The notes under the pieces are model-generated. The model had not been told where the DNA came from. It was given only the letters and a program-made list of their open reading frames with translations, and ran no database searches. A stretch of 64,000 bases of DNA from contig ONJF01000004.1 of the NCBI GenBank assembly GCA_900318085.1, positions 78,319 through 142,318 on the forward strand, in the 5' to 3' direction. A program made the translations under genes and the position numbers. Below, in pieces: positions 1 to 64,000 of this stretch. Each line of letters starts with the position of its first letter. Position 1 is the first letter of the stretch. The DNA comes from an uncultured Bacteroidales bacterium. GTDB lineage: Bacteria > Bacteroidota > Bacteroidia > Bacteroidales > F082.

Positions 1-1736
1 AGGAACTGTCGCGCCTCGTATTTGTGCTGCTCGATCTCACGGAGTTTCTTCTCCCAGATGCCCGTCAGCTCTGCGCTCTTCAACAGGTCCTCATGGATAA
101 GACCGATGAGCTCGATGCCCGTCGGCGTGGGCTCCAGGCTCTTGCGCACTTTTCTGATATAGTTGCGCTTGAACAAGGTCTCGATGATGGCTGCACGCGT
201 GGAAGGTCGACCGATGCCGTTCTCTTTCATCACCTCGCGCAGCGATTCATCATCAACGAGCTTGCCAGCCGTCTCCATGGCACGAAGCAGCGTGGCTTCG
301 GTATAAGGTTTCGGCGGCGAGGTCCACTTCTCGGCCAGCTGCGGCTGGTGCGGTCCGTGCTCACCCTTCTCGAAGATGGGCAAGGTCTTCTCCTCATCCT
401 CCCCTTCTTTGGTCCCTGAGCCCGTCGAAGGGTTCTCTTCTTCCTGTTTCACCGGCTTGATGACCTCTCGCCAGCCTGGCACCAGGATCTGCTTGCCCGA
501 GGTCTTGAACTCCACATCTTCCACCTTGCCCAAAACGGTTGTTGTAGCAAACTGACAATCAGGATAAAACACAGCAATGAAATGACGGCACACCTCGTCA
601 TAGACCTGCTGCTCTGCAAAACTCAATCCCGTCGGCACCACACCCGTCGGGATGATGGCATGGTGGTCGGTGACCTTGCTGTTGTCGAACACCTTCTTGC
701 TTTTGGGCAGTTTCTTGCCCGCCAAAGGCGCGGTGTATTCAGCATAATTGGTCAGCCTCGCCAAGATGTCGGGACATTTGGGATAGATGTCATCACTCAA
801 ATAGGTGGTATCCACACGCGGATAGGTGGTGTATTTCTTCTCGTAGAGGCTCTGGATGGTCTGCAAGGTCTGGTCGGCCGACATGTTGTATTTCTTGTTG
901 CATTCCACCTGCAACGAAGTTAAGTCATACAGCCTTGGTGGGGCTTCGGTGCCTTTCTTGGTGGAGATGTCGGTCACGGTGAACTCCTTCCCTTCCACGC
1001 TCTGCAAGTCTTTTTGTCCGTCTTCCACAGAGCCATATTTGCCCTTGGTGGCGGTGAAAGTCGTATCCCTATAAATCGTTGATAGCACCCAATACGCCTC
1101 TGGCTTAAAGTTCACAATTTCGTGGTAGCGATTGACAATCAGCGCCAAAGTGGGTGTCTGCACCCTGCCAATGGACAACACCTGCCGGTTTTGTCCATAT
1201 TTCAAGGTGTAAAGCCGCGTGGCATTCATGCCCAGCAGCCAGTCGCCGATGGCACGCGAGAGACCCGCCTCATAAAGCAACTGGTATTCCGATTGGTCTT
1301 TCAGGTTCTTAAATCCCTCCCGAATAGACTCTTCTGTCAAAGAAGAGATCCACAGACGCTTCACGGGACACTTTACGGCAGCCTTTTGCATCACCCAGCG
1401 CTGGATGAGCTCACCCTCCTGTCCTGCATCACCGCAGTTCACGATTTCGTCGGCCTTTTGGAATAAGGATTCAATGGTCTTAAACTGCTTCTCCACACCT
1501 TTATCCGCAATGAGCTTGATGCCAAAACGCGGTGGTATCATCGGCAGACGGCTCAACGCCCATGCCTTCCACTGGTCGGTGTAGTCGTGCGGCTCTTTGA
1601 GGGTGCAAAGATGGCCAAAAGTCCATGTCACCTGATAGCCGTTGCCTTCCATGTAACCTTCATGGGTGGCATTGGCGCCCAACACCTTGGCGATGTCGCG
1701 TGCGACGCTTGGCTTTTCGGCAATACAGACGATCAT
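1..1736 (-). CDS. topB: DNA topoisomerase III (partial, runs off left edge)
   Basis: Type IA topoisomerase that relaxes and decatenates DNA through a 5'-phosphotyrosine intermediate. Reading leftward from the ATG at 1736 the frame stays open for 578 codons to the window edge. It begins MIVCIAEKPSVARDIAKVLG, the Toprim start of TopB, followed by the acidic stretch NCGDAGQEGELIQRW. The central domain contains SIGRVQTPTL, and the active-site Tyr lies in KKYTTYPRVDTTYLSDD. Near the edge come the late motifs HHAIIPTG and ENGIGRPSTRAAIIE. The family is usually near 700 residues, so roughly the last 120 are outside the window. A linker near residues 430-445 (ENPSTGSGTKEGEDEEK) is encoded partly by a palindromic repeat. 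The gene ends 11 bp upstream of the next leftward gene and may share a transcript with it. Confidence 0.96.
   Translation of the reverse strand, partial: MIVCIAEKPSVARDIAKVLGANATHEGYMEGNGYQVTWTFGHLCTLKEPHDYTDQWKAWALSRLPMIPPRFGIKLIADKGVEKQFKTIESLFQKADEIVNCGDAGQEGELIQRWVMQKAAVKCPVKRLWISSLTEESIREGFKNLKDQSEYQLLYEAGLSRAIGDWLLGMNATRLYTLKYGQNRQVLSIGRVQTPTLALIVNRYHEIVNFKPEAYWVLSTIYRDTTFTATKGKYGSVEDGQKDLQSVEGKEFTVTDISTKKGTEAPPRLYDLTSLQVECNKKYNMSADQTLQTIQSLYEKKYTTYPRVDTTYLSDDIYPKCPDILARLTNYAEYTAPLAGKKLPKSKKVFDNSKVTDHHAIIPTGVVPTGLSFAEQQVYDEVCRHFIAVFYPDCQFATTTVLGKVEDVEFKTSGKQILVPGWREVIKPVKQEEENPSTGSGTKEGEDEEKTLPIFEKGEHGPHQPQLAEKWTSPPKPYTEATLLRAMETAGKLVDDESLREVMKENGIGRPSTRAAIIETLFKRNYIRKVRKSLEPTPTGIELIGLIHEDLLKSAELTGIWEKKLREIEQHKYEARQF
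411..432. repeat. Short palindromic repeat inside topB
   Basis: GGTCCCTGAGCCCGTCGAAGGG lies in frame within topB and encodes part of a flexible linker. A related stretch with the same GGTCCCTGAGCC start and GTCGAAG/CGAAGGG elements lies in another gene at 40781-40830, which marks it as a dispersed repeat that can be tolerated in coding sequence. Confidence 0.5.
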
Positions 1737-1747
1737 TAGTTGAGAGT

Positions 1748-4051
1748 CTAGGGTTTAGAGTTGGGGAATTCAGATTTCAGGTCTGCCGCATGTAACTTCA
1801 TCAGGTATTCTGCCTTGTCTTTTTGCGCCACAAACCACAACAAATCAGCGGCTTGGAAAGTAATCCTGGCCGAGGGGTTCAGGATGAACTGTCCGTCACG
1901 CTCGATGGCAATCACCATGGCATCGTACTTGTCGGCAAAGCCGGAATCCTTCAATGCCACGCCAATCAAAGGGCTGTCAGGCTCAACCTCCACCTTGTAA
2001 AGGTCCACCTCACCCTCTTCATGCTCATGGATCAACGCGTCGTCAAAGACCTCCACCTTGGGCAACAGCAGCCGCAGATGGTCCTCATGGCCTACAAAGG
2101 TGATCTTGTCGAAGGGAAACAGCTGGAAATCAGATTTGGGCAACTCAAAGATCTGTTTGCCTCTTTCCACACTCACCACACTCACATTGTAGTTGTCGCG
2201 GAAGTCGGTGTCCTTGATGATGATTCCTGAATAGGGACTGTCGGGACTCAAGGTCATCTTCTGCAAGTGGCAGTTTTCCTGCAAGATTTCAGGGATGGCA
2301 AACACTTGCACCGACTGACGCTTATTGAGGTTGTCCATAAAGCGTCCTTCAATGCGCTTATAGAACTTCATCGCCGGACTCAACGCCTTAAGCATAATGG
2401 TGTAAATCAAGGCGAATCCGATATTGATCAAATGATACCAAGGCGAACCTACACCAAGATTGGACCAGAACAGGCCATTCAGGAAGTGCTGGATGATGAC
2501 ATAAGCCGACACCCAGACAATGATGGTGCGCAAGAGGAAAACAATGAGAATCAAAGTCCTGTTAAACTTACTGGCATCCATGAGCTTATGCGTGGTCTTC
2601 ACCAGCGTATGCTTGAAACCCATCGCCCAAAGGAAAGGTGCCGTAAGAATCAGCGACAAGGCCGTGCTGATGGCCGCATTCCACGGACGCGGGACATATT
2701 TGATGATGAACGAGCAGATGAAGAACGAAATCAGCACTACTGCAATCACAATGGCGGAGTAGATCACGATGTTTTTGAGCTGTCGCATCATAAAACTTGC
2801 CATGTTGACCTTTTTACCACTCTTCACCTTGATGCCCGACTCGTTGTTTTCCAACTTCTTAAGCCATCTTTCAGGGAAATGCTTCGTCACCCAATGATAG
2901 GTGGGCAAGGCCGCCTTGATGGCATAGGGCGTGATGAATGTGGTGATGATCGACACCGAGACGATGATGGGATACAGAAACTCGTCGATGACACCGAAAC
3001 TCATGCCCAAGGTGGCGATGATAAACGAGAACTCACCGATTTGACTGAAACAGAATCCACCTTGCAAAGCCTGCTTCAAGCCCAGACCGGCAATCAGACG
3101 ACCTGCCACATTACTCAAAGGCTTGAAGAACAACAGCACCACGGTGATGACCAGAATCTGCCACCAGTAGTTGACCAAGATCTGCGGGTCGACCATCATG
3201 CCCACCGACACGAAAAACACAGCACCAAACAAATTCTTGATGGGAGTCGTGACTTTATGGATCGCTTCTGCCTCAAGTGTTTCGGCCAAAATGGAGCCCA
3301 TGATGAACGCGCCCAATGCCGACGAGAATCCCGCCAAATTAGCCAGCACAACCATCAGGAAGCACAGACCCACCGAAAACACCGTCAGTGTCTCCTCAGA
3401 CATAAACTTCCTTGCCCAACGCAAGATGGTAGGCACCAAAAAGATGCCACCCAAGAACCACACCAACAAGAAGAACACCAGTTTCAACATGCTGGAAACC
3501 AATTGCATCCCATCGAAGGTCTTGCTCACGGCAAGCGTAGATAGGATAACCATCAAAAGGACGGCCTCAAGGTCCTCCACCACCAACTCGCCGATGACAT
3601 TGCCGCTGAATTTCTCGCGATGCAACTTCATGTCATCGAAAGCCTTAGCAATAATCGTCGTCGAAGAAATAGAGAGCATGGCGCCAAGAAAGATGCAGTC
3701 CATCTGGCTCCAGCCTAAGGCCTTTCCAAGCAAGAAACCGACCACACACATGGTCACCAATTCGGTCAACGCCGTCACGCCGACCGTCCCTCCCACCTTC
3801 TTCAGCTTCTTGAAGCTAAACTCCAATCCAATACCAAAGAGCATGAACACCATACCGATTTCGCTCCATGTCTCCACACTCGTGTGGTCTTTGATGACAG
3901 GAAACCACTCGAAATTGGGGCCAATCAAGAATCCTGCGATGATATAGCCCAACACAACGGGTTGTTTCATCCACTTGAAAATCACCGTGGTGAGACCAGC
4001 CGTAACCAATATCAGAGCGAGGTCGGAAAACAGTGCAGGTAGGGATTCCAT
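1748..4051 (-). CDS. CPA2-family cation/proton antiporter with TrkA-C domains
   Basis: Inner-membrane monovalent cation:proton antiporter (KefB/C-like, CPA2). Residues about 5-390 form the multi-span exchanger domain, with characteristic stretches GAMLSISSTTIIAKAF, GELVVEDLEAVLLMV, FSSALGAFIMGSILAETLEA and FFVSVGMMVDP. Four or so extra membrane segments follow (about 420-570), then two cytosolic TrkA-C/RCK-C-like modules (about 585-750) that usually gate transport in response to ligands. At 767 residues it is longer than plain Kef proteins because of the extra membrane block. It is a close paralogue of the next gene; only 5 bp separate the two, so they are very probably cotranscribed from the promoter at 6368-6398. 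The ion carried (K+ or Na+) cannot be read from sequence. Confidence 0.9.
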   Translation of the reverse strand: MESLPALFSDLALILVTAGLTTVIFKWMKQPVVLGYIIAGFLIGPNFEWFPVIKDHTSVETWSEIGMVFMLFGIGLEFSFKKLKKVGGTVGVTALTELVTMCVVGFLLGKALGWSQMDCIFLGAMLSISSTTIIAKAFDDMKLHREKFSGNVIGELVVEDLEAVLLMVILSTLAVSKTFDGMQLVSSMLKLVFFLLVWFLGGIFLVPTILRWARKFMSEETLTVFSVGLCFLMVVLANLAGFSSALGAFIMGSILAETLEAEAIHKVTTPIKNLFGAVFFVSVGMMVDPQILVNYWWQILVITVVLLFFKPLSNVAGRLIAGLGLKQALQGGFCFSQIGEFSFIIATLGMSFGVIDEFLYPIIVSVSIITTFITPYAIKAALPTYHWVTKHFPERWLKKLENNESGIKVKSGKKVNMASFMMRQLKNIVIYSAIVIAVVLISFFICSFIIKYVPRPWNAAISTALSLILTAPFLWAMGFKHTLVKTTHKLMDASKFNRTLILIVFLLRTIIVWVSAYVIIQHFLNGLFWSNLGVGSPWYHLINIGFALIYTIMLKALSPAMKFYKRIEGRFMDNLNKRQSVQVFAIPEILQENCHLQKMTLSPDSPYSGIIIKDTDFRDNYNVSVVSVERGKQIFELPKSDFQLFPFDKITFVGHEDHLRLLLPKVEVFDDALIHEHEEGEVDLYKVEVEPDSPLIGVALKDSGFADKYDAMVIAIERDGQFILNPSARITFQAADLLWFVAQKDKAEYLMKLHAADLKSEFPNSKP

Positions 4052-4056
4052 AGTTA

Positions 4057-6348
4057 TCAGTTATCAGTTGTCGGTTGTTCAGTTTCGTAGGCGTATTGCA
4101 TCAATGCCTTGGCGTTGGTTTCGGTGGAGACAAACCAAACCGTATCGCCTTGTTGGAACACAAACGAGGCTGCTGGATTAAGGAAGAATTCCTTGTCGCG
4201 TTCAATGGCAATCACCATGGCATTGAAGCGATTGAGTATGTCGGAATCATGAAGTGAAACCCCTACAAAACGGCTGTTAGGACCCACAACCGAGTTATGG
4301 ATATTGACATCACTCTCGGGTCGTTCCTTGATAAGCACATCATCTTCCACCTCGATGAACGGTCGGAGTTTGGCCAGTTGCTCTTCGGTACCTATGAAAG
4401 TCACCTCGTCGTCGGGATATAATATGAAGTCGCGGCGGGGCAGGTCGATGAACTCATCGGCTCGGTCAACACACACTACACTGGTCCCATAGGTTTGACG
4501 GAAGTCCGTCTCGCGTATGCGTTGGCCCACATATTGGCTCTTTGGGCTCAAGGCCATCTTCTCCATAGCGAAATTCTCCTGCAACACCTCGGGCAACACG
4601 AACGATTTCATGGTCTCGCGTTTATTCATGTTTTCAAGGAATCGACGCTCGATGGTCTCATACCAATGCATGATTGGCGTAATCACACGGAGAACGACGA
4701 CATAAAAAGCCGCCAGACCCATGGCAATCAGGTGGTAAGGCATATTCAGGCCAAGACTTGCCCAAAAATCGGCACCCAAAAAATGGTTGTGGATGTTGAC
4801 CGCAACACCCCAAACAAGGAGGATGCGTATGATGAATATCAACCTAACGGATTTCTTGTTGAACTGACTCTTTGCCATCAGTTTTCTAGTCGTTTTTAGC
4901 ATGCCGTGCTTGAAGGCCACCGCCCATAGGAAGGGCGACATGACCAGCAGGGTGACGGCCAACGAAACCAAGCCACTAACAGGTTGAGGCACATAGTCTT
5001 GGATAAACTTACAGAGCGAGAAGCAAATCAGCATCAAGGCGACGATGATGGAAGCATATAGCACCAAGTTCTTTAGTTGACTCAAGATATAAGCCTTCAT
5101 CGTCATTTCCTCACCATTCGCCGATTTCACGGCTTTTTCCTGGCTTCCAAAACCGTTTTTCCAACTATCAGGCACTTTCTTCTCAATCCAATGGAATAGC
5201 GGCTCACCGCCTTTAATCATATAAGGAGTGAGGAAGGTGGTGATGATGGACACAGAGACGATGATGGGATACAGGAAATCGTCGATGACACCAAAACTCA
5301 TACCCACCGTAGCAATGATGAACGAGAACTCACCGATTTGGCCAAAACACATGCCCGCACGAACAGCGTTGTGGAGGTTATCGCCCGAAAACAGCATACC
5401 CAGACCCGAGCTCAAGGATTTCAGCACGACCACAACCACGGTGATGACCAGAATCTGCCACCAATATTGCACCAAGATGGCAGGATTAACCATCATGCCG
5501 ACCGAAACGAAGAACACAGCTCCAAACAGGTTCTTGATGGGAGCGGTGAGTTTGTGAATCATCTCGGCCTCAAGTGTTTCGGCCAAGATGGAACCCATAA
5601 TGAAGGCGCCCAAAGCCGACGAGAAACCCGCTTTGTTGGCGAGCCAAACCATGAAGAAACAAAGACCGACGGCAAACACCGTCAAGGTCTCTTCCGACAT
5701 GAACTTACGGACCCATTTGAGGATGGTCGGGATGAGGAACACGCCACCGACATACCACACCAATAGGAAGAAAATAAGTCGGACCACGCTCATCACCAGC
5801 TCCTTCCCATCCAAGGTCGCGCTGACCGCCATGGTGGAAAGTACCACCATCATCAGGATGGCCGCCAGGTCTTCAACCACCAGAACGCCAATAACACTCC
5901 CCGTGAAGCGTTCCCCTTTCATCTTCAAGTCATCGAAAGCCTTGGCGATGATGGTCGTGGACGACATGGAAAGCATGGCTCCCAGGAAGATGCTGTCCAT
6001 CTGCGACCAACCCATCAGTTTGCCTAGGATAAAACCTATAAGACACATCGACACCAGTTCCGTCAAGGCCGTGATGCCCACCGTACCGGCCTGTTTCTTC
6101 AGCTTCTTGAAACTGAATTCCAGACCGATGGCAAACAGCAAGAACACCATTCCAATTTCGCTCCATATCTCAACACTTTCATGGTCGTTGATGACGGGGA
6201 ACCAAGGAAAATAGGGTCCAATGAGCAGACCTGCAATGATATAGCCCAATACCAAGGGCTGTTTCAACCATTTAAAAAGAACTGTCGTGACACCTGCCGT
6301 AACCAATATCAAGGCAAGGTCGGAAAATAAAGCGGGTAAAGACTCCAT
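4057..6348 (-). CDS. CPA2-family cation/proton antiporter, second paralogue
   Basis: Same architecture as its downstream neighbour: exchanger domain (about 1-390), an additional membrane block, and a C-terminal pair of TrkA-C-like domains, 763 residues. I place the start at the ATG at 6348 (MESLPALFSDLALILVTAG), because the neighbour starts with the identical residues MESLPALFSDLALILVTAG; a longer in-frame ATG ten codons upstream lacks such support and lies close to the promoter. Key stretches are GVLVVEDLAAILMMV and FFVSVGMMVNP. The pair looks like a tandem duplication with moderate divergence. The promoter-proximal position makes this the first gene of the operon. Function is inferred from family; substrate unknown. 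Confidence 0.9.
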   Translation of the reverse strand: MESLPALFSDLALILVTAGVTTVLFKWLKQPLVLGYIIAGLLIGPYFPWFPVINDHESVEIWSEIGMVFLLFAIGLEFSFKKLKKQAGTVGITALTELVSMCLIGFILGKLMGWSQMDSIFLGAMLSMSSTTIIAKAFDDLKMKGERFTGSVIGVLVVEDLAAILMMVVLSTMAVSATLDGKELVMSVVRLIFFLLVWYVGGVFLIPTILKWVRKFMSEETLTVFAVGLCFFMVWLANKAGFSSALGAFIMGSILAETLEAEMIHKLTAPIKNLFGAVFFVSVGMMVNPAILVQYWWQILVITVVVVVLKSLSSGLGMLFSGDNLHNAVRAGMCFGQIGEFSFIIATVGMSFGVIDDFLYPIIVSVSIITTFLTPYMIKGGEPLFHWIEKKVPDSWKNGFGSQEKAVKSANGEEMTMKAYILSQLKNLVLYASIIVALMLICFSLCKFIQDYVPQPVSGLVSLAVTLLVMSPFLWAVAFKHGMLKTTRKLMAKSQFNKKSVRLIFIIRILLVWGVAVNIHNHFLGADFWASLGLNMPYHLIAMGLAAFYVVVLRVITPIMHWYETIERRFLENMNKRETMKSFVLPEVLQENFAMEKMALSPKSQYVGQRIRETDFRQTYGTSVVCVDRADEFIDLPRRDFILYPDDEVTFIGTEEQLAKLRPFIEVEDDVLIKERPESDVNIHNSVVGPNSRFVGVSLHDSDILNRFNAMVIAIERDKEFFLNPAASFVFQQGDTVWFVSTETNAKALMQYAYETEQPTTDN

Positions 6349-6367
6349 AACATTGCTTTTGTTGCTG

Positions 6368-6398
6368 CAAAAATACAAACAAAATCAATAACTAGCAA
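6368..6398 (-). promoter_or_regulatory. Bacteroidota-type promoter for antiporter operon
   Basis: On the minus strand TTTG (6398-6395), 19 bp, then TATTTTTG (6375-6368), matching the TTTG/TAnnTTTG pattern, 20 bp before the antiporter ATG. Confidence 0.6.
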
Positions 6399-6410
6399 AA
6401 CCAAAAAACA

Positions 6411-6621
6411 TCAAAACCAAATCTCATCATTTATTCTTGCCTCGACCTCGTCTTCAATCTTATCGGGAAGCGAGAAGAAAAAAATCGATATGCGTCAGCG
6501 CCTCAATCTCGTCGATGGTCATGGCATATGACTTCATAGGTTCCTCAAGGCTCTTGACATGAGCACAAGAGAACTGCAAAGCCACGAACAATACGGTAAT
6601 TATGCGTAACAAGTCCCCCAT
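6411..6621 (-). pseudogene. Remnant of a DNA/RNA non-specific endonuclease
   Basis: An ATG at 6621 opens a lipoprotein-like N-terminus (hydrophobic stretch then FSCAHVKS) that joins directly to KSYAMTIDEIEALTHIDFF, which resembles the extreme C-terminus of Bacteroidota NUC-family endonucleases (typically TVDEVEALTGIDFF...LPDDIE). The frame then stops at 6460, but shifting by one base in the T7 run near 6480 continues as FSLPDKIEDEVEARINDEIW to a TGA at 6411. The catalytic core (DRGH motif region) is absent. So an internal deletion plus a homopolymer frameshift has left only the two ends. A possible promoter element TATTTTTG lies at 6669-6662. Alternative: an unrelated small lipoprotein. Confidence 0.5.
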
Positions 6622-6680
6622 TTGCCATTTAACATTTGTAGCGAAAACCAGTTCAAGGCTGCAAAAATAGCAAAAAAGCT

Positions 6681-8510
6681 TTATTCCGCAAACATCCCGT
6701 CGATAAGGTCTTTGTAGTGTTCCGCAATGATCTTACGGCGAATCTTGAGGCTCGGCGTCATCTCTCCGTCGTCGATGGTCCACTCGTGGTCCAGAAGCTC
6801 GAAGCGCTTGATTTTCTCATAGTCACCGAAGAACCTGTTGTAGGCGTCCACCTCCTTGCGATAACGGTCGTTGACAGCTTTCTGCTTGATTATTTCAGCG
6901 TTGGTGCTATAAGGGATATGGTTCTCCTCGCACCATACCTTCAAATGCTCGAAGTTAGGCACAATCAAGGCCGCGGCGAACTTCTGGTTTTCGCCCACCA
7001 CCATGATGCTGCTGATGAACGGCGACTCCGTAAAACGGTTCTCAATGAGTGCGGGCGAGATGTACTTACCCATCGAATCCTTAAAGATTTCCTTCATACG
7101 ACCCGTGATCTTCAGCAAGCCGTCTTCATCGAACTCACCGATGTCGCCCGTATGGAAGTAGCCCTCTTCGTCGATGGCGATACGGGTCTGCTCCTCATCT
7201 TTGTAATAGCCCTTCATCACTGGCGAGCCCTTCACAAGAATCTCTCCCGACTCCGGGTCGATCTTGAACTGCACGCTGCTGCATGGTACGCCCACCGTTC
7301 CTGCCTTGATGACACCCAAGGCGAGGCTGTTGGTGGCAATCACGGGCGAGGTCTCGGTCAGACCGTAGCCCTCGACAATCGGGATGTTCATGGCGGCAAA
7401 CAAGCGCACCAAACGGGGCTGCAAGCTGGCGCCACCCGAAATGATGAACTCCAAACGACCACCAAACGCCTTCCTCACATCCTTGAACACCAAACTATTG
7501 GCGATATGCAACTTAAAACGATAGGCACGGTTGATTTTCTTCTCCGTCTCGTCGTAACGCTCGGCCAACTGGAAAGCCCAATAGAAGATCCGTTTCTTCA
7601 GTCCTTTCAGTTTGTCGCCTTTACGGACAATGCCATTATAAACCTTCTCGATGACACGAGGCACCGTGGTGAAGTGTTCAGGCTTGATTTCGGCGATATC
7701 GCGCATGATGGTGCCGAAGTTCTCCACATAATAGGTCGAGTTGCCGAGATAGAGGTGCGTGAACAACACCGAACGCTCGTAGATGTGCGACAACGGCAAG
7801 AAACTCACCACTTTGTGTGAGCTGGGAACAGGATAATGCGGTCCATAGTGGGCAACACAACTCATCAGGTTGTAATGCGTCAGCATGACACCCTTGGGGG
7901 TGCCCAGCGTGCCTGAAGTGTAAATGATGGTTGCCACATCATCGGGGGCAACGGCATCTTTAGCCGCCTGAAGCCTGGCAAGGCTCTTTTTGTCCACCTT
8001 CACCGAGACCATCAAGCCACGCAGGGTCATCATACCCTCCACGGGATTGAAGGCAAACTCTTTCGGACGGACAGGCATGGCGTCAAGGACGCCTTTGATT
8101 TTATTGTGAAGCAACGAACCTTCAACGAAGACAATCTTGGGGTCGGCATGGTTGAGGATATGCTCGAAATCGCTCTGACGCACCGTGGGATAAATGGGCA
8201 CCAAGATGGCGCCAATCTGCTGCACGGCGAAGTCCACCATGTTCCACTGCGGGCAGTTGTTGGAGACCACGGCAACGCGGTCGCCTTTACCCACGCCCAA
8301 GCCGATCAACCCTTGGCTGATGGTATCGGTCATCTTCACGAAGTCACGGCTGATATATTTCTTCCATTCACCGTCGACCTTGCAGGCAAACATGACCTTC
8401 TTTTTGCCATATTTCTCCACGAACCTCGGCAACAGGTCGAAAGTGCGCGGAGGTATGTCAGCATAAGGCTGAACGGTTTTCTTTTTGTTTTTATTCTTTT
8501 CCATATCCAC
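6681..8510 (-). CDS. Long-chain fatty acid--CoA ligase (AMP-binding)
   Basis: ATP-dependent acyl-CoA synthetase of the FadD/long-chain ANL class, which activates fatty acids through an acyl-adenylate. The 609-residue protein shows the P-loop-like AMP-binding signature TIIYTSGTLGTPKGVMLTH (about 195), GYGLTETSPVIA (about 372), and the hinge region YFHTGDIGEFDEDGLLKITGR (about 445). The Lys-rich N-terminus (MEKNKNKKK) has no signal peptide, so it is cytosolic or membrane-peripheral. The first ATG is at 8510; a second two codons later is equally possible. It is divergent from the phosphopantetheinyl transferase gene. Chain-length preference cannot be told. Confidence 0.93.
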   Translation of the reverse strand: MDMEKNKNKKKTVQPYADIPPRTFDLLPRFVEKYGKKKVMFACKVDGEWKKYISRDFVKMTDTISQGLIGLGVGKGDRVAVVSNNCPQWNMVDFAVQQIGAILVPIYPTVRQSDFEHILNHADPKIVFVEGSLLHNKIKGVLDAMPVRPKEFAFNPVEGMMTLRGLMVSVKVDKKSLARLQAAKDAVAPDDVATIIYTSGTLGTPKGVMLTHYNLMSCVAHYGPHYPVPSSHKVVSFLPLSHIYERSVLFTHLYLGNSTYYVENFGTIMRDIAEIKPEHFTTVPRVIEKVYNGIVRKGDKLKGLKKRIFYWAFQLAERYDETEKKINRAYRFKLHIANSLVFKDVRKAFGGRLEFIISGGASLQPRLVRLFAAMNIPIVEGYGLTETSPVIATNSLALGVIKAGTVGVPCSSVQFKIDPESGEILVKGSPVMKGYYKDEEQTRIAIDEEGYFHTGDIGEFDEDGLLKITGRMKEIFKDSMGKYISPALIENRFTESPFISSIMVVGENQKFAAALIVPNFEHLKVWCEENHIPYSTNAEIIKQKAVNDRYRKEVDAYNRFFGDYEKIKRFELLDHEWTIDDGEMTPSLKIRRKIIAEHYKDLIDGMFAE

Positions 8511-8616
8511 TGAATAATCGTTGCGAAAATAGGATTAATTTTCATCTTCTCGTCATTTTATCCAAACGAAAGTGCTTTTTCTGAACAAACGAGGGGATTT
8601 TGTCACCGAAATTATT

Positions 8617-8650
8617 TTTGCAACCATTTGTATAAGAATAACTATATTTG
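8617..8650 (+). promoter_or_regulatory. Promoter for phosphopantetheinyl transferase gene
   Basis: TTTG (8617-8620), 22 bp, then TATATTTG (8643-8650); the ATG of the following gene is 19 bp downstream. Confidence 0.6.
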
Positions 8651-8668
8651 CATCGAGATAAAACGAAC

Positions 8669-9241
8669 ATGATCTCCATTTTCGACGATATGGCCCAAGT
8701 CACCGAATCCGAAGTGAGACGGATGCTGCCTTTAGTGGATGAGCAACGCCGCGAAGAAGCCCTTCGCTACAAGCATCTCTTTGGTCAGTTCGCTTGCCTG
8801 AAGTCTTGGTTGATGCTGCAAGACCTTTTGAAGCCATTGGGAATCAAAGATCTAGAAATGGTTTATAACGACCATGGCAAGCCTTTCTTGGTCCATTACC
8901 CCGAGGTGTATTTCAACCTCAGCCATTGCAAGAATGGCATCGCCGTGGCGGTCGACTTCTCCCCTATCGGCATCGACATCGAGAGCTTCCGAAGCAGCAA
9001 CCTCGCCCTCTTAAGCAAGACGATGAATGCCCCCGAGACGGAATGGATACTCGCCTCTGCCGACCCGGTGGAGACCTTCACGCAATATTGGACCAAAAAA
9101 GAAGCGGTGGTGAAAATGCGCGGCACGGGCATCATCGACGACTTGCACCATGTGCTCGACGGTGAAGGCTACCGACTGGAGACGCATATTAATAGAGAAA
9201 AACGCTACGCGTTCAGCATAGCGTTTTCCCAAATTCCCTGA
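8669..9241 (+). CDS. 4'-phosphopantetheinyl transferase superfamily protein
   Basis: Transfers the phosphopantetheine arm of CoA to a carrier-protein serine. The 190-residue product (start MISIFDD at 8669, placed by the promoter that ends at 8650; an in-frame TTG-type start upstream would lie on the promoter) shows the Sfp-type motifs IGIDIESF (metal-binding Asp/Glu) and FTQYWTKKEAVVKMRGTGI. Before these comes the usual FNLSHCKNGIAVAVD. Length fits the compact Sfp/HetI class rather than AcpS. No polyketide or peptide synthetase is nearby, so the target (acyl carrier protein or a secondary-metabolite carrier) is open. It ends convergently against carbamate kinase, 9 bp apart. Confidence 0.9.
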   Translation: MISIFDDMAQVTESEVRRMLPLVDEQRREEALRYKHLFGQFACLKSWLMLQDLLKPLGIKDLEMVYNDHGKPFLVHYPEVYFNLSHCKNGIAVAVDFSPIGIDIESFRSSNLALLSKTMNAPETEWILASADPVETFTQYWTKKEAVVKMRGTGIIDDLHHVLDGEGYRLETHINREKRYAFSIAFSQIP

Positions 9242-9250
9242 TGTTACAGG

Positions 9251-10192
9251 TTATGCAATAATTCTCGTACCACATGTCGGGTCGCCGAGTCTTGTGGCCT
9301 CGGTGATGATGGCCTCATGACCCGTGGCTTCCACGAAGAGGATGGCGGCACGCACCTTGGGCGCCATGCTGCCCTCGGTGAACTGACCGTCGGCCAGGTG
9401 TTTCTTGGCCTCGGCAACGGTGATGGTATCCAAAGCCTGCTCGTTGTCCTTGCGGAAGTTGATGTAGACCTTCGGCACATCGGTGAGGATGTAGAACTCG
9501 TCGGCACCGATATTGATGGCGGTCATGGCCGATGCGAGGTCCTTGTCGATGACGGCCTCAACACCACCCAAGCTACCGTCGGGCTTCTCGATGACGGGGA
9601 TGCCACCACCGCCCACGGTGATGACGATGTTGCCCTGTTCAGCCAGCTGCTTCACGAGGTCGACATTTTGGATGGCGATAGGTTTCGGAGAAGCCACCAC
9701 CTTACGCCAACCGCGACCTTTGGGGTCTTCCTTGTAGATGGCACCCGTCTCGGCAGCGTACTTTTCAGCCTCTTCCTTGGAGTAATAAGGACCGACAGGC
9801 TTGGTGGGGTTTTGGAACATCGGGTCGTTCTTGTCGACCACCACCTGCGTCACCAGGGTGACCACATTGCGCTTCAGGCCTTCCTTGGCGAAGGTTTTGC
9901 CCAAACCCATCTCAATCATGAAACCGATGAGGCCTTGGGTCTCGGCCACGCAGAAGTCGATAGGCATTCCCGGCACACCAAACTGATGGTGACCAGCCTC
10001 GTGCTGCAACATCACATTGCCCACTTGAGGACCATTGCCGTGACCGATGACCAGGTTATAATCGTTTTTCAAGAACGGAAGCAGCGAGTGGCATGTCTCG
10101 GTGACATTCTCCATCTGTTCCCTATAGGTTCCTTTTTGACCGCCTCTCAACAGGGCGTTTCCGCCAAAGGCGATGACTGCTAGTTTCTTCAT
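9251..10192 (-). CDS. arcC: Carbamate kinase
   Basis: Makes ATP from carbamoyl phosphate and ADP (or the reverse), cytosolic, amino-acid kinase family. The 313-residue protein begins MKKLAVIAFGGNALLRGGQ and contains IGHGNGPQVGNVMLQ, PMIDF-like PIDFCVAETQGLIGFM, FFAE-region KPIAIQNVDLVKQLAEQGNIV and TVGGGGIPV, and ends with the substrate-binding block FTEGSMAPKVRAAILFVE. All are carbamate-kinase hallmarks and the length is typical. Arginine deiminase and ornithine carbamoyltransferase genes are not adjacent, so it acts here as a stand-alone gene. Confidence 0.95.
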   Translation of the reverse strand: MKKLAVIAFGGNALLRGGQKGTYREQMENVTETCHSLLPFLKNDYNLVIGHGNGPQVGNVMLQHEAGHHQFGVPGMPIDFCVAETQGLIGFMIEMGLGKTFAKEGLKRNVVTLVTQVVVDKNDPMFQNPTKPVGPYYSKEEAEKYAAETGAIYKEDPKGRGWRKVVASPKPIAIQNVDLVKQLAEQGNIVITVGGGGIPVIEKPDGSLGGVEAVIDKDLASAMTAINIGADEFYILTDVPKVYINFRKDNEQALDTITVAEAKKHLADGQFTEGSMAPKVRAAILFVEATGHEAIITEATRLGDPTCGTRIIA

Positions 10193-10225
10193 TATTAGGT
10201 ATTTAAGGTTATTTTCTTATATATT

Positions 10226-10292
10226 GCTTCTGGCTACTGGCTCTTGGCATTTGGCTTGTTTGGCATTTAGCCAGTTGCCAGAGGCCAGAAGC
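10226..10292. repeat. Degenerate TGGC-rich hairpin repeat
   Basis: GCTTCTGGC (10226-10234) is the exact complement of GCCAGAAGC (10284-10292), and CTCTTGGCA pairs imperfectly with TGCCAGAG inside. The interior repeats TGGC/TTGGC units. It sits between two leftward genes and resembles the AGCTT-based hairpin at 58001-58079. Confidence 0.5.
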
Positions 10293-10300
10293 CAGAGTAT

Positions 10301-10648
10301 TTACTTCCTATGATATGTTACAGTATAACCGTCTTGTCCGATGACCAAAAGGCTATCGCTGAGCGAGATAATGTTGTTGGTATCGGCGAAGCTGGTCGGG
10401 TTGGTGCCATTCGTCGTTCCGTTGAGGATCAGTTTGTCACCGACCTTCTCCCAGGTCTGATATTCCCTAAAGCCCGTGTTGATGGATTTGACTTCGCCAT
10501 TTTCAAGCAAAGTGAAGCCCACTTCTCCCAGCAGACTGCCCTCGGCAGCGGGTTCAACCCAGGTTCCGACGATGGAAGGACGCGAACATGAAGCGAAAGC
10601 CAAGCCCATAAGTCCGCATAATGCAATGATAATCAAATTTTTATTCAT
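10301..10648 (-). CDS. Small lipocalin-like lipoprotein
   Basis: A 115-residue protein starting MNKNLIIIALCGLMGLAFAS followed by the lipobox Cys (FASCS), so exported and lipidated. The mature part opens IVGTWVEPAAEGS and contains GFTLLENGEVKSINTG and GDKLILNGT, the pattern of small Bacteroidota lipocalin-like/META-like lipoproteins that describe a short beta-barrel. No ligand can be inferred. Its own stop precedes the hairpin repeat at 10226-10292. Lone gene. Confidence 0.75.
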   Translation of the reverse strand: MNKNLIIIALCGLMGLAFASCSRPSIVGTWVEPAAEGSLLGEVGFTLLENGEVKSINTGFREYQTWEKVGDKLILNGTTNGTNPTSFADTNNIISLSDSLLVIGQDGYTVTYHRK

Positions 10649-10709
10649 TTCTAACTCCTATTTGATTTGGAGCGGCAAAGATACGAACTTTTCTTTCACA
10701 AAATCAAGA

Positions 10710-13481
10710 CTATCCTTTGTTTTTCCTGCTTTTCATCTTTCTTGCCCATCGCACCAACTCTCCGACCCAAAGAATGAGTGATGTCCCAACGATGATACGC
10801 ACCCAGTCACCAAACGGCAACGGCACCACATTGAACATCTCACCACCAAAGGTGACAATGAGTATTTGACCCAAGAAGATGATCAACAAGGTAAGTCCAA
10901 AACCTCTACGCACATCCTTGTTGAGGAATCCCCGCAACGCCGACTGATGCGAATGATAGGCCTTGGCGTTGAAGATGTTCCAGAACTGCATGAAGACGAA
11001 AATGGTAAAGAACATCGAAAGTTCCTTCGGCGTAAACCCGCCCACATGATGGAAATTGAAATAGTTGGCGAAATAATCGCGGAGCGAAAAGTCGGCCAGC
11101 GTCTCCACGCCGCTATGCATGAAGTACTGGATGAAACCAAACAGCACGATCACGAAGAACAATCCCACGCCGAAGATGCGTTTCATCATACCCTTGGTGA
11201 TAATGAAGGCGAAACGCGAACGAGGCTTGTCCTTGAGGACATCGCGATCGGGTGGCAACGAGGCCAACGCCATGGCGGCGAAGGTGTCCATGATGAGGTT
11301 AATCCACAGCATCTGTGTCACGGTGAGCGGCGACTCGGTGCCCAACATAGCACCGATCAACACGATGAGACAGGCAGCCACATTGATGGTCATCTGGAAC
11401 AGGATGAAACGCTGGATGTTGAGGTACAGTGAACGGCCCCACATCACGGCACGCGCGATGCTCTTGAACGAGTTATCCAAGATGGTGATGTCGCTGGCTT
11501 CCTTGGCCACCGAGGTGCCGTCGCCCATCGAGAGGCCAATCTGGGCTCGGTTCAAGGCAGGTGCGTCGTTGGTGCCGTCACCCGTGACGGCCACGACCTC
11601 ACCCTTTTCCTGGAGCAGGCGCACAAGACGCTCCTTGTCGGAAGGCCGCGCACGCGACATGATCTTCAGGTCGCCCACACGCTCACGTAGCTCATCGTCA
11701 GTCAGCAAGTTGAATTCCTTGCCCGTGATCATCTGCCGTTCAGGGTCGTCAGTGTCGTTCCAAAGTCCCACCTGTCGACCAATCTCACGCGCCGTACCTG
11801 GCGTGTCACCCGTCACAATCTTGATGCTGATGCCAGCATTCAAGCAGTCCTTAACGGAATCTGCCACATCGTCGCGGATGGGGTCGATGATGCCCACAAC
11901 GCCCAAGAAACACAGGTCCTCAACGGTCAACTTGCCGTTGACAAACACCGTCTTGACCTCTTCTTCGGTGATGTATTTATAGGCGAAGCCCAGGGTGCGC
12001 ATGGCTTTGTTCTGGTATTCCAACAGTTTGCGTTCCACTTCGTCCTTGGCCCACTGGATACTCGCCTCACGGTCGGCCAATTTCACCGTCGTGCTGCGTT
12101 TCAGCATGATTTCCGGCGCACCTTTTACATAGAGGATATACTCGTCCGACAATGTCGACTTGACCACCGTGGCCATGTACTTGTATTTCGTCGTAAACGG
12201 CAGCTGACTGACAATCACGCCATCATCACGCATCTTGACAAAATCGATATTATTATCGAACAGCCACAGTAGCAGTGCGCCTTCGGTAGGATTACCGATA
12301 ACTTTCACCTTCTGCGGATCGTTGAAGTCAAGAAACGCCGTCGAATTGAGCGCGATGCCCTCTGCCATAAGATGTCCGGCTTCCGAGTCATCAAGACAAC
12401 CGTCTTTCAATCCGTATATCAGGCTGTCACCGAGACTCATACGGTTTTTGGTAAGCGTTCCCGTTTTATCAGAGCAAATCACCGTGGCAGCGCCCATGGT
12501 CTCGCAGGCATGCATCTTACGTACCAAGTTATTGGTTTCCAACATTCGTTTCATGCTCATTGCCAAACTCAATGTCACGCTCATCGGCAAACCTTCGGGC
12601 ACAGCTACTACGATTAAGGTAACGGCAATCATCAAGCTGTTGAGCACATAACGCACCAAGTCCATCCAATCCAGCGGCACATCGTCGCGATAAATGAAAT
12701 ACATGATCATGCGCAGCACGACAATCAATCCGGCGATGACATAACTGGCTATGGTGATGCCGTTCCCGAGCTTGTCGAGTTGTTGGTTGAGCGGCGTCTT
12801 CACCTTATTGTCGATCTGCGCTCCACGATACACCTTGCCCCACTCCGTGGCATCGCCCACCTTCTCTACAATAAAGACGCCATGACCATCCATCACCGAG
12901 CTACCACGGCAGACATAGTTGGAGGGATAGGTGGCCTCCTTCTTGAATTCCGCCTTGTTCGTCGTCTTGCTACAAGAAGGTTCACCCGTCAGGTCCGACT
13001 CATTGACCCTCATGGAGACGGCCTCCACCAAGCGTCCGTCGGCAGGCACCTCGTCTCCCGTGTTGAGCACTACGACATCGCCCACCACCACATCCTTGCG
13101 CTCGATGCGTTGGATTTTGCCACTACGAAACACCGTCACCATCTTCTCATCTTCAGCCTGGTTCAGGATCTCGAACTTCTTGTTGGCGCTCTGCTCAAAC
13201 AAGAAACCCACCGTGGTGGCCAGCATCACCGCCACGAAGATGCCCAAAGGCTCAAACAACACCGAAGCGGTTTTGGTGCCCGTAAACAATTGGTACAGCG
13301 AAACAGCCACCGAAAGCAACAAGGCAATCAACAATATGCGTATGATGGGATCGGAGAACTTCTCCAAAAACTGTTTCCAAATTGGTTCTTTCTCTGGGGG
13401 TGTCAGCACATTGTCGCCATGTTTGCGGCGGCTCTCCTCCACTTGCTTTTGCGTCAAACCATTCCTATAATCTCTGGCCAT
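10710..13481 (-). CDS. Calcium-translocating P-type ATPase (PMCA type)
   Basis: P2-type ATPase that exports Ca2+ across the inner membrane. 923 residues: N-terminal cation ATPase segment with a Gln-rich start, actuator domain with the TGEPS loop (ESDLTGEPSCS), phosphorylation site VICSDKTGTLTKNRM, nucleotide domain with KGAPEIML, hinge VTGDGTNDAPALNRAQIGLSMG, and about ten membrane segments including VAVPEGLPMSVTL (the PEGL ion-site helix). The full set of catalytic residues is present. The gene diverges from the TerB-like gene; a minus-strand TATTTTTG box at 13548-13541 fits its promoter. Ca2+ specificity is inferred from overall family resemblance. Confidence 0.93.
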   Translation of the reverse strand: MARDYRNGLTQKQVEESRRKHGDNVLTPPEKEPIWKQFLEKFSDPIIRILLIALLLSVAVSLYQLFTGTKTASVLFEPLGIFVAVMLATTVGFLFEQSANKKFEILNQAEDEKMVTVFRSGKIQRIERKDVVVGDVVVLNTGDEVPADGRLVEAVSMRVNESDLTGEPSCSKTTNKAEFKKEATYPSNYVCRGSSVMDGHGVFIVEKVGDATEWGKVYRGAQIDNKVKTPLNQQLDKLGNGITIASYVIAGLIVVLRMIMYFIYRDDVPLDWMDLVRYVLNSLMIAVTLIVVAVPEGLPMSVTLSLAMSMKRMLETNNLVRKMHACETMGAATVICSDKTGTLTKNRMSLGDSLIYGLKDGCLDDSEAGHLMAEGIALNSTAFLDFNDPQKVKVIGNPTEGALLLWLFDNNIDFVKMRDDGVIVSQLPFTTKYKYMATVVKSTLSDEYILYVKGAPEIMLKRSTTVKLADREASIQWAKDEVERKLLEYQNKAMRTLGFAYKYITEEEVKTVFVNGKLTVEDLCFLGVVGIIDPIRDDVADSVKDCLNAGISIKIVTGDTPGTAREIGRQVGLWNDTDDPERQMITGKEFNLLTDDELRERVGDLKIMSRARPSDKERLVRLLQEKGEVVAVTGDGTNDAPALNRAQIGLSMGDGTSVAKEASDITILDNSFKSIARAVMWGRSLYLNIQRFILFQMTINVAACLIVLIGAMLGTESPLTVTQMLWINLIMDTFAAMALASLPPDRDVLKDKPRSRFAFIITKGMMKRIFGVGLFFVIVLFGFIQYFMHSGVETLADFSLRDYFANYFNFHHVGGFTPKELSMFFTIFVFMQFWNIFNAKAYHSHQSALRGFLNKDVRRGFGLTLLIIFLGQILIVTFGGEMFNVVPLPFGDWVRIIVGTSLILWVGELVRWARKMKSRKNKG

Positions 13482-13517
13482 TTTTCAACAATTTTACTCG
13501 TTTTTCAATTTTATGAC

Positions 13518-13548
13518 TATCTTTGCGATGTAAAACGGCGCAAAAATA
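13518..13548. promoter_or_regulatory. Divergent promoter region
   Basis: Plus-strand TATCTTTG (13518-13525) faces the TerB-like gene, and minus-strand TATTTTTG (13548-13541) faces the ATPase gene. Neither has a perfect TTTG upstream box. Confidence 0.45.
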
Positions 13549-13612
13549 CAATCTCGTATACAACCGACGCAAGGTTGCAAGGTTACAACCCAAAAATTGA
13601 TACCGTAACGCA

Positions 13613-14986
13613 ATGAAATTCAAGGAACAACATAAAACCGCCTTGGCGAAGGTTCTTTCCGACCTCGTGCAGTGCGACGGCATCGTCAACCAAGGCGAGA
13701 TTGACTTCCTGCAGCGCGCCTATGCCGTTTTCCGCATCACCACCACCAGCCGCAAGAAAGCCACGCGCCTCAGCCTCGCCGAGGCGGTCAGGATGCTGAA
13801 AGCCCTGGGGGACGAAGAGAAAAACGCCATTCTCCGCGTGTTGCAGATGCTTTCGATGTCGGACGACGACCTGGCCCAAAGCGAGTCGCAGTTCATCACC
13901 GCGCTGCTGCTTTCCATAGGACTGCGCCTGCCCGAAACCGAGGGTATTAAGGCCGAATTCGTCTCCATCCCGAACCTCGGATTCGACACGCGTAACGCGG
14001 TGCTTTATGTCGAGCCAAGCTACGACAAAAAAGTCAACGCCCGCATCAAACGCGACTACGACGCCATCTGCGATGTCTTAGACTCCATGGGCCGCGAATT
14101 CTTTTATCTGCCCCATTTTGTCAGCGACCTCGACAGCAAGAAAGACACCTTCCGCAACACGCTCAGTTATCTCGAACCGTCGCTCTCGACCGAACAACTC
14201 GACCATATCGACCGCAACCTAGCCCAACTCAACAGTGTGTTTTTCTCCAAGGAAATCTTTCTCAACCACCTCAACGCCAATGGGTTGAATATTGAGAAGC
14301 CTGCCTATTTCCTTAAGATCGACACCCCCATGGTGGGGCATGGCCATGACTTTCTCATCATCGAAATCGACGGCGACCCTTTGGACACGATAAGCCGTGT
14401 GGCATGGCTTAAATCCAACATCCTGAACATCAACCCGCCTGCCTGTAGCCCAAGGGAAACGCGCCTCATCGAGAAATTCAAGGCTTGCGATGGCGCTACC
14501 ACCCACGACGAGCTCCAATACACGGGGCTGCACAAGATCATCATCGACACCGTACTCAAATACAACATCTCGCAACAAGTCAGCCGACTCTACATCACCC
14601 ATAATGGCGACATTTTCCTCACCGACCGAAACAACACCGAGGTGAAGATGCCCGCCCTCTGCAAGGCGCTCTACATCTTCTTCCTACTCCACGAGGAAGG
14701 GATGTCGCTGACTTACTTAAACGACCACAAGACTGAGCTGTACAACATCTATCGCTGCATCTCGACCTATGGCGACGATGAGCTGCTCCGGACCGCCATT
14801 GACAACCTCACCGATTTCATCGGCTCGACGATGAACGCCAACCTCTCGCGCATCCGCAAGGCCTTCCGCGACATCTTGGGCGACGAGGCCAGCATCTACC
14901 TCATCAAAGGCGAAAAAGGTGGACGGAAATCCATCCACCTCGACCGCAGCCTCGTGGTCTTCGAGGACCGCAAGGCATTTGAGTAA
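13613..14986 (+). CDS. TerB-like N-terminal domain protein, function unknown
   Basis: 457 residues, no signal peptide or membrane segment, so cytosolic. Residues about 1-110 are helical and TerB-like (ALAKVLSDLVQCDGIVNQGEIDFLQ, with an acidic cluster at MSDDDLAQSE). The middle (about 120-330) is an alpha/beta region I do not recognise. The C-terminal part (ALYIFFLLHEEGMSLTYLND... STMNANLSRIRKAFRDILG ... GRKSIHLDRSLVVF) looks like a winged-helix domain, suggesting nucleic-acid or regulatory binding. No tellurite-resistance neighbours, so resistance should not be assumed. Divergent from the calcium ATPase. Confidence 0.7.
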   Translation: MKFKEQHKTALAKVLSDLVQCDGIVNQGEIDFLQRAYAVFRITTTSRKKATRLSLAEAVRMLKALGDEEKNAILRVLQMLSMSDDDLAQSESQFITALLLSIGLRLPETEGIKAEFVSIPNLGFDTRNAVLYVEPSYDKKVNARIKRDYDAICDVLDSMGREFFYLPHFVSDLDSKKDTFRNTLSYLEPSLSTEQLDHIDRNLAQLNSVFFSKEIFLNHLNANGLNIEKPAYFLKIDTPMVGHGHDFLIIEIDGDPLDTISRVAWLKSNILNINPPACSPRETRLIEKFKACDGATTHDELQYTGLHKIIIDTVLKYNISQQVSRLYITHNGDIFLTDRNNTEVKMPALCKALYIFFLLHEEGMSLTYLNDHKTELYNIYRCISTYGDDELLRTAIDNLTDFIGSTMNANLSRIRKAFRDILGDEASIYLIKGEKGGRKSIHLDRSLVVFEDRKAFE

Positions 14987-15008
14987 AGCAAATCTTTCTA
15001 ATCACAAT

Positions 15009-15136
15009 GAGATTCCCTGCGGGAATGGCACGAAGTCGCTGCGTTAAAAGCGGCGGCAAAAAGAACTCAAGAAACGCAAGCTCCTCAAGCCGCCGCAATA
15101 AATAAAAAACGCACCTCCATTCCCGAAGGGAATCTC
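15009..15136. repeat. Compound palindromic element with terminal inverted repeats
   Basis: GAGATTCCC (15009-15017) and GGGAATCTC (15128-15136) form matching ends. Each end is itself a small hairpin (ATTCCCTGCGGGAAT and ATTCCCGAAGGGAAT), and inside GCGGCGGC (15050-15057) pairs with GCCGCCGC (15089-15096). About 128 bp, no coding feature beyond a 26-codon Lys/Arg/Ser-rich frame. Resembles a small MITE/REP-type element. Confidence 0.55.
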
Positions 15137-15156
15137 TTTAAAAGGTGTTTGTTTTA

Positions 15157-15930
15157 TTACGCGTTCTGCCCTCCCAACAGGAAAGTCACATCGGAATTCG
15201 GATCGATCTCAACCGAGTCCTTGCCGTAGCGCATCACAATCATCTTCTTGCCGCCTTTAAGCATCATCTTGCCGTCGGTCACCCAGAGTGCAGTGGCCTC
15301 GCGCAAGCCCACCACTGTCATGTCTTGGTTGACGGCAAGGTACTCGTTGATACGGTCTTGTCGCGTCTCCCCTCCATGTTTGATCATCTTGTCGATTTCG
15401 GGATGCGGGTCAAGATAGTGCGGGTTGATTTGGAACGGCACCAGATTGAGGCACTTGAACGAAGCGGGCTGTACGATGGGCATGTCGTTGGTGGTGCACA
15501 GCGTCGGGCAAGCCACATTGGAGCCGGCGCTCCAGCCCATGTAGGGCACACCAGCGAGGGCGCGTTCGCGGATGGCATCCATCAGGCCGTAGCGGTGCAT
15601 CTCGGCCACCAGGTGGAAGGTATTGCCGCCGCCCACCACGATGCAGTCGGCCTCCTTGACGGCCTTCACCTTGTCATCGTAATGGTGCACGGAGGTGAAA
15701 TTCTCCAAGCCGAACTTGGTGCGGAACACATTCCTCACCTTCGACTCATAGGCGTCGTAGCTCTCGGGATAGACCATCCCACCGATATTGACACCGGCAA
15801 AGGGGATAAAGATGATGCGGCTGTCCTTATTAATATGGTTCTCCAAGCAGAAAAGCTCGATTTGGGTCGTGGCCCAAGCCAGATAATTCTCGCCAAAGTT
15901 GGTCGAATTGCTAATCAGTAGTAGTCTCAT
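15157..15930 (-). CDS. pepE: Dipeptidase E (alpha-aspartyl dipeptidase, family S51)
   Basis: Cytosolic serine peptidase cleaving N-terminal aspartyl dipeptides. The 257-residue protein starts MRLLLISNSTNFGENYLAW, has IFIPFAGV, the conserved ADCIVVGGGNTFHLV loop, and the nucleophile elbow GVPYMGWSAGSNVACPT with the catalytic Ser, then FQINPHYLDPHPE containing the catalytic His. Length is slightly above the enteric enzyme (about 230). A minus-strand TATTTTTG box at 15965-15958 fits its promoter. Monocistronic. Confidence 0.92.
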   Translation of the reverse strand: MRLLLISNSTNFGENYLAWATTQIELFCLENHINKDSRIIFIPFAGVNIGGMVYPESYDAYESKVRNVFRTKFGLENFTSVHHYDDKVKAVKEADCIVVGGGNTFHLVAEMHRYGLMDAIRERALAGVPYMGWSAGSNVACPTLCTTNDMPIVQPASFKCLNLVPFQINPHYLDPHPEIDKMIKHGGETRQDRINEYLAVNQDMTVVGLREATALWVTDGKMMLKGGKKMIVMRYGKDSVEIDPNSDVTFLLGGQNA

Positions 15931-16076
15931 GATGTAAAAAGTTGGTTAACGATGGTGCAAAAATAGCAAAAAAGCGATTGCAATTGCAAGAAGACGCAAA
16001 AAACGGGCGCATCCTTGAAAAAATATCCATTTGATAATCAAAGTGTTGTAAAAAACTGCAAAAATTTTCCCGTTTT

Positions 16077-16110
16077 TTTGATCACATAATTGAAAAAAGC
16101 TGTACTTTTG
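16077..16110 (+). promoter_or_regulatory. Promoter for tRNA-Arg
   Basis: TTTG (16077-16080), 22 bp, TACTTTTG (16103-16110), 17 bp before the tRNA. Confidence 0.6.
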
Positions 16111-16126
16111 CGGTGTCAAAACGACT

Positions 16127-16200
16127 GGACTAGTAGCTCAATTGGATAGAGTCCCTGACTACGGATCAGGCGGTTGTGGGTTCGACTCCCGCCTAGTTCA
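16127..16200 (+). tRNA. tRNA-Arg(ACG)
   Basis: 74 nt cloverleaf. Acceptor GGACTAG pairs with CTAGTTC (one G-U), discriminator A at 16200; D-loop with AGCTCAATTGGATAGAG; anticodon stem CCTGA/TCAGG with loop CTACGGA, anticodon ACG; T-loop GGTTCGACTCCC. The 3' CCA is not encoded. Confidence 0.96.
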
Positions 16201-16203
16201 CTT

Positions 16204-16232
16204 AAAAGGTTCCGCAAAAAGAACCTTTTTTT
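16204..16232 (+). terminator. Rho-independent terminator between the tRNAs
   Basis: AAGGTTC (16206-16212) pairs with GAACCTT (16221-16227), followed by a T run to 16232. It lies between the two tRNA genes, so tRNA-Arg is probably terminated before tRNA-Glu. Confidence 0.75.
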
Positions 16233-16307
16233 GGCCCATTCGACTAGAGGCTAGGTCGTCAGATTCTCACTCTGGAAACAGCGGTTCGATTCCGCTATGG
16301 GCTACCA
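16233..16307 (+). tRNA. tRNA-Glu(CTC), CCA encoded
   Basis: Acceptor GGCCCAT pairs with ATGGGCT (terminal G-U), anticodon stem TCAGA/TCTGG with loop TTCTCAC, anticodon CTC, T-stem AGCGG/CCGCT with loop TTCGATT. CCA is encoded at 16305-16307, unlike the upstream tRNA-Arg. No separate promoter was seen after the preceding terminator, so read-through or an unrecognised promoter must drive it. Confidence 0.92.
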
Positions 16308-16311
16308 AATC

Positions 16312-16349
16312 AACCCCTAACTTGTTAAAAATCAGGTTAGGGGTTTTTC
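16312..16349 (+). terminator. Terminator after tRNA-Glu
   Basis: Perfect 10-bp stem AACCCCTAAC (16312-16321) / GTTAGGGGTT (16336-16345) followed by T residues. Confidence 0.85.
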
Positions 16350-16404
16350 ATTTGCGACAGAAGGCTTAACACTGTTCTAGCTTTGCCTAAACGACACAAT
16401 CGCA

Positions 16405-16623
16405 TCACTTTTGTGATTTGGATTTACCTGGATTTACTACTCCATTTACCGCACAGATAATAGACTCAAGGGTCTTGACAGGCTTGCCCTTCCTTGTAAG
16501 CCAATTCCTCTTTGCGTATTCCTCATATATAGTCTCAGCATCAAGGTTAAACTTCTCTTTCCTAATGAACTCGTCAATCATACCTATCGTAGGTATACCT
16601 ATTTCAATACCTTTGTAAGTCAT
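16405..16623 (-). CDS. Small protein of unknown function
   Basis: 72 residues, starting MTYKGIEIGIPTIGMIDEFI. No signal peptide; Lys-rich with a KRNWLTRKGKPVKTLESII stretch. Its AT-rich codon use differs from the GC-richer neighbours, and it lies just beyond the 3' end of tRNA-Glu, a common integration site, so it may be a leftover of an integrated element. I do not recognise the family. Confidence 0.5.
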   Translation of the reverse strand: MTYKGIEIGIPTIGMIDEFIRKEKFNLDAETIYEEYAKRNWLTRKGKPVKTLESIICAVNGVVNPGKSKSQK

Positions 16624-16705
16624 TTTTGGCTTTTTTCTGCAAAAATATAAATTATCGGATTATCACAAGCGTTATCCAATGAGTCTTCATGTCATGAAAC
16701 AACCT

Positions 16706-16824
16706 TAAAAACAAGAAAATCCCAGCCGAAGCCAGGATTTTCAAGAACCAAAAACCAAAATTTATGAAACCTTTTACTTGCAGCCATTTGCATGGCCACA
16801 GGTCTTAATGATAAGAACCGCTGC
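16706..16824 (-). ncRNA. Candidate small leftward transcript with terminator hairpin
   Basis: On the minus strand a TATTTTTG box (16831-16824) precedes about 110 nt that ends in a strong hairpin, GAAAATCC (16742-16735) with GGATTTTC (16722-16715) around a GGCTTCGGC-type apex, followed by TTGTTTTT. No matching TTTG box was found. The strand is uncertain: a 14-codon plus-strand frame and a 24-codon minus-strand frame overlap it. Nothing else is evident in the 16624-16943 gap. Confidence 0.25.
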
Positions 16825-16905
16825 AAAAATATATTTTTTTGGAAACATACATGCTTTTTTTGGAAAACAAATCCATTTTTTCTTGACAGCTACATTTTTT
16901 CTTCT

Positions 16906-16913
16906 TATATTTG
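16906..16913 (+). promoter_or_regulatory. Promoter -7 element for small gene
   Basis: TATATTTG 30 bp before the ATG at 16944; a TTGACA-like stretch lies about 20 bp upstream in place of TTTG. Confidence 0.45.
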
Positions 16914-16943
16914 CAACCCTAAACACAAAAAAAGCACTGCACT

Positions 16944-17183
16944 ATGGAAAAATTCATGGACAAACTCACCGAAGCCATCATCAAGAACGACGGCCTCTCC
17001 GAAACCGAAGCCAAAGCCAAACTCAACCTCATCTATATCAAGATGGGGCAATCAGAAATCAAGCAGTTCGTCGACGAATTCATCGACTGGCTCATGACCG
17101 AAAAGAAGCTGAACTACAAGGCCATCCTCCAAACGCCCGACACCCAGCTTCACGACATGTTCGTTGCCGAGTTCAAGCACTAA
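16944..17183 (+). CDS. Small acidic/helical protein of unknown function
   Basis: 79 residues, start MEKFMDKLTEAIIKNDGLSE. Predicted fully helical, charged, with SEIKQFVDEFIDWLMTEKK; no signal peptide. It has its own promoter. Its stop overlaps the convergent EcsC-family gene by 4 bp. I do not recognise a family; the good promoter and neighbour-like codon use support that it is real. Confidence 0.65.
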   Translation: MEKFMDKLTEAIIKNDGLSETEAKAKLNLIYIKMGQSEIKQFVDEFIDWLMTEKKLNYKAILQTPDTQLHDMFVAEFKH

Positions 17184-17935
17184 TACTCCAGCTGACGCAC
17201 GTCAAAGTGACGCATCTCATATAGGTCATCCAAGTGCTTCTTTAGCCTGCGCGCCATAGGACGGAAGGTGTAGTATGTAATGGTGGCCGAGATAGGCGCG
17301 CCCACCAAGGGCAACACTTTGCCCGCCCCCTTCGCAAAGCCCTCTTTCGTCATGTTGATGCCAATCCACTGCGCTATCTTGATGGCATATTTCGCCATGA
17401 GGGTCTCCGAAATCTTAATGCTCGCTTTCTTCGATGCCTGTGCCACAATCTTACCTAAGGCCTCGATAGCCAACTTGTTCCCCATCATCACACCCACAAA
17501 CAGCGTCATGATGTTGAGCGACTCGTCGTCCAACTGGTTGTTGATGTCGGTCAGCGGCGGCCAGCCATAGAGATACATCAGCTTCTGCATCAACGACAAG
17601 ACATGTCCATAGAACTGCGCCAGGTCCGTGGGAATGGTACCTGCCATCCACCAGCCGCCCGGCAACCCCATCAACGCCGAGGTGCCGCACACCATGGTCA
17701 GATGATAACTGATGCACTGGTTGGCCAGCTTGTCGATTTCTTTCTTGGTCAACACCTTGGTAGGACTCTCATTGACAGCGGTAATCACCTCCATGGGCGT
17801 GCAGAATTTGGTCAGTTCCTTGGTCAGGAACTCGTCGCGGTCGACCTTCACAAAAGGCAACTTCACACTGGTAGAGAGCACCCTGTTCCACAAGGCAAGG
17901 CTCTGCGTGTTTTTTTCATTGGTTTCTTCGCTCAT
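17180..17935 (-). CDS. EcsC-family protein
   Basis: 251 residues. The EcsC-like core spans about 15-235, with CTPMEVITAVNES near the start, a hydrophobic GTSALMGLPGGWWMAGTIPTDL stretch and C-terminal glycine-rich KGAGKVLPLVGAPISATITY. In Bacillus, EcsC accompanies an ABC transporter and its biochemical role is unknown; no transporter genes are adjacent here. Amphipathic helices suggest membrane association. Upstream are two copies of a palindromic repeat (17953-17999). Confidence 0.75.
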   Translation of the reverse strand: MSEETNEKNTQSLALWNRVLSTSVKLPFVKVDRDEFLTKELTKFCTPMEVITAVNESPTKVLTKKEIDKLANQCISYHLTMVCGTSALMGLPGGWWMAGTIPTDLAQFYGHVLSLMQKLMYLYGWPPLTDINNQLDDESLNIMTLFVGVMMGNKLAIEALGKIVAQASKKASIKISETLMAKYAIKIAQWIGINMTKEGFAKGAGKVLPLVGAPISATITYYTFRPMARRLKKHLDDLYEMRHFDVRQLEY

Positions 17936-17952
17936 TGTTTTTTGTTGTTTTT

Positions 17953-17999
17953 ACGGACGCATGCGATGCGTCTCATTAACGGACGCATGCGATGCGTCC
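17953..17999. repeat. Tandem GGACGCAT palindromes
   Basis: Two copies of ACGGACGCATGCGATGCGTC (17953-17972 and 17979-17998), each a near-perfect hairpin GGACGCAT-GCG-ATGCGTCC. The second continues as CCTAC, a tail also seen after a GGTGCGTCC stretch at about 41093-41104 inside a coding gene. Confidence 0.7.
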
Positions 18000-18007
18000 C
18001 TACATGG

Positions 18008-19291
18008 TTAATAACCGTATTTCTCCTTCCATTTCTCCCTCAAATTCTTGCGCAGCTCACGCTCGCGAGGGTTGTCTTGTGGTACATACAAAACCGTGCC
18101 AGAAATTTCAGCTGGCATAAATTCTTGCTCCACAAAGTTGCCCTCGTAGGCATGGGCATACTTGTATCCATCATGATAACCAAGGTCTTTCATCAATTTT
18201 GTCGGGGCGTTGCGCAAGTGCAAAGGCACAGGCAAGTCGCCCGTCTCACGCACCAAGGCCTGTGCCGCGTCGATGGCCGCCACGGCAGCGTTGCTCTTGG
18301 GCGACGAGGCCAGATACGTCACCGTCTGCGAAAGGATGATACGGCTCTCCGGCCACCCAATCTTGTTGACGGCATCGAAGCAAGCGTTTGCCAGCAACAA
18401 GGCATTGGGATTGGCGTTGCCGATGTCCTCCGAAGAAAGAATCAGCATCCTTCGGGCGATGAAGAGCGGGTCCTCCCCTGCCTCGATCATGCGGGCAAGA
18501 TAATACAAGGCCGCATTGGGGTCGCTGCCGCGCATCGACTTGATGAAGGCCGAGATGATGTCATAGTGCATCTCGCCCTGCTTGTCGTATTTCACGAGGT
18601 TGCTCTGGATGCAGTTGGTGGTGAAGTCATTTGTAACAACCAGTTCCTCTGCAGCCATGTCCAAGTCATTCAATGAAGTGACGACCAGCTCAATGGCATT
18701 CAACAGCTTACGGCCGTCGCCACCACTGATTTTCATCAAAGCCTCAGGCTCCTTGACGGTGATTTTCTTGCCAAAGTCATATTCCAAAGCCTTCACGGCC
18801 TTCGCCAAAAGGATCTGCAAGTCCTCTTTCTCCAACGACTTGAGCACATACACCTGACAGCGTGACAGCAAAGGCGAGATGACCTCAAACGAGGGATTCT
18901 CCGTCGTGGCACCGATAAGCGTAACCAAGCCTTTTTCAACGGCACCGAGCAACGAGTCTTGTTGCGACTTGCTGAAACGGTGGATTTCGTCGATAAACAG
19001 AATAGGTGCCTCTGGTGCCATGCGCGCGCGGTCGATGACCTCGCGCACTTCCTTGACGCCACTGCTGACCGCACTCAACTGAAAGAACTGCCGCTTAACC
19101 TGCTTGGAGATGATGTAAGCCAAAGTAGTCTTGCCCACGCCAGGTGGTCCCCAGAAGATCATGGACGGCACACGTCCACTCTCGATGGCACGGCGCAACA
19201 CGGCATTTTCACCGATGATGTGCTTCTGCCCGATGTAGTCATCAAGTGTCGTGGGCCGCAGGCGTTCCGCTAATGGAATGGTGGATTGCAT
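18008..19291 (-). CDS. rarA: Replication-associated recombination protein A (AAA ATPase)
   Basis: RarA/MgsA acts at stalled replication forks and belongs to the clamp-loader-like AAA+ group. 427 residues: N-terminal PLAERLRPTTLDDYIGQKHI, Walker A FWGPPGVGKTTLA, Walker B ILFIDEIHRFSKSQQD, sensor 1 LIGATTENPSFEV and the C-terminal tetramerisation region with SAFIKSMRGSDPNAALYYLA. Length and motif set are typical. Lies 104 bp downstream of the DUF4419 gene on the same strand. Confidence 0.95.
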   Translation of the reverse strand: MQSTIPLAERLRPTTLDDYIGQKHIIGENAVLRRAIESGRVPSMIFWGPPGVGKTTLAYIISKQVKRQFFQLSAVSSGVKEVREVIDRARMAPEAPILFIDEIHRFSKSQQDSLLGAVEKGLVTLIGATTENPSFEVISPLLSRCQVYVLKSLEKEDLQILLAKAVKALEYDFGKKITVKEPEALMKISGGDGRKLLNAIELVVTSLNDLDMAAEELVVTNDFTTNCIQSNLVKYDKQGEMHYDIISAFIKSMRGSDPNAALYYLARMIEAGEDPLFIARRMLILSSEDIGNANPNALLLANACFDAVNKIGWPESRIILSQTVTYLASSPKSNAAVAAIDAAQALVRETGDLPVPLHLRNAPTKLMKDLGYHDGYKYAHAYEGNFVEQEFMPAEISGTVLYVPQDNPRERELRKNLREKWKEKYGY

Positions 19292-19394
19292 TGCTGGATT
19301 TATTTCTTATCGATACTACTTTTGAATAGGATTGGAACTTTTCTCATCTTCCAACTTCTGGTGCAAAACCTTAATTATCCTATCATCACTCCTC

Positions 19395-21140
19395 TCAAGG
19401 CCTCCGTTTCTTTTCTTCCCTCACCATTCTTTGAATATTACCAAAGTTATAATACTCGTACAAAGCCTTTATTGCTGTATTAGGGAATGACCTTCTTAAC
19501 AAATTCAAAGGCTCGTTTTCCGATTCATTCAGCTGCACATTGATGGAATCCACTTGCACTTCTTCCCATGACTCCGGCATTTCGATATTCAAAGGCACCC
19601 AATCAGATCCAACGCCAATTGGCCTATACATTAAATCATCTTCATGACCTATTATTGTAGCATCAAGGCACAACAGCTTGACATGTTTCAGCCCTTCAAT
19701 CTGCTCAAAGACATTGCCATTTTTTACATGAGCAACCCAACCGTCCCCAGTATTAAAGTACCAAGCATTATCCAAGGTGACATCATCAAAATGTTGCAAC
19801 AGATTACGCCGTTCTTCCTCGCTTATTTTTCCTTTTACCCTCAACTGCTCAATGTTTAAATCCCAAAACCATTCGGGGAAATACGGTTTTTCCCTAAAAT
19901 CGATCTCAAGTTTCCGAATGGGAATGGTATCAAATTGGCGCAAGGCAACAGGAAGATTCTGGACAAAAAGCAAAGAATAGCCTTCTTCATTTTCCATTTT
20001 CAGCCTTTGGAACTCGTTACCAACATCCTTCTTTCGCACCATCCAGCCCATCTTGGGGGTTAGCATATAATTCTCGTTGTTTTGTGCAAGTCCCACAAAA
20101 CCAGCCCACAACTCCACGAGTGTATCCTCTCCTGTCATCTCGTTGAATACTCTGACATCCACTTTAACCATCTCATCAGGCAAACGATCTATATCATCCA
20201 AATACAACGTATCCATCGGCAGTCTTTCTTCATAACGATTATATGGGTAAAACTTGGCCATCCAACCATTGAGGCATTCCGGACTGCCATACACATCCTT
20301 GGTATGTATCCGAAACATATTCATCCAGAAACTATTGTCAATTATACCTTTTGAAGAAGCAACAATCTGACTAAGAACAGGTTCAAGCTCATCAATCCAC
20401 CAGCCCAAGTCATAATCCCTCAATCGCATCGCTTTGTCATACACTCGCTGCCAGTCATCCGGCGTCCCCTCCAAAACGACATACGGTATGCCACAGCCCG
20501 CCATAGACACCGTGAACACAAAATAATCTTTTACCGCGCTCATAAGAGTGATTTCCGAAGCGATTCTTTCGACCTGTGTCGTGGTGGAGAAATCCGCTTT
20601 GATGATTTCTGCGATATCACCCTTGGTATTCTCCGCTATCTTTACCGAAAATGAATCAACGGCCTTTTCCCAGTCAATCTGCTCAATAGACGCCACATCG
20701 AACTCACATACCAACTCTTTTTTTTCTTTAAAATCAACTATGCGGTTGCGCAAAGCCTCGGCATTGGCATTCACATGATGCGAAAAGCCTTGGGCTATCA
20801 AAACCCAAATCATATCAGGCGACAAAGTCACTGGGCGATGGTTCCAATACGCTTCACGCATGCCTGAAATAAAAGAATGACTTCCAAATGTAACAAGGCT
20901 ATCTGCATCGACTTTTAACGCCAACAGGCCGTAATCCATACGAAAGTCATTTTCTTCTATGTCATACTTGGTCACTCCTGCATCTTCTTCAATAAAAGTC
21001 TTGAAAATCTCCTCGGGAGATTCAACGGGCAAAAAGGAGTCGGGCGCTGACAATTTCTCAATCTTAATGGTAACTTGGGCTCGCATAGGAAAAACGATCC
21101 CTAATAATACCAACAACACAAACGAAATTTGTTTTTTCAT
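19395..21140 (-). CDS. DUF4419 domain-containing exported protein
   Basis: 581 residues with a cleavable signal peptide (MKKQISFVLLVLLGIVFPMRAQ). The body matches the DUF4419 layout: an N-terminal region reaching GSHSFISGMREAYWNHRPVTL and DMIWVLIAQGFSHHVN, then a conserved GCGIPYVVLEGTPDDWQRVYDKAM block and NSFWMNMFRIHTKDVYGSPECLNGWM. No catalytic chemistry is established for the family. The C-terminal part (about 430-560) has tryptophan-rich stretches and no membrane anchor. Divergent from the C69 peptidase gene, with a minus-strand TATTTTTG at 21164-21157. Confidence 0.8.
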   Translation of the reverse strand: MKKQISFVLLVLLGIVFPMRAQVTIKIEKLSAPDSFLPVESPEEIFKTFIEEDAGVTKYDIEENDFRMDYGLLALKVDADSLVTFGSHSFISGMREAYWNHRPVTLSPDMIWVLIAQGFSHHVNANAEALRNRIVDFKEKKELVCEFDVASIEQIDWEKAVDSFSVKIAENTKGDIAEIIKADFSTTTQVERIASEITLMSAVKDYFVFTVSMAGCGIPYVVLEGTPDDWQRVYDKAMRLRDYDLGWWIDELEPVLSQIVASSKGIIDNSFWMNMFRIHTKDVYGSPECLNGWMAKFYPYNRYEERLPMDTLYLDDIDRLPDEMVKVDVRVFNEMTGEDTLVELWAGFVGLAQNNENYMLTPKMGWMVRKKDVGNEFQRLKMENEEGYSLLFVQNLPVALRQFDTIPIRKLEIDFREKPYFPEWFWDLNIEQLRVKGKISEEERRNLLQHFDDVTLDNAWYFNTGDGWVAHVKNGNVFEQIEGLKHVKLLCLDATIIGHEDDLMYRPIGVGSDWVPLNIEMPESWEEVQVDSINVQLNESENEPLNLLRRSFPNTAIKALYEYYNFGNIQRMVREEKKRRP

Positions 21141-21181
21141 CGGATTTATTTTTTTGCAAAAATAACAATTTCAAACGACTT

Positions 21182-21213
21182 TTTGTCATCAGGCCATAAA
21201 AATAGTATTTTTG
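21182..21213 (+). promoter_or_regulatory. Promoter for C69 peptidase
   Basis: TTTG (21182-21185), 20 bp, TATTTTTG (21206-21213), 19 bp before the ATG. Confidence 0.65.
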
Positions 21214-21232
21214 CCACAAAAGTGTTTCACCA

Positions 21233-22957
21233 ATGAAAAGTATCAAAACCCTTCTTATTATCGTCCTGCTTACCGCTTTTGGACAATCGCAGGCTTGCAC
21301 CAACTTCTTGATCACCAAAGGCGCCAGCGTCGACGGTTCCAACTTCATCAGCTACTGCGCCGACTCGCACATCCGATATGGCGAGCTCTACTTCACCCCT
21401 GCCGCCGACTGGCCGGCGGGCAGCATGCGCGTGTGCTACGACCGTGGCACCAACGCGCCGCGTGGCAGCGTTCCGCAACCGCCTCACACTTACCAAGTGG
21501 TGGGCTATATCAACGAGAACCAAGTGGCCCTCGGCGAGACCACCTTCGGTGGTCGCGAGGAGCTGATGGACCCGACGGGCATTGTGGATTACGGCAGCCT
21601 CATGTTCATCGCCTTGGAGCGCAGCACCTCTGCCCGCGAAGCCATCAAAATCATGGCCGACTTGGTGGAAGCCTACGGCTACGGCTCTGACGGTGAGTCG
21701 TTCAGCATCAGCGATGCCAACGAGGTTTGGTACATGGAAATCATGCCAAAGGGCTACACCCCACAGGTGACCAAGACTGGCGACACCATCAATGCCGACC
21801 GTGGTGCGGTGTGGGTGGCCATCCGCATCCCCGACGGTTATGTAAGCGGTCACGCCAATGCAGCGCGCATCACCACCTTCCCTTTGCGCAACGGCAAGAC
21901 CTCCATCACCGACAAGGACTGGAAAAAACTTTATAACGAGCAAGTTGAGGTAATTTACAAGCATGACATCATCGACTTTGCCCGTCGCAAGGGCTACTTC
22001 AGCGGCAAGGACAAGGACTTCGACTTCTCGGCCGCCTACGCTCCCGTCGATTTCAGTGCCGCCCGCGTGTGCGACCTGCGCGTGTGGACCATGTTCAACA
22101 AGGTCTGCGACGGCATGGACGCGTATTGGGACTATGTCACAGGAAAAGACCTCACCCACCGCATGCCGCTCTATGTCAAGCCCAACCGCAAGATCAGCCT
22201 ATCCGACATGATGGCCTTCCAGCGCGACCACTTCCAAGGCACTGAATTGGACAAAACCCAAGACGTGGGCGCAGGTCCCTTCGGCTCACCTTTCCGTTAC
22301 AACCCTTTGTATTGGGAATATGAAGGCAAGCCCTACCTCAACGAGCGCAGCATCGAAGTCGTTCAAACAGGATTTTCTTTCATCGCCCAAAGCCGTTCCT
22401 GGCTGCCTAATCCCATCGGTGGCATCATCTGGTTCGGCGTGGACGACACCAACTCCACCGTTTACACGCCCTTCTACTGCTCCATCAGCGAGGTGCCGAT
22501 TGAATACCGCGTGGGCAACGGCGACATGCTGACCTACAGCGAAAACGCCGCTTTCTGGGTCTTCAACCGCTTGGCGCACTTCAAATACCTCTTCTATAAC
22601 CGCGTCATCGGTGACATCCAAGCCGTGCAGAACGAGCTGGAAACTGGCTATCAGGAGCAGGTCAACTATGCCGACAACGAAGCCTTGGCCCTATACGCGC
22701 AAGACCCACAAAAAGCCATCGCCTACCTCACCGACTTCTCCAACCAAGCGGGTCACAACACCGTGTCCACATGGAAAGAGCTGGACAATTACCTTTTGGT
22801 GAAATACCTGGACAGCAATGTCAAGCAGGAAGAAAACGGTCAGTTCAAACGCAACGGCTATGGCTATCCCGCCAAGCCGAAGCAACCTGGCTATCCCGAT
22901 TCTTGGAAAAAGGCCGTGATCGAGCAGACGGGGGACCGTTTCAGAAGACCAAATTAA
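21233..22957 (+). CDS. C69-family dipeptidase (PepD-like), exported
   Basis: 574 residues. Signal peptide MKSIKTLLIIVLLTAFGQSQA is followed directly by CTNFLITKGASVDGSN, so signal cleavage would expose the Cys that is the N-terminal nucleophile of the C69/Ntn dipeptidases. Other family stretches: ENQVALGETTFGGREEL, AREAIKIMADLVEAYGY, GESFSISDANEVWYMEIM, and RGAVWVAIRIPDGYVSGHANAARI. Probably a periplasmic or surface peptidase cleaving dipeptides. The very C-terminus reads KKAVIEQTGDRFRRPN; a stray near-copy of that tail lies at 34024-34077. Monocistronic, with its own promoter. Confidence 0.9.
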   Translation: MKSIKTLLIIVLLTAFGQSQACTNFLITKGASVDGSNFISYCADSHIRYGELYFTPAADWPAGSMRVCYDRGTNAPRGSVPQPPHTYQVVGYINENQVALGETTFGGREELMDPTGIVDYGSLMFIALERSTSAREAIKIMADLVEAYGYGSDGESFSISDANEVWYMEIMPKGYTPQVTKTGDTINADRGAVWVAIRIPDGYVSGHANAARITTFPLRNGKTSITDKDWKKLYNEQVEVIYKHDIIDFARRKGYFSGKDKDFDFSAAYAPVDFSAARVCDLRVWTMFNKVCDGMDAYWDYVTGKDLTHRMPLYVKPNRKISLSDMMAFQRDHFQGTELDKTQDVGAGPFGSPFRYNPLYWEYEGKPYLNERSIEVVQTGFSFIAQSRSWLPNPIGGIIWFGVDDTNSTVYTPFYCSISEVPIEYRVGNGDMLTYSENAAFWVFNRLAHFKYLFYNRVIGDIQAVQNELETGYQEQVNYADNEALALYAQDPQKAIAYLTDFSNQAGHNTVSTWKELDNYLLVKYLDSNVKQEENGQFKRNGYGYPAKPKQPGYPDSWKKAVIEQTGDRFRRPN

Positions 22958-23044
22958 GTCCATATAACACAATTATTTAGGTATTATACAAAAAAACGCC
23001 TCGCCTTGAAACACATTAACGATTAATTACATATTTTTGCCGCG

Positions 23045-23207
23045 TTGTTTCCGAAGCGCTGAAAATTTCATGACATTTTCGGCAATTCGCCAACTATTTT
23101 CATACAAAAAAAGACATGTCCGGGGCGTCTCACCAGGGACATGTCAGAAAAAAAGGATCTAAAATGACCTGCCGAAAATGCAATTAAAAGGCAGGTTTTC
23201 TTTTTTA
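23045..23207 (+). ncRNA. Candidate small RNA with alternative structures
   Basis: A plus-strand promoter (TTG at 23006-23008, 23 bp, TATTTTTG at 23032-23039) is followed by about 160 nt with no coding frame. Hairpins: GAAAAT/ATTTTC (23061-23080), GACATGTCC/GGGACATGTC (23113-23145) and a terminator ACCTGCC/GGCAGGT (23167-23196) with a T-rich tail to 23207. CATTTTCGGCA (23074-23084) is exactly complementary to TGCCGAAAATG (23170-23180), which overlaps the terminator arm, so two folds exclude each other. It ends convergently on the HTH gene. Confidence 0.4.
23113..23145 (-). terminator. Terminator for module A operon
   Basis: On the minus strand the stem GACATGTCCC/GGACATGTC is followed by a T7 run (A run on the plus strand at 23106-23112), downstream of the HTH gene. 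Confidence 0.55.
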
Positions 23208-23450
23208 TAAATGATGATGGAAGATTACTTCGTTCAAAGTATCGAAGAATGTCATGCCGAAATGGGTCCCTATGTTGGCAAAAAGTACAGCATCCATATT
23301 GCTCTGCTTGAATACACACTCAAGTTCCGAAACTTCCATACCCGTCTTTTCCGCTAGCCACTCGATTGTGCAAACGCTACGTTCGAGCGACTCCTTCAAG
23401 AACTGTCCTGCATGAAAACAATAGATTTTATGATTTGCTTTTTCTTCCAT
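23205..23450 (-). CDS. Small HTH (XRE-like) protein
   Basis: 81 residues from MEEKANHKIYC (an ATG 15 codons upstream would overlap the preceding gene). Residues about 14-75 read as a short helix-turn-helix: LKESLERSVCTIEWLAEKTGMEVSELECVFKQ... followed by NIGTHFGMTFFDTL, the pattern of small Bacteroidales XRE-like proteins. It lies 41 bp downstream of the module A lipoprotein, on the same strand, so it may be cotranscribed and could regulate the array. No partner toxin seen. Confidence 0.6.
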   Translation of the reverse strand: MEEKANHKIYCFHAGQFLKESLERSVCTIEWLAEKTGMEVSELECVFKQSNMDAVLFANIGTHFGMTFFDTLNEVIFHHHL

Positions 23451-23491
23451 AGGACTTATTGTTTTTATCATTTCATAACAACCTAAACACA

Positions 23492-25792
23492 TCAATTCGC
23501 TTCCCTGATCAGGCGGACGGCATAGCCGGTACGCTTTACTGACGAATTTAGCAATTGCAATTCACTATAATCCCAATTGGCAATTAAGTTTAGACGTATG
23601 GCACTGGCTGTTTGGGGGCCAGTGGTCCAATAAAAACCATTCGCAGCTGTATAAACAGATGTTCCAGAACGAGAGTACGTGGCCGGTAAGATTACCGCGC
23701 CCTGCTGCTCAAGAAGCGACCATTGCGCTTCCGTCCATGCAATATTCCCATTGGAATTGTTGTAATTCGCACCTGCATCGAAGACTACCGGATAGCAGTT
23801 AAGATAGGTTGAGGGCCATGTGAAAGCATCAGGAAACAACAATAAAGCAATGAATTCCACATTATTCCTAACATTAATCCTAATACCAGCACAACGGGCA
23901 TTCGGCACTCCATTGACGGTAGAAGCAGAGCGCTCGAACATCAAATATCGATATTCACTTTCGTAAACATCCTGCCCATTAATTCTGCCCAGCCATTCTG
24001 CTCGAATGGTACGCCAACGCCCAGGAGTGTTGCCTCCATTACTTATGGCGTTGTATACGCCCCAGTCATATTTGGCGTAAGCGCCCTCCAAACTGGGATA
24101 GGATGTGCCCACCTTTGAGGGACCATAACCAAATGCATTAGGATGGGTTTGACTACCATTGGAATAATCTCTAGTGGAAGTAGACCATGGATTATAATAC
24201 AGGTTATACGTGTCGCAAGGGTCATGATAGCCGCTAGTAGCCCAGCCGAAGAGATCTATCCAACCAGCATAGTTTTCGTCGATTAGCTTGTTGTCGCATT
24301 TCATTCCCACATTACCGCTTGGAAACATTCCGCCTGTATATACCAAGCCTTTGTTACCATATCCCACTTGTTCGAACTGATATTCGGCAAAGCGCCATGT
24401 GCCGGCAGCCGTGCCGCCTCCGGCAACCGCATGCGTTGTTGGGGCGCTGCCGCCGCCAGTGGCGCTCCACTGTAAGTTACCCATCGAGAAGTATATCTGT
24501 TTGGTAGGTGAGACCGAGAAACGCGAAGGTATCATTCCACCATAGTCGTTGGCATAGTCCTTGCGAGTGGCAAAAGGAATAGGTTCGCCATAAAAAGCCG
24601 TCCCATCGCTGTTTGTAGCATAGGCACGCACCACATAAACACGATCTGGCAACAGGCCAGTCATGGCTTCAGTGTTAAAGTCGCGCCAACTGCTTGAAGA
24701 AGTGAAGTTATTGTCTATCTTTCCTACATTGTTATTGTCAACTATTAGGTTGGCCTTCGCATCTTCCATGAAGTCTTCATAACTAGTCCTTACCGACAAA
24801 TCATCGGCCAAGGCATACAAGATACCATACCCTGTTGCCGGTGCTCCACTCGCTGTGCCACCATTGTAGGCCGACGAATAGCTTATGAATGTAGGGCTTT
24901 TGGTGGTTACCTCAATCATTTCCAGTTTGTGGTCCACCTTCTTGATTACACTGCGAGGGATGAATCCATCGACAGGGTTGTCCGTCCAGTCGGAAGTCTC
25001 TTCATAGATTACCGTCGTTCCACTGTAGACGGTAATGGTGAAGCCGCTTTCAAGCGTACCGGGAGGCACCATGAAGTAGAAATCGGAAGTATTCACATTA
25101 ACAAATACTTTGTTACAATTGAGCGTAACGCTATTGCTGCCCCCGCTCACATGTGTCGGCATGGGATTCGTCGATGCGCAATCGGCGGTGAATACACCCC
25201 AAAGTTTGTCATTGGGGTCCAACGATGTCAACCTAATGCTGTCTATTGAAAACCCTCCTGTAAGCGGAATGCAGATGCCGCCAAACACATTGTAGAAATC
25301 CAGTCTTTGCCTGCTTGAGTTTGCCACCATTGGCATAGTGCCTTCACCAAACGACTTTTCCTTGAATATTTGGGTGGAGGGTATGTTGAAGGTGGCCGTC
25401 GTGCCGCTGATGGTGTTTGCAACACCCTTGGCGTTTGCCACAGGGTAGATGGCTACGTAGTCGGGCACGAAGAATCCGTCGTTCTGCTCACCTGTATAAA
25501 AGGTGCCGTTCGTCGTGTTTTCACCTTCGGTCAGCTGGAAGGTCAGCGTGCTGCCGTTGCCGCCTTGGTTCGCTACCTTGATGAGGTCGTTTTCGGTCCA
25601 AAACACGCTGGTTTCCGTTTGGGTGTTCCAATTTGGGTTGATATGGGTCCTCTCCCCTTTCCCATTGCCTTTGTCAGGTTGTACAATTGTAGCACGGAAG
25701 CCGTTTTCGGGCACCGTACCTTCCTTATTGCAAGAGGTCATTGAGCCCCAGAGTAGTCCGATTATGACTAGTCCATAAATTATTTTCTTCAT
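23492..25792 (-). CDS. Fimbrillin-like lipoprotein with FISUMP/C-lectin-like C-terminus (module A)
   Basis: 766 residues, intact. Start placed at MKKIIYGLVIIGLLWG (25792) because it gives a lipoprotein signal with lipobox SMTSCNKEG. Residues about 25-300 resemble the fimbrillin (FimA/Mfa-like) N-terminal domain: ERTHINPNWN, TFQLTEGENTTNGTFYTGE, FVPDYVAIYPVANA, LDFYNVFGGICIPLTGG, FYFMVPPGTLESGFTITVY. After a fibronectin-like linker (AYATNSDGTAFYGEPIPF), the C-terminal 350 residues run FSVSPTKQIYFSMGNLQW, GWIDLFGWATSGYHDP, YDWGVYNAISNGGNTPGRWR, AQWSLLEQQGAVILPA and finish GYAVRLIREAN, like FISUMP/C-type-lectin folds. Probably surface exposed. Third gene of module A, after a peptide and a membrane protein. 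Two sister copies are broken. Confidence 0.8.
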   Translation of the reverse strand: MKKIIYGLVIIGLLWGSMTSCNKEGTVPENGFRATIVQPDKGNGKGERTHINPNWNTQTETSVFWTENDLIKVANQGGNGSTLTFQLTEGENTTNGTFYTGEQNDGFFVPDYVAIYPVANAKGVANTISGTTATFNIPSTQIFKEKSFGEGTMPMVANSSRQRLDFYNVFGGICIPLTGGFSIDSIRLTSLDPNDKLWGVFTADCASTNPMPTHVSGGSNSVTLNCNKVFVNVNTSDFYFMVPPGTLESGFTITVYSGTTVIYEETSDWTDNPVDGFIPRSVIKKVDHKLEMIEVTTKSPTFISYSSAYNGGTASGAPATGYGILYALADDLSVRTSYEDFMEDAKANLIVDNNNVGKIDNNFTSSSSWRDFNTEAMTGLLPDRVYVVRAYATNSDGTAFYGEPIPFATRKDYANDYGGMIPSRFSVSPTKQIYFSMGNLQWSATGGGSAPTTHAVAGGGTAAGTWRFAEYQFEQVGYGNKGLVYTGGMFPSGNVGMKCDNKLIDENYAGWIDLFGWATSGYHDPCDTYNLYYNPWSTSTRDYSNGSQTHPNAFGYGPSKVGTSYPSLEGAYAKYDWGVYNAISNGGNTPGRWRTIRAEWLGRINGQDVYESEYRYLMFERSASTVNGVPNARCAGIRINVRNNVEFIALLLFPDAFTWPSTYLNCYPVVFDAGANYNNSNGNIAWTEAQWSLLEQQGAVILPATYSRSGTSVYTAANGFYWTTGPQTASAIRLNLIANWDYSELQLLNSSVKRTGYAVRLIREAN

Positions 25793-25861
25793 ATTATATT
25801 GATTTAAAAACTGTTTATACTTTTTACTATTATTACAAATCGACAATTACGACAACATATT

Positions 25862-26167
25862 TCATTCGATGGTATTCAAATCCATCAATTGCCTCATGTT
25901 CTCTTCAAGATCTTGAAGCATTTTGCTTCTAGGTGTTTCTTCTTGTTGGCTCTTTTCTTGCTGGTCATCAGAGTTCTCGCTTTCCCCAAGGTCTTCTTGT
26001 TGTTCTAAAGACATTGGAGTTTCAGTTCTGACAGTTATTTTCTCCACCCATTCGTGTTCATCACTGCCATCTTGGTGGTCCCGTCCAATGTAAGCCACCA
26101 ATCCAATAATGACAGCCAACAAGAAGAGCAAGGTTACTACTGGTCCTTCGATACCACCTCTTCTCAT
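25862..26167 (-). CDS. Small single-span membrane protein (module A)
   Basis: 101 residues from MRRGGIEGPVVTLLF (ATG at 26167; a TTG four codons upstream is possible). One membrane helix, VVTLLFLLAVIIGLVAYIG, then a Glu/Gln-rich soluble tail (EQQEDLGESENSDDQQEKS) ending MRQLMDLNTIE. Sister copies sit at 33176-33457 and 30528-30809; the helix is nearly invariant (LAVIIGLVAY) while the tail varies. It is 17 bp after the 50-residue peptide and 69 bp before the lipoprotein. Family not recognised; a chaperone or anchor for lipoprotein display is only a guess. Confidence 0.65.
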   Translation of the reverse strand: MRRGGIEGPVVTLLFLLAVIIGLVAYIGRDHQDGSDEHEWVEKITVRTETPMSLEQQEDLGESENSDDQQEKSQQEETPRSKMLQDLEENMRQLMDLNTIE

Positions 26168-26184
26168 GGAACACCACAAAATGA

Positions 26185-26337
26185 TTACGGGAAAATAAAA
26201 TAATCAAGCCCAACAGACTCTGTACTATTGCCTTGAATTCCAGATGAACAAAAAACTACTGGCGCGCTGATTTCAATAATTTGAGCCTTGGGAGCCTCAT
26301 AGGTTCGCCCCTTGGGGCAGTCTGCTACATTTTTCAT
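26185..26337 (-). CDS. Conserved 50-residue peptide (module A)
   Basis: A 50-codon frame, MKNVADCPKGRTYEAPKAQI... continuing IEISAPVVFCSSGIQG and ending GLDYFIFP. A sister copy at 33475-33627 differs at only three residues (C7R, R11Q, K16R) although its flanking DNA differs more, which supports coding. The pattern (a YxAP start, hydrophobic beta-like middle, Cys/Ser, short tail) resembles the tiny peptides that sit before fimbrillin-like genes in Bacteroidales, whose role is unknown. No signal peptide. Its stop is 17 bp before the membrane-protein ATG. Confidence 0.65.
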   Translation of the reverse strand: MKNVADCPKGRTYEAPKAQIIEISAPVVFCSSGIQGNSTESVGLDYFIFP

Positions 26338-26660
26338 CTTTCGATGTTGCTTTGTTTGTTATGCCCCTGTTCCCAAAGGGCTTCTTTTTGAAACGAGATG
26401 CGGGAACAAGCCGATACACGGCCACATCTCTTTTGTCGAAAACAAACAAAGAAGCGTGGATTGTATGTTCACACCTAACTTGAAGGTTGTAGCAGAGACC
26501 CGTAATAAAGGGTGTATAACAACCCACGCTATTGGGATGGGGCGTTACGTTATACAATCTCCTTTATTACGTGGCTCTTGAAAACTGCTACATTCTCAAG
26601 TTAAATGAAGCATAATCATGCTTCGATGATTGTATCTGGCGTCCTCTCGATTGCGAAATG
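26338..26660 (-). ncRNA. Structured leader RNA, copy A (two pseudoknots)
   Basis: The 5' UTR of module A. Nested helices pair 26477-26483 with 26596-26602 (AACTTGA/TCAAGTT), 26488-26495 with 26585-26592 (TGTAGCAG/CTGCTACA), 26501-26511 with 26561-26571 (CGTAATAAAGG/CCTTTATTACG) and 26514-26520 with 26549-26555 (GTATAAC/GTTATAC). The apical loop CCACGCT (26524-26530) pairs with AGCGTGG (26453-26459) outside the stem, making a pseudoknot. A second crossing set pairs 26369-26374 with 26402-26407 and 26395-26400 with 26425-26430. All recur in copy B, with a compensatory difference in the first pseudoknot. Not a family I recognise. Confidence 0.6.
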
Positions 26661-26666
26661 ACGGTG

Positions 26667-26701
26667 CAAAAATAGACAAATTTCTTGAAATAACAAGCAA
26701 A
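26667..26701 (-). promoter_or_regulatory. Promoter of module A
   Basis: Minus strand TTTG (26701-26698), 23 bp, TATTTTTG (26674-26667). Same arrangement precedes copy B. Confidence 0.65.
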
Positions 26702-26820
26702 TCCATGAAAAAAAACACCTCTGACTGCTTTTTGTCGCTTTTATGCGTCTTATTGCCCATGTTTTACATCATAACCTGCCAACCATTTTTGTATATTATG
26801 CCTAAAAGCCAACAAAAGAA

Positions 26821-26849
26821 GACCGCCACAAGAAAACCCTGTGGCGGTC
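26821..26849 (-). terminator. Terminator after MucBP-like lipoprotein
   Basis: GACCGCCACA (26821-26830) pairs perfectly with TGTGGCGGTC (26840-26849); on the minus strand a T-rich stretch follows. It separates the upstream operon from module A. Confidence 0.65.
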
Positions 26850-26891
26850 ACGTGAAAACCTATCGTATTTGCGCTGTATAACCCGTAACGG

Positions 26892-28301
26892 TTATTTTTC
26901 AACATCATAATCGTATAAGAATCTGACGAAACTACCTTCTTCTGACAACACGATACTTATGGATGGGCCTACTATTTCATATCCGGGAAAATCTGTATCT
27001 ATTGACCGATAATTATAACCATAAATATCTACGGCTCTTATTGTTATAGTTTCTCCAACATAGCCATATATCTCCGTTGGAGGGCCTAATTCTTCCCAAG
27101 TATTAATATCTAAGTAAGAAACATCAACCCGCACTTCCATTGGTTCTTTTTCATAATAGAAGATGAACTCATTCAAGTACGGATTCTCGGAAAGAACGAG
27201 GGTCATCTCACTGGGTGCCAAATACATGTAGCCAGGAACAACTACTGCACATTCCGTTATTTCAGAGCCAGCCTCGCAACCGGTAGCCACTTTTCCCGGA
27301 AAGAGCGGCTCTCCTGTATCAATATCCAAATATGAAACCGTATAGTACGTATAGTGGGCCATGGGGACCACCTCCATTGCAGTCTGCACCTTGCTCAATC
27401 GGCTGCGGACGATGAAGTCGGGCATTTGCCCGCTGTTCCATGCGACAGACATCTCGTAGATTGTCTCGTCTGTCAAGTTGAAATAAGATGGCCAAGACAC
27501 ATCGCCGACGACTTTCACCGTGAAGCCGTTCTCGAGCGTTCCGGCGGGCACCATGATGGTGAAGTCGATTACCGCGTCCCTGGAAAGCTCCACGCCATCA
27601 GGACCGCAGTCGAGGGTGATGATGTGCTTGTTGGGCGCGTTGTTGGCCACCGTGCTGTTGAGCGTGGCCTCGCCGTCGAGGCCGCTGATGGTGGTGGTGC
27701 AGCTGCCCCAAAGCACGTCGTTGGGGTTGTTGGAAGTGATCACCACACTTTTCACCTTATAGATGTGCCTATCGTCGTATTGCGAGCAGGTCAGCGGGAA
27801 CACCACGCCGCCCAGCACGTTCTTGAACTCAAGGTCTTCATCAGTCGAGCATGCCATCATAGGCATGGCCTTGGTGCCGAACGAGTTGGCCCTGTAGGTC
27901 TGGACAGCGGGCAGGTCGAAGGTGGCGGTTGTGGCCGAGGTGATGGTGTTGGCCGTTCCGGCGGTGCTGGTGGCGGGATAGATGGCTGTGTAGTTGGGGC
28001 TGAAGAAGCCAGCGCTCACCTCGCTCGAACGGAACGTGCCGTAGGAGGTGTTGGCGCCTTCGTCAAGGTCGAAGCCGAGGGCCTGGCCTTTGGTGTTGCG
28101 CACGACGATTTGGTCGTTTTCGTCCCATTTGACGGCTGAGCCGTCGAGGTAGGTCCTGCTGCCGTCGCCGCTGCCTTGCTCGGCTATGGCGTGGAAGCCG
28201 CGGCCGCTGGTTGTGCCGTTATCCTTGCCGCATGAGGAAAGGAAGCCGATTGCCACGAGGCATACTCCCACGAGGCGGAGGGTTTGTTTTCTGTTTCTCA
28301 T
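26892..28301 (-). CDS. Fimbrillin-like lipoprotein with two MucBP-like repeats
   Basis: 469 residues, lipobox in AIGFLSSCGKDNG. Residues about 30-300 follow the fimbrillin-like plan (SRTYLDGSAVKWDENDQIVV, FFSPNYTAIYPATS, LEFKNVLGGVVFPLTCSQ, FTIMVPAGTLENGFTVKV). In place of the lectin-like C-terminus of its neighbours it has two repeats, YYTVSYLDIDTGEPLFPGKV... and RVDVSYLDINTWEELGPPTE..., each ending in an aromatic strand, reminiscent of MucBP adhesin repeats. Its GC-richer N-terminus and AT-richer repeat region differ in composition, suggesting domain swap. No dedicated leader RNA; it lies 75 bp downstream of the middle lipoprotein and probably shares its transcript. Confidence 0.75.
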   Translation of the reverse strand: MRNRKQTLRLVGVCLVAIGFLSSCGKDNGTTSGRGFHAIAEQGSGDGSRTYLDGSAVKWDENDQIVVRNTKGQALGFDLDEGANTSYGTFRSSEVSAGFFSPNYTAIYPATSTAGTANTITSATTATFDLPAVQTYRANSFGTKAMPMMACSTDEDLEFKNVLGGVVFPLTCSQYDDRHIYKVKSVVITSNNPNDVLWGSCTTTISGLDGEATLNSTVANNAPNKHIITLDCGPDGVELSRDAVIDFTIMVPAGTLENGFTVKVVGDVSWPSYFNLTDETIYEMSVAWNSGQMPDFIVRSRLSKVQTAMEVVPMAHYTYYTVSYLDIDTGEPLFPGKVATGCEAGSEITECAVVVPGYMYLAPSEMTLVLSENPYLNEFIFYYEKEPMEVRVDVSYLDINTWEELGPPTEIYGYVGETITIRAVDIYGYNYRSIDTDFPGYEIVGPSISIVLSEEGSFVRFLYDYDVEK

Positions 28302-28376
28302 TTTTCTTGTAGTTTTGTTGTGTTTTGTCTTTTTTATTGCTGTACGCTTTATTGTTGCACGCTAACTAAAAGTACA

Positions 28377-30460
28377 TTACTCGGCTGGACAAACAAGTCG
28401 CACCGCAGTCCCATAATGTCGTGAATGTGATGTGTTAGGCCTAAGAATTGCTCTGTAGAAATACAAATAGTGGGCAAGATAACTATTATAATAATAGGTG
28501 GATGACCAGTAGCGTGCGTCAGAGTTCGTATTGCTGACATTAGTACTACCATCACGCCAGCCAGAACACGACAGGAAGATAGCACCTGCTTGCTCTAGCA
28601 GAGACCACTGGGCCTCCGTGAGTTTGCTATTTTCCCAATAATCCGTAGTGTTATAGGGTGTGACAAAATCCAGATGGTCCGAAGGCCAAGAGAAATCATC
28701 AGGATAAATAATAAGTCCATTAACACCAGTCCCACATGCAAGAACGCCATTCACTGTACTAACTTGGTTGTTGCTTGTGCCTCTAACAACCAATGCCGCC
28801 CTTGAATACCTATAAGTGCAGGTCCTATTGTTTAAAAGGTAGGCCCATTCGGATGAATTACCGCCTCTCGGAGTGCGCCATTGGATGCGGCCAGAAACGT
28901 TGCCGTCTTGGTTGCCGCCATTCAAAATGGCATTATAGCCCCAGTCAGCCTTACCTGAATTGCTGTACAGCTGGGTATAACTTGAGCCATAAGGATTATA
29001 ATGATTAGCATCCCGGCTTGTCGACCAAGGCTGCCAACATGTGGCAATGGGCGCATAGTCGTTGATACCGCTAGTGCCCCAACCGAACAGGTCAATCCAA
29101 CCAGCGTAATCTTCGGCAATAAAATAGTTGTTGCATCTCGTTCCTCCTTCATACACAAAGCCGTAATCATAATTGCCAACAAAATCAAACTGGCAGTCGG
29201 CAAAACGCCATGTGTTCGTCGAAGCTTGGTATTGCAGGTTACCCATCGAAAAGCGCACTTGTGTACCATCACCACGAACCGTGAAAACACTTCTGCTCCT
29301 GCCATTATTGGAATTGCTATAATAGTCGAAACGGGTGGCAAAGGGAATTGGAGTTCCATAAAACACCGTTCCAGCCTCGTTGGCAGCCCATGCGCGGACG
29401 AAATAGACTTCGTCTTCCTCTAGGCCGACAAGGTCAGCATCAAAACGTTTGGTTGACAGTATGTTGTTTGAGACGCAATTGGTCACATTGGCGCCGCCAA
29501 TGACGAGGTCGTCGGCAGGTGTGGCAAGATTGCTGGCCTTGGCATAAAGAATGCCGTATGAAACAGGAGTATTGTCAACCAAACCAAGGCCCAAGGCCGA
29601 GTTTTTGGTGATGAAAGTCGGACTTATCGTGGTCACCACCAGTGGCGTCACCACGATCTGAAGACTTTGATTAACTTTCATGACCACGCTGCGCGGGATG
29701 AAACCGCTGCCTGGGGAAGAGCTTGTCGACTTCTCATAGATCTTGTTGTTACCATTGTAGGCCTCCACCTTGAATCCACTTTCCAACGTCCCCGGGGGCA
29801 CCATGAAATAGAAGTCGGTCGGGACGGTGGCATCCAGGGCGACGCCTCCGCTGCACTCGAGCGTCAAGGTGTTGTCGCCTCCGCTCACATGCGCGGGCAC
29901 TGGATTGGAAGAGGTGCAGTCGGCAGTGAACACGCCCCATAGCTTCCGTTGCGAAAATCGAGTGTCTGCGTACTCGAGCTCGCCACCATGGGCATGGCGC
30001 CTTCGTCGAAGGTGTTGGCCTTGAACGACTGTGTGGAGAGCATGCTGAACGTGGCAGTGCTGCCGCTGATGGGGGTTGCAGTACCTTCGGCATTGGCCGC
30101 GGGATAGGCTGCCATGTAGTCGGGTTCGAAGAAGCCCTCGTTCGGGTCACCTGTATAGAAGGTGCCGTACATGGTGTTCTCGCCCTCCGTGAGTTGGAAG
30201 GTCAGCGTGCTTCCGTTGCCGCCTTGGTTGGCCACCTTGATATGGTCGCATGCCGACCAGTAAACGCCTGTCCCGTTTTCATTGCCCCATTCGGGGTTGA
30301 TGTGGGTCCTCTCCCCTTTCGATCCGCCGCCTTTCGTCTGCTCGATTTTGGCGCGGAAGCCGTTCTCGGGCACATCGTCGCCCGTGTTGCCGTTCTTCTT
30401 GCACGAGGCAACCAAGGCCAGGCACAAAATCCATAGGGCTATTCTACTTGTTTTCATCAT
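28377..30460 (-). pseudogene. Fimbrillin/FISUMP-like lipoprotein, disrupted (middle module)
   Basis: N-terminal part from MMKTSRIALWILCLALVAS with lipobox ASCKKNG reads through ...STQTLDFRN, then at about 29945-29950 jumps out of frame into KLWGVFTADC. In the intact module A protein about 27 residues (NVFGGICIPLTGG...LDPND) lie between those points, so the locus has a frameshifting deletion. The downstream part is open to the stop at 28377 and has the lectin-like end: YWSSTYYYNSYLAHYLYFYR ... GTAVRLVCPAE. As it stands the two halves could be made only separately. The last 100 bp before the junction are identical to module B, so a misassembly across a repeat is a serious alternative. Confidence 0.7.
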
Positions 30461-30527
30461 TCTTTGTAGTTGTGTTTGTTTTCTTTTTGCCTTTACTATT
30501 CTATTGTCTGCAAATCCAAGACCCGTG

Positions 30528-30809
30528 TCAAATGATGTTCGTACTCTTTTTTCCATTGTCTCTCGGGGTTTCTTCTTGGCTTTCAATGTTTTCAGAACTT
30601 TCAAAAACCACCTTCGTTTCCGTACTATCTGCTACCATCGTTGCAGTCTCTTCCCATTCAGGCACACCATAATCATCCTCAAGATTGTCTCGTCCAACAT
30701 AGGCGACCAATCCAATAATGACAGCCAACAGACACGAGACAACGGGACTATTGTTTGTGACTATGACAATGACCACCTCAACCCAACGCAGAAACTTTAG
30801 CATGTCCAT
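30528..30809 (-). pseudogene. Small membrane protein, middle module (C-terminal frameshift)
   Basis: Copy of the small single-span protein: VVSCLLAVIIGLVAYVGRDN is followed by the tail seen in copy B. Compared with copy B one T is missing (CCATTGTC against CCATTTGTC, near 30556), so the end becomes DNGKKSTNII in place of about 20 native residues. The N-terminus (MDMLKFLRWVEVVIVIV) is unrelated to the other copies and starts next to a dispersed repeat (30816-30870). No 50-residue peptide or leader RNA precedes it. Confidence 0.55.
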
Positions 30810-30815
30810 GAAAGC

Positions 30816-30870
30816 TGTCATGGTCAATGGCCAGGTCAAATAGTCTCAAAGTCCCGTGTCACGCGTCAAA
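30816..30870. repeat. Partial copy of dispersed palindromic element
   Basis: Shares GTCATGGTCA, GGTCAAATA and TCTC stretches and the end CGCGTCAA with the element at 50157-50277, plus AAAGTCCCGTGTC as found, inverted, at its other end. It sits where the leader RNA and peptide of a full module would be. Confidence 0.5.
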
Positions 30871-30948
30871 AACCATAAAGTCAAAAAACCATAAAAACTT
30901 AAATATGAGATGTTATTGGCATACTCTACCTTTCCAATCTTACCGGCA

Positions 30949-33142
30949 TCAATTCGCATCGCGCACAAGGCGGACGGGGAAGCCAGTACAACGCATATAC
31001 CCCCCGATCCAAGGTTCAATCTTCCGTTGGCCAAAACGCATGAGTCGTACACTGGCTGAATTGTGGACTGCTGTTGATGAATAAAAGGTTCTATCATACT
31101 TAGAAGAGTTTGTATCCTCCCCAAAGATCACCTCTTTTACTTCACGCCTACCAGTAGCCGGCAGGAAAACGCAACCCGCCCGCTCCAAAACAGACCACTC
31201 CGCTTCAGATAATGGTCTATATGAAAGGTTACTAGTAATGTTGTTTATATAGCTTAACGTACGTATTCCTTCTTCAGGGAGAGTAAACGAGTCGGGGAAT
31301 ATGACCAAGCCATTGACTGTATTGCCGCAAAACCAATGATCGTATCCGTCATAATTGATTTTTGTAACCGATTGGTTCACATTGCCATTCACATACAATT
31401 TAGCTCTCCAGACACGATAGTTTGGGCGATTCGGGGTTACGGGTTGAATCAGGTAAGCCCATTCCGTAATCTCGGAAGTACCATAATTGTTAGGTTGAGA
31501 GTACTGATTCAGCAAAGCACGCCATTGTCCAGGGGCATTGCCGCCGTTGCTGATGGCGTTGTAGACCCCCCAGTCGTAATTTGCATACTCGCCAATTAAG
31601 TCGTAATTAGTATAATTTTGAAAGCCATGTTTTACTGAAGAAGGACCGTAGCCGTATTCATTAACATCATTTTCAATTCTATCGTTTTCCCAAGAGTAGG
31701 GATAATAGCGTCTGACATGAGGATCATTAAGGTCGCGATAACCACTTGTTGCCCATCCGAAAAGGTCGATCCATCCGCCATAGCTTGACGAAATCAAGGC
31801 ATTGTCGCACTTCACACCGTTTTCATAGACGGTTCCCTTTTCTGCATCGCCCACAAAGTCCCATTGGTGTTCGGCGAAGCGCCACGTGCCTGGCGCGGTG
31901 GTGCCGTCGGCCCTGTTGTGGCTGCCCATGGCGGCATTGAATTGCAGGTTGCCTGCCGAGAACCATACCTTTCTGGTGGGCGACACGGAATATTCATAAG
32001 GGTTGCCACTCGGGTCAACCAATACGCCGGGATACGGACCTTCGAAATAGTCCATAAGCGTGGTGAAGAGGACGGGAGCGCCGTAATAGGGTATGCCCGC
32101 CGAGTTGGTGGCGAAGGCGCAAACATAATACTTGGTGTCTTCGTCGAGGCCTTCATACAGATTGCCATAGCATACGGTGCCTTGCACCACGTCGGTGGTC
32201 ACGAGCACGTTGGTGTTGGCGCTATTTAAGACGAGATCGGCGGCCGGGTTGCTCGGGTCAGTGATTTTGTCGTATCTAATAAAGAGCAGGCCTCGGGTGG
32301 TCGGTGTACCGGACGTCACTTGACCCAGTCCAAAGGCACTGTTCTTGGTGATGGACGTCGGGTTGACAGTGCGAACCTCCAGCGGCTCGACGACAATTTG
32401 CAGGCTGGTGTTCACTTTCATGACCACGCTGCGCGGGATGAAACCTGTAACAGGCGTTGCCGTCCAATTCGCAGTCTCATTGTAAATCATTGCAGTGCCA
32501 TTGTAGGCCGTCACGGTGAATCCGCTCTCCAACGTCCCCGGGGGCACCATGAAATAGAAATCAGTTGGAGTGGTGGCGTTGAGTGCGACACCCCCGCTGC
32601 ACTCGAGCGTCAAGGTGTTGTCGCCTCCGCTCACATGCGCGGGCACTGGATTGGAAGAGGTGCAGTCGGCAGTGAACACGCCCCATAGCTTCGTCGAAGG
32701 TGTTGGCCTTGTACGACTGCGTAGAGAGCATGCTGAACGTGGCAGTGCTGCCGCTGATGGTGGTTGCAGTGCCTTCTGCGTTGGCCGCGGGATAGGCTGC
32801 CATGTAGTCGGGCTCGAAAAAGCCGTCGTTCTGCTCGCCCGTGTAGAAGGTCCCATACATGGTGTTCTCGCCCTCCGTGAGTTGGAAGGTCAGCGTGTTG
32901 CCGCTTTGGTTAGACACCTTGATATGGTCGCCTGCCGACCAGTAAATACCAGTCTCTTCTTCATTGCCCCAGTCGGGGTTGATGTGGGTCCTCTCCCCTT
33001 TCGAACCGCCACCTTTCGTCTGCTCGATGGTGGCGCGGAATCCGTTTTCAGGTACGTCGTTGCCCGTGTTGCCGTTCTTCTTGCACGAGGCAACCAAGGC
33101 CAGACACAAGATCCATAGTGCTATTCTACTTGTTTTCATCAT
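30949..33142 (-). pseudogene. Fimbrillin/FISUMP-like lipoprotein, disrupted (module B)
   Basis: Starts MMKTSRIALWILCLALVAS with the same lipoprotein signal as the middle copy and reads the fimbrillin-like N-terminus to QSYKANTFDE, then at about 32690-32693 goes out of frame into KLWGVFTADC. About 45 residues present in module A are absent. The second half continues in frame to 30949 with WIDLFGWATSGYRDL, YDWGVYNAISNGGNAPGQWR, AEWSVLERAGCVFLPATG and GFPVRLVRDAN. The right-hand breakpoint (AAGCTATGGGGCGTG) is identical to the one in the middle copy, the left-hand one differs. Either a recombination hot spot or a repeat-collapse assembly artefact. Confidence 0.7.
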
Positions 33143-33175
33143 TTTTGTTTTTTGTTTGTTTTATTCTTGCCTTTA

Positions 33176-33457
33176 CTATTCTATTGTCTGCAAATCCAAG
33201 ACCCGTGTCAAATGTTGTTCGTACTCTTTTTTCCATTTGTCTCTCGGGGTTTCTTCTTGGCTTTCAATGTTTTCAGGACTTTCAAAAATCACCTTCGCTT
33301 CCGTACTATCTGCTACAATCGTTGCAGTCTCTTCCCATTCAGGCACATCATAATCATCCTCAAGATTGTCTCGTCCAACATAGGCAACCAATCCAATAAT
33401 GACAGCCAAAATGAAGAGCGAGGTTACTACTGGTCCTCCAACACCTTCTCTTCTCAT
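33176..33457 (-). CDS. Small single-span membrane protein (module B)
   Basis: 93 residues from MRREGVGGPVVTSLF. One membrane helix (VVTSLFILAVIIGLVAYVG) and an acidic soluble tail EDDYDVPEWEETATIVADS ending RVLDLQTIE. Orthologous in position to the module A protein: 17 bp after the 50-residue peptide and 33 bp before the lipoprotein start. Conserved helix and variable tail suggest the helix makes the shared contact. Family not recognised. Confidence 0.65.
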   Translation of the reverse strand: MRREGVGGPVVTSLFILAVIIGLVAYVGRDNLEDDYDVPEWEETATIVADSTEAKVIFESPENIESQEETPRDKWKKEYEQHLTRVLDLQTIE

Positions 33458-33474
33458 GGAACACCACAAAATGA

Positions 33475-33627
33475 TTACGGGAAAATAAAATAATCAAGCC
33501 CAACAGACTCTGTACTATTGCCTTGAATTCCTGAAGAACAAAAAACTACTGGCGCGCTGATTTCAATAATTTGGGCCCTGGGAGCCTCATAGGTTTGCCC
33601 CTTGGGGCGGTCTGCTACATTTTTCAT
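33475..33627 (-). CDS. Conserved 50-residue peptide (module B)
   Basis: MKNVADRPKGQTYEAPRAQI then IEISAPVVFCSSGIQG and GLDYFIFP, 50 residues, three substitutions from the module A copy. A longer upstream frame exists (ATG at 33753) but the upstream part is not conserved in frame in copy A and overlaps the second pseudoknot, so the ATG at 33627 is preferred. Function unknown. Confidence 0.65.
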   Translation of the reverse strand: MKNVADRPKGQTYEAPRAQIIEISAPVVFCSSGIQGNSTESVGLDYFIFP

Positions 33628-33958
33628 CCTACGATGTCTTCTTTTTAGTTGTCGTCCTGCCTCCGTTCCCAAAAGGCAAACATTACCAAAACATTGAGAT
33701 ACAGGAACGAGCCTAACATAGCCGCATCTCTTCCTTTTGTCGAAAACAAACAAAGAAGCGTGAGAGCAAGCTCACATCTAACTTGAAGGCTGTAGCAGAG
33801 GCCCGTAATAAAGGATGTATAACTAACTACTCACGCTATTGGGTGGGCGTCGTTATACAATCTCCTTTATTACCTGGCTGAAAACTGCTACATTCTCAAG
33901 TTAATCGAAGCAACCCTTGCTTCCTAGATTGTAATCTAGCGTCCTCTCGATGGCGAAA
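33628..33958 (-). ncRNA. Structured leader RNA, copy B (two pseudoknots)
   Basis: Sister of the leader at 26338-26660. Helices: 33780-33786/33896-33902, 33791-33798/33885-33892, 33805-33814/33864-33873 and 33817-33823/33852-33858. The loop CTCACGCT (33830-33837) pairs with AGCGTGAG (33757-33764); copy A has CCACGCT with AGCGTGG, so the two sides changed together. Second crossing set: 33664-33669 with 33704-33709 and 33696-33700 with 33726-33730. A 5'-proximal hairpin GAAGCAAGGGTTGCTTC also recurs, with changed loop, in copy A. Confidence 0.6.
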
Positions 33959-33966
33959 TGACGGGG

Positions 33967-34000
33967 CAAAAATAGACAAAAAATTGTTTTAGCAAGCAAA
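33967..34000 (-). promoter_or_regulatory. Promoter of module B
   Basis: Minus strand TTTG (34000-33997), 22 bp, TATTTTTG (33974-33967), as for copy A. Confidence 0.65.
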
Positions 34001-34023
34001 AACAAGAAAAAAAACGTTTTTCA

Positions 34024-34077
34024 TTGAAAAAAGCCATGATTGAGGAATCGGGTGATCGTTTCAGAAGACCTGAATGA
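34024..34077 (+). pseudogene. Stranded C-terminal tail of a C69 peptidase
   Basis: Reads LKKAMIEESGDRFRRPE then stop; the intact C69 peptidase at 21233-22957 ends KKAVIEQTGDRFRRPN. Only this 17-codon tail remains, 24 bp from the module B promoter, so a rearrangement has joined the array to the end of a second C69 gene. Confidence 0.7.
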
Positions 34078-34089
34078 TTGTTTGAATTT

Positions 34090-34170
34090 ATGTTTGTAGG
34101 GCTGCCAAACCATGGCAGCCGCTTGGGGAATTACCCTGCGGCTGCCACGATGTGACAGCCCTACAAACAT
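34090..34170. repeat. 80-bp hairpin element (MITE/REP-like)
   Basis: ATGTTTGTAGGGCTGCCA at the left mirrors CAGCCCTACAAACAT at the right; inside GGCAGCCGC pairs with GCGGCTGCC. The whole 81 bp folds on itself. No coding capacity. Confidence 0.65.
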
Positions 34171-34196
34171 TTTGATTTTCTACTATTTTTATAGGA

Positions 34197-34940
34197 TTAA
34201 TACAGTGTCTGGGCCCCCAGCTTTTCCAAGGGCTCATCGGGCAAATCCGACCAAGTCTCGGTGGGTTTCACATTGTCGTCCATCATGCTGAATGTCGTCG
34301 TCAGCTGCTTTTTGGTGAGATAATTGTTGCTCACGTTTTCCGCTTCGCCCGACATGCGTGAATACGATTGCACTTCAGAGCCGATCAGATAAAAGTCACC
34401 GTCCTGATACCTGTAGAGATAACTGTTCTGATCAACAGCCGAACTGCCCGCTGAATAAAACCACTCGATATCGAACTTCAAATCGCCCTCATCAGTGGTT
34501 TCAGAACCCACCGTAACAAAGCCAAATTCGTCTTCCGCCCCAGGTATCGTGTTCGGATATTCCTTGAAAAGCGAATACGTTTCGTCTCCTTTGCCGAAAT
34601 ATATGGCCAAAACAGGCTCGTTGAAGTTGTATTCATAGCCATCGTCACGAACCATCATGTTCTCCGGATTACGGGGTGTTGCACAAATAACCAAATCCTG
34701 GATACCGTCTTTGTTCAGATCACCTTGTTGGAGGCAAACCGTGTCGCAATTGTTCGGAAACAAGTCTTTGGCAGTGCCTTCTGGTTTGAATAATGCCGCA
34801 TCACCGATGTCCGTTGGTGTATCAACGGTTTGTTCATTTTGTTTTGGGGTCGATTCCCCATTGTTTTTGTTGTTTCCGTTTCCATCGCACGAACACAGTG
34901 CAAATGAAATGACAGCAAGTAGGATAAATACTTTTTTCAT
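34197..34940 (-). CDS. Lipoprotein with FG-GAP-like repeat
   Basis: 247 residues; signal and lipobox MKKVFILLAVISFALCSCDG. After an Asn/Gln/Thr-rich linker, residues about 65-240 contain QQGDLNKDGIQDLVICAT, an FG-GAP/EF-hand-like calcium loop, and FGKGDETYSLFKEY typical of integrin-like VCBS repeats. Paralogue of the next gene downstream in coordinates (34994-36226), same strand, 53 bp apart. Likely surface or periplasmic; ligand unknown. The GC-rich hairpin at 34090-34170 follows its stop. Confidence 0.75.
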   Translation of the reverse strand: MKKVFILLAVISFALCSCDGNGNNKNNGESTPKQNEQTVDTPTDIGDAALFKPEGTAKDLFPNNCDTVCLQQGDLNKDGIQDLVICATPRNPENMMVRDDGYEYNFNEPVLAIYFGKGDETYSLFKEYPNTIPGAEDEFGFVTVGSETTDEGDLKFDIEWFYSAGSSAVDQNSYLYRYQDGDFYLIGSEVQSYSRMSGEAENVSNNYLTKKQLTTTFSMMDDNVKPTETWSDLPDEPLEKLGAQTLY

Positions 34941-34993
34941 AACTAACTATTTAGGTTTAGGATTATACTTCAAATTCTTTTTATTCCGGATTG

Positions 34994-36226
34994 TTATTCC
35001 ATAATAAAATGCTCGATTTCATCCATGTTGCCGAAATGGATTTCCTCAAAGACCAGATTGCGTTTGGGGATATCGACAGTGGTGGCAGGCTTGTCGTCCT
35101 CCTGCTCCGTCCTTTTGCCATTGACGAAATCGATCAACTGATAATACGAGCCGCCGCCATCGGGCCATACCATCGACTGCTCAAACTCCAGGAGACGATA
35201 ATAGCCATAGCCGTTGTCGCGGAATGTATAGGACTTTTCTGACTCCGTAGTAGCATTGACGATTAGGTTCCCTTCTTCGATGTAGGCATAGGTTTCGGTG
35301 TCTCTGTCGAAACTTTTGCCCTGGAACATCATGTTGTAGGAGCCGAAACTATCCCCATAATAAACCGCGAAGGTCGAATTGAGGGCATTGACGACCAAGT
35401 CGAGAACACCGTCATTGTTGAGATCGCCCTCTTCGTAGGTCGGATTATGCTCTGAAGCGCATAGTTCTTCCTTGGTCTTTCCCGACACCTCAAAGATGTT
35501 CAAGCCGTCATCTTCAACATATTCGTCAAAAGTGCATACCTCGTCGCCGATCTTGAAATCCGAAAGTTTCTTCAAAGGAACATCTTTCATTTCGTAGGTA
35601 TCGGTCCTGTGATGATTGATGTCTGTATCCATTTCGTGCCAATCGACACTCACGATCACTTCCTTGTTGACCACATCGAAAACGAGGGCATTGTCGTCGT
35701 CAACGCCATAAGTGGTACTAAATGAATTTAGATAGAAGTCGTCATCCATATACTTCAGATAGTAATTCTGGACCACTTCCCCATCGGTGGCGTATCCTTC
35801 TTGAATAAATAGCAGACCATCATCGCCGATAGCCATATTAATCCAATTGGCATACAAATCATCAGGATGCGTGTTGACGGCATATTTCTTGAACAAAGTG
35901 TACTTGCCATCGGCATCGCCGAAATAGATTCTCAACCCGTCGCCTTGCACGGGTTCGATTCCCTCATCTTGATTGCGGTACACTTCATTTCTTGCAACAA
36001 TGGCCAAATCCTTGATGCCGTCATTGTTGAGGTCGCCCACAGCGAAAAAGTCATCCACCTCATTCGAGACGAGGTCGTCGAAAGCAACCGAAGCAGCCTC
36101 TTCAACAACTTCAGTGACAGGTTGTTCCAATTTGCTTTGGTTTTGTTCTTGAGGCTGATTGTTGCCTATGCCACACGAGCACAATGCCAATGCTACAGCT
36201 GCGGAAATGATCGTTGTTTTTTTCAT
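34994..36226 (-). CDS. Lipoprotein with two FG-GAP-like repeats
   Basis: 410 residues from MKKTTIISAAVALALCSCGIG (start at 36226; the longer upstream frame would run through the promoter). Two calcium-loop repeats, AVGDLNNDGIKDLAIVAR and EEGDLNNDGVLDLVVNAL, each followed by an FGD/YGD element. Same family as its neighbour at 34197-34940 and first gene of that pair. Exported and lipidated; function unknown. Confidence 0.75.
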   Translation of the reverse strand: MKKTTIISAAVALALCSCGIGNNQPQEQNQSKLEQPVTEVVEEAASVAFDDLVSNEVDDFFAVGDLNNDGIKDLAIVARNEVYRNQDEGIEPVQGDGLRIYFGDADGKYTLFKKYAVNTHPDDLYANWINMAIGDDGLLFIQEGYATDGEVVQNYYLKYMDDDFYLNSFSTTYGVDDDNALVFDVVNKEVIVSVDWHEMDTDINHHRTDTYEMKDVPLKKLSDFKIGDEVCTFDEYVEDDGLNIFEVSGKTKEELCASEHNPTYEEGDLNNDGVLDLVVNALNSTFAVYYGDSFGSYNMMFQGKSFDRDTETYAYIEEGNLIVNATTESEKSYTFRDNGYGYYRLLEFEQSMVWPDGGGSYYQLIDFVNGKRTEQEDDKPATTVDIPKRNLVFEEIHFGNMDEIEHFIME

Positions 36227-36253
36227 TTTGAATGCATTTTCGTTTTTATGCTG

Positions 36254-36285
36254 CAAAGATAAGACAAGAACGCTTTTTGTACAAA
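36254..36285 (-). promoter_or_regulatory. Promoter for FG-GAP lipoprotein pair
   Basis: Minus strand TTTG (36285-36282), 20 bp, TATCTTTG (36261-36254), 28 bp before the ATG. Confidence 0.65.
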
Positions 36286-36326
36286 CTTTTTTTTTGAAAA
36301 CACCCCAACCGAAGGCCATTCCTCCC

Positions 36327-37283
36327 TCAATATGACTGTTCAAAAAACGCCTTAATTTCGTCCTCCTGCATGTCGCGAAGCCCACACTCCTTAACCACTT
36401 CGCCGTTTTCCATTAAGACAATCGTGGGCAGATTGCCACTGACGGCTTTCAGCATACGGGAGTCAGGATAAATCACCTCACGATAACGCTCCGACTCTGA
36501 AAGCTCGTAAAACCTGGAGACCTCCGCTTCGCCCCCCATGAAGAGATAGGTGACCCTTTCTCGCGGGAAGCCATGAAACTGCTGCATCAGCGAGAGTTTG
36601 CGCGCCGCCGTCTGGCAGTATTCGCACCCCGTGGAGAAGAAACACACGATCTGTTTCCCTTCATCCAAATGCAGGCTATCCAACGGCGCCTCATCCAACA
36701 TTTCTTCAAACAGTTCTATTTGGAGGTTGTGGGCAGGATCCGAATTGGCCAAGTTGTCGGGCGGCGAAGCCACAAAAACACCGATGCTCGACGCCATGAT
36801 AGCTATGATGAGAATCAGCCAACGGAACGGTGTTCTCCAACTACCCATCTTGTAAACCAGGAGGAAAAGCACCAGCAATACCCCATTTTTGACGAGGCTC
36901 TGCTTGGGATCGAGCTGCAGAAAATCACCGAAACAATGGCAGCTATCGGTGCGCCCGAGGGTCATGGCATATATTAATAATAAGGAGTAGCCGCCCAACA
37001 TGGACACGCTGCCCCACCAATAGAGCTTGTGCATGGTTTGCGACAACAGACCGATGCCCAACACCAACTCCAAGATGATGGCGGCACGCGCTACAAAAAA
37101 AGAAAAGTTAAGGTTGAAGAAATGATAGCTGTAGACATAAATCTCAAAGCGGTCCATGTCGAAGACCTTCAGGACGGCCGAGACGATGAACACGAGGCCC
37201 AAAAGGACCTTCAAGGCCGATTTGCCCAAGGAATTGGCCAAACCTATTGTTTCGGTTTGAAATTGTTGATCAGGTTCTCCCAC
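36327..37283 (-). CDS. MauE/DoxX-like membrane protein fused to thioredoxin-like domain
   Basis: 318 residues. Residues about 20-180 form four or five membrane helices of the MauE type (KVLLGLVFIVSAVLKVFDMDRFEIYVY; LGIGLLSQTMHKLYWW; SCHCFGDFLQLDP). Residues about 200-318 are thioredoxin-like with CxxC in CFFSTGCEYCQTAARKL and cis-Pro region GNLPTIVLMENGEV. The SCHCFGD motif supplies a second Cys pair, fitting an electron relay from membrane to periplasmic thiols. The ATG overlaps the upstream Cys-rich lipoprotein gene by 40 bp, suggesting translational coupling and that the lipoprotein is its substrate or partner (inference). Confidence 0.75.
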   Translation of the reverse strand: MGEPDQQFQTETIGLANSLGKSALKVLLGLVFIVSAVLKVFDMDRFEIYVYSYHFFNLNFSFFVARAAIILELVLGIGLLSQTMHKLYWWGSVSMLGGYSLLLIYAMTLGRTDSCHCFGDFLQLDPKQSLVKNGVLLVLFLLVYKMGSWRTPFRWLILIIAIMASSIGVFVASPPDNLANSDPAHNLQIELFEEMLDEAPLDSLHLDEGKQIVCFFSTGCEYCQTAARKLSLMQQFHGFPRERVTYLFMGGEAEVSRFYELSESERYREVIYPDSRMLKAVSGNLPTIVLMENGEVVKECGLRDMQEDEIKAFFEQSY

Positions 37284-37525
37284 CAGCTGGGGTTCTCGCC
37301 CGTCACTTCATATTCCGAGACTTCAGTGCAGATGACCTGGCCCCAGCCCACGATCTCTTTCGACTTGTCGGAACACGAAGAGCCGTCCTCTGTGGTGTAA
37401 TAGTCTTCACCCAAATTCACCACTTCCTCATTCTGGATGGTGGTGCAACGGCAATAGCGCGTCTTCTTGCACGAAGGCAAGGCCATGATGGCCAAGGCGA
37501 GTATGACAAACAATAACTTTTTCAT
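37244..37525 (-). CDS. Small Cys-rich lipoprotein
   Basis: 93 residues from MKKLLFVILALAIMALPSCKK (an ATG two codons earlier is equally possible). After the lipobox Cys the mature chain has KTRYCRCTT, DGSSCSD and VICTEVSEY, four further cysteines, then EYEVTGENPSWWENL. Its 3' end overlaps the MauE/thioredoxin gene by 40 bp. A minus-strand TAATTTTG box at 37553-37546 may be its promoter. The Cys content beside a thiol-relay protein suggests disulfide handling. Confidence 0.7.
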   Translation of the reverse strand: MKKLLFVILALAIMALPSCKKTRYCRCTTIQNEEVVNLGEDYYTTEDGSSCSDKSKEIVGWGQVICTEVSEYEVTGENPSWWENLINNFKPKQ

Positions 37526-37642
37526 CCTCATTTCATTTTTCACTGCAAAATTACAACTTTTTTCCTTGTCTTGTAAAAACGCGAAAAAATTAGTATTATT
37601 GCAGTCGAGAAACAAGACCTTAACCCATAAAACATAAAGCAT

Positions 37643-40588
37643 ATGAAAAAGACTTTACAAATCACGCTTTTCCTTGCGCTATTGCTCTCGGGCAGCCTCT
37701 ATGCCCAACATAGCGCAGTCAAGACAACGACCGACCCCAACACCGGTGCCCAACTCGAATATGGCATCGCCAATACGATGGCTGACAGGTCCGAAATGGA
37801 TGACCCCACCATCCTCTGGCAGAAATACGAGAGTGGTGCCACACCCGACGATGTGTTCTACATCGAAGCCACAGGCGACTACCTTGTGTATTACGGCCTG
37901 AACGACAAACGCCTCTCCCTCTTCGACTCACAAGGCACAGTGAAATGGGAGAAGCCCATCTCTTCCGGCGGTCGCGCCGCCATCTCCCTCATGGGCAACA
38001 CCATCGCCTATTCCGACAGCAACGAACTATTTGTTGTCAATCTGGAGGGTACGGAAGTCTTCCATGAGACCTTCGACTATCCCGTCTCACACTTCAAACT
38101 CGACTCGGATGGCACCAGGATCTTTGTCACCTATGGCCGTTACGAGGACAGCTACTATGCCGTGGCCTGCTACAGCATTGGCGTCACAAAGAGCGACCCG
38201 ATTTGGGTCATCGGCGACCTTACCGTCAACCCAGTGGGCATCAGTCTCTCGAAAGACAATTCCCGACTCGTGGTCGCCTTCGCACAAGGCTACAAGCAGA
38301 TCTGGGTCATCGACCCGCTGACGGGCGACATCCTACAGAACGACCTTTATTATTACGACAACTCCCCCAGCCAAGACCCCGCCTTGAGTGCCAACGGCGA
38401 CTACCTCGCCTACGCCGACTTCAGCGGCATGGCCTACCTCTACCATTGGAACGGCGAGCGTTACGAGAGCGTATGGACCGCTAGCATCGCCGGTCCGGGT
38501 GCCTCCTCCACCTGGGGCTGCGCCAACGCCATCTCCGACGACGGCAGCCTCATCGCCATCGGCACCCTCGACTTCGTCAGTTCAGGCTACGACGGCTGTT
38601 GCTACCTCTTCAACAACTACTCCAACGAACCCATCTGGACCTATACGGGCTGCGGTGACGAGGTGACCCAAGCCGCCATGAGCGACGACGGTAGCATCAT
38701 CGGCTTCGTCACCTGGGGACCCATGGATCACTCCACGCCCGACTTCTTCCTCTTCCGCAAACAAAGCGGCACTCCAATCGCCGAACTCACCACGCCTGGC
38801 TCGATGGAGCACATCGACATCTCGTCCACTGGACAATACGCCATCATTGGCGGCAAGGCCGTCCACTGCCGTGAGATGGGCAGCGGCAGCCGCGTCTACG
38901 CCATCCAATGCCTCACCGACGACATGGGTACGTTGAACGGCACCGTCAACCTCATCGGCAACGACAACAACGGCGGCGTCAGCGTCAGCATCAACGAGTT
39001 GGAAGACTATTTCGAGATGACGGCCGAAGATGGCAGCTTCACCCTACGTGCCATACCAGAAGGACATTACTCGCTCACCGCAAGAATCCCTGGCTACCTT
39101 ACGCAAAACGTTGAGTTTGACATCATTGGAGGACAAACCACCACACTCGAAATCGAGATGGAAGCCGTCGGCACACCCATCTCCGACCTCTACGCATCGC
39201 AAGGCGCTTATGATTATGTGGAGCTGACTTGGAGCGAGCAAGATGGCGCCACTGGCTACAACATCTACCGCAAAAACACCCTCAACGCACCCTTCGGCGA
39301 GCCCATGGCCACCATCGGCACGGGTGAAGGCTATTTTGAGGATCACACCGCCATCCCGACGCAACAATACTATTACACCGTCACGGCACAACTTGATGAA
39401 GAATTGCAGACCCCTTATTCCAATGTCTGCCTTGGCTATGCCACCACGGCCTACATCACCCACACCATCGACGTCTATGACGGCACCGTCCCAAACATCG
39501 ACGGCATCATGAGCGATGGCGAATGGAACGACGCCTTCCGCGTCGATGTGAGCAACTACCTCCTGCCCGTCGAGATGGGCAGCGTCACCCTGCACCTCAA
39601 GATGGACGACAACTACCTCTACGTCTGCTCCGAGAACCGCATGGACTCCGAGTGGACCAACAACGACGGCGTGGCCTTCTACATCGACGACAACAACGAC
39701 GGTACCTACCCGCCACAAGGCGACGACAGCGAAGGCAACTACTGGATGTACTACGGCACGCCCAATACTGTGCGCTATCGTCCCATCTACGAGACCGGCG
39801 GCGTGGGCACCGTCATCAACCTGCCCGAGGAGATCATCGCATGCGACATGAGCCAAGGCTATGAGACTATCGAGTTCGCCCTGCCCTTGGGCAACGACGA
39901 GACCTGGAAGCTGAACACCGACAACGGCAGCAGCGGCCTCTACCTCTTCGTGCGCGATGCGGCCACGGCCACCATGTTCGGCAAGTGGCCCACCGAGAAC
40001 AACGAGACCTTCGCTCCGACCTACTACGGCGTGATGAACTATCACGTAGAGAATGCCGTGCCCGAGCCACCCACCAACCTCCGCATCGACGAGGCGGTGA
40101 ACGCGCAAGGCGTCTACACGCCCATCATGTGGGACATGCCCGTGATGAACGACTTCGACCACTTCAACCTCTATTTCGTAGGCTATCCGGACCAACACGA
40201 GGAAGTCTATGGCACGCAATGGATCTTTGAGGTTGACGACGAGGAGGAAGTGAGCCTCTACGTCACCACCGTCGACCAGGCGGGACAAGAGTCAGTGCCT
40301 TCGGAGACCCTGACCTTCCGTCCCGGCACCGAGAATGTGGCCGAAAACGGACAGGCCAGCCTCAATCTCTACCCCATCCCGACCCACAACGTGCTCAACC
40401 TAAATGCCGACCTGCAAGGCCGCACCGAGGTGATGGTCCTCGACATGAACGGCAGGACCGTGAAGCACTTCGTCGTCAACGGGCTCAACGAGATGCGCCT
40501 CAACGTGAGCGACTTGCAGAGCGGCGTGTATTTCATCCGCGTGAGCAATGAGACGACGAATGCCGTGAGCAAATTCGTCGTTGAATAA
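37643..40588 (+). CDS. Large secreted protein with beta-propeller, FnIII, CBM-like domains and T9SS sorting domain
   Basis: 981 residues, signal peptide MKKTLQITLFLALLLSGSLYAQ. Residues about 60-420 contain repeated beta-propeller-like blades (ANGDYLAYADFSG, SDDGSLIAIGT). About 425-510 is a carboxypeptidase-regulatory-like beta-sandwich (GTVNLIGNDNNGGVSVSI ... GHYSLTARIPGY). About 515-600 is FnIII (DYVELTWSEQDGATGYNIYR). About 610-790 resembles a CBM9/DOMON module (PNIDGIMSDGEWNDAF). The C-terminal 75 residues are a type A sorting domain: LNLYPIPTHNVLNLN, EVMVLDMNGRTVK, LQSGVYFIRVSN. Expected at the cell surface or secreted by the type IX system. Weak TATTATTG promoter element at 37594-37601. 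Confidence 0.85.
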   Translation: MKKTLQITLFLALLLSGSLYAQHSAVKTTTDPNTGAQLEYGIANTMADRSEMDDPTILWQKYESGATPDDVFYIEATGDYLVYYGLNDKRLSLFDSQGTVKWEKPISSGGRAAISLMGNTIAYSDSNELFVVNLEGTEVFHETFDYPVSHFKLDSDGTRIFVTYGRYEDSYYAVACYSIGVTKSDPIWVIGDLTVNPVGISLSKDNSRLVVAFAQGYKQIWVIDPLTGDILQNDLYYYDNSPSQDPALSANGDYLAYADFSGMAYLYHWNGERYESVWTASIAGPGASSTWGCANAISDDGSLIAIGTLDFVSSGYDGCCYLFNNYSNEPIWTYTGCGDEVTQAAMSDDGSIIGFVTWGPMDHSTPDFFLFRKQSGTPIAELTTPGSMEHIDISSTGQYAIIGGKAVHCREMGSGSRVYAIQCLTDDMGTLNGTVNLIGNDNNGGVSVSINELEDYFEMTAEDGSFTLRAIPEGHYSLTARIPGYLTQNVEFDIIGGQTTTLEIEMEAVGTPISDLYASQGAYDYVELTWSEQDGATGYNIYRKNTLNAPFGEPMATIGTGEGYFEDHTAIPTQQYYYTVTAQLDEELQTPYSNVCLGYATTAYITHTIDVYDGTVPNIDGIMSDGEWNDAFRVDVSNYLLPVEMGSVTLHLKMDDNYLYVCSENRMDSEWTNNDGVAFYIDDNNDGTYPPQGDDSEGNYWMYYGTPNTVRYRPIYETGGVGTVINLPEEIIACDMSQGYETIEFALPLGNDETWKLNTDNGSSGLYLFVRDAATATMFGKWPTENNETFAPTYYGVMNYHVENAVPEPPTNLRIDEAVNAQGVYTPIMWDMPVMNDFDHFNLYFVGYPDQHEEVYGTQWIFEVDDEEEVSLYVTTVDQAGQESVPSETLTFRPGTENVAENGQASLNLYPIPTHNVLNLNADLQGRTEVMVLDMNGRTVKHFVVNGLNEMRLNVSDLQSGVYFIRVSNETTNAVSKFVVE

Positions 40589-40599
40589 ACCATCCGGGT

Positions 40600-40680
40600 C
40601 TGGTAGAGACGCGATTAATCGCGTCTCTACCAGCCAGATACCATGCAACAGCACCGCCAAACTTTGGCGGTGCTTTTTGT
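40600..40680. repeat. Perfect palindrome plus terminator
   Basis: CTGGTAGAGACGCGATT (40600-40616) is followed by its exact reverse complement to 40633. After a short spacer CACCGCCAA/TTGGCGGTG (40652-40672) with a T run forms a terminator for the upstream gene. A diverged copy of the whole segment lies at 49279-49359. Confidence 0.75.
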
Positions 40681-40710
40681 ATTACATCGTTTTTTTCTAT
40701 TTTTGCAAGC

Positions 40711-42645
40711 GTGAAAACAAAGTGCTTGGTCATAGGAATAGTGATGGGGATAGCCTTTGCTGCCTGCTCACCCTCGGTTAAGGTCCCTGAGCCTGAGGTT
40801 GCTGAGCAAAGTCGAAGCATCGAAGGGCCGTCCCTTGAATTGTCTGCCATCGACAGCCTGATGTGGCGACAACCCGACAGTGCCTTGGCACAGTTGCAGA
40901 GGTTTGCGATAAGCCCAGCAGCCGACAGCCTTGATGAGTTTAATGGGCATTATTGTCAGCTGTTGGTTTCGGAACTGCTGTATAAGAATTATAAACCTCA
41001 AAGCAATCGGGATGAGCTATTACAAGCAGTGGATTATTTTGATTCTATTGTGGCGGCGGATGAGGCGGACACGCACAAAGCGGACAAACGCGGTGCGTCC
41101 CTACGGGAACGGAATGTGTTTTTAGATGCGCGGGCACATTATATTAATGGTGCGGGCTATTATGACCAGGGCGACGTAATGAACGCTTGTGCGGAATATT
41201 TGAAGGCATTGGAGTTAATGGAGGGGTGTTATGAAGGAAAAGCGCTAATTGGTAAAAGGGCTCAGTTTATGGCGAATACCTGTAATCGTCTTGGAGACCT
41301 GTTTTCAGAACAGTTTATGATGGAATCTTCCATCACTTGCTATGAGAATGCGCTTGTATACTGCAAAATATCGCCTACTTCGCCCACTGGCGTTTCCAAC
41401 ATCCTGTATCGAATAGGCAAGCAGTATGACAAGATGAATGAGATCGAAAAAGCGCAAAGTTATTATGACCAAGCTTTAGAAAACATGGCGGTTACAGATA
41501 ATATGGTTTATAGAAATATCGTTGCAAGCAAAGCTCTTTGTGACTATAAAATGAAAGAAGACGTAACCCATGCTTTGGATGAACTTAACCATGTTCTTAT
41601 TCAGGCGAATACTGAAAATGAACGATTAAACCGGTCTTTGACCATTGGCGGAATATTCTTCTATGAGAATAATTACGATTCCGCGTTAAAATATTTGGAA
41701 CCAGTCTATGAGAATCTCAAAGCTGGGCTTCAAAAACAAGCGGCTAGTTATTTGTATATTATTTATGATCTACAAGGAAACAGGAAACAAGCAGATTCCC
41801 TTATGCGTTTTTTAACAAACTGCAAGAAACCCGAGGGGGAGAACAAGGCTTTGGTCTCGAAACTCGAGGATATGTATAAGGGGTACCAAAACCAAAAACA
41901 AGAAAAACAGGCTGAAGCATCTCGAAAAAAAGCCGTGAAGAAAATTGTGGGCGTAATATTTTTCATGGTTATTGCAGTTGCTTTGGTCATATTCTTTATC
42001 ATGAGAGTTAAGAATAAGAAAATGATGGAGCTGCAGCAAACCGAAGTCGCGAAAAAGATGGAGGAAAAAGACAAAGCACATAAAGAAGAAGTCGAGCGGA
42101 TTCGTTTGGAAACCGACAAGACAATGAAAGAGAAGGAAAAACAGATAGAAAGGGAGAAACAAACTCGACAACGTGAAAAAGAGAAATTGCAACAGGGGCT
42201 GCAACAGCGTGAAGCACAAGTGAATGCTTTGGAGAAAGCGTTGAACCTACAGCGCGAAGAAATGGAGCTGCGGCGTGCGGCTTTCTTGAAAGAGTCGATA
42301 TGCCAAAAGATTAATGATTGTATAAGGAGCCAGAACATCACCGTGCGAAATAGTGCAAAGCACAACATAGTATTTACTGAAGAAGATGCAGCAGCATTGA
42401 AGGCTAGTGTTTTAAGACATTATCCTAATTTTGAGTCTGTATTGTTAAGCAAGGATCCCAAAATGAGCGGGGATGATTTGCAACTTTGCCAATTGTATTT
42501 GTTGGGATTGGATGAACGACAGATTGCCGTATTGCAGTACAAGTCCTATTCGGCCATCAAGAAGCGAGCCAATATGCTGAAAGCTTTGTTGGGTATAGAG
42601 GAAAGTCTTCAGACCTATATTTTAAAATCTTCCATTTTTCAATAG
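40711..42645 (+). CDS. TPR / membrane / coiled-coil / HTH regulator
   Basis: 644 residues starting at a GTG (MKTKCLVIGIVMGIAFAACS, lipoprotein-like signal). Residues about 45-380 are tetratricopeptide-like repeats (GAGYYDQGDVMNACAEYLKALEL; YRIGKQYDKMNEIEKAQSYYDQAL). A membrane helix follows (IVGVIFFMVIAVALVIFFIM, about 412-431), then a long charged coiled coil (about 435-525), and a C-terminal LuxR-like HTH (GDDLQLCQLYLLGLDERQIA ... SAIKKRANMLKALLG). This layout is common in Bacteroidales as a membrane-tethered regulator of adjacent secreted proteins. TATTTTTG at 40698-40705 ends only 5 bp before the GTG, so the mRNA may be leaderless. Two palindromic-repeat fragments are encoded in frame (40781-40830; 41090-41104). 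Possible targets: the DUF3244 gene downstream. Confidence 0.8.
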   Translation: MKTKCLVIGIVMGIAFAACSPSVKVPEPEVAEQSRSIEGPSLELSAIDSLMWRQPDSALAQLQRFAISPAADSLDEFNGHYCQLLVSELLYKNYKPQSNRDELLQAVDYFDSIVAADEADTHKADKRGASLRERNVFLDARAHYINGAGYYDQGDVMNACAEYLKALELMEGCYEGKALIGKRAQFMANTCNRLGDLFSEQFMMESSITCYENALVYCKISPTSPTGVSNILYRIGKQYDKMNEIEKAQSYYDQALENMAVTDNMVYRNIVASKALCDYKMKEDVTHALDELNHVLIQANTENERLNRSLTIGGIFFYENNYDSALKYLEPVYENLKAGLQKQAASYLYIIYDLQGNRKQADSLMRFLTNCKKPEGENKALVSKLEDMYKGYQNQKQEKQAEASRKKAVKKIVGVIFFMVIAVALVIFFIMRVKNKKMMELQQTEVAKKMEEKDKAHKEEVERIRLETDKTMKEKEKQIEREKQTRQREKEKLQQGLQQREAQVNALEKALNLQREEMELRRAAFLKESICQKINDCIRSQNITVRNSAKHNIVFTEEDAAALKASVLRHYPNFESVLLSKDPKMSGDDLQLCQLYLLGLDERQIAVLQYKSYSAIKKRANMLKALLGIEESLQTYILKSSIFQ

Positions 42646-42856
42646 GTAAGGTGAATTAATAAATGGAGAATAAAAAGGTTTAACGGGAAAAAACCTAAAT
42701 ATAAAGACAAAGTGAGTCTTGTTTTATAGTACTTTTTGGCTTATTTACTCTCTTTTGGAATTGTTTAAACAATTGATTATCAATAAATAATATCTCAATC
42801 ATAATAATTCCAACATTATTCCAACACTTGACCGTTATTGTTTTAGGGTGAAGCTC

Positions 42857-42864
42857 TATTTTTG
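42857..42864 (+). promoter_or_regulatory. Promoter -7 element for DUF3244 gene
   Basis: TATTTTTG, 44 bp before the ATG; no perfect TTTG box upstream. The 42646-42908 gap is AT-rich and otherwise holds only a weak hairpin AAGAC/GTCTT with T tail near 42704-42727. Confidence 0.45.
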
Positions 42865-42908
42865 TTGTCGAAACAAACAAAAGTGACAACATTAAAAGAA
42901 AACAAGCT

Positions 42909-43298
42909 ATGAGTAAATTCAAGAAGACAATTCTGATGCTTTACTTGACCCTTTTGGGAATGTTCTGCTACGCCAGTGGAGTATATGGAACAGAAAATGA
43001 AAGAGATGGACGTCCGGTTTCTATTGAGTTGACAGAAAGTACAGGGTGTGGCGGTTCGGATAGGAGCAGTTCTATCAATCCTATTATTAATGGCCACGTG
43101 CTTTTTGTGGCGTTTATTGAAAATCTCGGACAGGTCACCGTGGAGATTTCTACAGCTGCAGGTGCCATTGTGGGATACACTTCTGTGCTTACGCCGAACG
43201 GCCTGCAAATCTACATCCCCAACGCAGGGAATTACATTGTCACCTTTACACTTTCCAATGGGGACGTGTATGCTGGTGAGTTTACGGTAACGGATTAA
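42909..43298 (+). CDS. DUF3244 domain-containing secreted protein
   Basis: 129 residues. Signal peptide MSKFKKTILMLYLTLLGMFCYAS. The mature part follows the DUF3244 pattern, a single small beta-sandwich: GRPVSIELTES, NGHVLFVAFIENLGQVTVEIS, GAIVGYTSVLTPNGLQIYIPNAGNYIVTFTLSNGDVYAGEFTV. Such proteins often sit beside C10 peptidases or TPR regulators in Bacteroidales; here the regulator is immediately upstream. Role unknown. Confidence 0.8.
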   Translation: MSKFKKTILMLYLTLLGMFCYASGVYGTENERDGRPVSIELTESTGCGGSDRSSSINPIINGHVLFVAFIENLGQVTVEISTAAGAIVGYTSVLTPNGLQIYIPNAGNYIVTFTLSNGDVYAGEFTVTD

Positions 43299-43312
43299 AA
43301 AACACTGAAACG

Positions 43313-43447
43313 ATGAAGGAGAAGACCAAGTTCATTCGATAAAGCCTCCGAAGTGAGGCTATATATAATAAGGTGCTTGAAGAGCAAAAGCTTTTGTGGA
43401 AGATCGCACTGCTGGTCAAGCACCCGAAGCAAAACGAACTACGTTAA
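43313..43447 (+). pseudogene. Small ORF interrupted by an in-frame stop
   Basis: ATG at 43313, 14 bp after the DUF3244 stop, reads MKEKTKFIR, TAA, then SLRSEAIYNKVLEEQKLLWK and IALLVKHPKQNELR to a second TAA at 43445. The part after the stop looks like a genuine helical, charged peptide. Either a nonsense mutation in a 44-residue gene or chance. The rest of the 43299-43569 gap shows nothing else. Confidence 0.35.
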
Positions 43448-43569
43448 CTGCGGGCCAATGCCAGCGGTATCCCCTGCCCGTTTTTGCGCTGCAAAGATAG
43501 GGATTCCATGCGAGACGGGCGGAAAAAAAGAATCAAACAACAACAATTTCAAATTAAAGACACAACAAA

Positions 43570-44613
43570 ATGAAAAGATTCTCCAAAACCCTGGCTGCAG
43601 CATTGATCATTGTTGCAACAGCGGCAGCCTTCATGGTTGGTTGTAAGAAAGAACAGATGCCCCAAGCCATTGAAGCAAGGGAAGACGAGGCCACGCTTGC
43701 CCGCATCATGGACTTCAAGTGCCAGCTGGAAGCTGTCGAAGCAACACCCAACGAAAAGACGGCCGCATATATGAGCGTTGCCGATGCCGTATGGAACATC
43801 GAGGCCCTGTTCAACTACACCTATGCCTATCCTGGCTATTCCTATGGGCAGACGATATGCTGCGACACCACGCTATACATGCCAGTATGCACCAATGACT
43901 CTGTATCGCTTGCCGACCTGTATGTTTTCAACTGCCAGATGTACGATGCTGTACTAATGCTATACCAAGCCGCTTTGTTGGACAACAAGCAGTTCATCAT
44001 CCTTGATGTGGAGGCGGGCGAGCGCAATGGCAATCACCTAGCCATCGAGATACACACTCTTCAGGGAAGCATGAAGGGTGAACAGCCCGACCCCGACCAG
44101 CCGCACCCTTGGAGGCCTTTTATGGACGATGGTGTACTGTGGTACTACGGTGAAGATTATGAGAACAGCAATGGTTTTCCAGCTGATGCGGCGGACACGT
44201 TGACGGGGATGCTGAATGCGAATCTGGTATCTATAGCTCCAGAGGGATATGAATATGTCTATATCGGGGTTATGAACAAATATACTGTATTGGGCGAGAA
44301 CCATCCAAATCCGACTTCAGGATACACCAGTGTCAGTCCACGCTACTGCGAGTTCTTCAAGGAAAATCCCACGGCGCAAGACTACTGGCTGAATTCGGAT
44401 CAAATGAACTACTATTATTTTGGGGAGCGTCACCTTGTGTTGAACATCCTGCCCAATAGGGGCACTCTTCCCGTACCATCTGACCATTGCTTGTTCCGAG
44501 TTGTTGTAAGTGACGGGAAAGACAACACTTCGATAGGACATTATACTACAGCATTCTACGGGATTCCGCTTCTAGTCTCCCAAGAAAGTCTCCACAAAGA
44601 GATCTTCCAATAA
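43570..44613 (+). CDS. Lipoprotein of unknown function
   Basis: 347 residues; signal and lipobox in AAFMVGCKKEQ. A helical N-terminal segment (about 30-90: EDEATLARIMDFKCQLEAVEATPNEK) precedes CCDTTLYMPVCTND, a mixed region with MYDAVLMLYQAALLDNKQFI, and a C-terminal part with repeated Tyr/Asn. Several cysteines (ICCDT, PVCTND, FNCQM) may form disulfides. It precedes the damaged sorting-domain gene by 17 bp on the same strand and could be cotranscribed. I do not recognise a family. Confidence 0.7.
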   Translation: MKRFSKTLAAALIIVATAAAFMVGCKKEQMPQAIEAREDEATLARIMDFKCQLEAVEATPNEKTAAYMSVADAVWNIEALFNYTYAYPGYSYGQTICCDTTLYMPVCTNDSVSLADLYVFNCQMYDAVLMLYQAALLDNKQFIILDVEAGERNGNHLAIEIHTLQGSMKGEQPDPDQPHPWRPFMDDGVLWYYGEDYENSNGFPADAADTLTGMLNANLVSIAPEGYEYVYIGVMNKYTVLGENHPNPTSGYTSVSPRYCEFFKENPTAQDYWLNSDQMNYYYFGERHLVLNILPNRGTLPVPSDHCLFRVVVSDGKDNTSIGHYTTAFYGIPLLVSQESLHKEIFQ

Positions 44614-44630
44614 CAAAACATTTTGTCGCT

Positions 44631-46048
44631 ATGAAAAGGAAACTTGTCATAATAATGGTCTTGCTGATCCTGTGCCAAAGCCTCTTCTCCCAGGAATGGA
44701 CGGTCCAGATAGAGACGGGAAACACATGGGCCCTCAATGATGTCATATCGGTTGACGATGGCGAGTCGGCACTTTGCATGGGTTGTACGTCCAACAAACA
44801 TGGGCTGTTGGTGAAAGTCGACAAGGACGGCGAGCACATCGACAGGCTAGTACACCCACAGGGCATGATACTCAACTATTTCAGCGCCGTGGAGCTTAAC
44901 GATGGAAACTACATGGTATTCGGCGTGTGCGATGACAGCCTATGTGACCCACACTACCAAAGATATATCCGCGTGGATGTCTTCGACAGCGAATTGGAGC
45001 CGATAAACTCGAGAACTTTCAGTGTTGAGGACGAAGCTTTCGATTGCTTTTATGTCATTTCAGGGATGTTGCTGAATTCCATCCTGTCCCCTTCGGGCAC
45101 AGTCATCCTTGCCGCCGCACCTGCCTACTATACCGAGCAGGAGTATTATCAGCGAGCCTTGCAGCTATACGAATTGGACGAAGAACTCAACATACTTGTC
45201 ATGAAGTCGCTTCCGACCTATTATGCCAGTTCCATCGAGGAAATCACCTACGAGCCGCATTCCGACAACTTGTTGATGGCTGTGGAAGGAGGTAATTTCC
45301 TGAGCTCCACAGGTGCGCCAGGGATATATGTGGTCGACATGAGTCTTGAGGTCATATCAAGGAAACATCTGAATAAGGTGCAAGGCGGATATGGATACGA
45401 AGTGGATCCCATTTATGAAATCTCCACCGACGGCAATTGGATAGACGACGACCGTTTGATACTTCACGCCAATAAAGTCCAGCTTAATCGCCGGACTACT
45501 TTCTATTACTCTTCCCTATACGTCATCGATTCGGCATTGAACGTGTACGGAGAATTGCGACTGCCACCCTACGACTCGACTGCATGGATGCCACGGGGTA
45601 CCAGCACGGCCTACATCGACGACACCACCATCTTTGCAATCACCTATTGTGCCGAATGGCTATATTCAGACATCTATCAGGCCAATGTGATCCTTGTGGA
45701 CAAGCATCTCAACCTTTTGGGGCGTAAGGCATTCAGGGATGACGAGTTCCTGTTCCGCCCAGGACAGCCCGCGGCTTTCAACGACGGCGGGTGCCTTGTG
45801 CCGATGCTCAAGCGGAGAGGGACGAATGAACCTGGTGACCCGGAGTTTCAAGGGATGCTGATGAAGTTCAGAAGGGAGGACATCGAGATCACCTGGGACG
45901 TGGTTCAGGAAAACACCGCAACATCACTACTTTCGCCCTATCCCACCTTATTACCGTGGACACACATACCCTTGATGCGGGCCTGTATGTCTACAAGCTG
46001 CTTGACGGCAACCGTGAGGTGGCCAATGGGAAATTCGTAAAGGAATAA
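44631..46048 (+). pseudogene. Secreted protein with damaged T9SS sorting domain
   Basis: Signal peptide MKRKLVIIMVLLILCQSLFS, then about 400 residues of beta-rich sequence in repeating blocks (NYMVFGVCDDS; GNWIDDDRLILHANKV), probably a propeller. The frame ends after SLLSPYPT with a nonsense-like tail to 46040. In another frame the DNA continues ITVDTHTLDAGLYVYKLLDG and NREVANGKFVKE to TAA at 46048, the end of a type A sorting domain. The middle of the domain is missing, so a frameshifting deletion at about 45950 has destroyed the export tag. The product, if made, would stay in the periplasm. Confidence 0.75.
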
Positions 46049-46061
46049 AGGAAACAGCATT

Positions 46062-47835
46062 AATACCAAGACTCATAATATCGTCACCTCAAATAATTTG
46101 CAGAATTTGTCGTATGGTTACGATAATTTTGGTAATTTAGCCAGCCGGAAGGACAACCTCCGTAACCTTGAGGAGACCTTCCACTACGACAAGATGAACC
46201 GTTTGACCGACATATACCTTGGCACGACGCACAGCCAGATCGTCTATGACCCGCTGGGCCGAATGACCACGAAGCAGGCCGACGGGGAGACCGTGTTTGC
46301 CAATGCCGCATTCGCCGCAGCCCAAGGGCAGCCCGCCCGTCTTGGCCACCCAAGAGATCACCTACACGGGCTTCGATAAGGTGAAGACCATCACCGAAGG
46401 CAACAACACGCTGGAATACGCGTATGGCTACGACCGGCAGCGCATCCGCATGGTGGAGAACGTAGGAGACATAACGCGAACAAAGGACTATGTGGGCGTC
46501 TGCGAGTACATTGCCGAGGACGACGGGGAAAACACCACAGAAAAGACGCTTACTTACCTTGTAGGCCCCTATGGCGTGTTCGCCGTAGTAGAACAACTGA
46601 ACAGCGAGGAAAGCATGCACTACATACTGAAAGACCACCTTGGCTCGTGGACCACGATAACCGATGCGGAAGGCAACGTGGAGCAGGAGCTGAGCTTCGA
46701 CGCATGGGGCAACCTGCGCAACCCCGCGACATGGAGCGGTGGTTTCTCTGGCGCGCCCATGTTCGACCGCGGCTTCACGGGCCATGAGCACATGACGGCC
46801 TTCGGCCTCATCAACATGAACGGTCGATGCTACGATCCTTTGACCAGCAGTTTCCTCTCGGTGGATGCCTACGTGCAGGACCCGACCAGTGCCCAGGCGT
46901 TCAACAGATATGCCTACTGTGCTCACAACCCGCTTCGCTACACCGACCCGACAGGATGGTACGCCGACGGATATGGTCGCCAACCCCAGCCGCAGTGCTA
47001 CGACCCCACGACCCGATACCATTCCGACGACCCCAACGACATGCTTTGGGGAAGGAGCGTGCATCCTTGGGGAAATAGTTCTTCGGGGGTTGTCAATGGA
47101 ACGGCCGTGACGGAAACGGGGTATACACAGGGAAATAATCCAAGCAATGAATACGGTGGAGTAGGCGGTTGGGTACAAAACAAAAAAACAGGAGAGATTT
47201 ATTATGATGAAAGGGCGACTGTTTCTACCTCAGGTTTTCTTGGAGTGACCTATGTTTCTGGTAATGATTATTATGGTTTGTTGGGTGACCATTACTCACT
47301 TGATACAGAACAAGGTAGATTTTGGAAAGACATCTATGATGCCTTAATTAAATTTGTTGAAGATTCAAGAGTATACGACCCTTGGAATCCTAATGTTGCA
47401 CCTAATAGTACAGTTGATTTTTCCAATGTGACTTCCTGGATTAGTATTAATGGAGTTATTGAACAAAGTCAAAATCTGCATATTTACAAAAACAATAATA
47501 CGCATTTAACTATAGATGATGTGTTAGGAATACTTACTTCATGTAATGTTGGTAGACTAGATGATTATGGTCAACTAAATAATGAAAAAGCGATGCAAGC
47601 TAGTTTCGGAGGTTGGGGTACTGCATATCCCTACTATGGCAAATCATACTTCACAGATGATCCTATCCCTATTCGTTCAATAGGCAGTAATCTTCCTAAA
47701 GGATACCCTTTAAACTTTAGTCATAATGGATTTGCCGTTGCTTATGTTCATTTTCTAAATAAGGAGTCTAGAGAATACACAAAAATACAATGGTGTAGAA
47801 TTTTCGGCTATACATATCGACCAAATAAACCATAA
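46062..47835 (+). pseudogene. RHS-core fragment with C-terminal toxin-like domain
   Basis: Begins mid-repeat (NLSYGYDNFGNLASRKDN; FHYDKMNRLTDIYLG), so the large N-terminal RHS shell is absent. At about 46340 a 26-bp deletion relative to the sister copy at 48840-49184 shifts frame. The second frame (start at 46297 if translated separately) carries YLVGPYGVFAVVEQ, ILKDHLGSWTTITDAEGNVE, the core end FTGHEHMTAFGLINMNGRCYDP and AYCAHNPLRYTDPTGWYADGYG. After DPTGW the sequence turns AT-rich and becomes a variable C-terminal domain of about 250 residues (GLLGDHYSLDTEQGRFWKDI ... YTYRPNKP), in the position of RHS toxin tips. Toxin activity is inferred from position only. Confidence 0.75.
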
Positions 47836-47864
47836 TTAGTTAAACTTGTAACAATAAAGATAGT

Positions 47865-48806
47865 ATGAATAGAAATGTCATGTTTTTGATTTTATCATTC
47901 ATGGTCAGCTCTTTATTTGGCGGGTGTTCAGTAAGCCATTCCGCCATTAATCCTATAATAAGAGCCACATTAAGTAAGTTAATACAAAGCAGGTATGATA
48001 ATACTTGTAATTATCCAAAGACAATCGACGAGTTTGTTTCTTACACTGAAAAACATGACAGTTGGAAATACCAGCCAATAAAAGACAGCCTTCAAACCAC
48101 TTTGACATTTTTTAAGGAAGAAAGAAAAAACATCACATGGAATTTCAGTTACCCTACTGTAACGGCAATGGATTTAACCATACTCTATTATGATGACACC
48201 ATTTATAGAAAAACAGACAAATTACTCTTCCCTGGTCTTGATGTTTCTTTGTATTCATATAATTGGTATCACCTTGAATATCCAGACTCTATCGAGGAAT
48301 TAATTGCTTATGATTCATTGTCTCATTGTTTGCATCAAGGATTCTTTCAATGCTGCGATGAAACATTTGATTACCTTTTGAAAAACAAGGACAAAATAGT
48401 ATGGAGGAAAGGAGATGGAGATATTTTGATTATGGCTGGTGATGATACTATCGCTTTTCAAGGTGATGATTCTCAGATTCAGTATTGTGACGATTCAGTT
48501 TTTTCTAATAAAACAGTTTTCCGTTTTTTTGATGTATCTGGAAAATATGCCTATTCTGAAGAATTAGAAAAAAACTTAAAAACAAGACTGACAATTCTTA
48601 GAGAGAAATATATAAATGCTTCACAAGAAGAAACTAATTGGCATATTTTGGAATACTATCCAGAAATCGGTTTGCGACCATTTTGTAAAAATGACGATAT
48701 TCAATTGGATACCAAATGGTTCCAAGAAATTGAAACTCTTCTTTATCAGTTCTGTTCTGAATATGATTTTGGGAAGGTGGTTTTTGTAGTCCCCCGCATA
48801 CAATAA
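47865..48806 (+). CDS. Lipoprotein, possible immunity partner of RHS tip
   Basis: 313 residues, lipobox in SSLFGGCSVSHS. AT-rich like the preceding toxin-like tip and unlike the flanks. Two internal segments look like a duplication (RYDNTCNYPKTIDEFVSYTEKHD... and YNWYHLEYPDSIEELIAYDSL...), each followed by an KDK/KNI...TW or IVWRKGDGD strand. It lies 29 bp after the tip and before a second RHS fragment, the usual place of an immunity gene. A lipoprotein would suit protection in the periplasm. No family recognised. Confidence 0.6.
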   Translation: MNRNVMFLILSFMVSSLFGGCSVSHSAINPIIRATLSKLIQSRYDNTCNYPKTIDEFVSYTEKHDSWKYQPIKDSLQTTLTFFKEERKNITWNFSYPTVTAMDLTILYYDDTIYRKTDKLLFPGLDVSLYSYNWYHLEYPDSIEELIAYDSLSHCLHQGFFQCCDETFDYLLKNKDKIVWRKGDGDILIMAGDDTIAFQGDDSQIQYCDDSVFSNKTVFRFFDVSGKYAYSEELEKNLKTRLTILREKYINASQEETNWHILEYYPEIGLRPFCKNDDIQLDTKWFQEIETLLYQFCSEYDFGKVVFVVPRIQ

Positions 48807-48839
48807 TTGAAAAACCATAAATGTGAAAAAATTATCAAC

Positions 48840-49184
48840 ATGAACCGCCTGACCGACATATACCTTGGCACGACGCACAGCCAGATTGTCTATGACCCGC
48901 TGGGCCGAATGACCACGAAGCAGGCCGACGGGGAGACCGTGTTTGCCAATGCCGCATTCGCCGCAGCCCAAGGGCAGCCCGCCCGTGCCGAGACGGCCGA
49001 GGGCGTGTTCCCCTCGGCCACCCAAGAGATCACCTACACGGGCTTCGACAAGGTGAAGACCATCGCCGAAGGCGGCAACACGCTGGCCTACACCTACGGC
49101 TACGACCGCCAACGCATCTTCATGGAAGAACACGCCAACGGTGTGGAACGTTCCATGCGATATGTTGGTGGATGTGAGTTATAA
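48840..49184 (+). pseudogene. Second RHS-core fragment
   Basis: From MNRLTDIYLGTTHSQIVYDP through GQPARAETAEGVFPSATQEI and YGYDRQRIFMEEHANG to a stop after RYVGGCEL. Nearly identical at the DNA level to 46192-46500 of the first fragment, but with the 26 bp missing there. It forms a direct repeat flanking the toxin/immunity insert. Confidence 0.8.
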
Positions 49185-49278
49185 TGTATAACCAGAATTG
49201 GGAGCATGAGTTAAGGTGAAAAATGAGGTAGCATGATTTTTGTAGGGTTTTGGCATTGAATACGATGTTTACGCTAAA

Positions 49279-49359
49279 CTGGTAGAGACACGATTAACCG
49301 CGTCTCTAACAGCCCGATACCGCACAGCAGAACCGTCAAACCTTGGCGGTGCTTTTTAT
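49279..49359. repeat. Diverged copy of palindrome-plus-terminator segment
   Basis: CTGGTAGAGACACGATTAAC... with imperfect mirror CGCGTCTCTAACAG, then ACCGTCAAACCTTGGCGGT and a T run. Aligns over its length with 40600-40680. The minus-strand TrmH-family gene ends inside the T run. Confidence 0.7.
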
Positions 49360-50111
49360 TTGTCTTCCAAGAATTCAGGATGCAACTGGAAAAATTTCCG
49401 GTCGTATTGCCTGATGCGGCTCAATGAACGACGCGTCCACACGAGACGCACGGCATCGCGTTCTTCTTCCGTGAGGTGCCAGTCAATGTCAGTGGAGGCA
49501 TGAAGACGATTCGTCAACGAATACAGCAACAAGGCTGCCGAAACGCTGATGTTGTAGCTCTCCGTGAAGCCATACATCGGGATGCGCACATGCATGTCGG
49601 CATGCTCGACGGCATAATCGGAAAGGCCAAGCTTCTCAGTACCGAAGACCAAAGCGATAGGTTGGTCTAAAGGAAGTGTTTCGGGCGTGAAATCGTCGCG
49701 ATGCGGACAGGTGGCCACAATCTTATAGCCTTGCTCATGAAGACGTTCGTAGGCTTCCGGCGTGTTGAACGCATTACTCTCGTAATAATTCAAGTTCAGC
49801 CACTTGGTGCTGCCCAACACCACATCCGGATTGACATCGTAATGGTTGTTGTTTTCGACGATGTGGATGTCCTGTATGCCACGAAGGTCGCAAGTACGCA
49901 ACACCGCGCTGGCGTTGTGCGGCTGGAAGATATCCTCCAAAACGACCGTGATATGCCGAGTACGGTATTCGAGAATCTCTTCAAAACGCTGCCTTCGCTC
50001 GTCGGTAATGAAGGGCGTCAGGAACTCAAGCATGGCGGCATCGCGGGCGGCATCCTGCTGCAATTCAATGTCCTGAGTCTCTCTTCCGTCGTATACTATA
50101 GACTTCTTCAT
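49356..50111 (-). CDS. TrmH-family RNA 2'-O-methyltransferase
   Basis: SPOUT-class SAM-dependent methylase, probably acting on tRNA or rRNA ribose. 251 residues from MKKSIVYDGRETQDIE (50111); a longer frame extends upstream through a palindromic element and is not supported. Motif 1 in VVLEDIFQPHNASAVLRTCD, motif 2 PIALVFGTEKLGLSD, motif 3 IPMYGFTESYNISVSAALLLYSL give the knotted SAM site. The C-terminal extension (WHLTEEERDAVRLVWTRRSL) is typical of the TrmH/tRNA Gm18 group. TAGTTTTG at 50142-50135 may be the promoter. Confidence 0.9.
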   Translation of the reverse strand: MKKSIVYDGRETQDIELQQDAARDAAMLEFLTPFITDERRQRFEEILEYRTRHITVVLEDIFQPHNASAVLRTCDLRGIQDIHIVENNNHYDVNPDVVLGSTKWLNLNYYESNAFNTPEAYERLHEQGYKIVATCPHRDDFTPETLPLDQPIALVFGTEKLGLSDYAVEHADMHVRIPMYGFTESYNISVSAALLLYSLTNRLHASTDIDWHLTEEERDAVRLVWTRRSLSRIRQYDRKFFQLHPEFLEDK

Positions 50112-50156
50112 GAAGATTGTATTAAGGAACTGTTCAAAACTAAACTTCAATATCAT

Positions 50157-50277
50157 TTGACGCGGGACACGGGACTTTTTACCCTGACCACTGACCCAAA
50201 CCCTGACCACCCCACCTTGGGTGAAACGGGTCATGGTCATGGTCAGTGGTCATGGTCAAATAATAGTCTCGCGTCAA
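50157..50277. repeat. Palindromic MITE-like element
   Basis: Ends TTGACGCG (50157-50164) and CGCGTCAA (50270-50277) are inverted. Inside, CCCTGACCACTGACCC on the left answers GGGTCATGGTCATGGTCAG on the right around CCACCTTGGG. About 121 bp between two divergent genes. Related sequence at 30816-30870. Confidence 0.65.
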
Positions 50278-50351
50278 TATGCAAGCCAAATATGCTCATT
50301 TACTTATTATAACGGAATGCAAAAATACGAAAAAAGAAAAAATTGCAAAAA

Positions 50352-50386
50352 TTTGGTCAAAGGTATGCCGAAAAAGCGTACTTTTG
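50352..50386 (+). promoter_or_regulatory. Promoter for TPR protein
   Basis: TTTG (50352-50355), 23 bp, TACTTTTG (50379-50386), 20 bp before the ATG. Confidence 0.6.
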
Positions 50387-50406
50387 CAGCCAAATTTTGA
50401 ATCGAT

Positions 50407-51138
50407 ATGGCAAAACAGAACACAAAACAAGGAGACGAAAGACTCGAAAACGTCGAATCAGCATTAAGCAAAACCGAACTTTGGATTGAAAACAACCAGA
50501 AGATCCTGTGGATCATCCTTATCGCCCTGTTGGTTATCGGTGTGGGCATTTTCTTCATCAACAAATACAAGAAGGAGCGCAACGAGAAGGCCATGAACCA
50601 AAGCTTCCCCCAAGAGATTGCCTTTGAAGAGCAGGCCACCAAAGCTGTTGACTTCGCCTCATATTATGTAGAGAATGAAAACTACGCCACCGCTTTGAAC
50701 GGCGACGGAGAGAATGTCGGCCTCCTCGACATCGTCAACACCTACGGCTCGACGAAGGCTGGCAAGCTGGCTGCCTACTATGCTGGCGTGTGCTATGTGA
50801 AGCAAGGCAACTACAATGAAGCCATCGAGTATCTGAAGAAATACACCAACGACGACAAAGTGTTGGCCCCCATGGCCTTGGGGCTTATCGGCGACTGCTA
50901 CATGCAACTAGGCGACCAAGACAATGCCGTTTCCTACTACGAGAAGTCGACCAAGAAGAACCCCAACGAGTTCACCACTCCTATGTTCCTTCAAAAGTTG
51001 GGTATGACTTACGAAATCATGGGCAACAACGCCAAAGCCTTGGAGACCTACAAGTCTCTGAAGAAAGACTTCCCGAACAGCAACGAGGCCTTCGAGATCA
51101 GCAAGAATATCGCTTACCTCGAGCAGAAGATGAAATAA
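50407..51138 (+). CDS. Membrane-anchored tetratricopeptide repeat protein
   Basis: 243 residues. N-terminal charged region (about 1-30), one membrane helix ILWIILIALLVIGVGIFFI (about 34-52), then TPR-like repeats on the periplasmic side: AAYYAGVCYVKQGNYNEAIEYL, MALGLIGDCYMQLGDQDNAVSYY, LQKLGMTYEIMGNNAKALETY. Resembles YfgM-like ancillary proteins of the envelope. Terminator at 51164-51194 separates it from fmt. Confidence 0.8.
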   Translation: MAKQNTKQGDERLENVESALSKTELWIENNQKILWIILIALLVIGVGIFFINKYKKERNEKAMNQSFPQEIAFEEQATKAVDFASYYVENENYATALNGDGENVGLLDIVNTYGSTKAGKLAAYYAGVCYVKQGNYNEAIEYLKKYTNDDKVLAPMALGLIGDCYMQLGDQDNAVSYYEKSTKKNPNEFTTPMFLQKLGMTYEIMGNNAKALETYKSLKKDFPNSNEAFEISKNIAYLEQKMK

Positions 51139-51163
51139 GGACAACCAAACAAGACAACATAAC

Positions 51164-51194
51164 ATCCTGGCTCTTCGGGGTCAGGATTTTTTTT
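51164..51194 (+). terminator. Terminator abutting the fmt start
   Basis: ATCCTGG (51164-51170) and TCAGGAT (51181-51187) close a hairpin, followed by T8 to 51194. Only 7 bp separate the T run from the fmt ATG. Confidence 0.65.
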
Positions 51195-51201
51195 GACAGC
51201 C

Positions 51202-52173
51202 ATGGAAAACAACATCAGAATCGCCTATTTCGGCACACCCGAATTCGCTGCCTCGCAGCTTGAAGCCATCCTCAAAGCCGGCTATGAGGTCCCTGTCGTC
51301 GTCACCATGCCCGACAAACCTGCCGGGCGGGGACGCCAGATACAGTATTCCGACGTCAAGAAGACCGCGTTGGAGCATGGACTCCCCCTGCTGCAACCCG
51401 AGAAGCTGAAAGACCCGCTGTTTTTGGAGCAGTTGGCTTCCTACCAAGCCAATCTGTTTGTCGTGGTGGCGTTCAGGATGTTGCCTGCCGTGGTATGGCA
51501 GATGCCCGAGTTGGGTACCTTCAACCTCCATGCCTCGTTGCTGCCACAGTATCGTGGCGCGGCACCCATCAACTTCGCCATCATCAACGGAGAGACTGAG
51601 ACAGGCCTGACCACCTTTTTCCTCAACGAGGAAATCGACATGGGTGCCGTCATCATGCGCGAGAAAGTTGGCATCCGTCCCGACGAGACAGCAGGTGAAC
51701 TTCATGACGAGCTGATGGTGCTGGGCAACAAACTCGTGGTAGAGACCATCAAAAAGGTAGAGCAAGGTACCGTTGATCCCTTACCGCAAAAGCAACTAGC
51801 CGAAGGCCAATCACTAAAGCCTGCACCAAAAATCTCGAAAGAATTCTGCAACATCGACTGGAGCCAAGACCGTCTGACCATTTACAACCACATCCGCGGC
51901 CTCTCACCCTATCCTGCAGCGCACACCCAACTCATCTCGGAAATGGGAGAACGCATTGAAATGAAAGTCTTTAGCTCCGAAATGGAGGCCTGCCATCCCG
52001 ACATGCCTGTTGGGAGCGTTGTCACCGACAACAAGAAGTTCCTCAAAATAGCCATAAAAGACGGTTTCATCCACCTGACCCAAGTGCAGCAAGCCGGCAA
52101 AAAGGCCATGCCGATTTCAGATTTTTTGAGGGGAACTCGCCTAGATGGGCTTTGGAAAACGGTCACGAAATGA
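51202..52173 (+). CDS. fmt: Methionyl-tRNA formyltransferase
   Basis: Formylates Met-tRNA(fMet) with 10-formyl-THF for translation initiation. 323 residues from MENNIRIAYFGTPEFAASQL (ATG at 51202; a TTG three codons upstream falls in the terminator tail). Catalytic region FNLHASLLPQYRGAAPINFAI with the Asn/His pair, then ETGLTTFFLNEEIDMGAVI with the catalytic Asp. C-terminal tRNA-binding domain from about 205, starting ICNIDWSQDRLTIYNHIRGL. Typical length. Confidence 0.96.
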   Translation: MENNIRIAYFGTPEFAASQLEAILKAGYEVPVVVTMPDKPAGRGRQIQYSDVKKTALEHGLPLLQPEKLKDPLFLEQLASYQANLFVVVAFRMLPAVVWQMPELGTFNLHASLLPQYRGAAPINFAIINGETETGLTTFFLNEEIDMGAVIMREKVGIRPDETAGELHDELMVLGNKLVVETIKKVEQGTVDPLPQKQLAEGQSLKPAPKISKEFCNIDWSQDRLTIYNHIRGLSPYPAAHTQLISEMGERIEMKVFSSEMEACHPDMPVGSVVTDNKKFLKIAIKDGFIHLTQVQQAGKKAMPISDFLRGTRLDGLWKTVTK

Positions 52174-52244
52174 GCAAAATAGGCAGTTTTTCCCTTTTTT
52201 GTCCATTTTTTCGATAAAAATAATGCTTTTTTTCTCAAAAATGC

Positions 52245-52273
52245 TTGCATTATTCAAAAATACATTATTTTTG
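52245..52273 (+). promoter_or_regulatory. Promoter for HU gene
   Basis: TTG (52245-52247), 18 bp, TATTTTTG (52266-52273), 34 bp before the ATG. Confidence 0.55.
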
Positions 52274-52307
52274 TCGGGTAAAAGTTAAACCCTAATTTAA
52301 AATTACT

Positions 52308-52571
52308 ATGAATAAAGTAGAATTAATCGCTGCCGTGGCCGAAAAGGCTGGCATGACCAAAGTCGACGCAAGAAAGGCCGTCGATGCCATCGTCGAAGTT
52401 TCAAAAGCCGAACTGAAGAAGGACGGTAAGATCGCTCTCGTTGGTTTCGGTACCATGGGTGTGACCAAGCGTCCCGCCAGACAAGGCCGTAACCCCAGAA
52501 CGGGCAAGACCATTAAGATTGCCGCCAAGAAGGTCGTCAGATTCAAACCCGCAAAAGACATTCTGAAATAA
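52308..52571 (+). CDS. HU-family DNA-binding protein
   Basis: 87 residues, the small nucleoid protein that bends DNA as a dimer. MNKVELIAAVAEKAGMTKVD opens the helical body; the DNA-contacting arm reads VGFGTMGVTKRPARQGRNPR with the intercalating Pro in the RNPRTG turn; it ends RFKPAKDILK. Own promoter and strong terminator, so monocistronic and probably highly expressed. Confidence 0.95.
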   Translation: MNKVELIAAVAEKAGMTKVDARKAVDAIVEVSKAELKKDGKIALVGFGTMGVTKRPARQGRNPRTGKTIKIAAKKVVRFKPAKDILK

Positions 52572-52605
52572 TACAACTCATTTCAGGATCTAAAAAGAGC
52601 CGTCG

Positions 52606-54522
<1,917 letters not shown>

Positions 54523-54524
54523 AA

Positions 54525-56537
54525 TTACTGCATTTTCTCAATCTCAATCTGCAACTGGAGCATTTCATCCCTGAATTTGGCTGCTGCCAAGAAGTCCATC
54601 TCCTTGACGGCTTTCTCCATATTCTTCTTGGCCTGTTGGATGGCTCTCTGGAGTTGCTCCTTCGACCTATATTCGGCTCGACCTTCGGCAGCCATTGTGG
54701 CATCACCAGATTGCGAATACGCTGTCGGTGCAGGCTGGCCTTTCATGGTGCCTAACGAGTTGTCGATAGCCTTGACGATGGTCTTCGGCACGATGCCATG
54801 GGCTTCGTTGTAGGCCATCTGCTTGGCACGACGGCGAGCCGTCTCATCGATGGTCTTGCGCATGGAATCGGTGATGGTGTCGGCATACATGATGACCTTG
54901 CTCTCCGCATTACGGGCGGCACGGCCTGCCGTCTGCACCAAGGAACGCTCCGAACGAAGGAAGCCCTCCTTGTCGGCATCGAGAATGGCCACCAAACTGA
55001 CCTCCGGCAGGTCCAAGCCTTCGCGCAAGAGGTTCACGCCGACCAACACATCGAAGTCGCCCAGGCGCAGGCCTTGCAATATCTCCACACGCTCCATGGT
55101 GTCCACATCGGAGTGGATATAGCGCGTCTTGATTTTCAGGTTATTCAAATAGGTTTTCAGCTCCTCGGCCATGCGTTTCGTCAAGGTGGTGACGAGCACG
55201 CGCTGGTTCTTTTCCACCACCTTGTGGATCTCGTCAATGAGGTCGTCGACTTGATTCAAGCTAGGACGGACCTCAATCACCGGGTCGAGCAGACCCGTAG
55301 GACGAATCAGCTGCTCCACATACACGCCTTCGCTCTGCTGCAACTCGAAGTCGGCAGGCGTGGCACTGACATAGATGGTCTGGCCTGTGAGTGCCTCAAA
55401 CTCATCAAACTGCAGGGGACGGTTGTCCAAGGCCGAAGGCAGGCGGAAACCATACTCCACCAAGGTCTGCTTGCGCGAGCGGTCGCCGCCATGCATGCCA
55501 CGAATCTGCGGGATGGTGACATGGCTCTCGTCGATAATGGTGATGAAATCGTCGGGGAAATAGTCGAGGAGGCAGAAAGGTCTCGTGCCCGGACTGCGTC
55601 CGTCAAAGTAGCGCGAGTAGTTCTCGATGCCCGAGCAATAGCCCAGCTCCTTCATCATCTCGATGTCATAGTTGACGCGGTCTTCCAAGCGTTTGGCTTC
55701 AAGGTTTTTCCCTATCTCACGGAAATACTCTGCCTGCTTGAACATATCGTCTTGAATCTCGGTCACAGCAGCATTGAGTTTGGACTGCGAGGTCACGAAG
55801 ATGTTGGCAGGAAAGATCGTCACTTCCGACAGGTCTTCCATCTTGCGCCCCGTCACGGGATTGAGCATCTCCAGACCGTCGATTTCATCATCCCAAAACA
55901 CAATGCGGTAGGCATAGTCGGCATAGGCGGGGAACACATCCATCGTCTCCCCTTTCACCCTGAACTTGCCTTGCGTGAATTCAATCTCGTTGCGCACATA
56001 CAATGCACCCACCAAGGCCTTGGCTACCTCGTCACGGCTGATTTTCATGCCGCGTTCAAGGAAAATCACATTCTTGCCGAAATCATCGGGGTTGCCAATG
56101 CCATAGAGGCATGACACCGAGGAGACCACGATGATGTCGCGCCTTCCCGAAAGCAAGGCTGAAGTCGTGGCCAGTCGCATCTTGTCGATGTCGGAGTTGA
56201 TGGCGAGGTCCTTTTCTATATAGGTGTTGGTGGCGGGGATAAAGGCCTCGGGCTGGTAGTAGTCGTAATAAGACACAAAATAGTTCACAGCGTTCTCGGG
56301 GAAGAACTGCTTGAACTCGCCATAGAGCTGTGCCGCAAGGGTCTTGTTATGGCTCAACACCAAGGCTGGTCGGTTGAGTTGCGCCAGTACATTGGCGATG
56401 GTGAAGGTCTTGCCCGAGCCCGTCACGCCTAATAGCGTCTGGGCGCGATCGCCACGCTTCAGGCCGTCCACCAATTGTTGGATGGCTTCGGGCTGGTCGC
56501 CGGTGGGCTGGAATTCAGAAACGAGTTTAAAGTTCAT
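54525..56537 (-). CDS. uvrB: Excinuclease ABC subunit B
   Basis: Damage-verifying helicase-like subunit of nucleotide-excision repair. 670 residues: [20 protein letters not shown], Walker [16 protein letters not shown], the beta-hairpin region [40 protein letters not shown], and helicase motifs [14 protein letters not shown]-like [19 protein letters not shown] and [11 protein letters not shown]. The C-terminal UVR motif ([20 protein letters not shown]) contacts UvrC. First of a uvrB-recQ pair. The preceding gene (MNT) is 23 bp upstream on the same strand. Confidence 0.97.
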
Positions 56538-56560
56538 GGAATCTATAGCCTGTATTTCGA

Positions 56561-56860
56561 TTAGGCAATAGCAATACCCGTACTCATGACATCGTCATAC
56601 AAAGGTGACGGGAATCTTTGATCAATCAAAACAGGTTCAATTAAATAATTAATTTGTGGAGCAATCAACCACAAAATGGTAGAAACATCCAACCAATCGT
56701 CATTTACAGCAGGTACGACAACAGCGACATCTATATCACTATCAGGACCTGCGGTACCTTTACTATAAGAGCCATAGAGATAAACTTTTGCATCGCTTAT
56801 CTGCTTGATTATAGCATCTTTATACTGTCTAACAACCTCGATTACTTGTTCCTTATCCAT
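56561..56860 (-). CDS. MNT-type nucleotidyltransferase (antitoxin-like)
   Basis: 99 residues, minimal nucleotidyltransferase fold. The active-site signature is present: KVYLYGSYSKGTAGPDSDID (GSxxxG then DxD). Overlaps the upstream HEPN gene by 19 bp, the common HEPN/MNT pairing in which the MNT protein acts as antitoxin by modifying the HEPN RNase. The C-terminal stretch LIEPVLIDQRFPSPLYDDV is usual for the group. Activity inferred. Confidence 0.85.
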   Translation of the reverse strand: MDKEQVIEVVRQYKDAIIKQISDAKVYLYGSYSKGTAGPDSDIDVAVVVPAVNDDWLDVSTILWLIAPQINYLIEPVLIDQRFPSPLYDDVMSTGIAIA

Positions 56861-57231
56861 TGCTGTAATGCTTTTGTGTCGTCAATCAACTTACGGCAGA
56901 AATCTTCTGTCAGTCGCTTTAACAATTGCTCTTTATACTCAGGATAACGAGCTTCAATGTTCATTGGCATTAAAACCGCTATGATAAGCTTCTGTTCTGG
57001 CGTCATTTGTTCATACAATTCACTACGAATTGACAACTGCGCAAGGTTGTGAATATATGGGGGATCATCATCTCTCGTCTTACACCAATAGGCTTTAAGT
57101 GTCTTTTCGATGACTTGATGACACATAAAGCCCACATATAACCAACGCTTGACAACATACAATCCTTCCGCAGTCTCTAAATCATAGTCTGCCAAATCCA
57201 ACCAATATGTGACCTTTTCTTCTTGAGTCAT
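56842..57231 (-). CDS. HEPN-domain protein (toxin-like)
   Basis: 129 residues from MTQEEKVTYWLDLADYDLET (57231), a four-helix HEPN fold: YVVKRWLYVGFMCHQVIEKTLKAYW, DPPYIHNLAQLSIRSELY, NIEARYPEYKEQLL and a last helix DFCRKLIDDTKALQQWI. A canonical RX4-6H motif is not obvious, so RNase activity is uncertain. TATTTTTG at 57245-57238 ends 6 bp before the ATG, which suggests a leaderless or very short leader mRNA. The longer upstream frame would include the promoter. Partner gene overlaps its 3' end. Confidence 0.82.
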   Translation of the reverse strand: MTQEEKVTYWLDLADYDLETAEGLYVVKRWLYVGFMCHQVIEKTLKAYWCKTRDDDPPYIHNLAQLSIRSELYEQMTPEQKLIIAVLMPMNIEARYPEYKEQLLKRLTEDFCRKLIDDTKALQQWIRNK

Positions 57232-57237
57232 AGAGTG

Positions 57238-57245
57238 CAAAAATA
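57238..57245 (-). promoter_or_regulatory. Promoter -7 element of HEPN/MNT pair
   Basis: Minus-strand TATTTTTG, only 6 bp from the ATG at 57231. Confidence 0.55.
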
Positions 57246-57282
57246 AACATTTTTGGCAATACTCATATGAGCCCACAAAAAA

Positions 57283-57309
57283 AAATCCCGCCTAAGCGGG
57301 ATTTTCCTT
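57283..57309 (-). terminator. Terminator of thrS-infC-rpmI-rplT cluster
   Basis: ATCCCGC (57285-57291) with GCGGGAT (57296-57302), flanked by A and T runs; on the minus strand T9 follows. It separates rplT from the HEPN promoter. Confidence 0.85.
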
Positions 57310-57331
57310 GTTATCATAACAATAACGCGAT

Positions 57332-57676
57332 TTACTTCACCTGGTCGACGATGGCCTTGAAAGCCTCGGGATTGTTGAGGGCGAGGTCGGCAAGGACCTT
57401 GCGGTTGATCTCGATACCCGACTTGGTGAGCTTGTCCATGAATTGGCTGTAGTTCATGCCATATTCACGCACGGCGGCGTTGATACGGACGATCCACAGG
57501 CTGCGGAATTCGCGCTTCTTGTTTCTTCTGTCGCGATAAGCGTAGGTTTGACCCTTTTCGTAAGAGTTCTTCGCCACAGTCCACACGTTCTTTCTCGTGC
57601 CGAACTGACCTTTGGTCTTCTTCAGGATTTTCTTTCTTCTGGCTCTTGAAGCCACTGCATTGACTGATCTTGTCAT
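57332..57676 (-). CDS. rplT: 50S ribosomal protein L20
   Basis: 114 residues, [20 protein letters not shown] at the basic N-terminus, [20 protein letters not shown] and [19 protein letters not shown] in the globular part; standard length. In many bacteria L20 represses its own operon; the L35-L20 spacing here (76 bp) leaves room but no pseudoknot was identified. Last gene of the cluster. Confidence 0.97.
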
Positions 57677-57752
57677 TTCTTTTGATTTTTTCGTCCAGCG
57701 CCTCGCTCCTTTCGAGAACTTTTCTGCTGAGACAAATTACACATTTTGTTAA

Positions 57753-57947
57753 TTACATGAGAAGCATCTGTTTCACGACTTTCTCATCAGCACGCTCGAC
57801 GAGGGCGGTGTGATCGAGATTACGTTTTCTCTTCTGGCTCTTCTTAGTCAGGATGTGACCATGATAAGCGTGCTTTCTCTTCAGATGGCCGCCGCCGGTT
57901 ACTTGGAAACGCTTCTTGGCAGCGGACTTGGTCTTCATTTTAGGCAT
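57753..57947 (-). CDS. rpmI: 50S ribosomal protein L35
   Basis: 64 residues, [20 protein letters not shown] then [20 protein letters not shown] and a short helical end. Very basic and of standard length. Between infC and rplT, the classical order. Confidence 0.97.
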
Positions 57948-58000
57948 TTTACAATTAGTTTTAAAGGTATTAAGTTACTCTATTTATTTCTTTTATTATT

Positions 58001-58079
58001 GGCTTTCAGCTTTAAGCCGTCAGCTATCAGCTCATCAGCTTCCCTGCTTACAGCTTACGGCTTATAGCTTACAGCTTTT
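58001..58079. repeat. AGCTT-based degenerate hairpin
   Basis: Runs of CAGCTT/ATCAGCT units on the left and CAGCTTA/TAGCTTA on the right; AAGCCGT (58014-58020) mirrors ACGGCTT (58057-58063). Lies between infC and rpmI. Similar in style to the TGGC hairpin at 10226-10292. Confidence 0.5.
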
Positions 58080-58647
58080 ACTTCTTCGTTGACTTAGGAG
58101 CTATCATCATCTGCATGCGCTTGCCTTCCAACTTGGGCATCATCTCCACCTTTCCGAACTCTTCCAACTCCTGCGCAAACTTCAGCAACATGATCTCGCC
58201 TTGTTCCTTGTAGACAATGGAACGGCCTCTGAAAAAGACTTCCACCTTGACCTTTGAGCCTTCCTGCAAGAAGCGCTTGGCGTGGTTCAGCTTGAACTCG
58301 AAGTCGTGGTCGTCGGTTTGGGGTCCGAGGCGGATTTCCTTGATGACGACCTTGGTGGCTTTGGCTTTCTGTTCCTTCAGGCGTTTCTTCTGGTCGAAGA
58401 CGAACTTCTTGTAGTCCATCGCCTTGCAGACGGGCGGGTTGGCATCGGGTTGGATCTCGACGAGGTCGACACCCAATTCTTCTACGATTCTCAAAGCTTC
58501 GCGCAAGGGATAGATGTTGGGTTCCACTCCCTCACCCACCAAACGCACCATAGGGGCTTTCACCTGTTCATTGATGCGGTGGTTGAATCCGTCCTTGTCT
58601 TTGTTCGGCTTTTGTCCAGGCCTACCTTTTTGTGGGATCTGTGCTAT
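58078..58647 (-). CDS. infC: Translation initiation factor IF-3 (AUA start)
   Basis: 189 residues, initiation factor that keeps ribosomal subunits apart and proofreads the start codon. N-domain [20 protein letters not shown] and [20 protein letters not shown], linker [17 protein letters not shown]-domain [18 protein letters not shown] and [18 protein letters not shown]. No ATG/GTG/TTG exists between the in-frame TAG just upstream and HRINEQ, which is essential to the N-domain. An ATA at 58647 (then GCA CAG ATC) lies 9 nt after GGAG, so AUA is the likely start; rare starts are a known feature of infC and its autoregulation. A GTG at 58563 would delete the domain start. Confidence 0.93.
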
Positions 58648-58688
58648 AGTTGTAGTCTCCTATATTAAGTTTATATTCTGTTAGTTGT

Positions 58689-60628
58689 TTATCTCTTGTT
58701 CTGTTCCTCCTCGACTTGCTTTCTGATCATAGCGGCGAAGTCATCGGTGGGCATCGTGCCCAGGTCGACTTGACCGTGCTTTCTCACAGACACTTGATTT
58801 TCAGCCGCTTCCTTCTCGCCCACGATGAGCATGTAAGGATATTTCTTCATCTCGGCATCACGGATCTTACGGCCGATCTTCTCGTTACGCTCGTCAATGA
58901 GGGCGCGAATATCGGACTTTTTCAGATACGATTGCAAATTTTTCGCAAAATCGAGGTATTTTTCACTGACCGGGAGGATAATCACCTGGTCGGGAGCCAG
59001 CCACAGCGGGAACTCACCGGCGCAGTGTTCAAGCAACACGGCCACGAAACGCTCCATGGAGCCGAAGGGGGCTCGGTGCACCATCACGGGACGATGTTTC
59101 TCGTTGTCGGCACCGATGTAGCTCAGGTCGAAGCGCTCGGGCAGGTTGTAGTCCACCTGGATGGTACCCAGCTGCCACTTACGGCCGAGGGCGTCTTTCA
59201 CCATGAAGTCGAGCTTGGGACCATAGAAAGCGGCTTCGCCGTATTCCACATGGGCGGGCAGGCCCTTCTCGGCGCAGGCCTCCTGGATGGCGGCTTCGGC
59301 CTTGGCCCAGTTCTCGTCCGTACCCACATACTTCTCATGGTCGTTGGGGTCGCGGAGCGATATCTGTGCTTCAAAGTTCTTGAAGTCAAGAGCCTTGAAG
59401 ATGATTTCGATGTTTCCATCACGCGGATGAACTCTTCCTTCACCTGGTCGGGACGGCAGAAGATGTGGGCGTCATCTTGGGTGAACGAACGCACACGCGT
59501 CAAGCCGTGGAGCTCGCCGCTCTGCTCATAGCGGTACACCGTGCCGAATTCAGCGCAGCGGAAAGGCAGGTCTTTATAGGAACGCGGCTTCCACTTGAAG
59601 ATCATGCAGTGGTGGGGGCAGTTCATCGGCTTCAGCAGGTACTCCTCGCCTTCCTCGGGCGTGGTGATCGGACGGAAACTGTCTTCACCGTAGTGATCCC
59701 AGTGACCGGAAGTGACATAGAGTTGCTTGCCACCGATATGGGGCGTGATGACTTGTTCATAACCATACTCCTTCTGGATCTTGGTCAGGTACTCCTGCAG
59801 GCGGAGGCGCAGCTCGGTGCCTTTGGGCAACCAGATCGGCAGACCCTTACCCACGGTGTCGCTGAACATGAAGAGTTCGAGCTCACGACCCAGCTTGCGG
59901 TGGTCGCGCTTCTTAGCTTCTTCGAGAAGCACGAGGTACTCTTCGAGTTCCTTCTGCTTCGGGAAGGTGATGCCATAGACGCGGGTCAGCTGCTTGCGCT
60001 TCTCGTCGCCACGCCAGTAGGCGCCAGCCAGTGAGGTCAGCTTCACAGCCTTAATGAAGCCCGTGTTCGGGATATGGGGACCGCGGCAGAGGTCGGTGAA
60101 ATTACCACATTTATAATAGGTAATGGTGCCGTCTTCCAGCTCGCTGATCAGTTCTTCCTTGTATTCATCGCCTTTCTCGGTGAAGTATTTCATGGCTTCG
60201 GCCTTGCTCACATCGACGCGCTCGAAGGTCTGCTTCTCGCGGGCCAGCTCGAGCATCTTCTTCTCGATGGCAACGAGGTCGGCCTCGGTCAGGGTGAGGT
60301 CACCCGTGTCGATGTCATAATAGAAACCGGCATCCACGGCGGGGCCGATGCCGAACTTCACACCTTTGTAGAGGGCCTCGATGGCCTCGGCCATAAGGTG
60401 GGCCGACGAGTGCCAGAAGGTAGCCTTACCTTCGGGGTCGTCCCAGGTGAAGAGTTGGATGGTGGCGTCCTCGTTGACGGGGCGCATGGCATCCCACATC
60501 TTACCGTTCACCTTGGCGGACAGCACGTTACGCGCCAAACCCTCGCTCAAACTCTTGGCGATATCCAGCGGCGTTACACCGGCTTCAAATTGTCTGACAC
60601 TATTGTCAGGGAAGGTTATGTTAATCAT
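58689..60628 (-). CDS. thrS: Threonyl-tRNA synthetase with a 1-nt frameshift
   Basis: Charges tRNA-Thr. Start [20 protein letters not shown] (60628). TGS domain (about 1-62), editing domain with [18 protein letters not shown] (HxxxH), class II core with motif 2 [20 protein letters not shown], and anticodon domain [20 protein letters not shown]. Near 59409 the frame breaks: ...VMETSK then SSSR in one frame, while [20 protein letters not shown] continues in another. Restoring one base after ACATC gives a normal 646-residue enzyme. As this is an essential enzyme, a sequencing or assembly error is likelier than inactivation. First gene of thrS-infC-rpmI-rplT; 41 bp before infC. Confidence 0.9.
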
Positions 60629-60655
60629 AGATATAGGTCTTTTTGAAAGCGGCTG

Positions 60656-60663
60656 CAAAAGTA
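60656..60663 (-). promoter_or_regulatory. Promoter -7 element of thrS cluster
   Basis: Minus-strand TACTTTTG, 28 bp before the thrS ATG. Confidence 0.5.
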
Positions 60664-60735
60664 CACATTTTTTCCTTACGAAACGCAGATTCAATGCGTT
60701 TGAAGAGAAATTTTTCACCTTAATAAGAAAAACGT

Positions 60736-60743
60736 TACATTTG
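60736..60743 (+). promoter_or_regulatory. Promoter -7 element of SGNH hydrolase gene
   Basis: TACATTTG 16 bp before the ATG; the same octamer at the same spacing precedes the next gene. Confidence 0.55.
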
Positions 60744-60759
60744 CACCAAAATTTAAGTC

Positions 60760-61437
60760 ATGAAAAAGAGTTTTATCCTATTGTTATTCACCACCATGTC
60801 ATTCTTCGGCTATTCCCAAGACTGGTTCGGCCTCAATCGCTATCAGGCCGACAATGAGCGCATTATCGCGAGCGGCGACTACCCCGAGGTGGTCTTTATG
60901 GGCAACTCCATCACCGAAATCTGGACCATCTACCATCCCGAGTTCTTCAGCAGCCACAACTTCTGCGGCAGGGGCATCGGCGGTCAGACCTCGTCGCAGA
61001 TGCTGGTGCGCTTCACCACCGATGTCATCGACCTGCATCCCAAAGCCGTGGTCATCATGGCCGGCACCAACGATGTGGCGCACAATGACTATTGGGTGGC
61101 ACCCGACAAGGTGATCGACAACATCATCGCCATGTGCCAAATCGCACAAGCCAACGGCATCATCCCCATCATCAGCTCCATCCCACCCTGCTCGAAGTTC
61201 CCGTGGAGAGAAGAGATCATTAACCCTGGCCAGACCATCGTCGACATCAACAAGAGTCTGAAGGCATACGCCGAAGCTAATGACCTCGTCTACATCGACT
61301 ATCACACCGCTCTCGCCGACGAGAACCTCGGACTCCCCGAGTCAATCAGCGAAGACGGCTGCCACCCCAACCCCGACACCTATTTCACCATGGAAGAAAT
61401 GGCATTAGAATCCATTCGGGTGGCACTCAAAAGATAA
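60760..61437 (+). CDS. SGNH/GDSL-family hydrolase, exported
   Basis: 225 residues; signal peptide MKKSFILLLFTTMSFFGYSQ. Catalytic blocks: I VVFMGNSITEIW (Ser), II GRGIGGQTSSQML (Gly), III VIMAGTNDVAHN (Asn), V EDGCHPNPDTYF (Asp and His). Probably a periplasmic or surface esterase, for example deacetylating glycans, though the substrate cannot be read. Separate promoters for it and the following peptidase gene are suggested by matching TACATTTG boxes. Confidence 0.9.
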   Translation: MKKSFILLLFTTMSFFGYSQDWFGLNRYQADNERIIASGDYPEVVFMGNSITEIWTIYHPEFFSSHNFCGRGIGGQTSSQMLVRFTTDVIDLHPKAVVIMAGTNDVAHNDYWVAPDKVIDNIIAMCQIAQANGIIPIISSIPPCSKFPWREEIINPGQTIVDINKSLKAYAEANDLVYIDYHTALADENLGLPESISEDGCHPNPDTYFTMEEMALESIRVALKR

Positions 61438-61442
61438 ATCCT

Positions 61443-61450
61443 TACATTTG
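61443..61450 (+). promoter_or_regulatory. Promoter -7 element of C10 peptidase gene
   Basis: TACATTTG 17 bp before the ATG at 61468. Confidence 0.55.
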
Positions 61451-61467
61451 CGGCAAAATTTCGGTAT

Positions 61468-64000
61468 ATGAAAAAACTATATCTCGTACTATTATTGGTC
61501 ATAGCCACCATCACCCAAGCATTTCCCCAAACCGCCAAGCAGGTCGACGAATCGTTGGCCCGCCAAACCGCGCAAGCCTTCGTCAATACGCAGTTGGCAT
61601 CCAAGGGTCTGGATTTGAGTTTGGTCTCAAGCGAAGGTAACTATATCTACAACATTGGCAACCAAGGCTTTGTCATCATCGCAGGCAATACCGTATTGCC
61701 ACCCGTGTTGGCTTGGTCTGACCAAGGCACCTTTCCCGACATGGAGGAGGCTCCCGAAAACTTCGCCTCTTGGATCGCACATTACTCCGAGATGATAGAC
61801 TTCGCCCTTGCCAACGGCATACAACCCGAAGCCAAGGTGCAACGCCAATGGGAAGAGGCTTCTCATGGCATCTTCAGGACACGCAATGCCACAACCGTTG
61901 ACCCTTTGGTCAGCACACACTGGAACCAGGACTGCTACTATAATGAATACTGTCCAGCCACTGGCAGTTGGTGGTGGGGCGGTCCCTGCGGACACTGCTA
62001 TGCCGGCTGCGTGGCCACCGCCATGGCCCAGGTGATGAAATATTGGGACTATCCCGAGACGGGCTTCGGCTCACACAGCTATGTCCACAGTGAATACGGC
62101 GAGCAGAGCGCCAACTTCGGCGCCACCACCTACCACTGGAGCCAGATGCCCAACGAGATATGGAGTCATAACGATGCCGTGGCCACCCTGCTTTATCACT
62201 GCGGCGTGAGCGTCAATATGAACTATGGACCGGACGGCAGCGGTGCACAGAGTGCCGATGTGGAGACGGCCCTCCGCTCCTATTTCGGCTACTGTGGCGC
62301 GAAATACCGCATGAAGAGCAGCTATCAAGACGATGCTTGGATCGCCATGCTCAAGGCCGACCTCGACCAGTCGCATCCCATCTATTATTCCGGGGCCAAC
62401 GGCAACAGCGGTCACGCCTTCGTGTGCGACGGCTACGACAGCAACGACCTCATGCACTTCAACTTCGGCTGGAGCGGCAGCGGCGACGCCTACTATTCCA
62501 CTTACGATGTCAACGGCTTCAACCAAGGCCAGGCCGTGGTGAGCAACATCTTCCCCGTCAGCATCCAAGCCGACGCCAACGGCATCATCTATGTCAGTGC
62601 CGACGGTACGGGTGACGGCTCTTCGTGGGCCAACGCCACCGATAAGCTACAGTTCGCCTCTGCCCTCTCGAACGGCGGCAACACCAAGGTCTGGGTGAAG
62701 GCCGGCACCTATTACGGCGACATCACCGACACGGAAGGCGCGTTCTATGTCACCGCCTACAACCGCGTCTACGGCGGTTTCGAAGGCATCGAAGGCCCCG
62801 ACTACGACCTCTCGCTGCGCGACTTCGACAAAAACGCCACCATCCTCGACGGCCAAAACCAACGGCGCGTGCTGTTGCAGAACGAAGCCTTCACTTCGGC
62901 CTCGATGCCCATCTGGGACGGCTTCACCATCCAAAACGGAAGCATCGGCAGCGGCGCGGGTGCCTATCTCAACAATTATGTCACGCTAAACAACTGTAAC
63001 ATCATCAACAATACCGCCACCATGTACGGCGGTGGTGTCTACATCAACTCGACGGGCGGCACGGCCCATGTCACACTACACAACTGCCGCATCATGGACA
63101 ACAGCGCCTCAATGGGCGGAGGCGTGTGCGACCGCGTCGGCGCCGACTATACCAACTGCCGCATCAGCAACAACATCGCCTCCACCAAGGGCGGTGGCAT
63201 TTACCTCTACAACAGTGCCGAACCGACACTGAAAAACTGCATCATCAACAACAATACCGCCAACAACGCTGGCGGCATGTATGCCCGCGGCCAGTTCACC
63301 GCCTACAACTGCGACTTTGTGATGAACCTCGCCACAGAAAGCGTCGGCGGCATCTACCACGAGAACAGCCACAACAAATACTACAACTGCATCGTGTGGG
63401 GCAATGTGGCCAACGGCCTACCCAACCAGTTCGCCGGCTTAAGCGACTTCGACCACTGCGCCGTCAGTGGCATCGTCAATGGATCGGACAACTATGACAT
63501 CCCCAACGAGAACAACGGCGACGAGCCTGGCGTCTATGTCCGCTTCAACCATCCCGCGAGTGGTGCCGGTGCATCACATCACCGTGAAGATTGGAGTTTG
63601 AGATCGCGCAGCATCTGCCTCAATGCAGGCAAGCCCAACACCACGGGTCTGGGCAACACCGACATCGCCGGTAACCCGCGCCTGCAGAAAGGGCGTATCG
63701 ACATCGGGGCTTACGAGAGCTGTGCTTCGCTCACCCAGATTGAGGATGCGTTTTATGAAAGCGATAGCCCTTATTGGTTCTTCAGCCGCCCGCTGACCGA
63801 GCCAGGCTACTACACCCAAGTCCTCGACGGTCCTGACTGTGACAGCGTTATCGGGCTTACCTTGATGGTTTTGGAGGGCTTGACTGAAACTTCTGAAAAT
63901 TCCATACAGGTATGGCCGAATCCCACAAAAGACCTGCTGCACATCGAAGCGCAAGACATTGACGAACTAGAAATCCGCAATCTTTTAGGGCAGTTGGTAT
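61468..64000 (+). CDS. C10-family cysteine peptidase with beta-helix and T9SS sorting domain (partial, runs off right edge)
   Basis: 844 codons visible, open at the edge. Signal peptide MKKLYLVLLLVIATITQAFP; propeptide (about 20-130) with RQTAQAFVNTQLASKG and NQGFVIIAGN as in streptopain/interpain. Mature peptidase from about 150: catalytic Cys in CYAGCVATAMAQVMKYWDYP, catalytic His in NSGHAFVCDGYDSNDL, then MHFNFGWSGSGD. About 370-700 is a right-handed beta-helix of repeated N-rich rungs (NNCNIINNTATMYGGGVYI; ISNNIASTKGGGIYLYNSA). Near the edge a type A sorting domain begins (IQVWPNPTKDLLHIEAQ; ELEIRNLLGQLV), so it is exported by the type IX system. Fusion of C10 peptidase with a beta-helix suggests a surface-anchored or glycan-bound protease. 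Confidence 0.9.
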   Translation, partial: MKKLYLVLLLVIATITQAFPQTAKQVDESLARQTAQAFVNTQLASKGLDLSLVSSEGNYIYNIGNQGFVIIAGNTVLPPVLAWSDQGTFPDMEEAPENFASWIAHYSEMIDFALANGIQPEAKVQRQWEEASHGIFRTRNATTVDPLVSTHWNQDCYYNEYCPATGSWWWGGPCGHCYAGCVATAMAQVMKYWDYPETGFGSHSYVHSEYGEQSANFGATTYHWSQMPNEIWSHNDAVATLLYHCGVSVNMNYGPDGSGAQSADVETALRSYFGYCGAKYRMKSSYQDDAWIAMLKADLDQSHPIYYSGANGNSGHAFVCDGYDSNDLMHFNFGWSGSGDAYYSTYDVNGFNQGQAVVSNIFPVSIQADANGIIYVSADGTGDGSSWANATDKLQFASALSNGGNTKVWVKAGTYYGDITDTEGAFYVTAYNRVYGGFEGIEGPDYDLSLRDFDKNATILDGQNQRRVLLQNEAFTSASMPIWDGFTIQNGSIGSGAGAYLNNYVTLNNCNIINNTATMYGGGVYINSTGGTAHVTLHNCRIMDNSASMGGGVCDRVGADYTNCRISNNIASTKGGGIYLYNSAEPTLKNCIINNNTANNAGGMYARGQFTAYNCDFVMNLATESVGGIYHENSHNKYYNCIVWGNVANGLPNQFAGLSDFDHCAVSGIVNGSDNYDIPNENNGDEPGVYVRFNHPASGAGASHHREDWSLRSRSICLNAGKPNTTGLGNTDIAGNPRLQKGRIDIGAYESCASLTQIEDAFYESDSPYWFFSRPLTEPGYYTQVLDGPDCDSVIGLTLMVLEGLTETSENSIQVWPNPTKDLLHIEAQDIDELEIRNLLGQLV

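What the first reader, a model, noticed from the sequence alone, without database searches (positions are those of the whole stretch)
26440..26701. Unrecognised structured leader RNA with a compensatory pseudoknot (copy A against copy B)
Seen: four nested helices of 7-11 bp (outermost 26477-26483/26596-26602) closed by a loop whose CCACGCT (26524-26530) is complementary to AGCGTGG (26453-26459) outside the stem. In the sister leader at 33745-33958 the loop is CTCACGCT and the partner AGCGTGAG: both sides changed and pairing is kept. Both copies follow the same promoter and precede the same gene set. Inference: a selected RNA fold, perhaps a riboswitch-like or translation-control element, or a processed small RNA, tied to a surface-lipoprotein operon. 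I cannot match it to a known family.
Basis: partly seen in the sequence, partly recalled or inferred. Interest (0 to 1): 0.85.

Follow-up and report, generated by a model that had tools for sequence, protein, structure and literature searches.

The report
Unreported switch-like leader RNA of Bacteroidota
The hairpin seen twice in this window belongs to a widespread, apparently undescribed RNA family that usually sits between the promoter and the start codon of many different genes, often for secreted proteins, in the Bacteroidota, and whose paired bases show clear signs of being kept by selection.

Summary
In detail: both leaders contain the four nested helices and the loop-to-tail pseudoknot, read on the minus strand. 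They are not private to one lipoprotein operon. Covariance models built here match 92 of 99 genomes of the genus, 124 of 393 of the order, 40 of 395 of the class, 32 of 296 of a phylum sample and 0 of 33 outside the phylum. The window's genome holds about nine copies. No Rfam 15 match overlaps the element in the window stretch or in 55 loci scanned. Base pairs covary far beyond controls, also on a structure-blind alignment. Two pseudoknots pass swap tests. A Bacteroidetes -7 box lies upstream in 87 of 97, and the chosen start codon lies 40-75 nt downstream in 89 of 118. Downstream genes are diverse; 78 of 118 look secreted against 87 of 369 background ORFs. Best reading: a cis-acting 5' leader whose tail can pair either with the 5' strand or with the apical loop, a two-state switch of unknown trigger.

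The parts
26666..26701 (-). promoter of copy A (Bacteroidetes type, -7 box TATTTTTG at 26667-26674)
   Evidence: sequence; family-wide such a box is upstream in 87 of 97 loci
26640..26663 (-). hairpin near the 5' end of transcript A, just after the promoter
   Evidence: fold; similar 5' hairpins in many relatives seen by eye
26446..26624 (-). leader RNA element, copy A
   Evidence: R1 142.6 bits (A is one of the 6 rows of R1), R2 E 5.7e-21 (A is one of the rows of R2)
26607..26624 (-). 5' local hairpin P1a (26618-26624 with 26607-26613), alternative to P1
   Evidence: counted
26477..26602 (-). helix P3 (26596-26602 with 26477-26483)
   Evidence: 9 of 9 counted family pairs have a change on both sides
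26488..26592 (-). helix P4 (26585-26592 with 26488-26495)
   Evidence: 8 of 8 family pairs have a change on both sides, 7 of 8 on a structure-blind alignment
26502..26570 (-). helix P5 (26561-26570 with 26502-26511); its length and sequence vary in the family
26513..26558 (-). helix P6 (26548-26558 with 26513-26521)
   Evidence: family P6 is helix 5
26453..26530 (-). pseudoknot PK1: apical strand 26524-26530 with 3' tail 26453-26459
   Evidence: family counts; swap test
26369..26407 (-). possible PK2 of copy A: GTTCCC 26402-26407 with GGGAAC 26369-26374 in a hairpin loop before the first ORF
   Evidence: PK2 is a family feature but is displaced here, so tentative
26185..26337 (-). first ORF after leader A, 50 aa
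   Evidence: translation
25862..26179 (-). second ORF of operon A, small protein with a hydrophobic N-terminal stretch
   Evidence: no Pfam match above its cut-off
23492..25846 (-). third ORF of operon A, large lipoprotein-like protein
   Evidence: no Pfam match
33967..33974 (-). -7 box of the promoter of copy B
33750..33923 (-). leader RNA element, copy B
   Evidence: R1 98.2 bits (B was not used to build R1), R2 E 9.1e-17
33757..33837 (-). PK1 of copy B: 33830-33837 with 33757-33764
33475..33627 (-). first ORF after leader B, 50 aa
   Evidence: translation

Best explanation
A cis-acting leader RNA of about 155-180 nt near the 5' end of the transcript that controls the gene behind it. Shown: a long covarying stem (P3/P4); a tail that is complementary to two other strands of the same RNA (the 5' strand, P1; the apical loop, PK1); and in most copies a second pairing, PK2, between the segment just 5' of the tail and a hairpin loop shortly before the start codon. 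Inferred: P1 and PK1 use the same tail bases and cannot form together, and PK1 also takes about two bases of PK2. The RNA therefore has two states: P1 plus apical hairpin plus PK2, or 5' hairpin plus PK1. Changing state would open or close the start-codon region, and where the tail is followed by 5-8 U it may decide whether transcription continues. The trigger (small molecule, protein, RNA or temperature) is unknown; a signal shared by many unrelated genes is most likely.
For: Covariation: 95.1% of cells paired and 494 double-change cells against 123.9 (sd 10.4) in shuffles; 94.2% and 464 against 117.0 (sd 8.9) with PK1 and the 5' hairpin in place of P1; 93.8% and 173 against 55.6 (sd 6.5) on a MAFFT alignment of 60 sequences made without structure; 91.2% and 503 against 163.4 (sd 10.7) on 56 rows found with R2. 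Own partners beat swapped partners: PK1 20.73 against 19.78 (sd 0.19), PK2 15.99 against 13.25 (sd 0.26), each 0 of 2000, 97 sequences. G-U cells 94 against A-C 10 on the transcribed strand, which points to RNA. Position: -7 box upstream in 87 of 97, against 14 of 97 on the other strand and 7.0 (sd 2.5) in single-base shuffles; an ORF of 80 aa or more starts 38-82 nt downstream in 90 of 137, against 4 of 137 on the upstream side and 0 in shuffles. Signal peptides by a home-made rule 78 of 118 against 87 of 369 background ORFs, p 1.5e-16. In own-genome copies L035 and L036 and, by eye, L243 the PK1 partners differ on both sides from the common form.
Against: No expression or probing data. Mutual exclusion is deduced from shared bases, not observed. 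P1 is weak in L036 (duplex -2.0 kcal/mol) and not visible by eye in L035, so a P1/PK1 switch cannot hold for all copies. PK2 is not found at its usual place in every copy; in the window's copies it is displaced, and some copies show only 3-5 bp. Longest U-run of 5 or more near the tail: 20 of 25 divergent copies but only 21 of 72 of the others; the window copies have 3, so termination is not general. No Pfam family recurs in more than 2 of 112 downstream proteins, so the genes do not name a ligand. Swap tests do not correct for phylogeny.
Confidence: 0.62

Rival explanations
1. A stand-alone small RNA with its own promoter and terminator, acting in trans; the gene downstream is a bystander or gets only read-through.
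For: -7 box upstream; longest U-run of 5 or more in 20 of 25 divergent copies; in several genomes the next plausible ORF, TonB-receptor-like by eye, starts 224-578 nt away.
Against: The downstream start codon is at a short, narrow distance in most copies (89 of 118 at 40-75 nt); PK2 pairs the element with sequence beyond the would-be terminator; the downstream genes are enriched for secreted products; U-runs are weak in most of the other copies.
Confidence: 0.18
2. A constitutive structural 5' UTR that protects mRNA or boosts translation, with no switching.
For: Position near the 5' end, strong structure, no common gene function.
Against: Three strands competing for one partner and two pseudoknots that pass swap tests are more than a stabiliser needs.
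Confidence: 0.15
3. A palindromic mobile DNA element (MITE- or REP-like) that lands upstream of genes.
For: Multi-copy; near-palindromic (antisense matches of 25-51 bits at some of the same places); present on plasmids and on some viral contigs; shared between two genera with 98.2% identical surroundings.
Against: G-U far above A-C on one strand, narrow distances to promoter and start codon, covariation across the phylum sample. Target-site duplications were not tested.
Confidence: 0.03

Closest known systems
Dispersed second-messenger riboswitches (GEMM-I/II, c-di-GMP; recalled, not compared directly)
   Same: Many copies per genome, 5' UTR, diverse genes including secreted ones (recalled).
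   Different: Different fold and lineage (recalled); no Rfam family at all was reported over the element in the loci scanned; ligand here unknown.
Translational pseudoknot riboswitches such as preQ1 (recalled; review PMC11625349 seen only as a search listing)
   Same: Control by a pseudoknot near the start codon is the proposed principle.
   Different: Those are far smaller (recalled); no model match.
Bacteroidales-1 (RF01693) and Flavo-1 (RF01705), Weinberg et al. 2010 PMC2864571 (passages with its table read)
   Same: Structured RNAs of the same phylum; Bacteroidales-1 marked there as of uncertain cis role.
   Different: The table gives both an Rfam accession; neither was reported over the element in the scans. 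Their presence in the copy searched was not checked separately.
Palindromic candidates such as HMP2_4205, HMP2_1065 and HMP2_1032 of Fremin and Bhatt 2021, PMC8040213 (section 8 and passages read)
   Same: Near-palindromic candidate RNAs mostly or wholly of Bacteroidetes, 80-132 bp.
   Different: No sequences could be read here (supplements closed), so overlap with part of this element is neither shown nor excluded.
Structured 5' transcribed regions of Flavobacterium psychrophilum, PMC9723704 (section 19 and passages read)
   Same: 64 structured 5' leaders, some without Rfam hit.
   Different: The genes named there as examples are other ones; the full list was not readable.

Membership tests
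Any Rfam 15 family | a match over the element | tested here: not met
   window 20000-40000 to E 5 and 7, 20, 8 and 20 loci to E 10; no listed match overlaps an element. RF02914 (DUF805b) lies 68 nt past the element in L233.
RNA family defined here (models R1, R2) | covariance-model match on the transcribed strand | tested here: met
   A 5.7e-21 and B 9.1e-17 with R2, but both are rows of R2 and A is a row of R1; B was not in R1 and scores 98.2 bits, E 9.1e-18 there.
RNA family defined here (models R1, R2) | P3/P4 stem with the P3-P4 internal loop | tested here: met
RNA family defined here (models R1, R2) | apical strand complementary to the 3' tail (PK1) | tested here: met
   for A and B; for the family
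RNA family defined here (models R1, R2) | pre-tail segment complementary to a hairpin loop before the start codon (PK2) | tested here: inconclusive
   family-wide met; in A and B only a displaced GTTCC(C)/GGGAAC pairing
Riboswitch | direct ligand binding that changes expression | not testable with these tools
   needs probing and reporters
Intrinsic-terminator attenuator | stem followed by a U-run at the tail | tested here: inconclusive
   longest U-run 5 or more in 20 of 25 divergent copies and 21 of 72 of the others; window copies 3
GUCCY-hairpin (PMC2864571) | its published consensus | not tested
   listed without an Rfam accession in that paper's table; consensus not readable here

The most novel reading that the evidence does not exclude
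A phylum-wide class of signal-sensing leader RNA in Bacteroidota, working by strand exchange among the 5' strand, the apical loop and the tail, which places unrelated accessory genes (secreted proteins, restriction systems, plasmid genes and others) under one unrecognised cellular signal, as dispersed second-messenger riboswitches do elsewhere.
Probability: 0.3. Interest if true: 0.92.

Novelty: new variant of a known kind. Interest (0 to 1): 0.8.

Why it matters
Rather few regulatory RNAs are known in Bacteroidota (recalled), a dominant phylum of the gut. This one matches 92 of 99 genomes of the window's genus and about a third of a sample of the order (124 of 393), including named Bacteroides, Phocaeicola, Parabacteroides and Prevotella records, so it can be tested in tractable strains. 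If it senses a common signal it would expose a regulon that protein-based searches cannot see.

Tried and rejected
Rfam at permissive thresholds listed other matches (tRNAs and mostly chance hits), none over the element. BLAST with the window leader in phage records gave nothing; the Bacteroides xylanisolvens copy matched 7 plasmid and 3 phage records, of which the three plasmid stretches fetched were confirmed with R2; the other four plasmids and the three phage records were not confirmed, and one of them (H10) covers only 20% of the query. Of 7 viral contigs from pattern scans, three were confirmed (L217; L263 and L264). Of the 84 loci, 45 carry the element on the sense strand; the rest are chance pattern hits, many in other phyla.

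A local hairpin flanking the P4 5' strand (HP-A) beats swapped partners (z 5.3, 0 of 2000), but relatedness may explain part; one flanking the P4 3' strand (HP-B) is conserved in sequence but does not covary (1829 of 2000 swaps as good) and is not claimed (95 sequences). Pairing of the P4 3' strand with the start-codon region ranks first of 87 for window copy A but is not a family feature (695 of 2000 swaps as good). The idea that downstream genes share a family failed: Pfam on 112 of the 118 non-redundant proteins (L042, L057, L144, L226, L235 and L240 left out as short, doubtful or of a kind already present) found no family in more than 2; PADLOC shows one member for each of the 25 families listed of 73, NCBIfam at most 2 for the 25 listed of 69.

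Limits. L220 (genome G177) is a false hit in a repetitive, coding-like stretch; the other G177 matches and those of G369 were not inspected, so order and class tallies may be slightly high. The match numbers per genome (up to 14) were not checked one by one and may include antisense matches at the same place. L144 and L180 are doubtful and were dropped but not. L113 (cut by the locus end) and two weak second matches (in L105 and L144) were not used. A6 contains two antisense rows, kept; A8 contains ten, kept. Alignments made with R1 and R2 are fitted to their structure; one search is the structure-blind control, on 60 of the sequences. The signal-peptide rule is my own hydrophobicity test, and its background ORFs (100 aa or more, longest non-overlapping) were picked by another rule than the downstream ORFs (40 aa or more). 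The 25 divergent copies are 21 from other orders and 4 of the order (L035, L036, L232, L240). The 33 genomes were those that chance pattern hits had brought in, not a random draw, and the tool warns that an empty answer alone shows little.

Full report
What is there. In both window copies the transcribed strand is taken as the minus strand. A Bacteroidetes-type promoter (-7 box 26667-26674; 33967-33974) is followed by a small hairpin, then the long element (26446-26624; 33750-33923), then a 50-aa ORF (start 26337; 33627), a small protein with a hydrophobic N-terminal stretch, and large lipoprotein-like genes. Copy A folds better than all 200 shuffles; the antisense strand folds almost as well, as expected of a near-palindrome.

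From two copies to a family. BLAST with copy A hit 15 of 100 related genomes, the own one included. Twelve of the 20 places listed cover only the promoter and 5' part, but five loci outside the window (L005 of the own genome, L016, L018, L019, L021) carry the whole element. Copy A and these five gave model R1. R1 finds 6 places in the own genome at E up to 1 and matches in 92 of 99 genomes of the genus (E up to 0.01), 124 of 393 of the order in 76 of 206 genera, and 40 of 395 of the class, 29 of these from other orders (both E up to 0.001). A second model, R2, from the 99 rows of A6, finds nine places in the own genome at E 1.1e-5 or better and one doubtful at 0.16, 32 of 296 genomes in a phylum sample, five of them from other classes, and 0 of 33 genomes outside the phylum (these were genomes that chance pattern hits had brought in). 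L220 is a false hit in a coding-like repeat, so the order and class tallies may be slightly high.

Of the 84 loci searched (80 from that scan, 4), 45 carry the element on the sense strand, in Bacteroides xylanisolvens, B. stercorirosoris, B. bouchesdurhonensis, Phocaeicola coprophilus, P. sartorii, Parabacteroides faecis, Alistipes, Muribaculaceae and others, and in one IMG/VR contig (L217); the rest are chance pattern hits. Of the other 40 loci of that scan, 20 carry it. The window's genus is probably Candidatus Limimorpha, because the record so named (L130) and a same-genus genome (L051) show the same leader; this is an inference.

Is it known? Rfam 15 was scanned at permissive cut-offs over window 20000-40000 and over sets of 7, 20, 8 and 20 loci; no listed match overlaps the element. 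Seven paper searches listed no paper whose title or abstract start describes it; the lists were capped and the library holds open-licence papers only. Fremin and Bhatt 2021 (PMC8040213; section 8 and passages read) list palindromic Bacteroidetes candidates, and work on Flavobacterium psychrophilum (PMC9723704; section 19 and passages read) lists 64 structured leaders. Their sequences were not readable, so partial overlap is possible. A search inside PMC11109978 found no mention of Bacteroides, Bacteroidetes, Bacteroidota, Flavobacterium or Prevotella in its main text.

Evidence for RNA structure. On the 99 rows of A6, P1 with two further pairs, P3 and P4 have 95.1% of cells paired, 22 of 24 pairs with a change on both sides, and 494 double-change cells against 123.9 (sd 10.4); sliding the partners by one to three columns drops pairing to 36-49%. 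With PK1 and the 5' hairpin instead of P1 the figures are 94.2%, 23 of 28, and 464 against 117.0 (sd 8.9). On a MAFFT alignment of 60 sequences made without structure, 93.8%, 16 of 19, and 173 against 55.6 (sd 6.5). On the 56 rows of A8, ten of them antisense, 91.2%, 30 of 32, and 503 against 163.4 (sd 10.7). G-U cells outnumber A-C cells 94 to 10 on the transcribed strand.

Pseudoknots and competition. PK1 joins the apical strand (GCGTGG with one more G in most) to the tail (CCCACGC or CCACGC). In own-genome copies L035 and L036 and L243 (by eye) both sides have changed. PK2 joins the segment just 5' of the tail (for example CAGTTCC, TGTCCC, TATCCCC, AAGACCC) to a hairpin loop shortly before the start codon. 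Own partners beat swapped partners in both (0 of 2000 each, 97 sequences); in PK1 the gain is small because the strand is so conserved, and some copies show only 3-5 bp for PK2. The tail is also complementary to the 5' strand (P1), and the 5' strand to a local partner (P1a). P1 and PK1 use the same tail bases, so they exclude each other; the computed duplex and local-hairpin energies are of similar size in several members (rough). This is the basis of the two-state model. In L036 P1 is nearly gone while PK1 is strong, so PK1 appears the more essential.

Position and genes. A -7 box lies upstream on the same strand in 87 of 97, 79 of them 33-64 nt away, against 14 of 97 on the reverse strand and 7.0 (sd 2.5) in single-base shuffles. 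Among 137 of the 150 loci with enough sequence (near-duplicates not removed), an ORF of at least 80 aa starts 10-200 nt downstream in 116 (38 on the upstream side, 2 in shuffles) and 38-82 nt downstream in 90 (4 and 0). Of 150 loci, 139 gave a downstream ORF, 118 non-redundant, 89 of these starting 40-75 nt away. By my simple rule 78 of 118 have a signal peptide or lipobox, against 87 of 369 other ORFs of the same loci (p 1.5e-16). Twelve of 118 share a GIPVDG-type motif; ten or more of these look secreted by eye. Otherwise the genes are diverse: no Pfam family in more than 2 of 112. They include matches to a DNA methylase, a restriction endonuclease, an MBOAT protein and a nucleotidyltransferase of the kind named for lincosamide or aminoglycoside resistance, HTH-like proteins by eye, and an annotated beta-lactamase on plasmid pBUN1, whose start lies 45 nt past the element. 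In six genomes (five of genus g264, one of g362) the next plausible ORF, which looks like a TonB receptor by eye, starts 224-578 nt past the element (L247, L250, L251, L256, L259, L260).

Mechanism. I take it as a cis-acting leader with two exclusive states that governs access to the start codon (and, where U-runs are long, perhaps termination). Structure, position and pairings are shown; the switching, its output and its trigger are inferred. My confidence is about 0.97 that it is a real RNA family, 0.8 that it acts in cis, 0.6 that it switches.

Differences of the window copies. A and B have a stronger 5' hairpin, a longer apical region, a displaced PK2 and extra sequence before the first ORF; they are divergent members. 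In copy A the P4 3' strand also matches the ORF start over nine bases (rank 1 of 87), which may be chance or a local variation; it is not a family trait.

Noticed in passing
window 26185-26337 and 33475-33627, minus: A 50-aa ORF conserved between the two operons; a similar small ORF (with ...TYLPP...VLCAS...) follows the leader in L038 and L042.
   Followed up: partly
window 26317-26337 with 26488-26496: The start region of the first ORF repeats the P4 5' strand, so nine bases can pair with the P4 3' strand; not a family feature.
   Followed up: yes
window 28377-30604 and 30949-33142, minus: Two paralogues of the large lipoprotein gene each appear as two overlapping ORFs in different frames; described only.
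   Followed up: no
window 34089-34171: A long palindrome upstream of copy B (sub-threshold Rfam hit mir-74, E 0.13).
   Followed up: no
L265 3065-3281 (Bacteroides uniformis plasmid pBUN1): The leader RNA stands directly before the annotated beta-lactamase gene blaMUN-1; described only.
   Followed up: partly
L267 (Parabacteroides distasonis plasmid): The leader stands just before a gene annotated DUF4433.
   Followed up: no
L035, L036, L243 (own genome): A divergent subgroup with changed PK1 partners precedes a DNA methylase-like ORF, a restriction-enzyme-like ORF and a third large ORF not searched in any library.
   Followed up: partly
L114 469-2525 and L126 5944-8000: 98.2% identity over 2,057 bases between Phocaeicola coprophilus and Bacteroides xylanisolvens records, leader included; suggests recent transfer.
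   Followed up: partly
L233 1727-1759: RF02914 (DUF805b) hit at E 7.5e-6, just under its threshold, 68 nt after an element.
   Followed up: no
L247, L250, L251, L256, L259, L260: In genus g264 and one g362 genome the element recurs 224-578 nt before ORFs that look like TonB receptors by eye.
   Followed up: partly
L255, L258: In two other genomes the next ORF looks like a sigma factor (L255) or an anti-sigma factor (L258) by eye.
   Followed up: no
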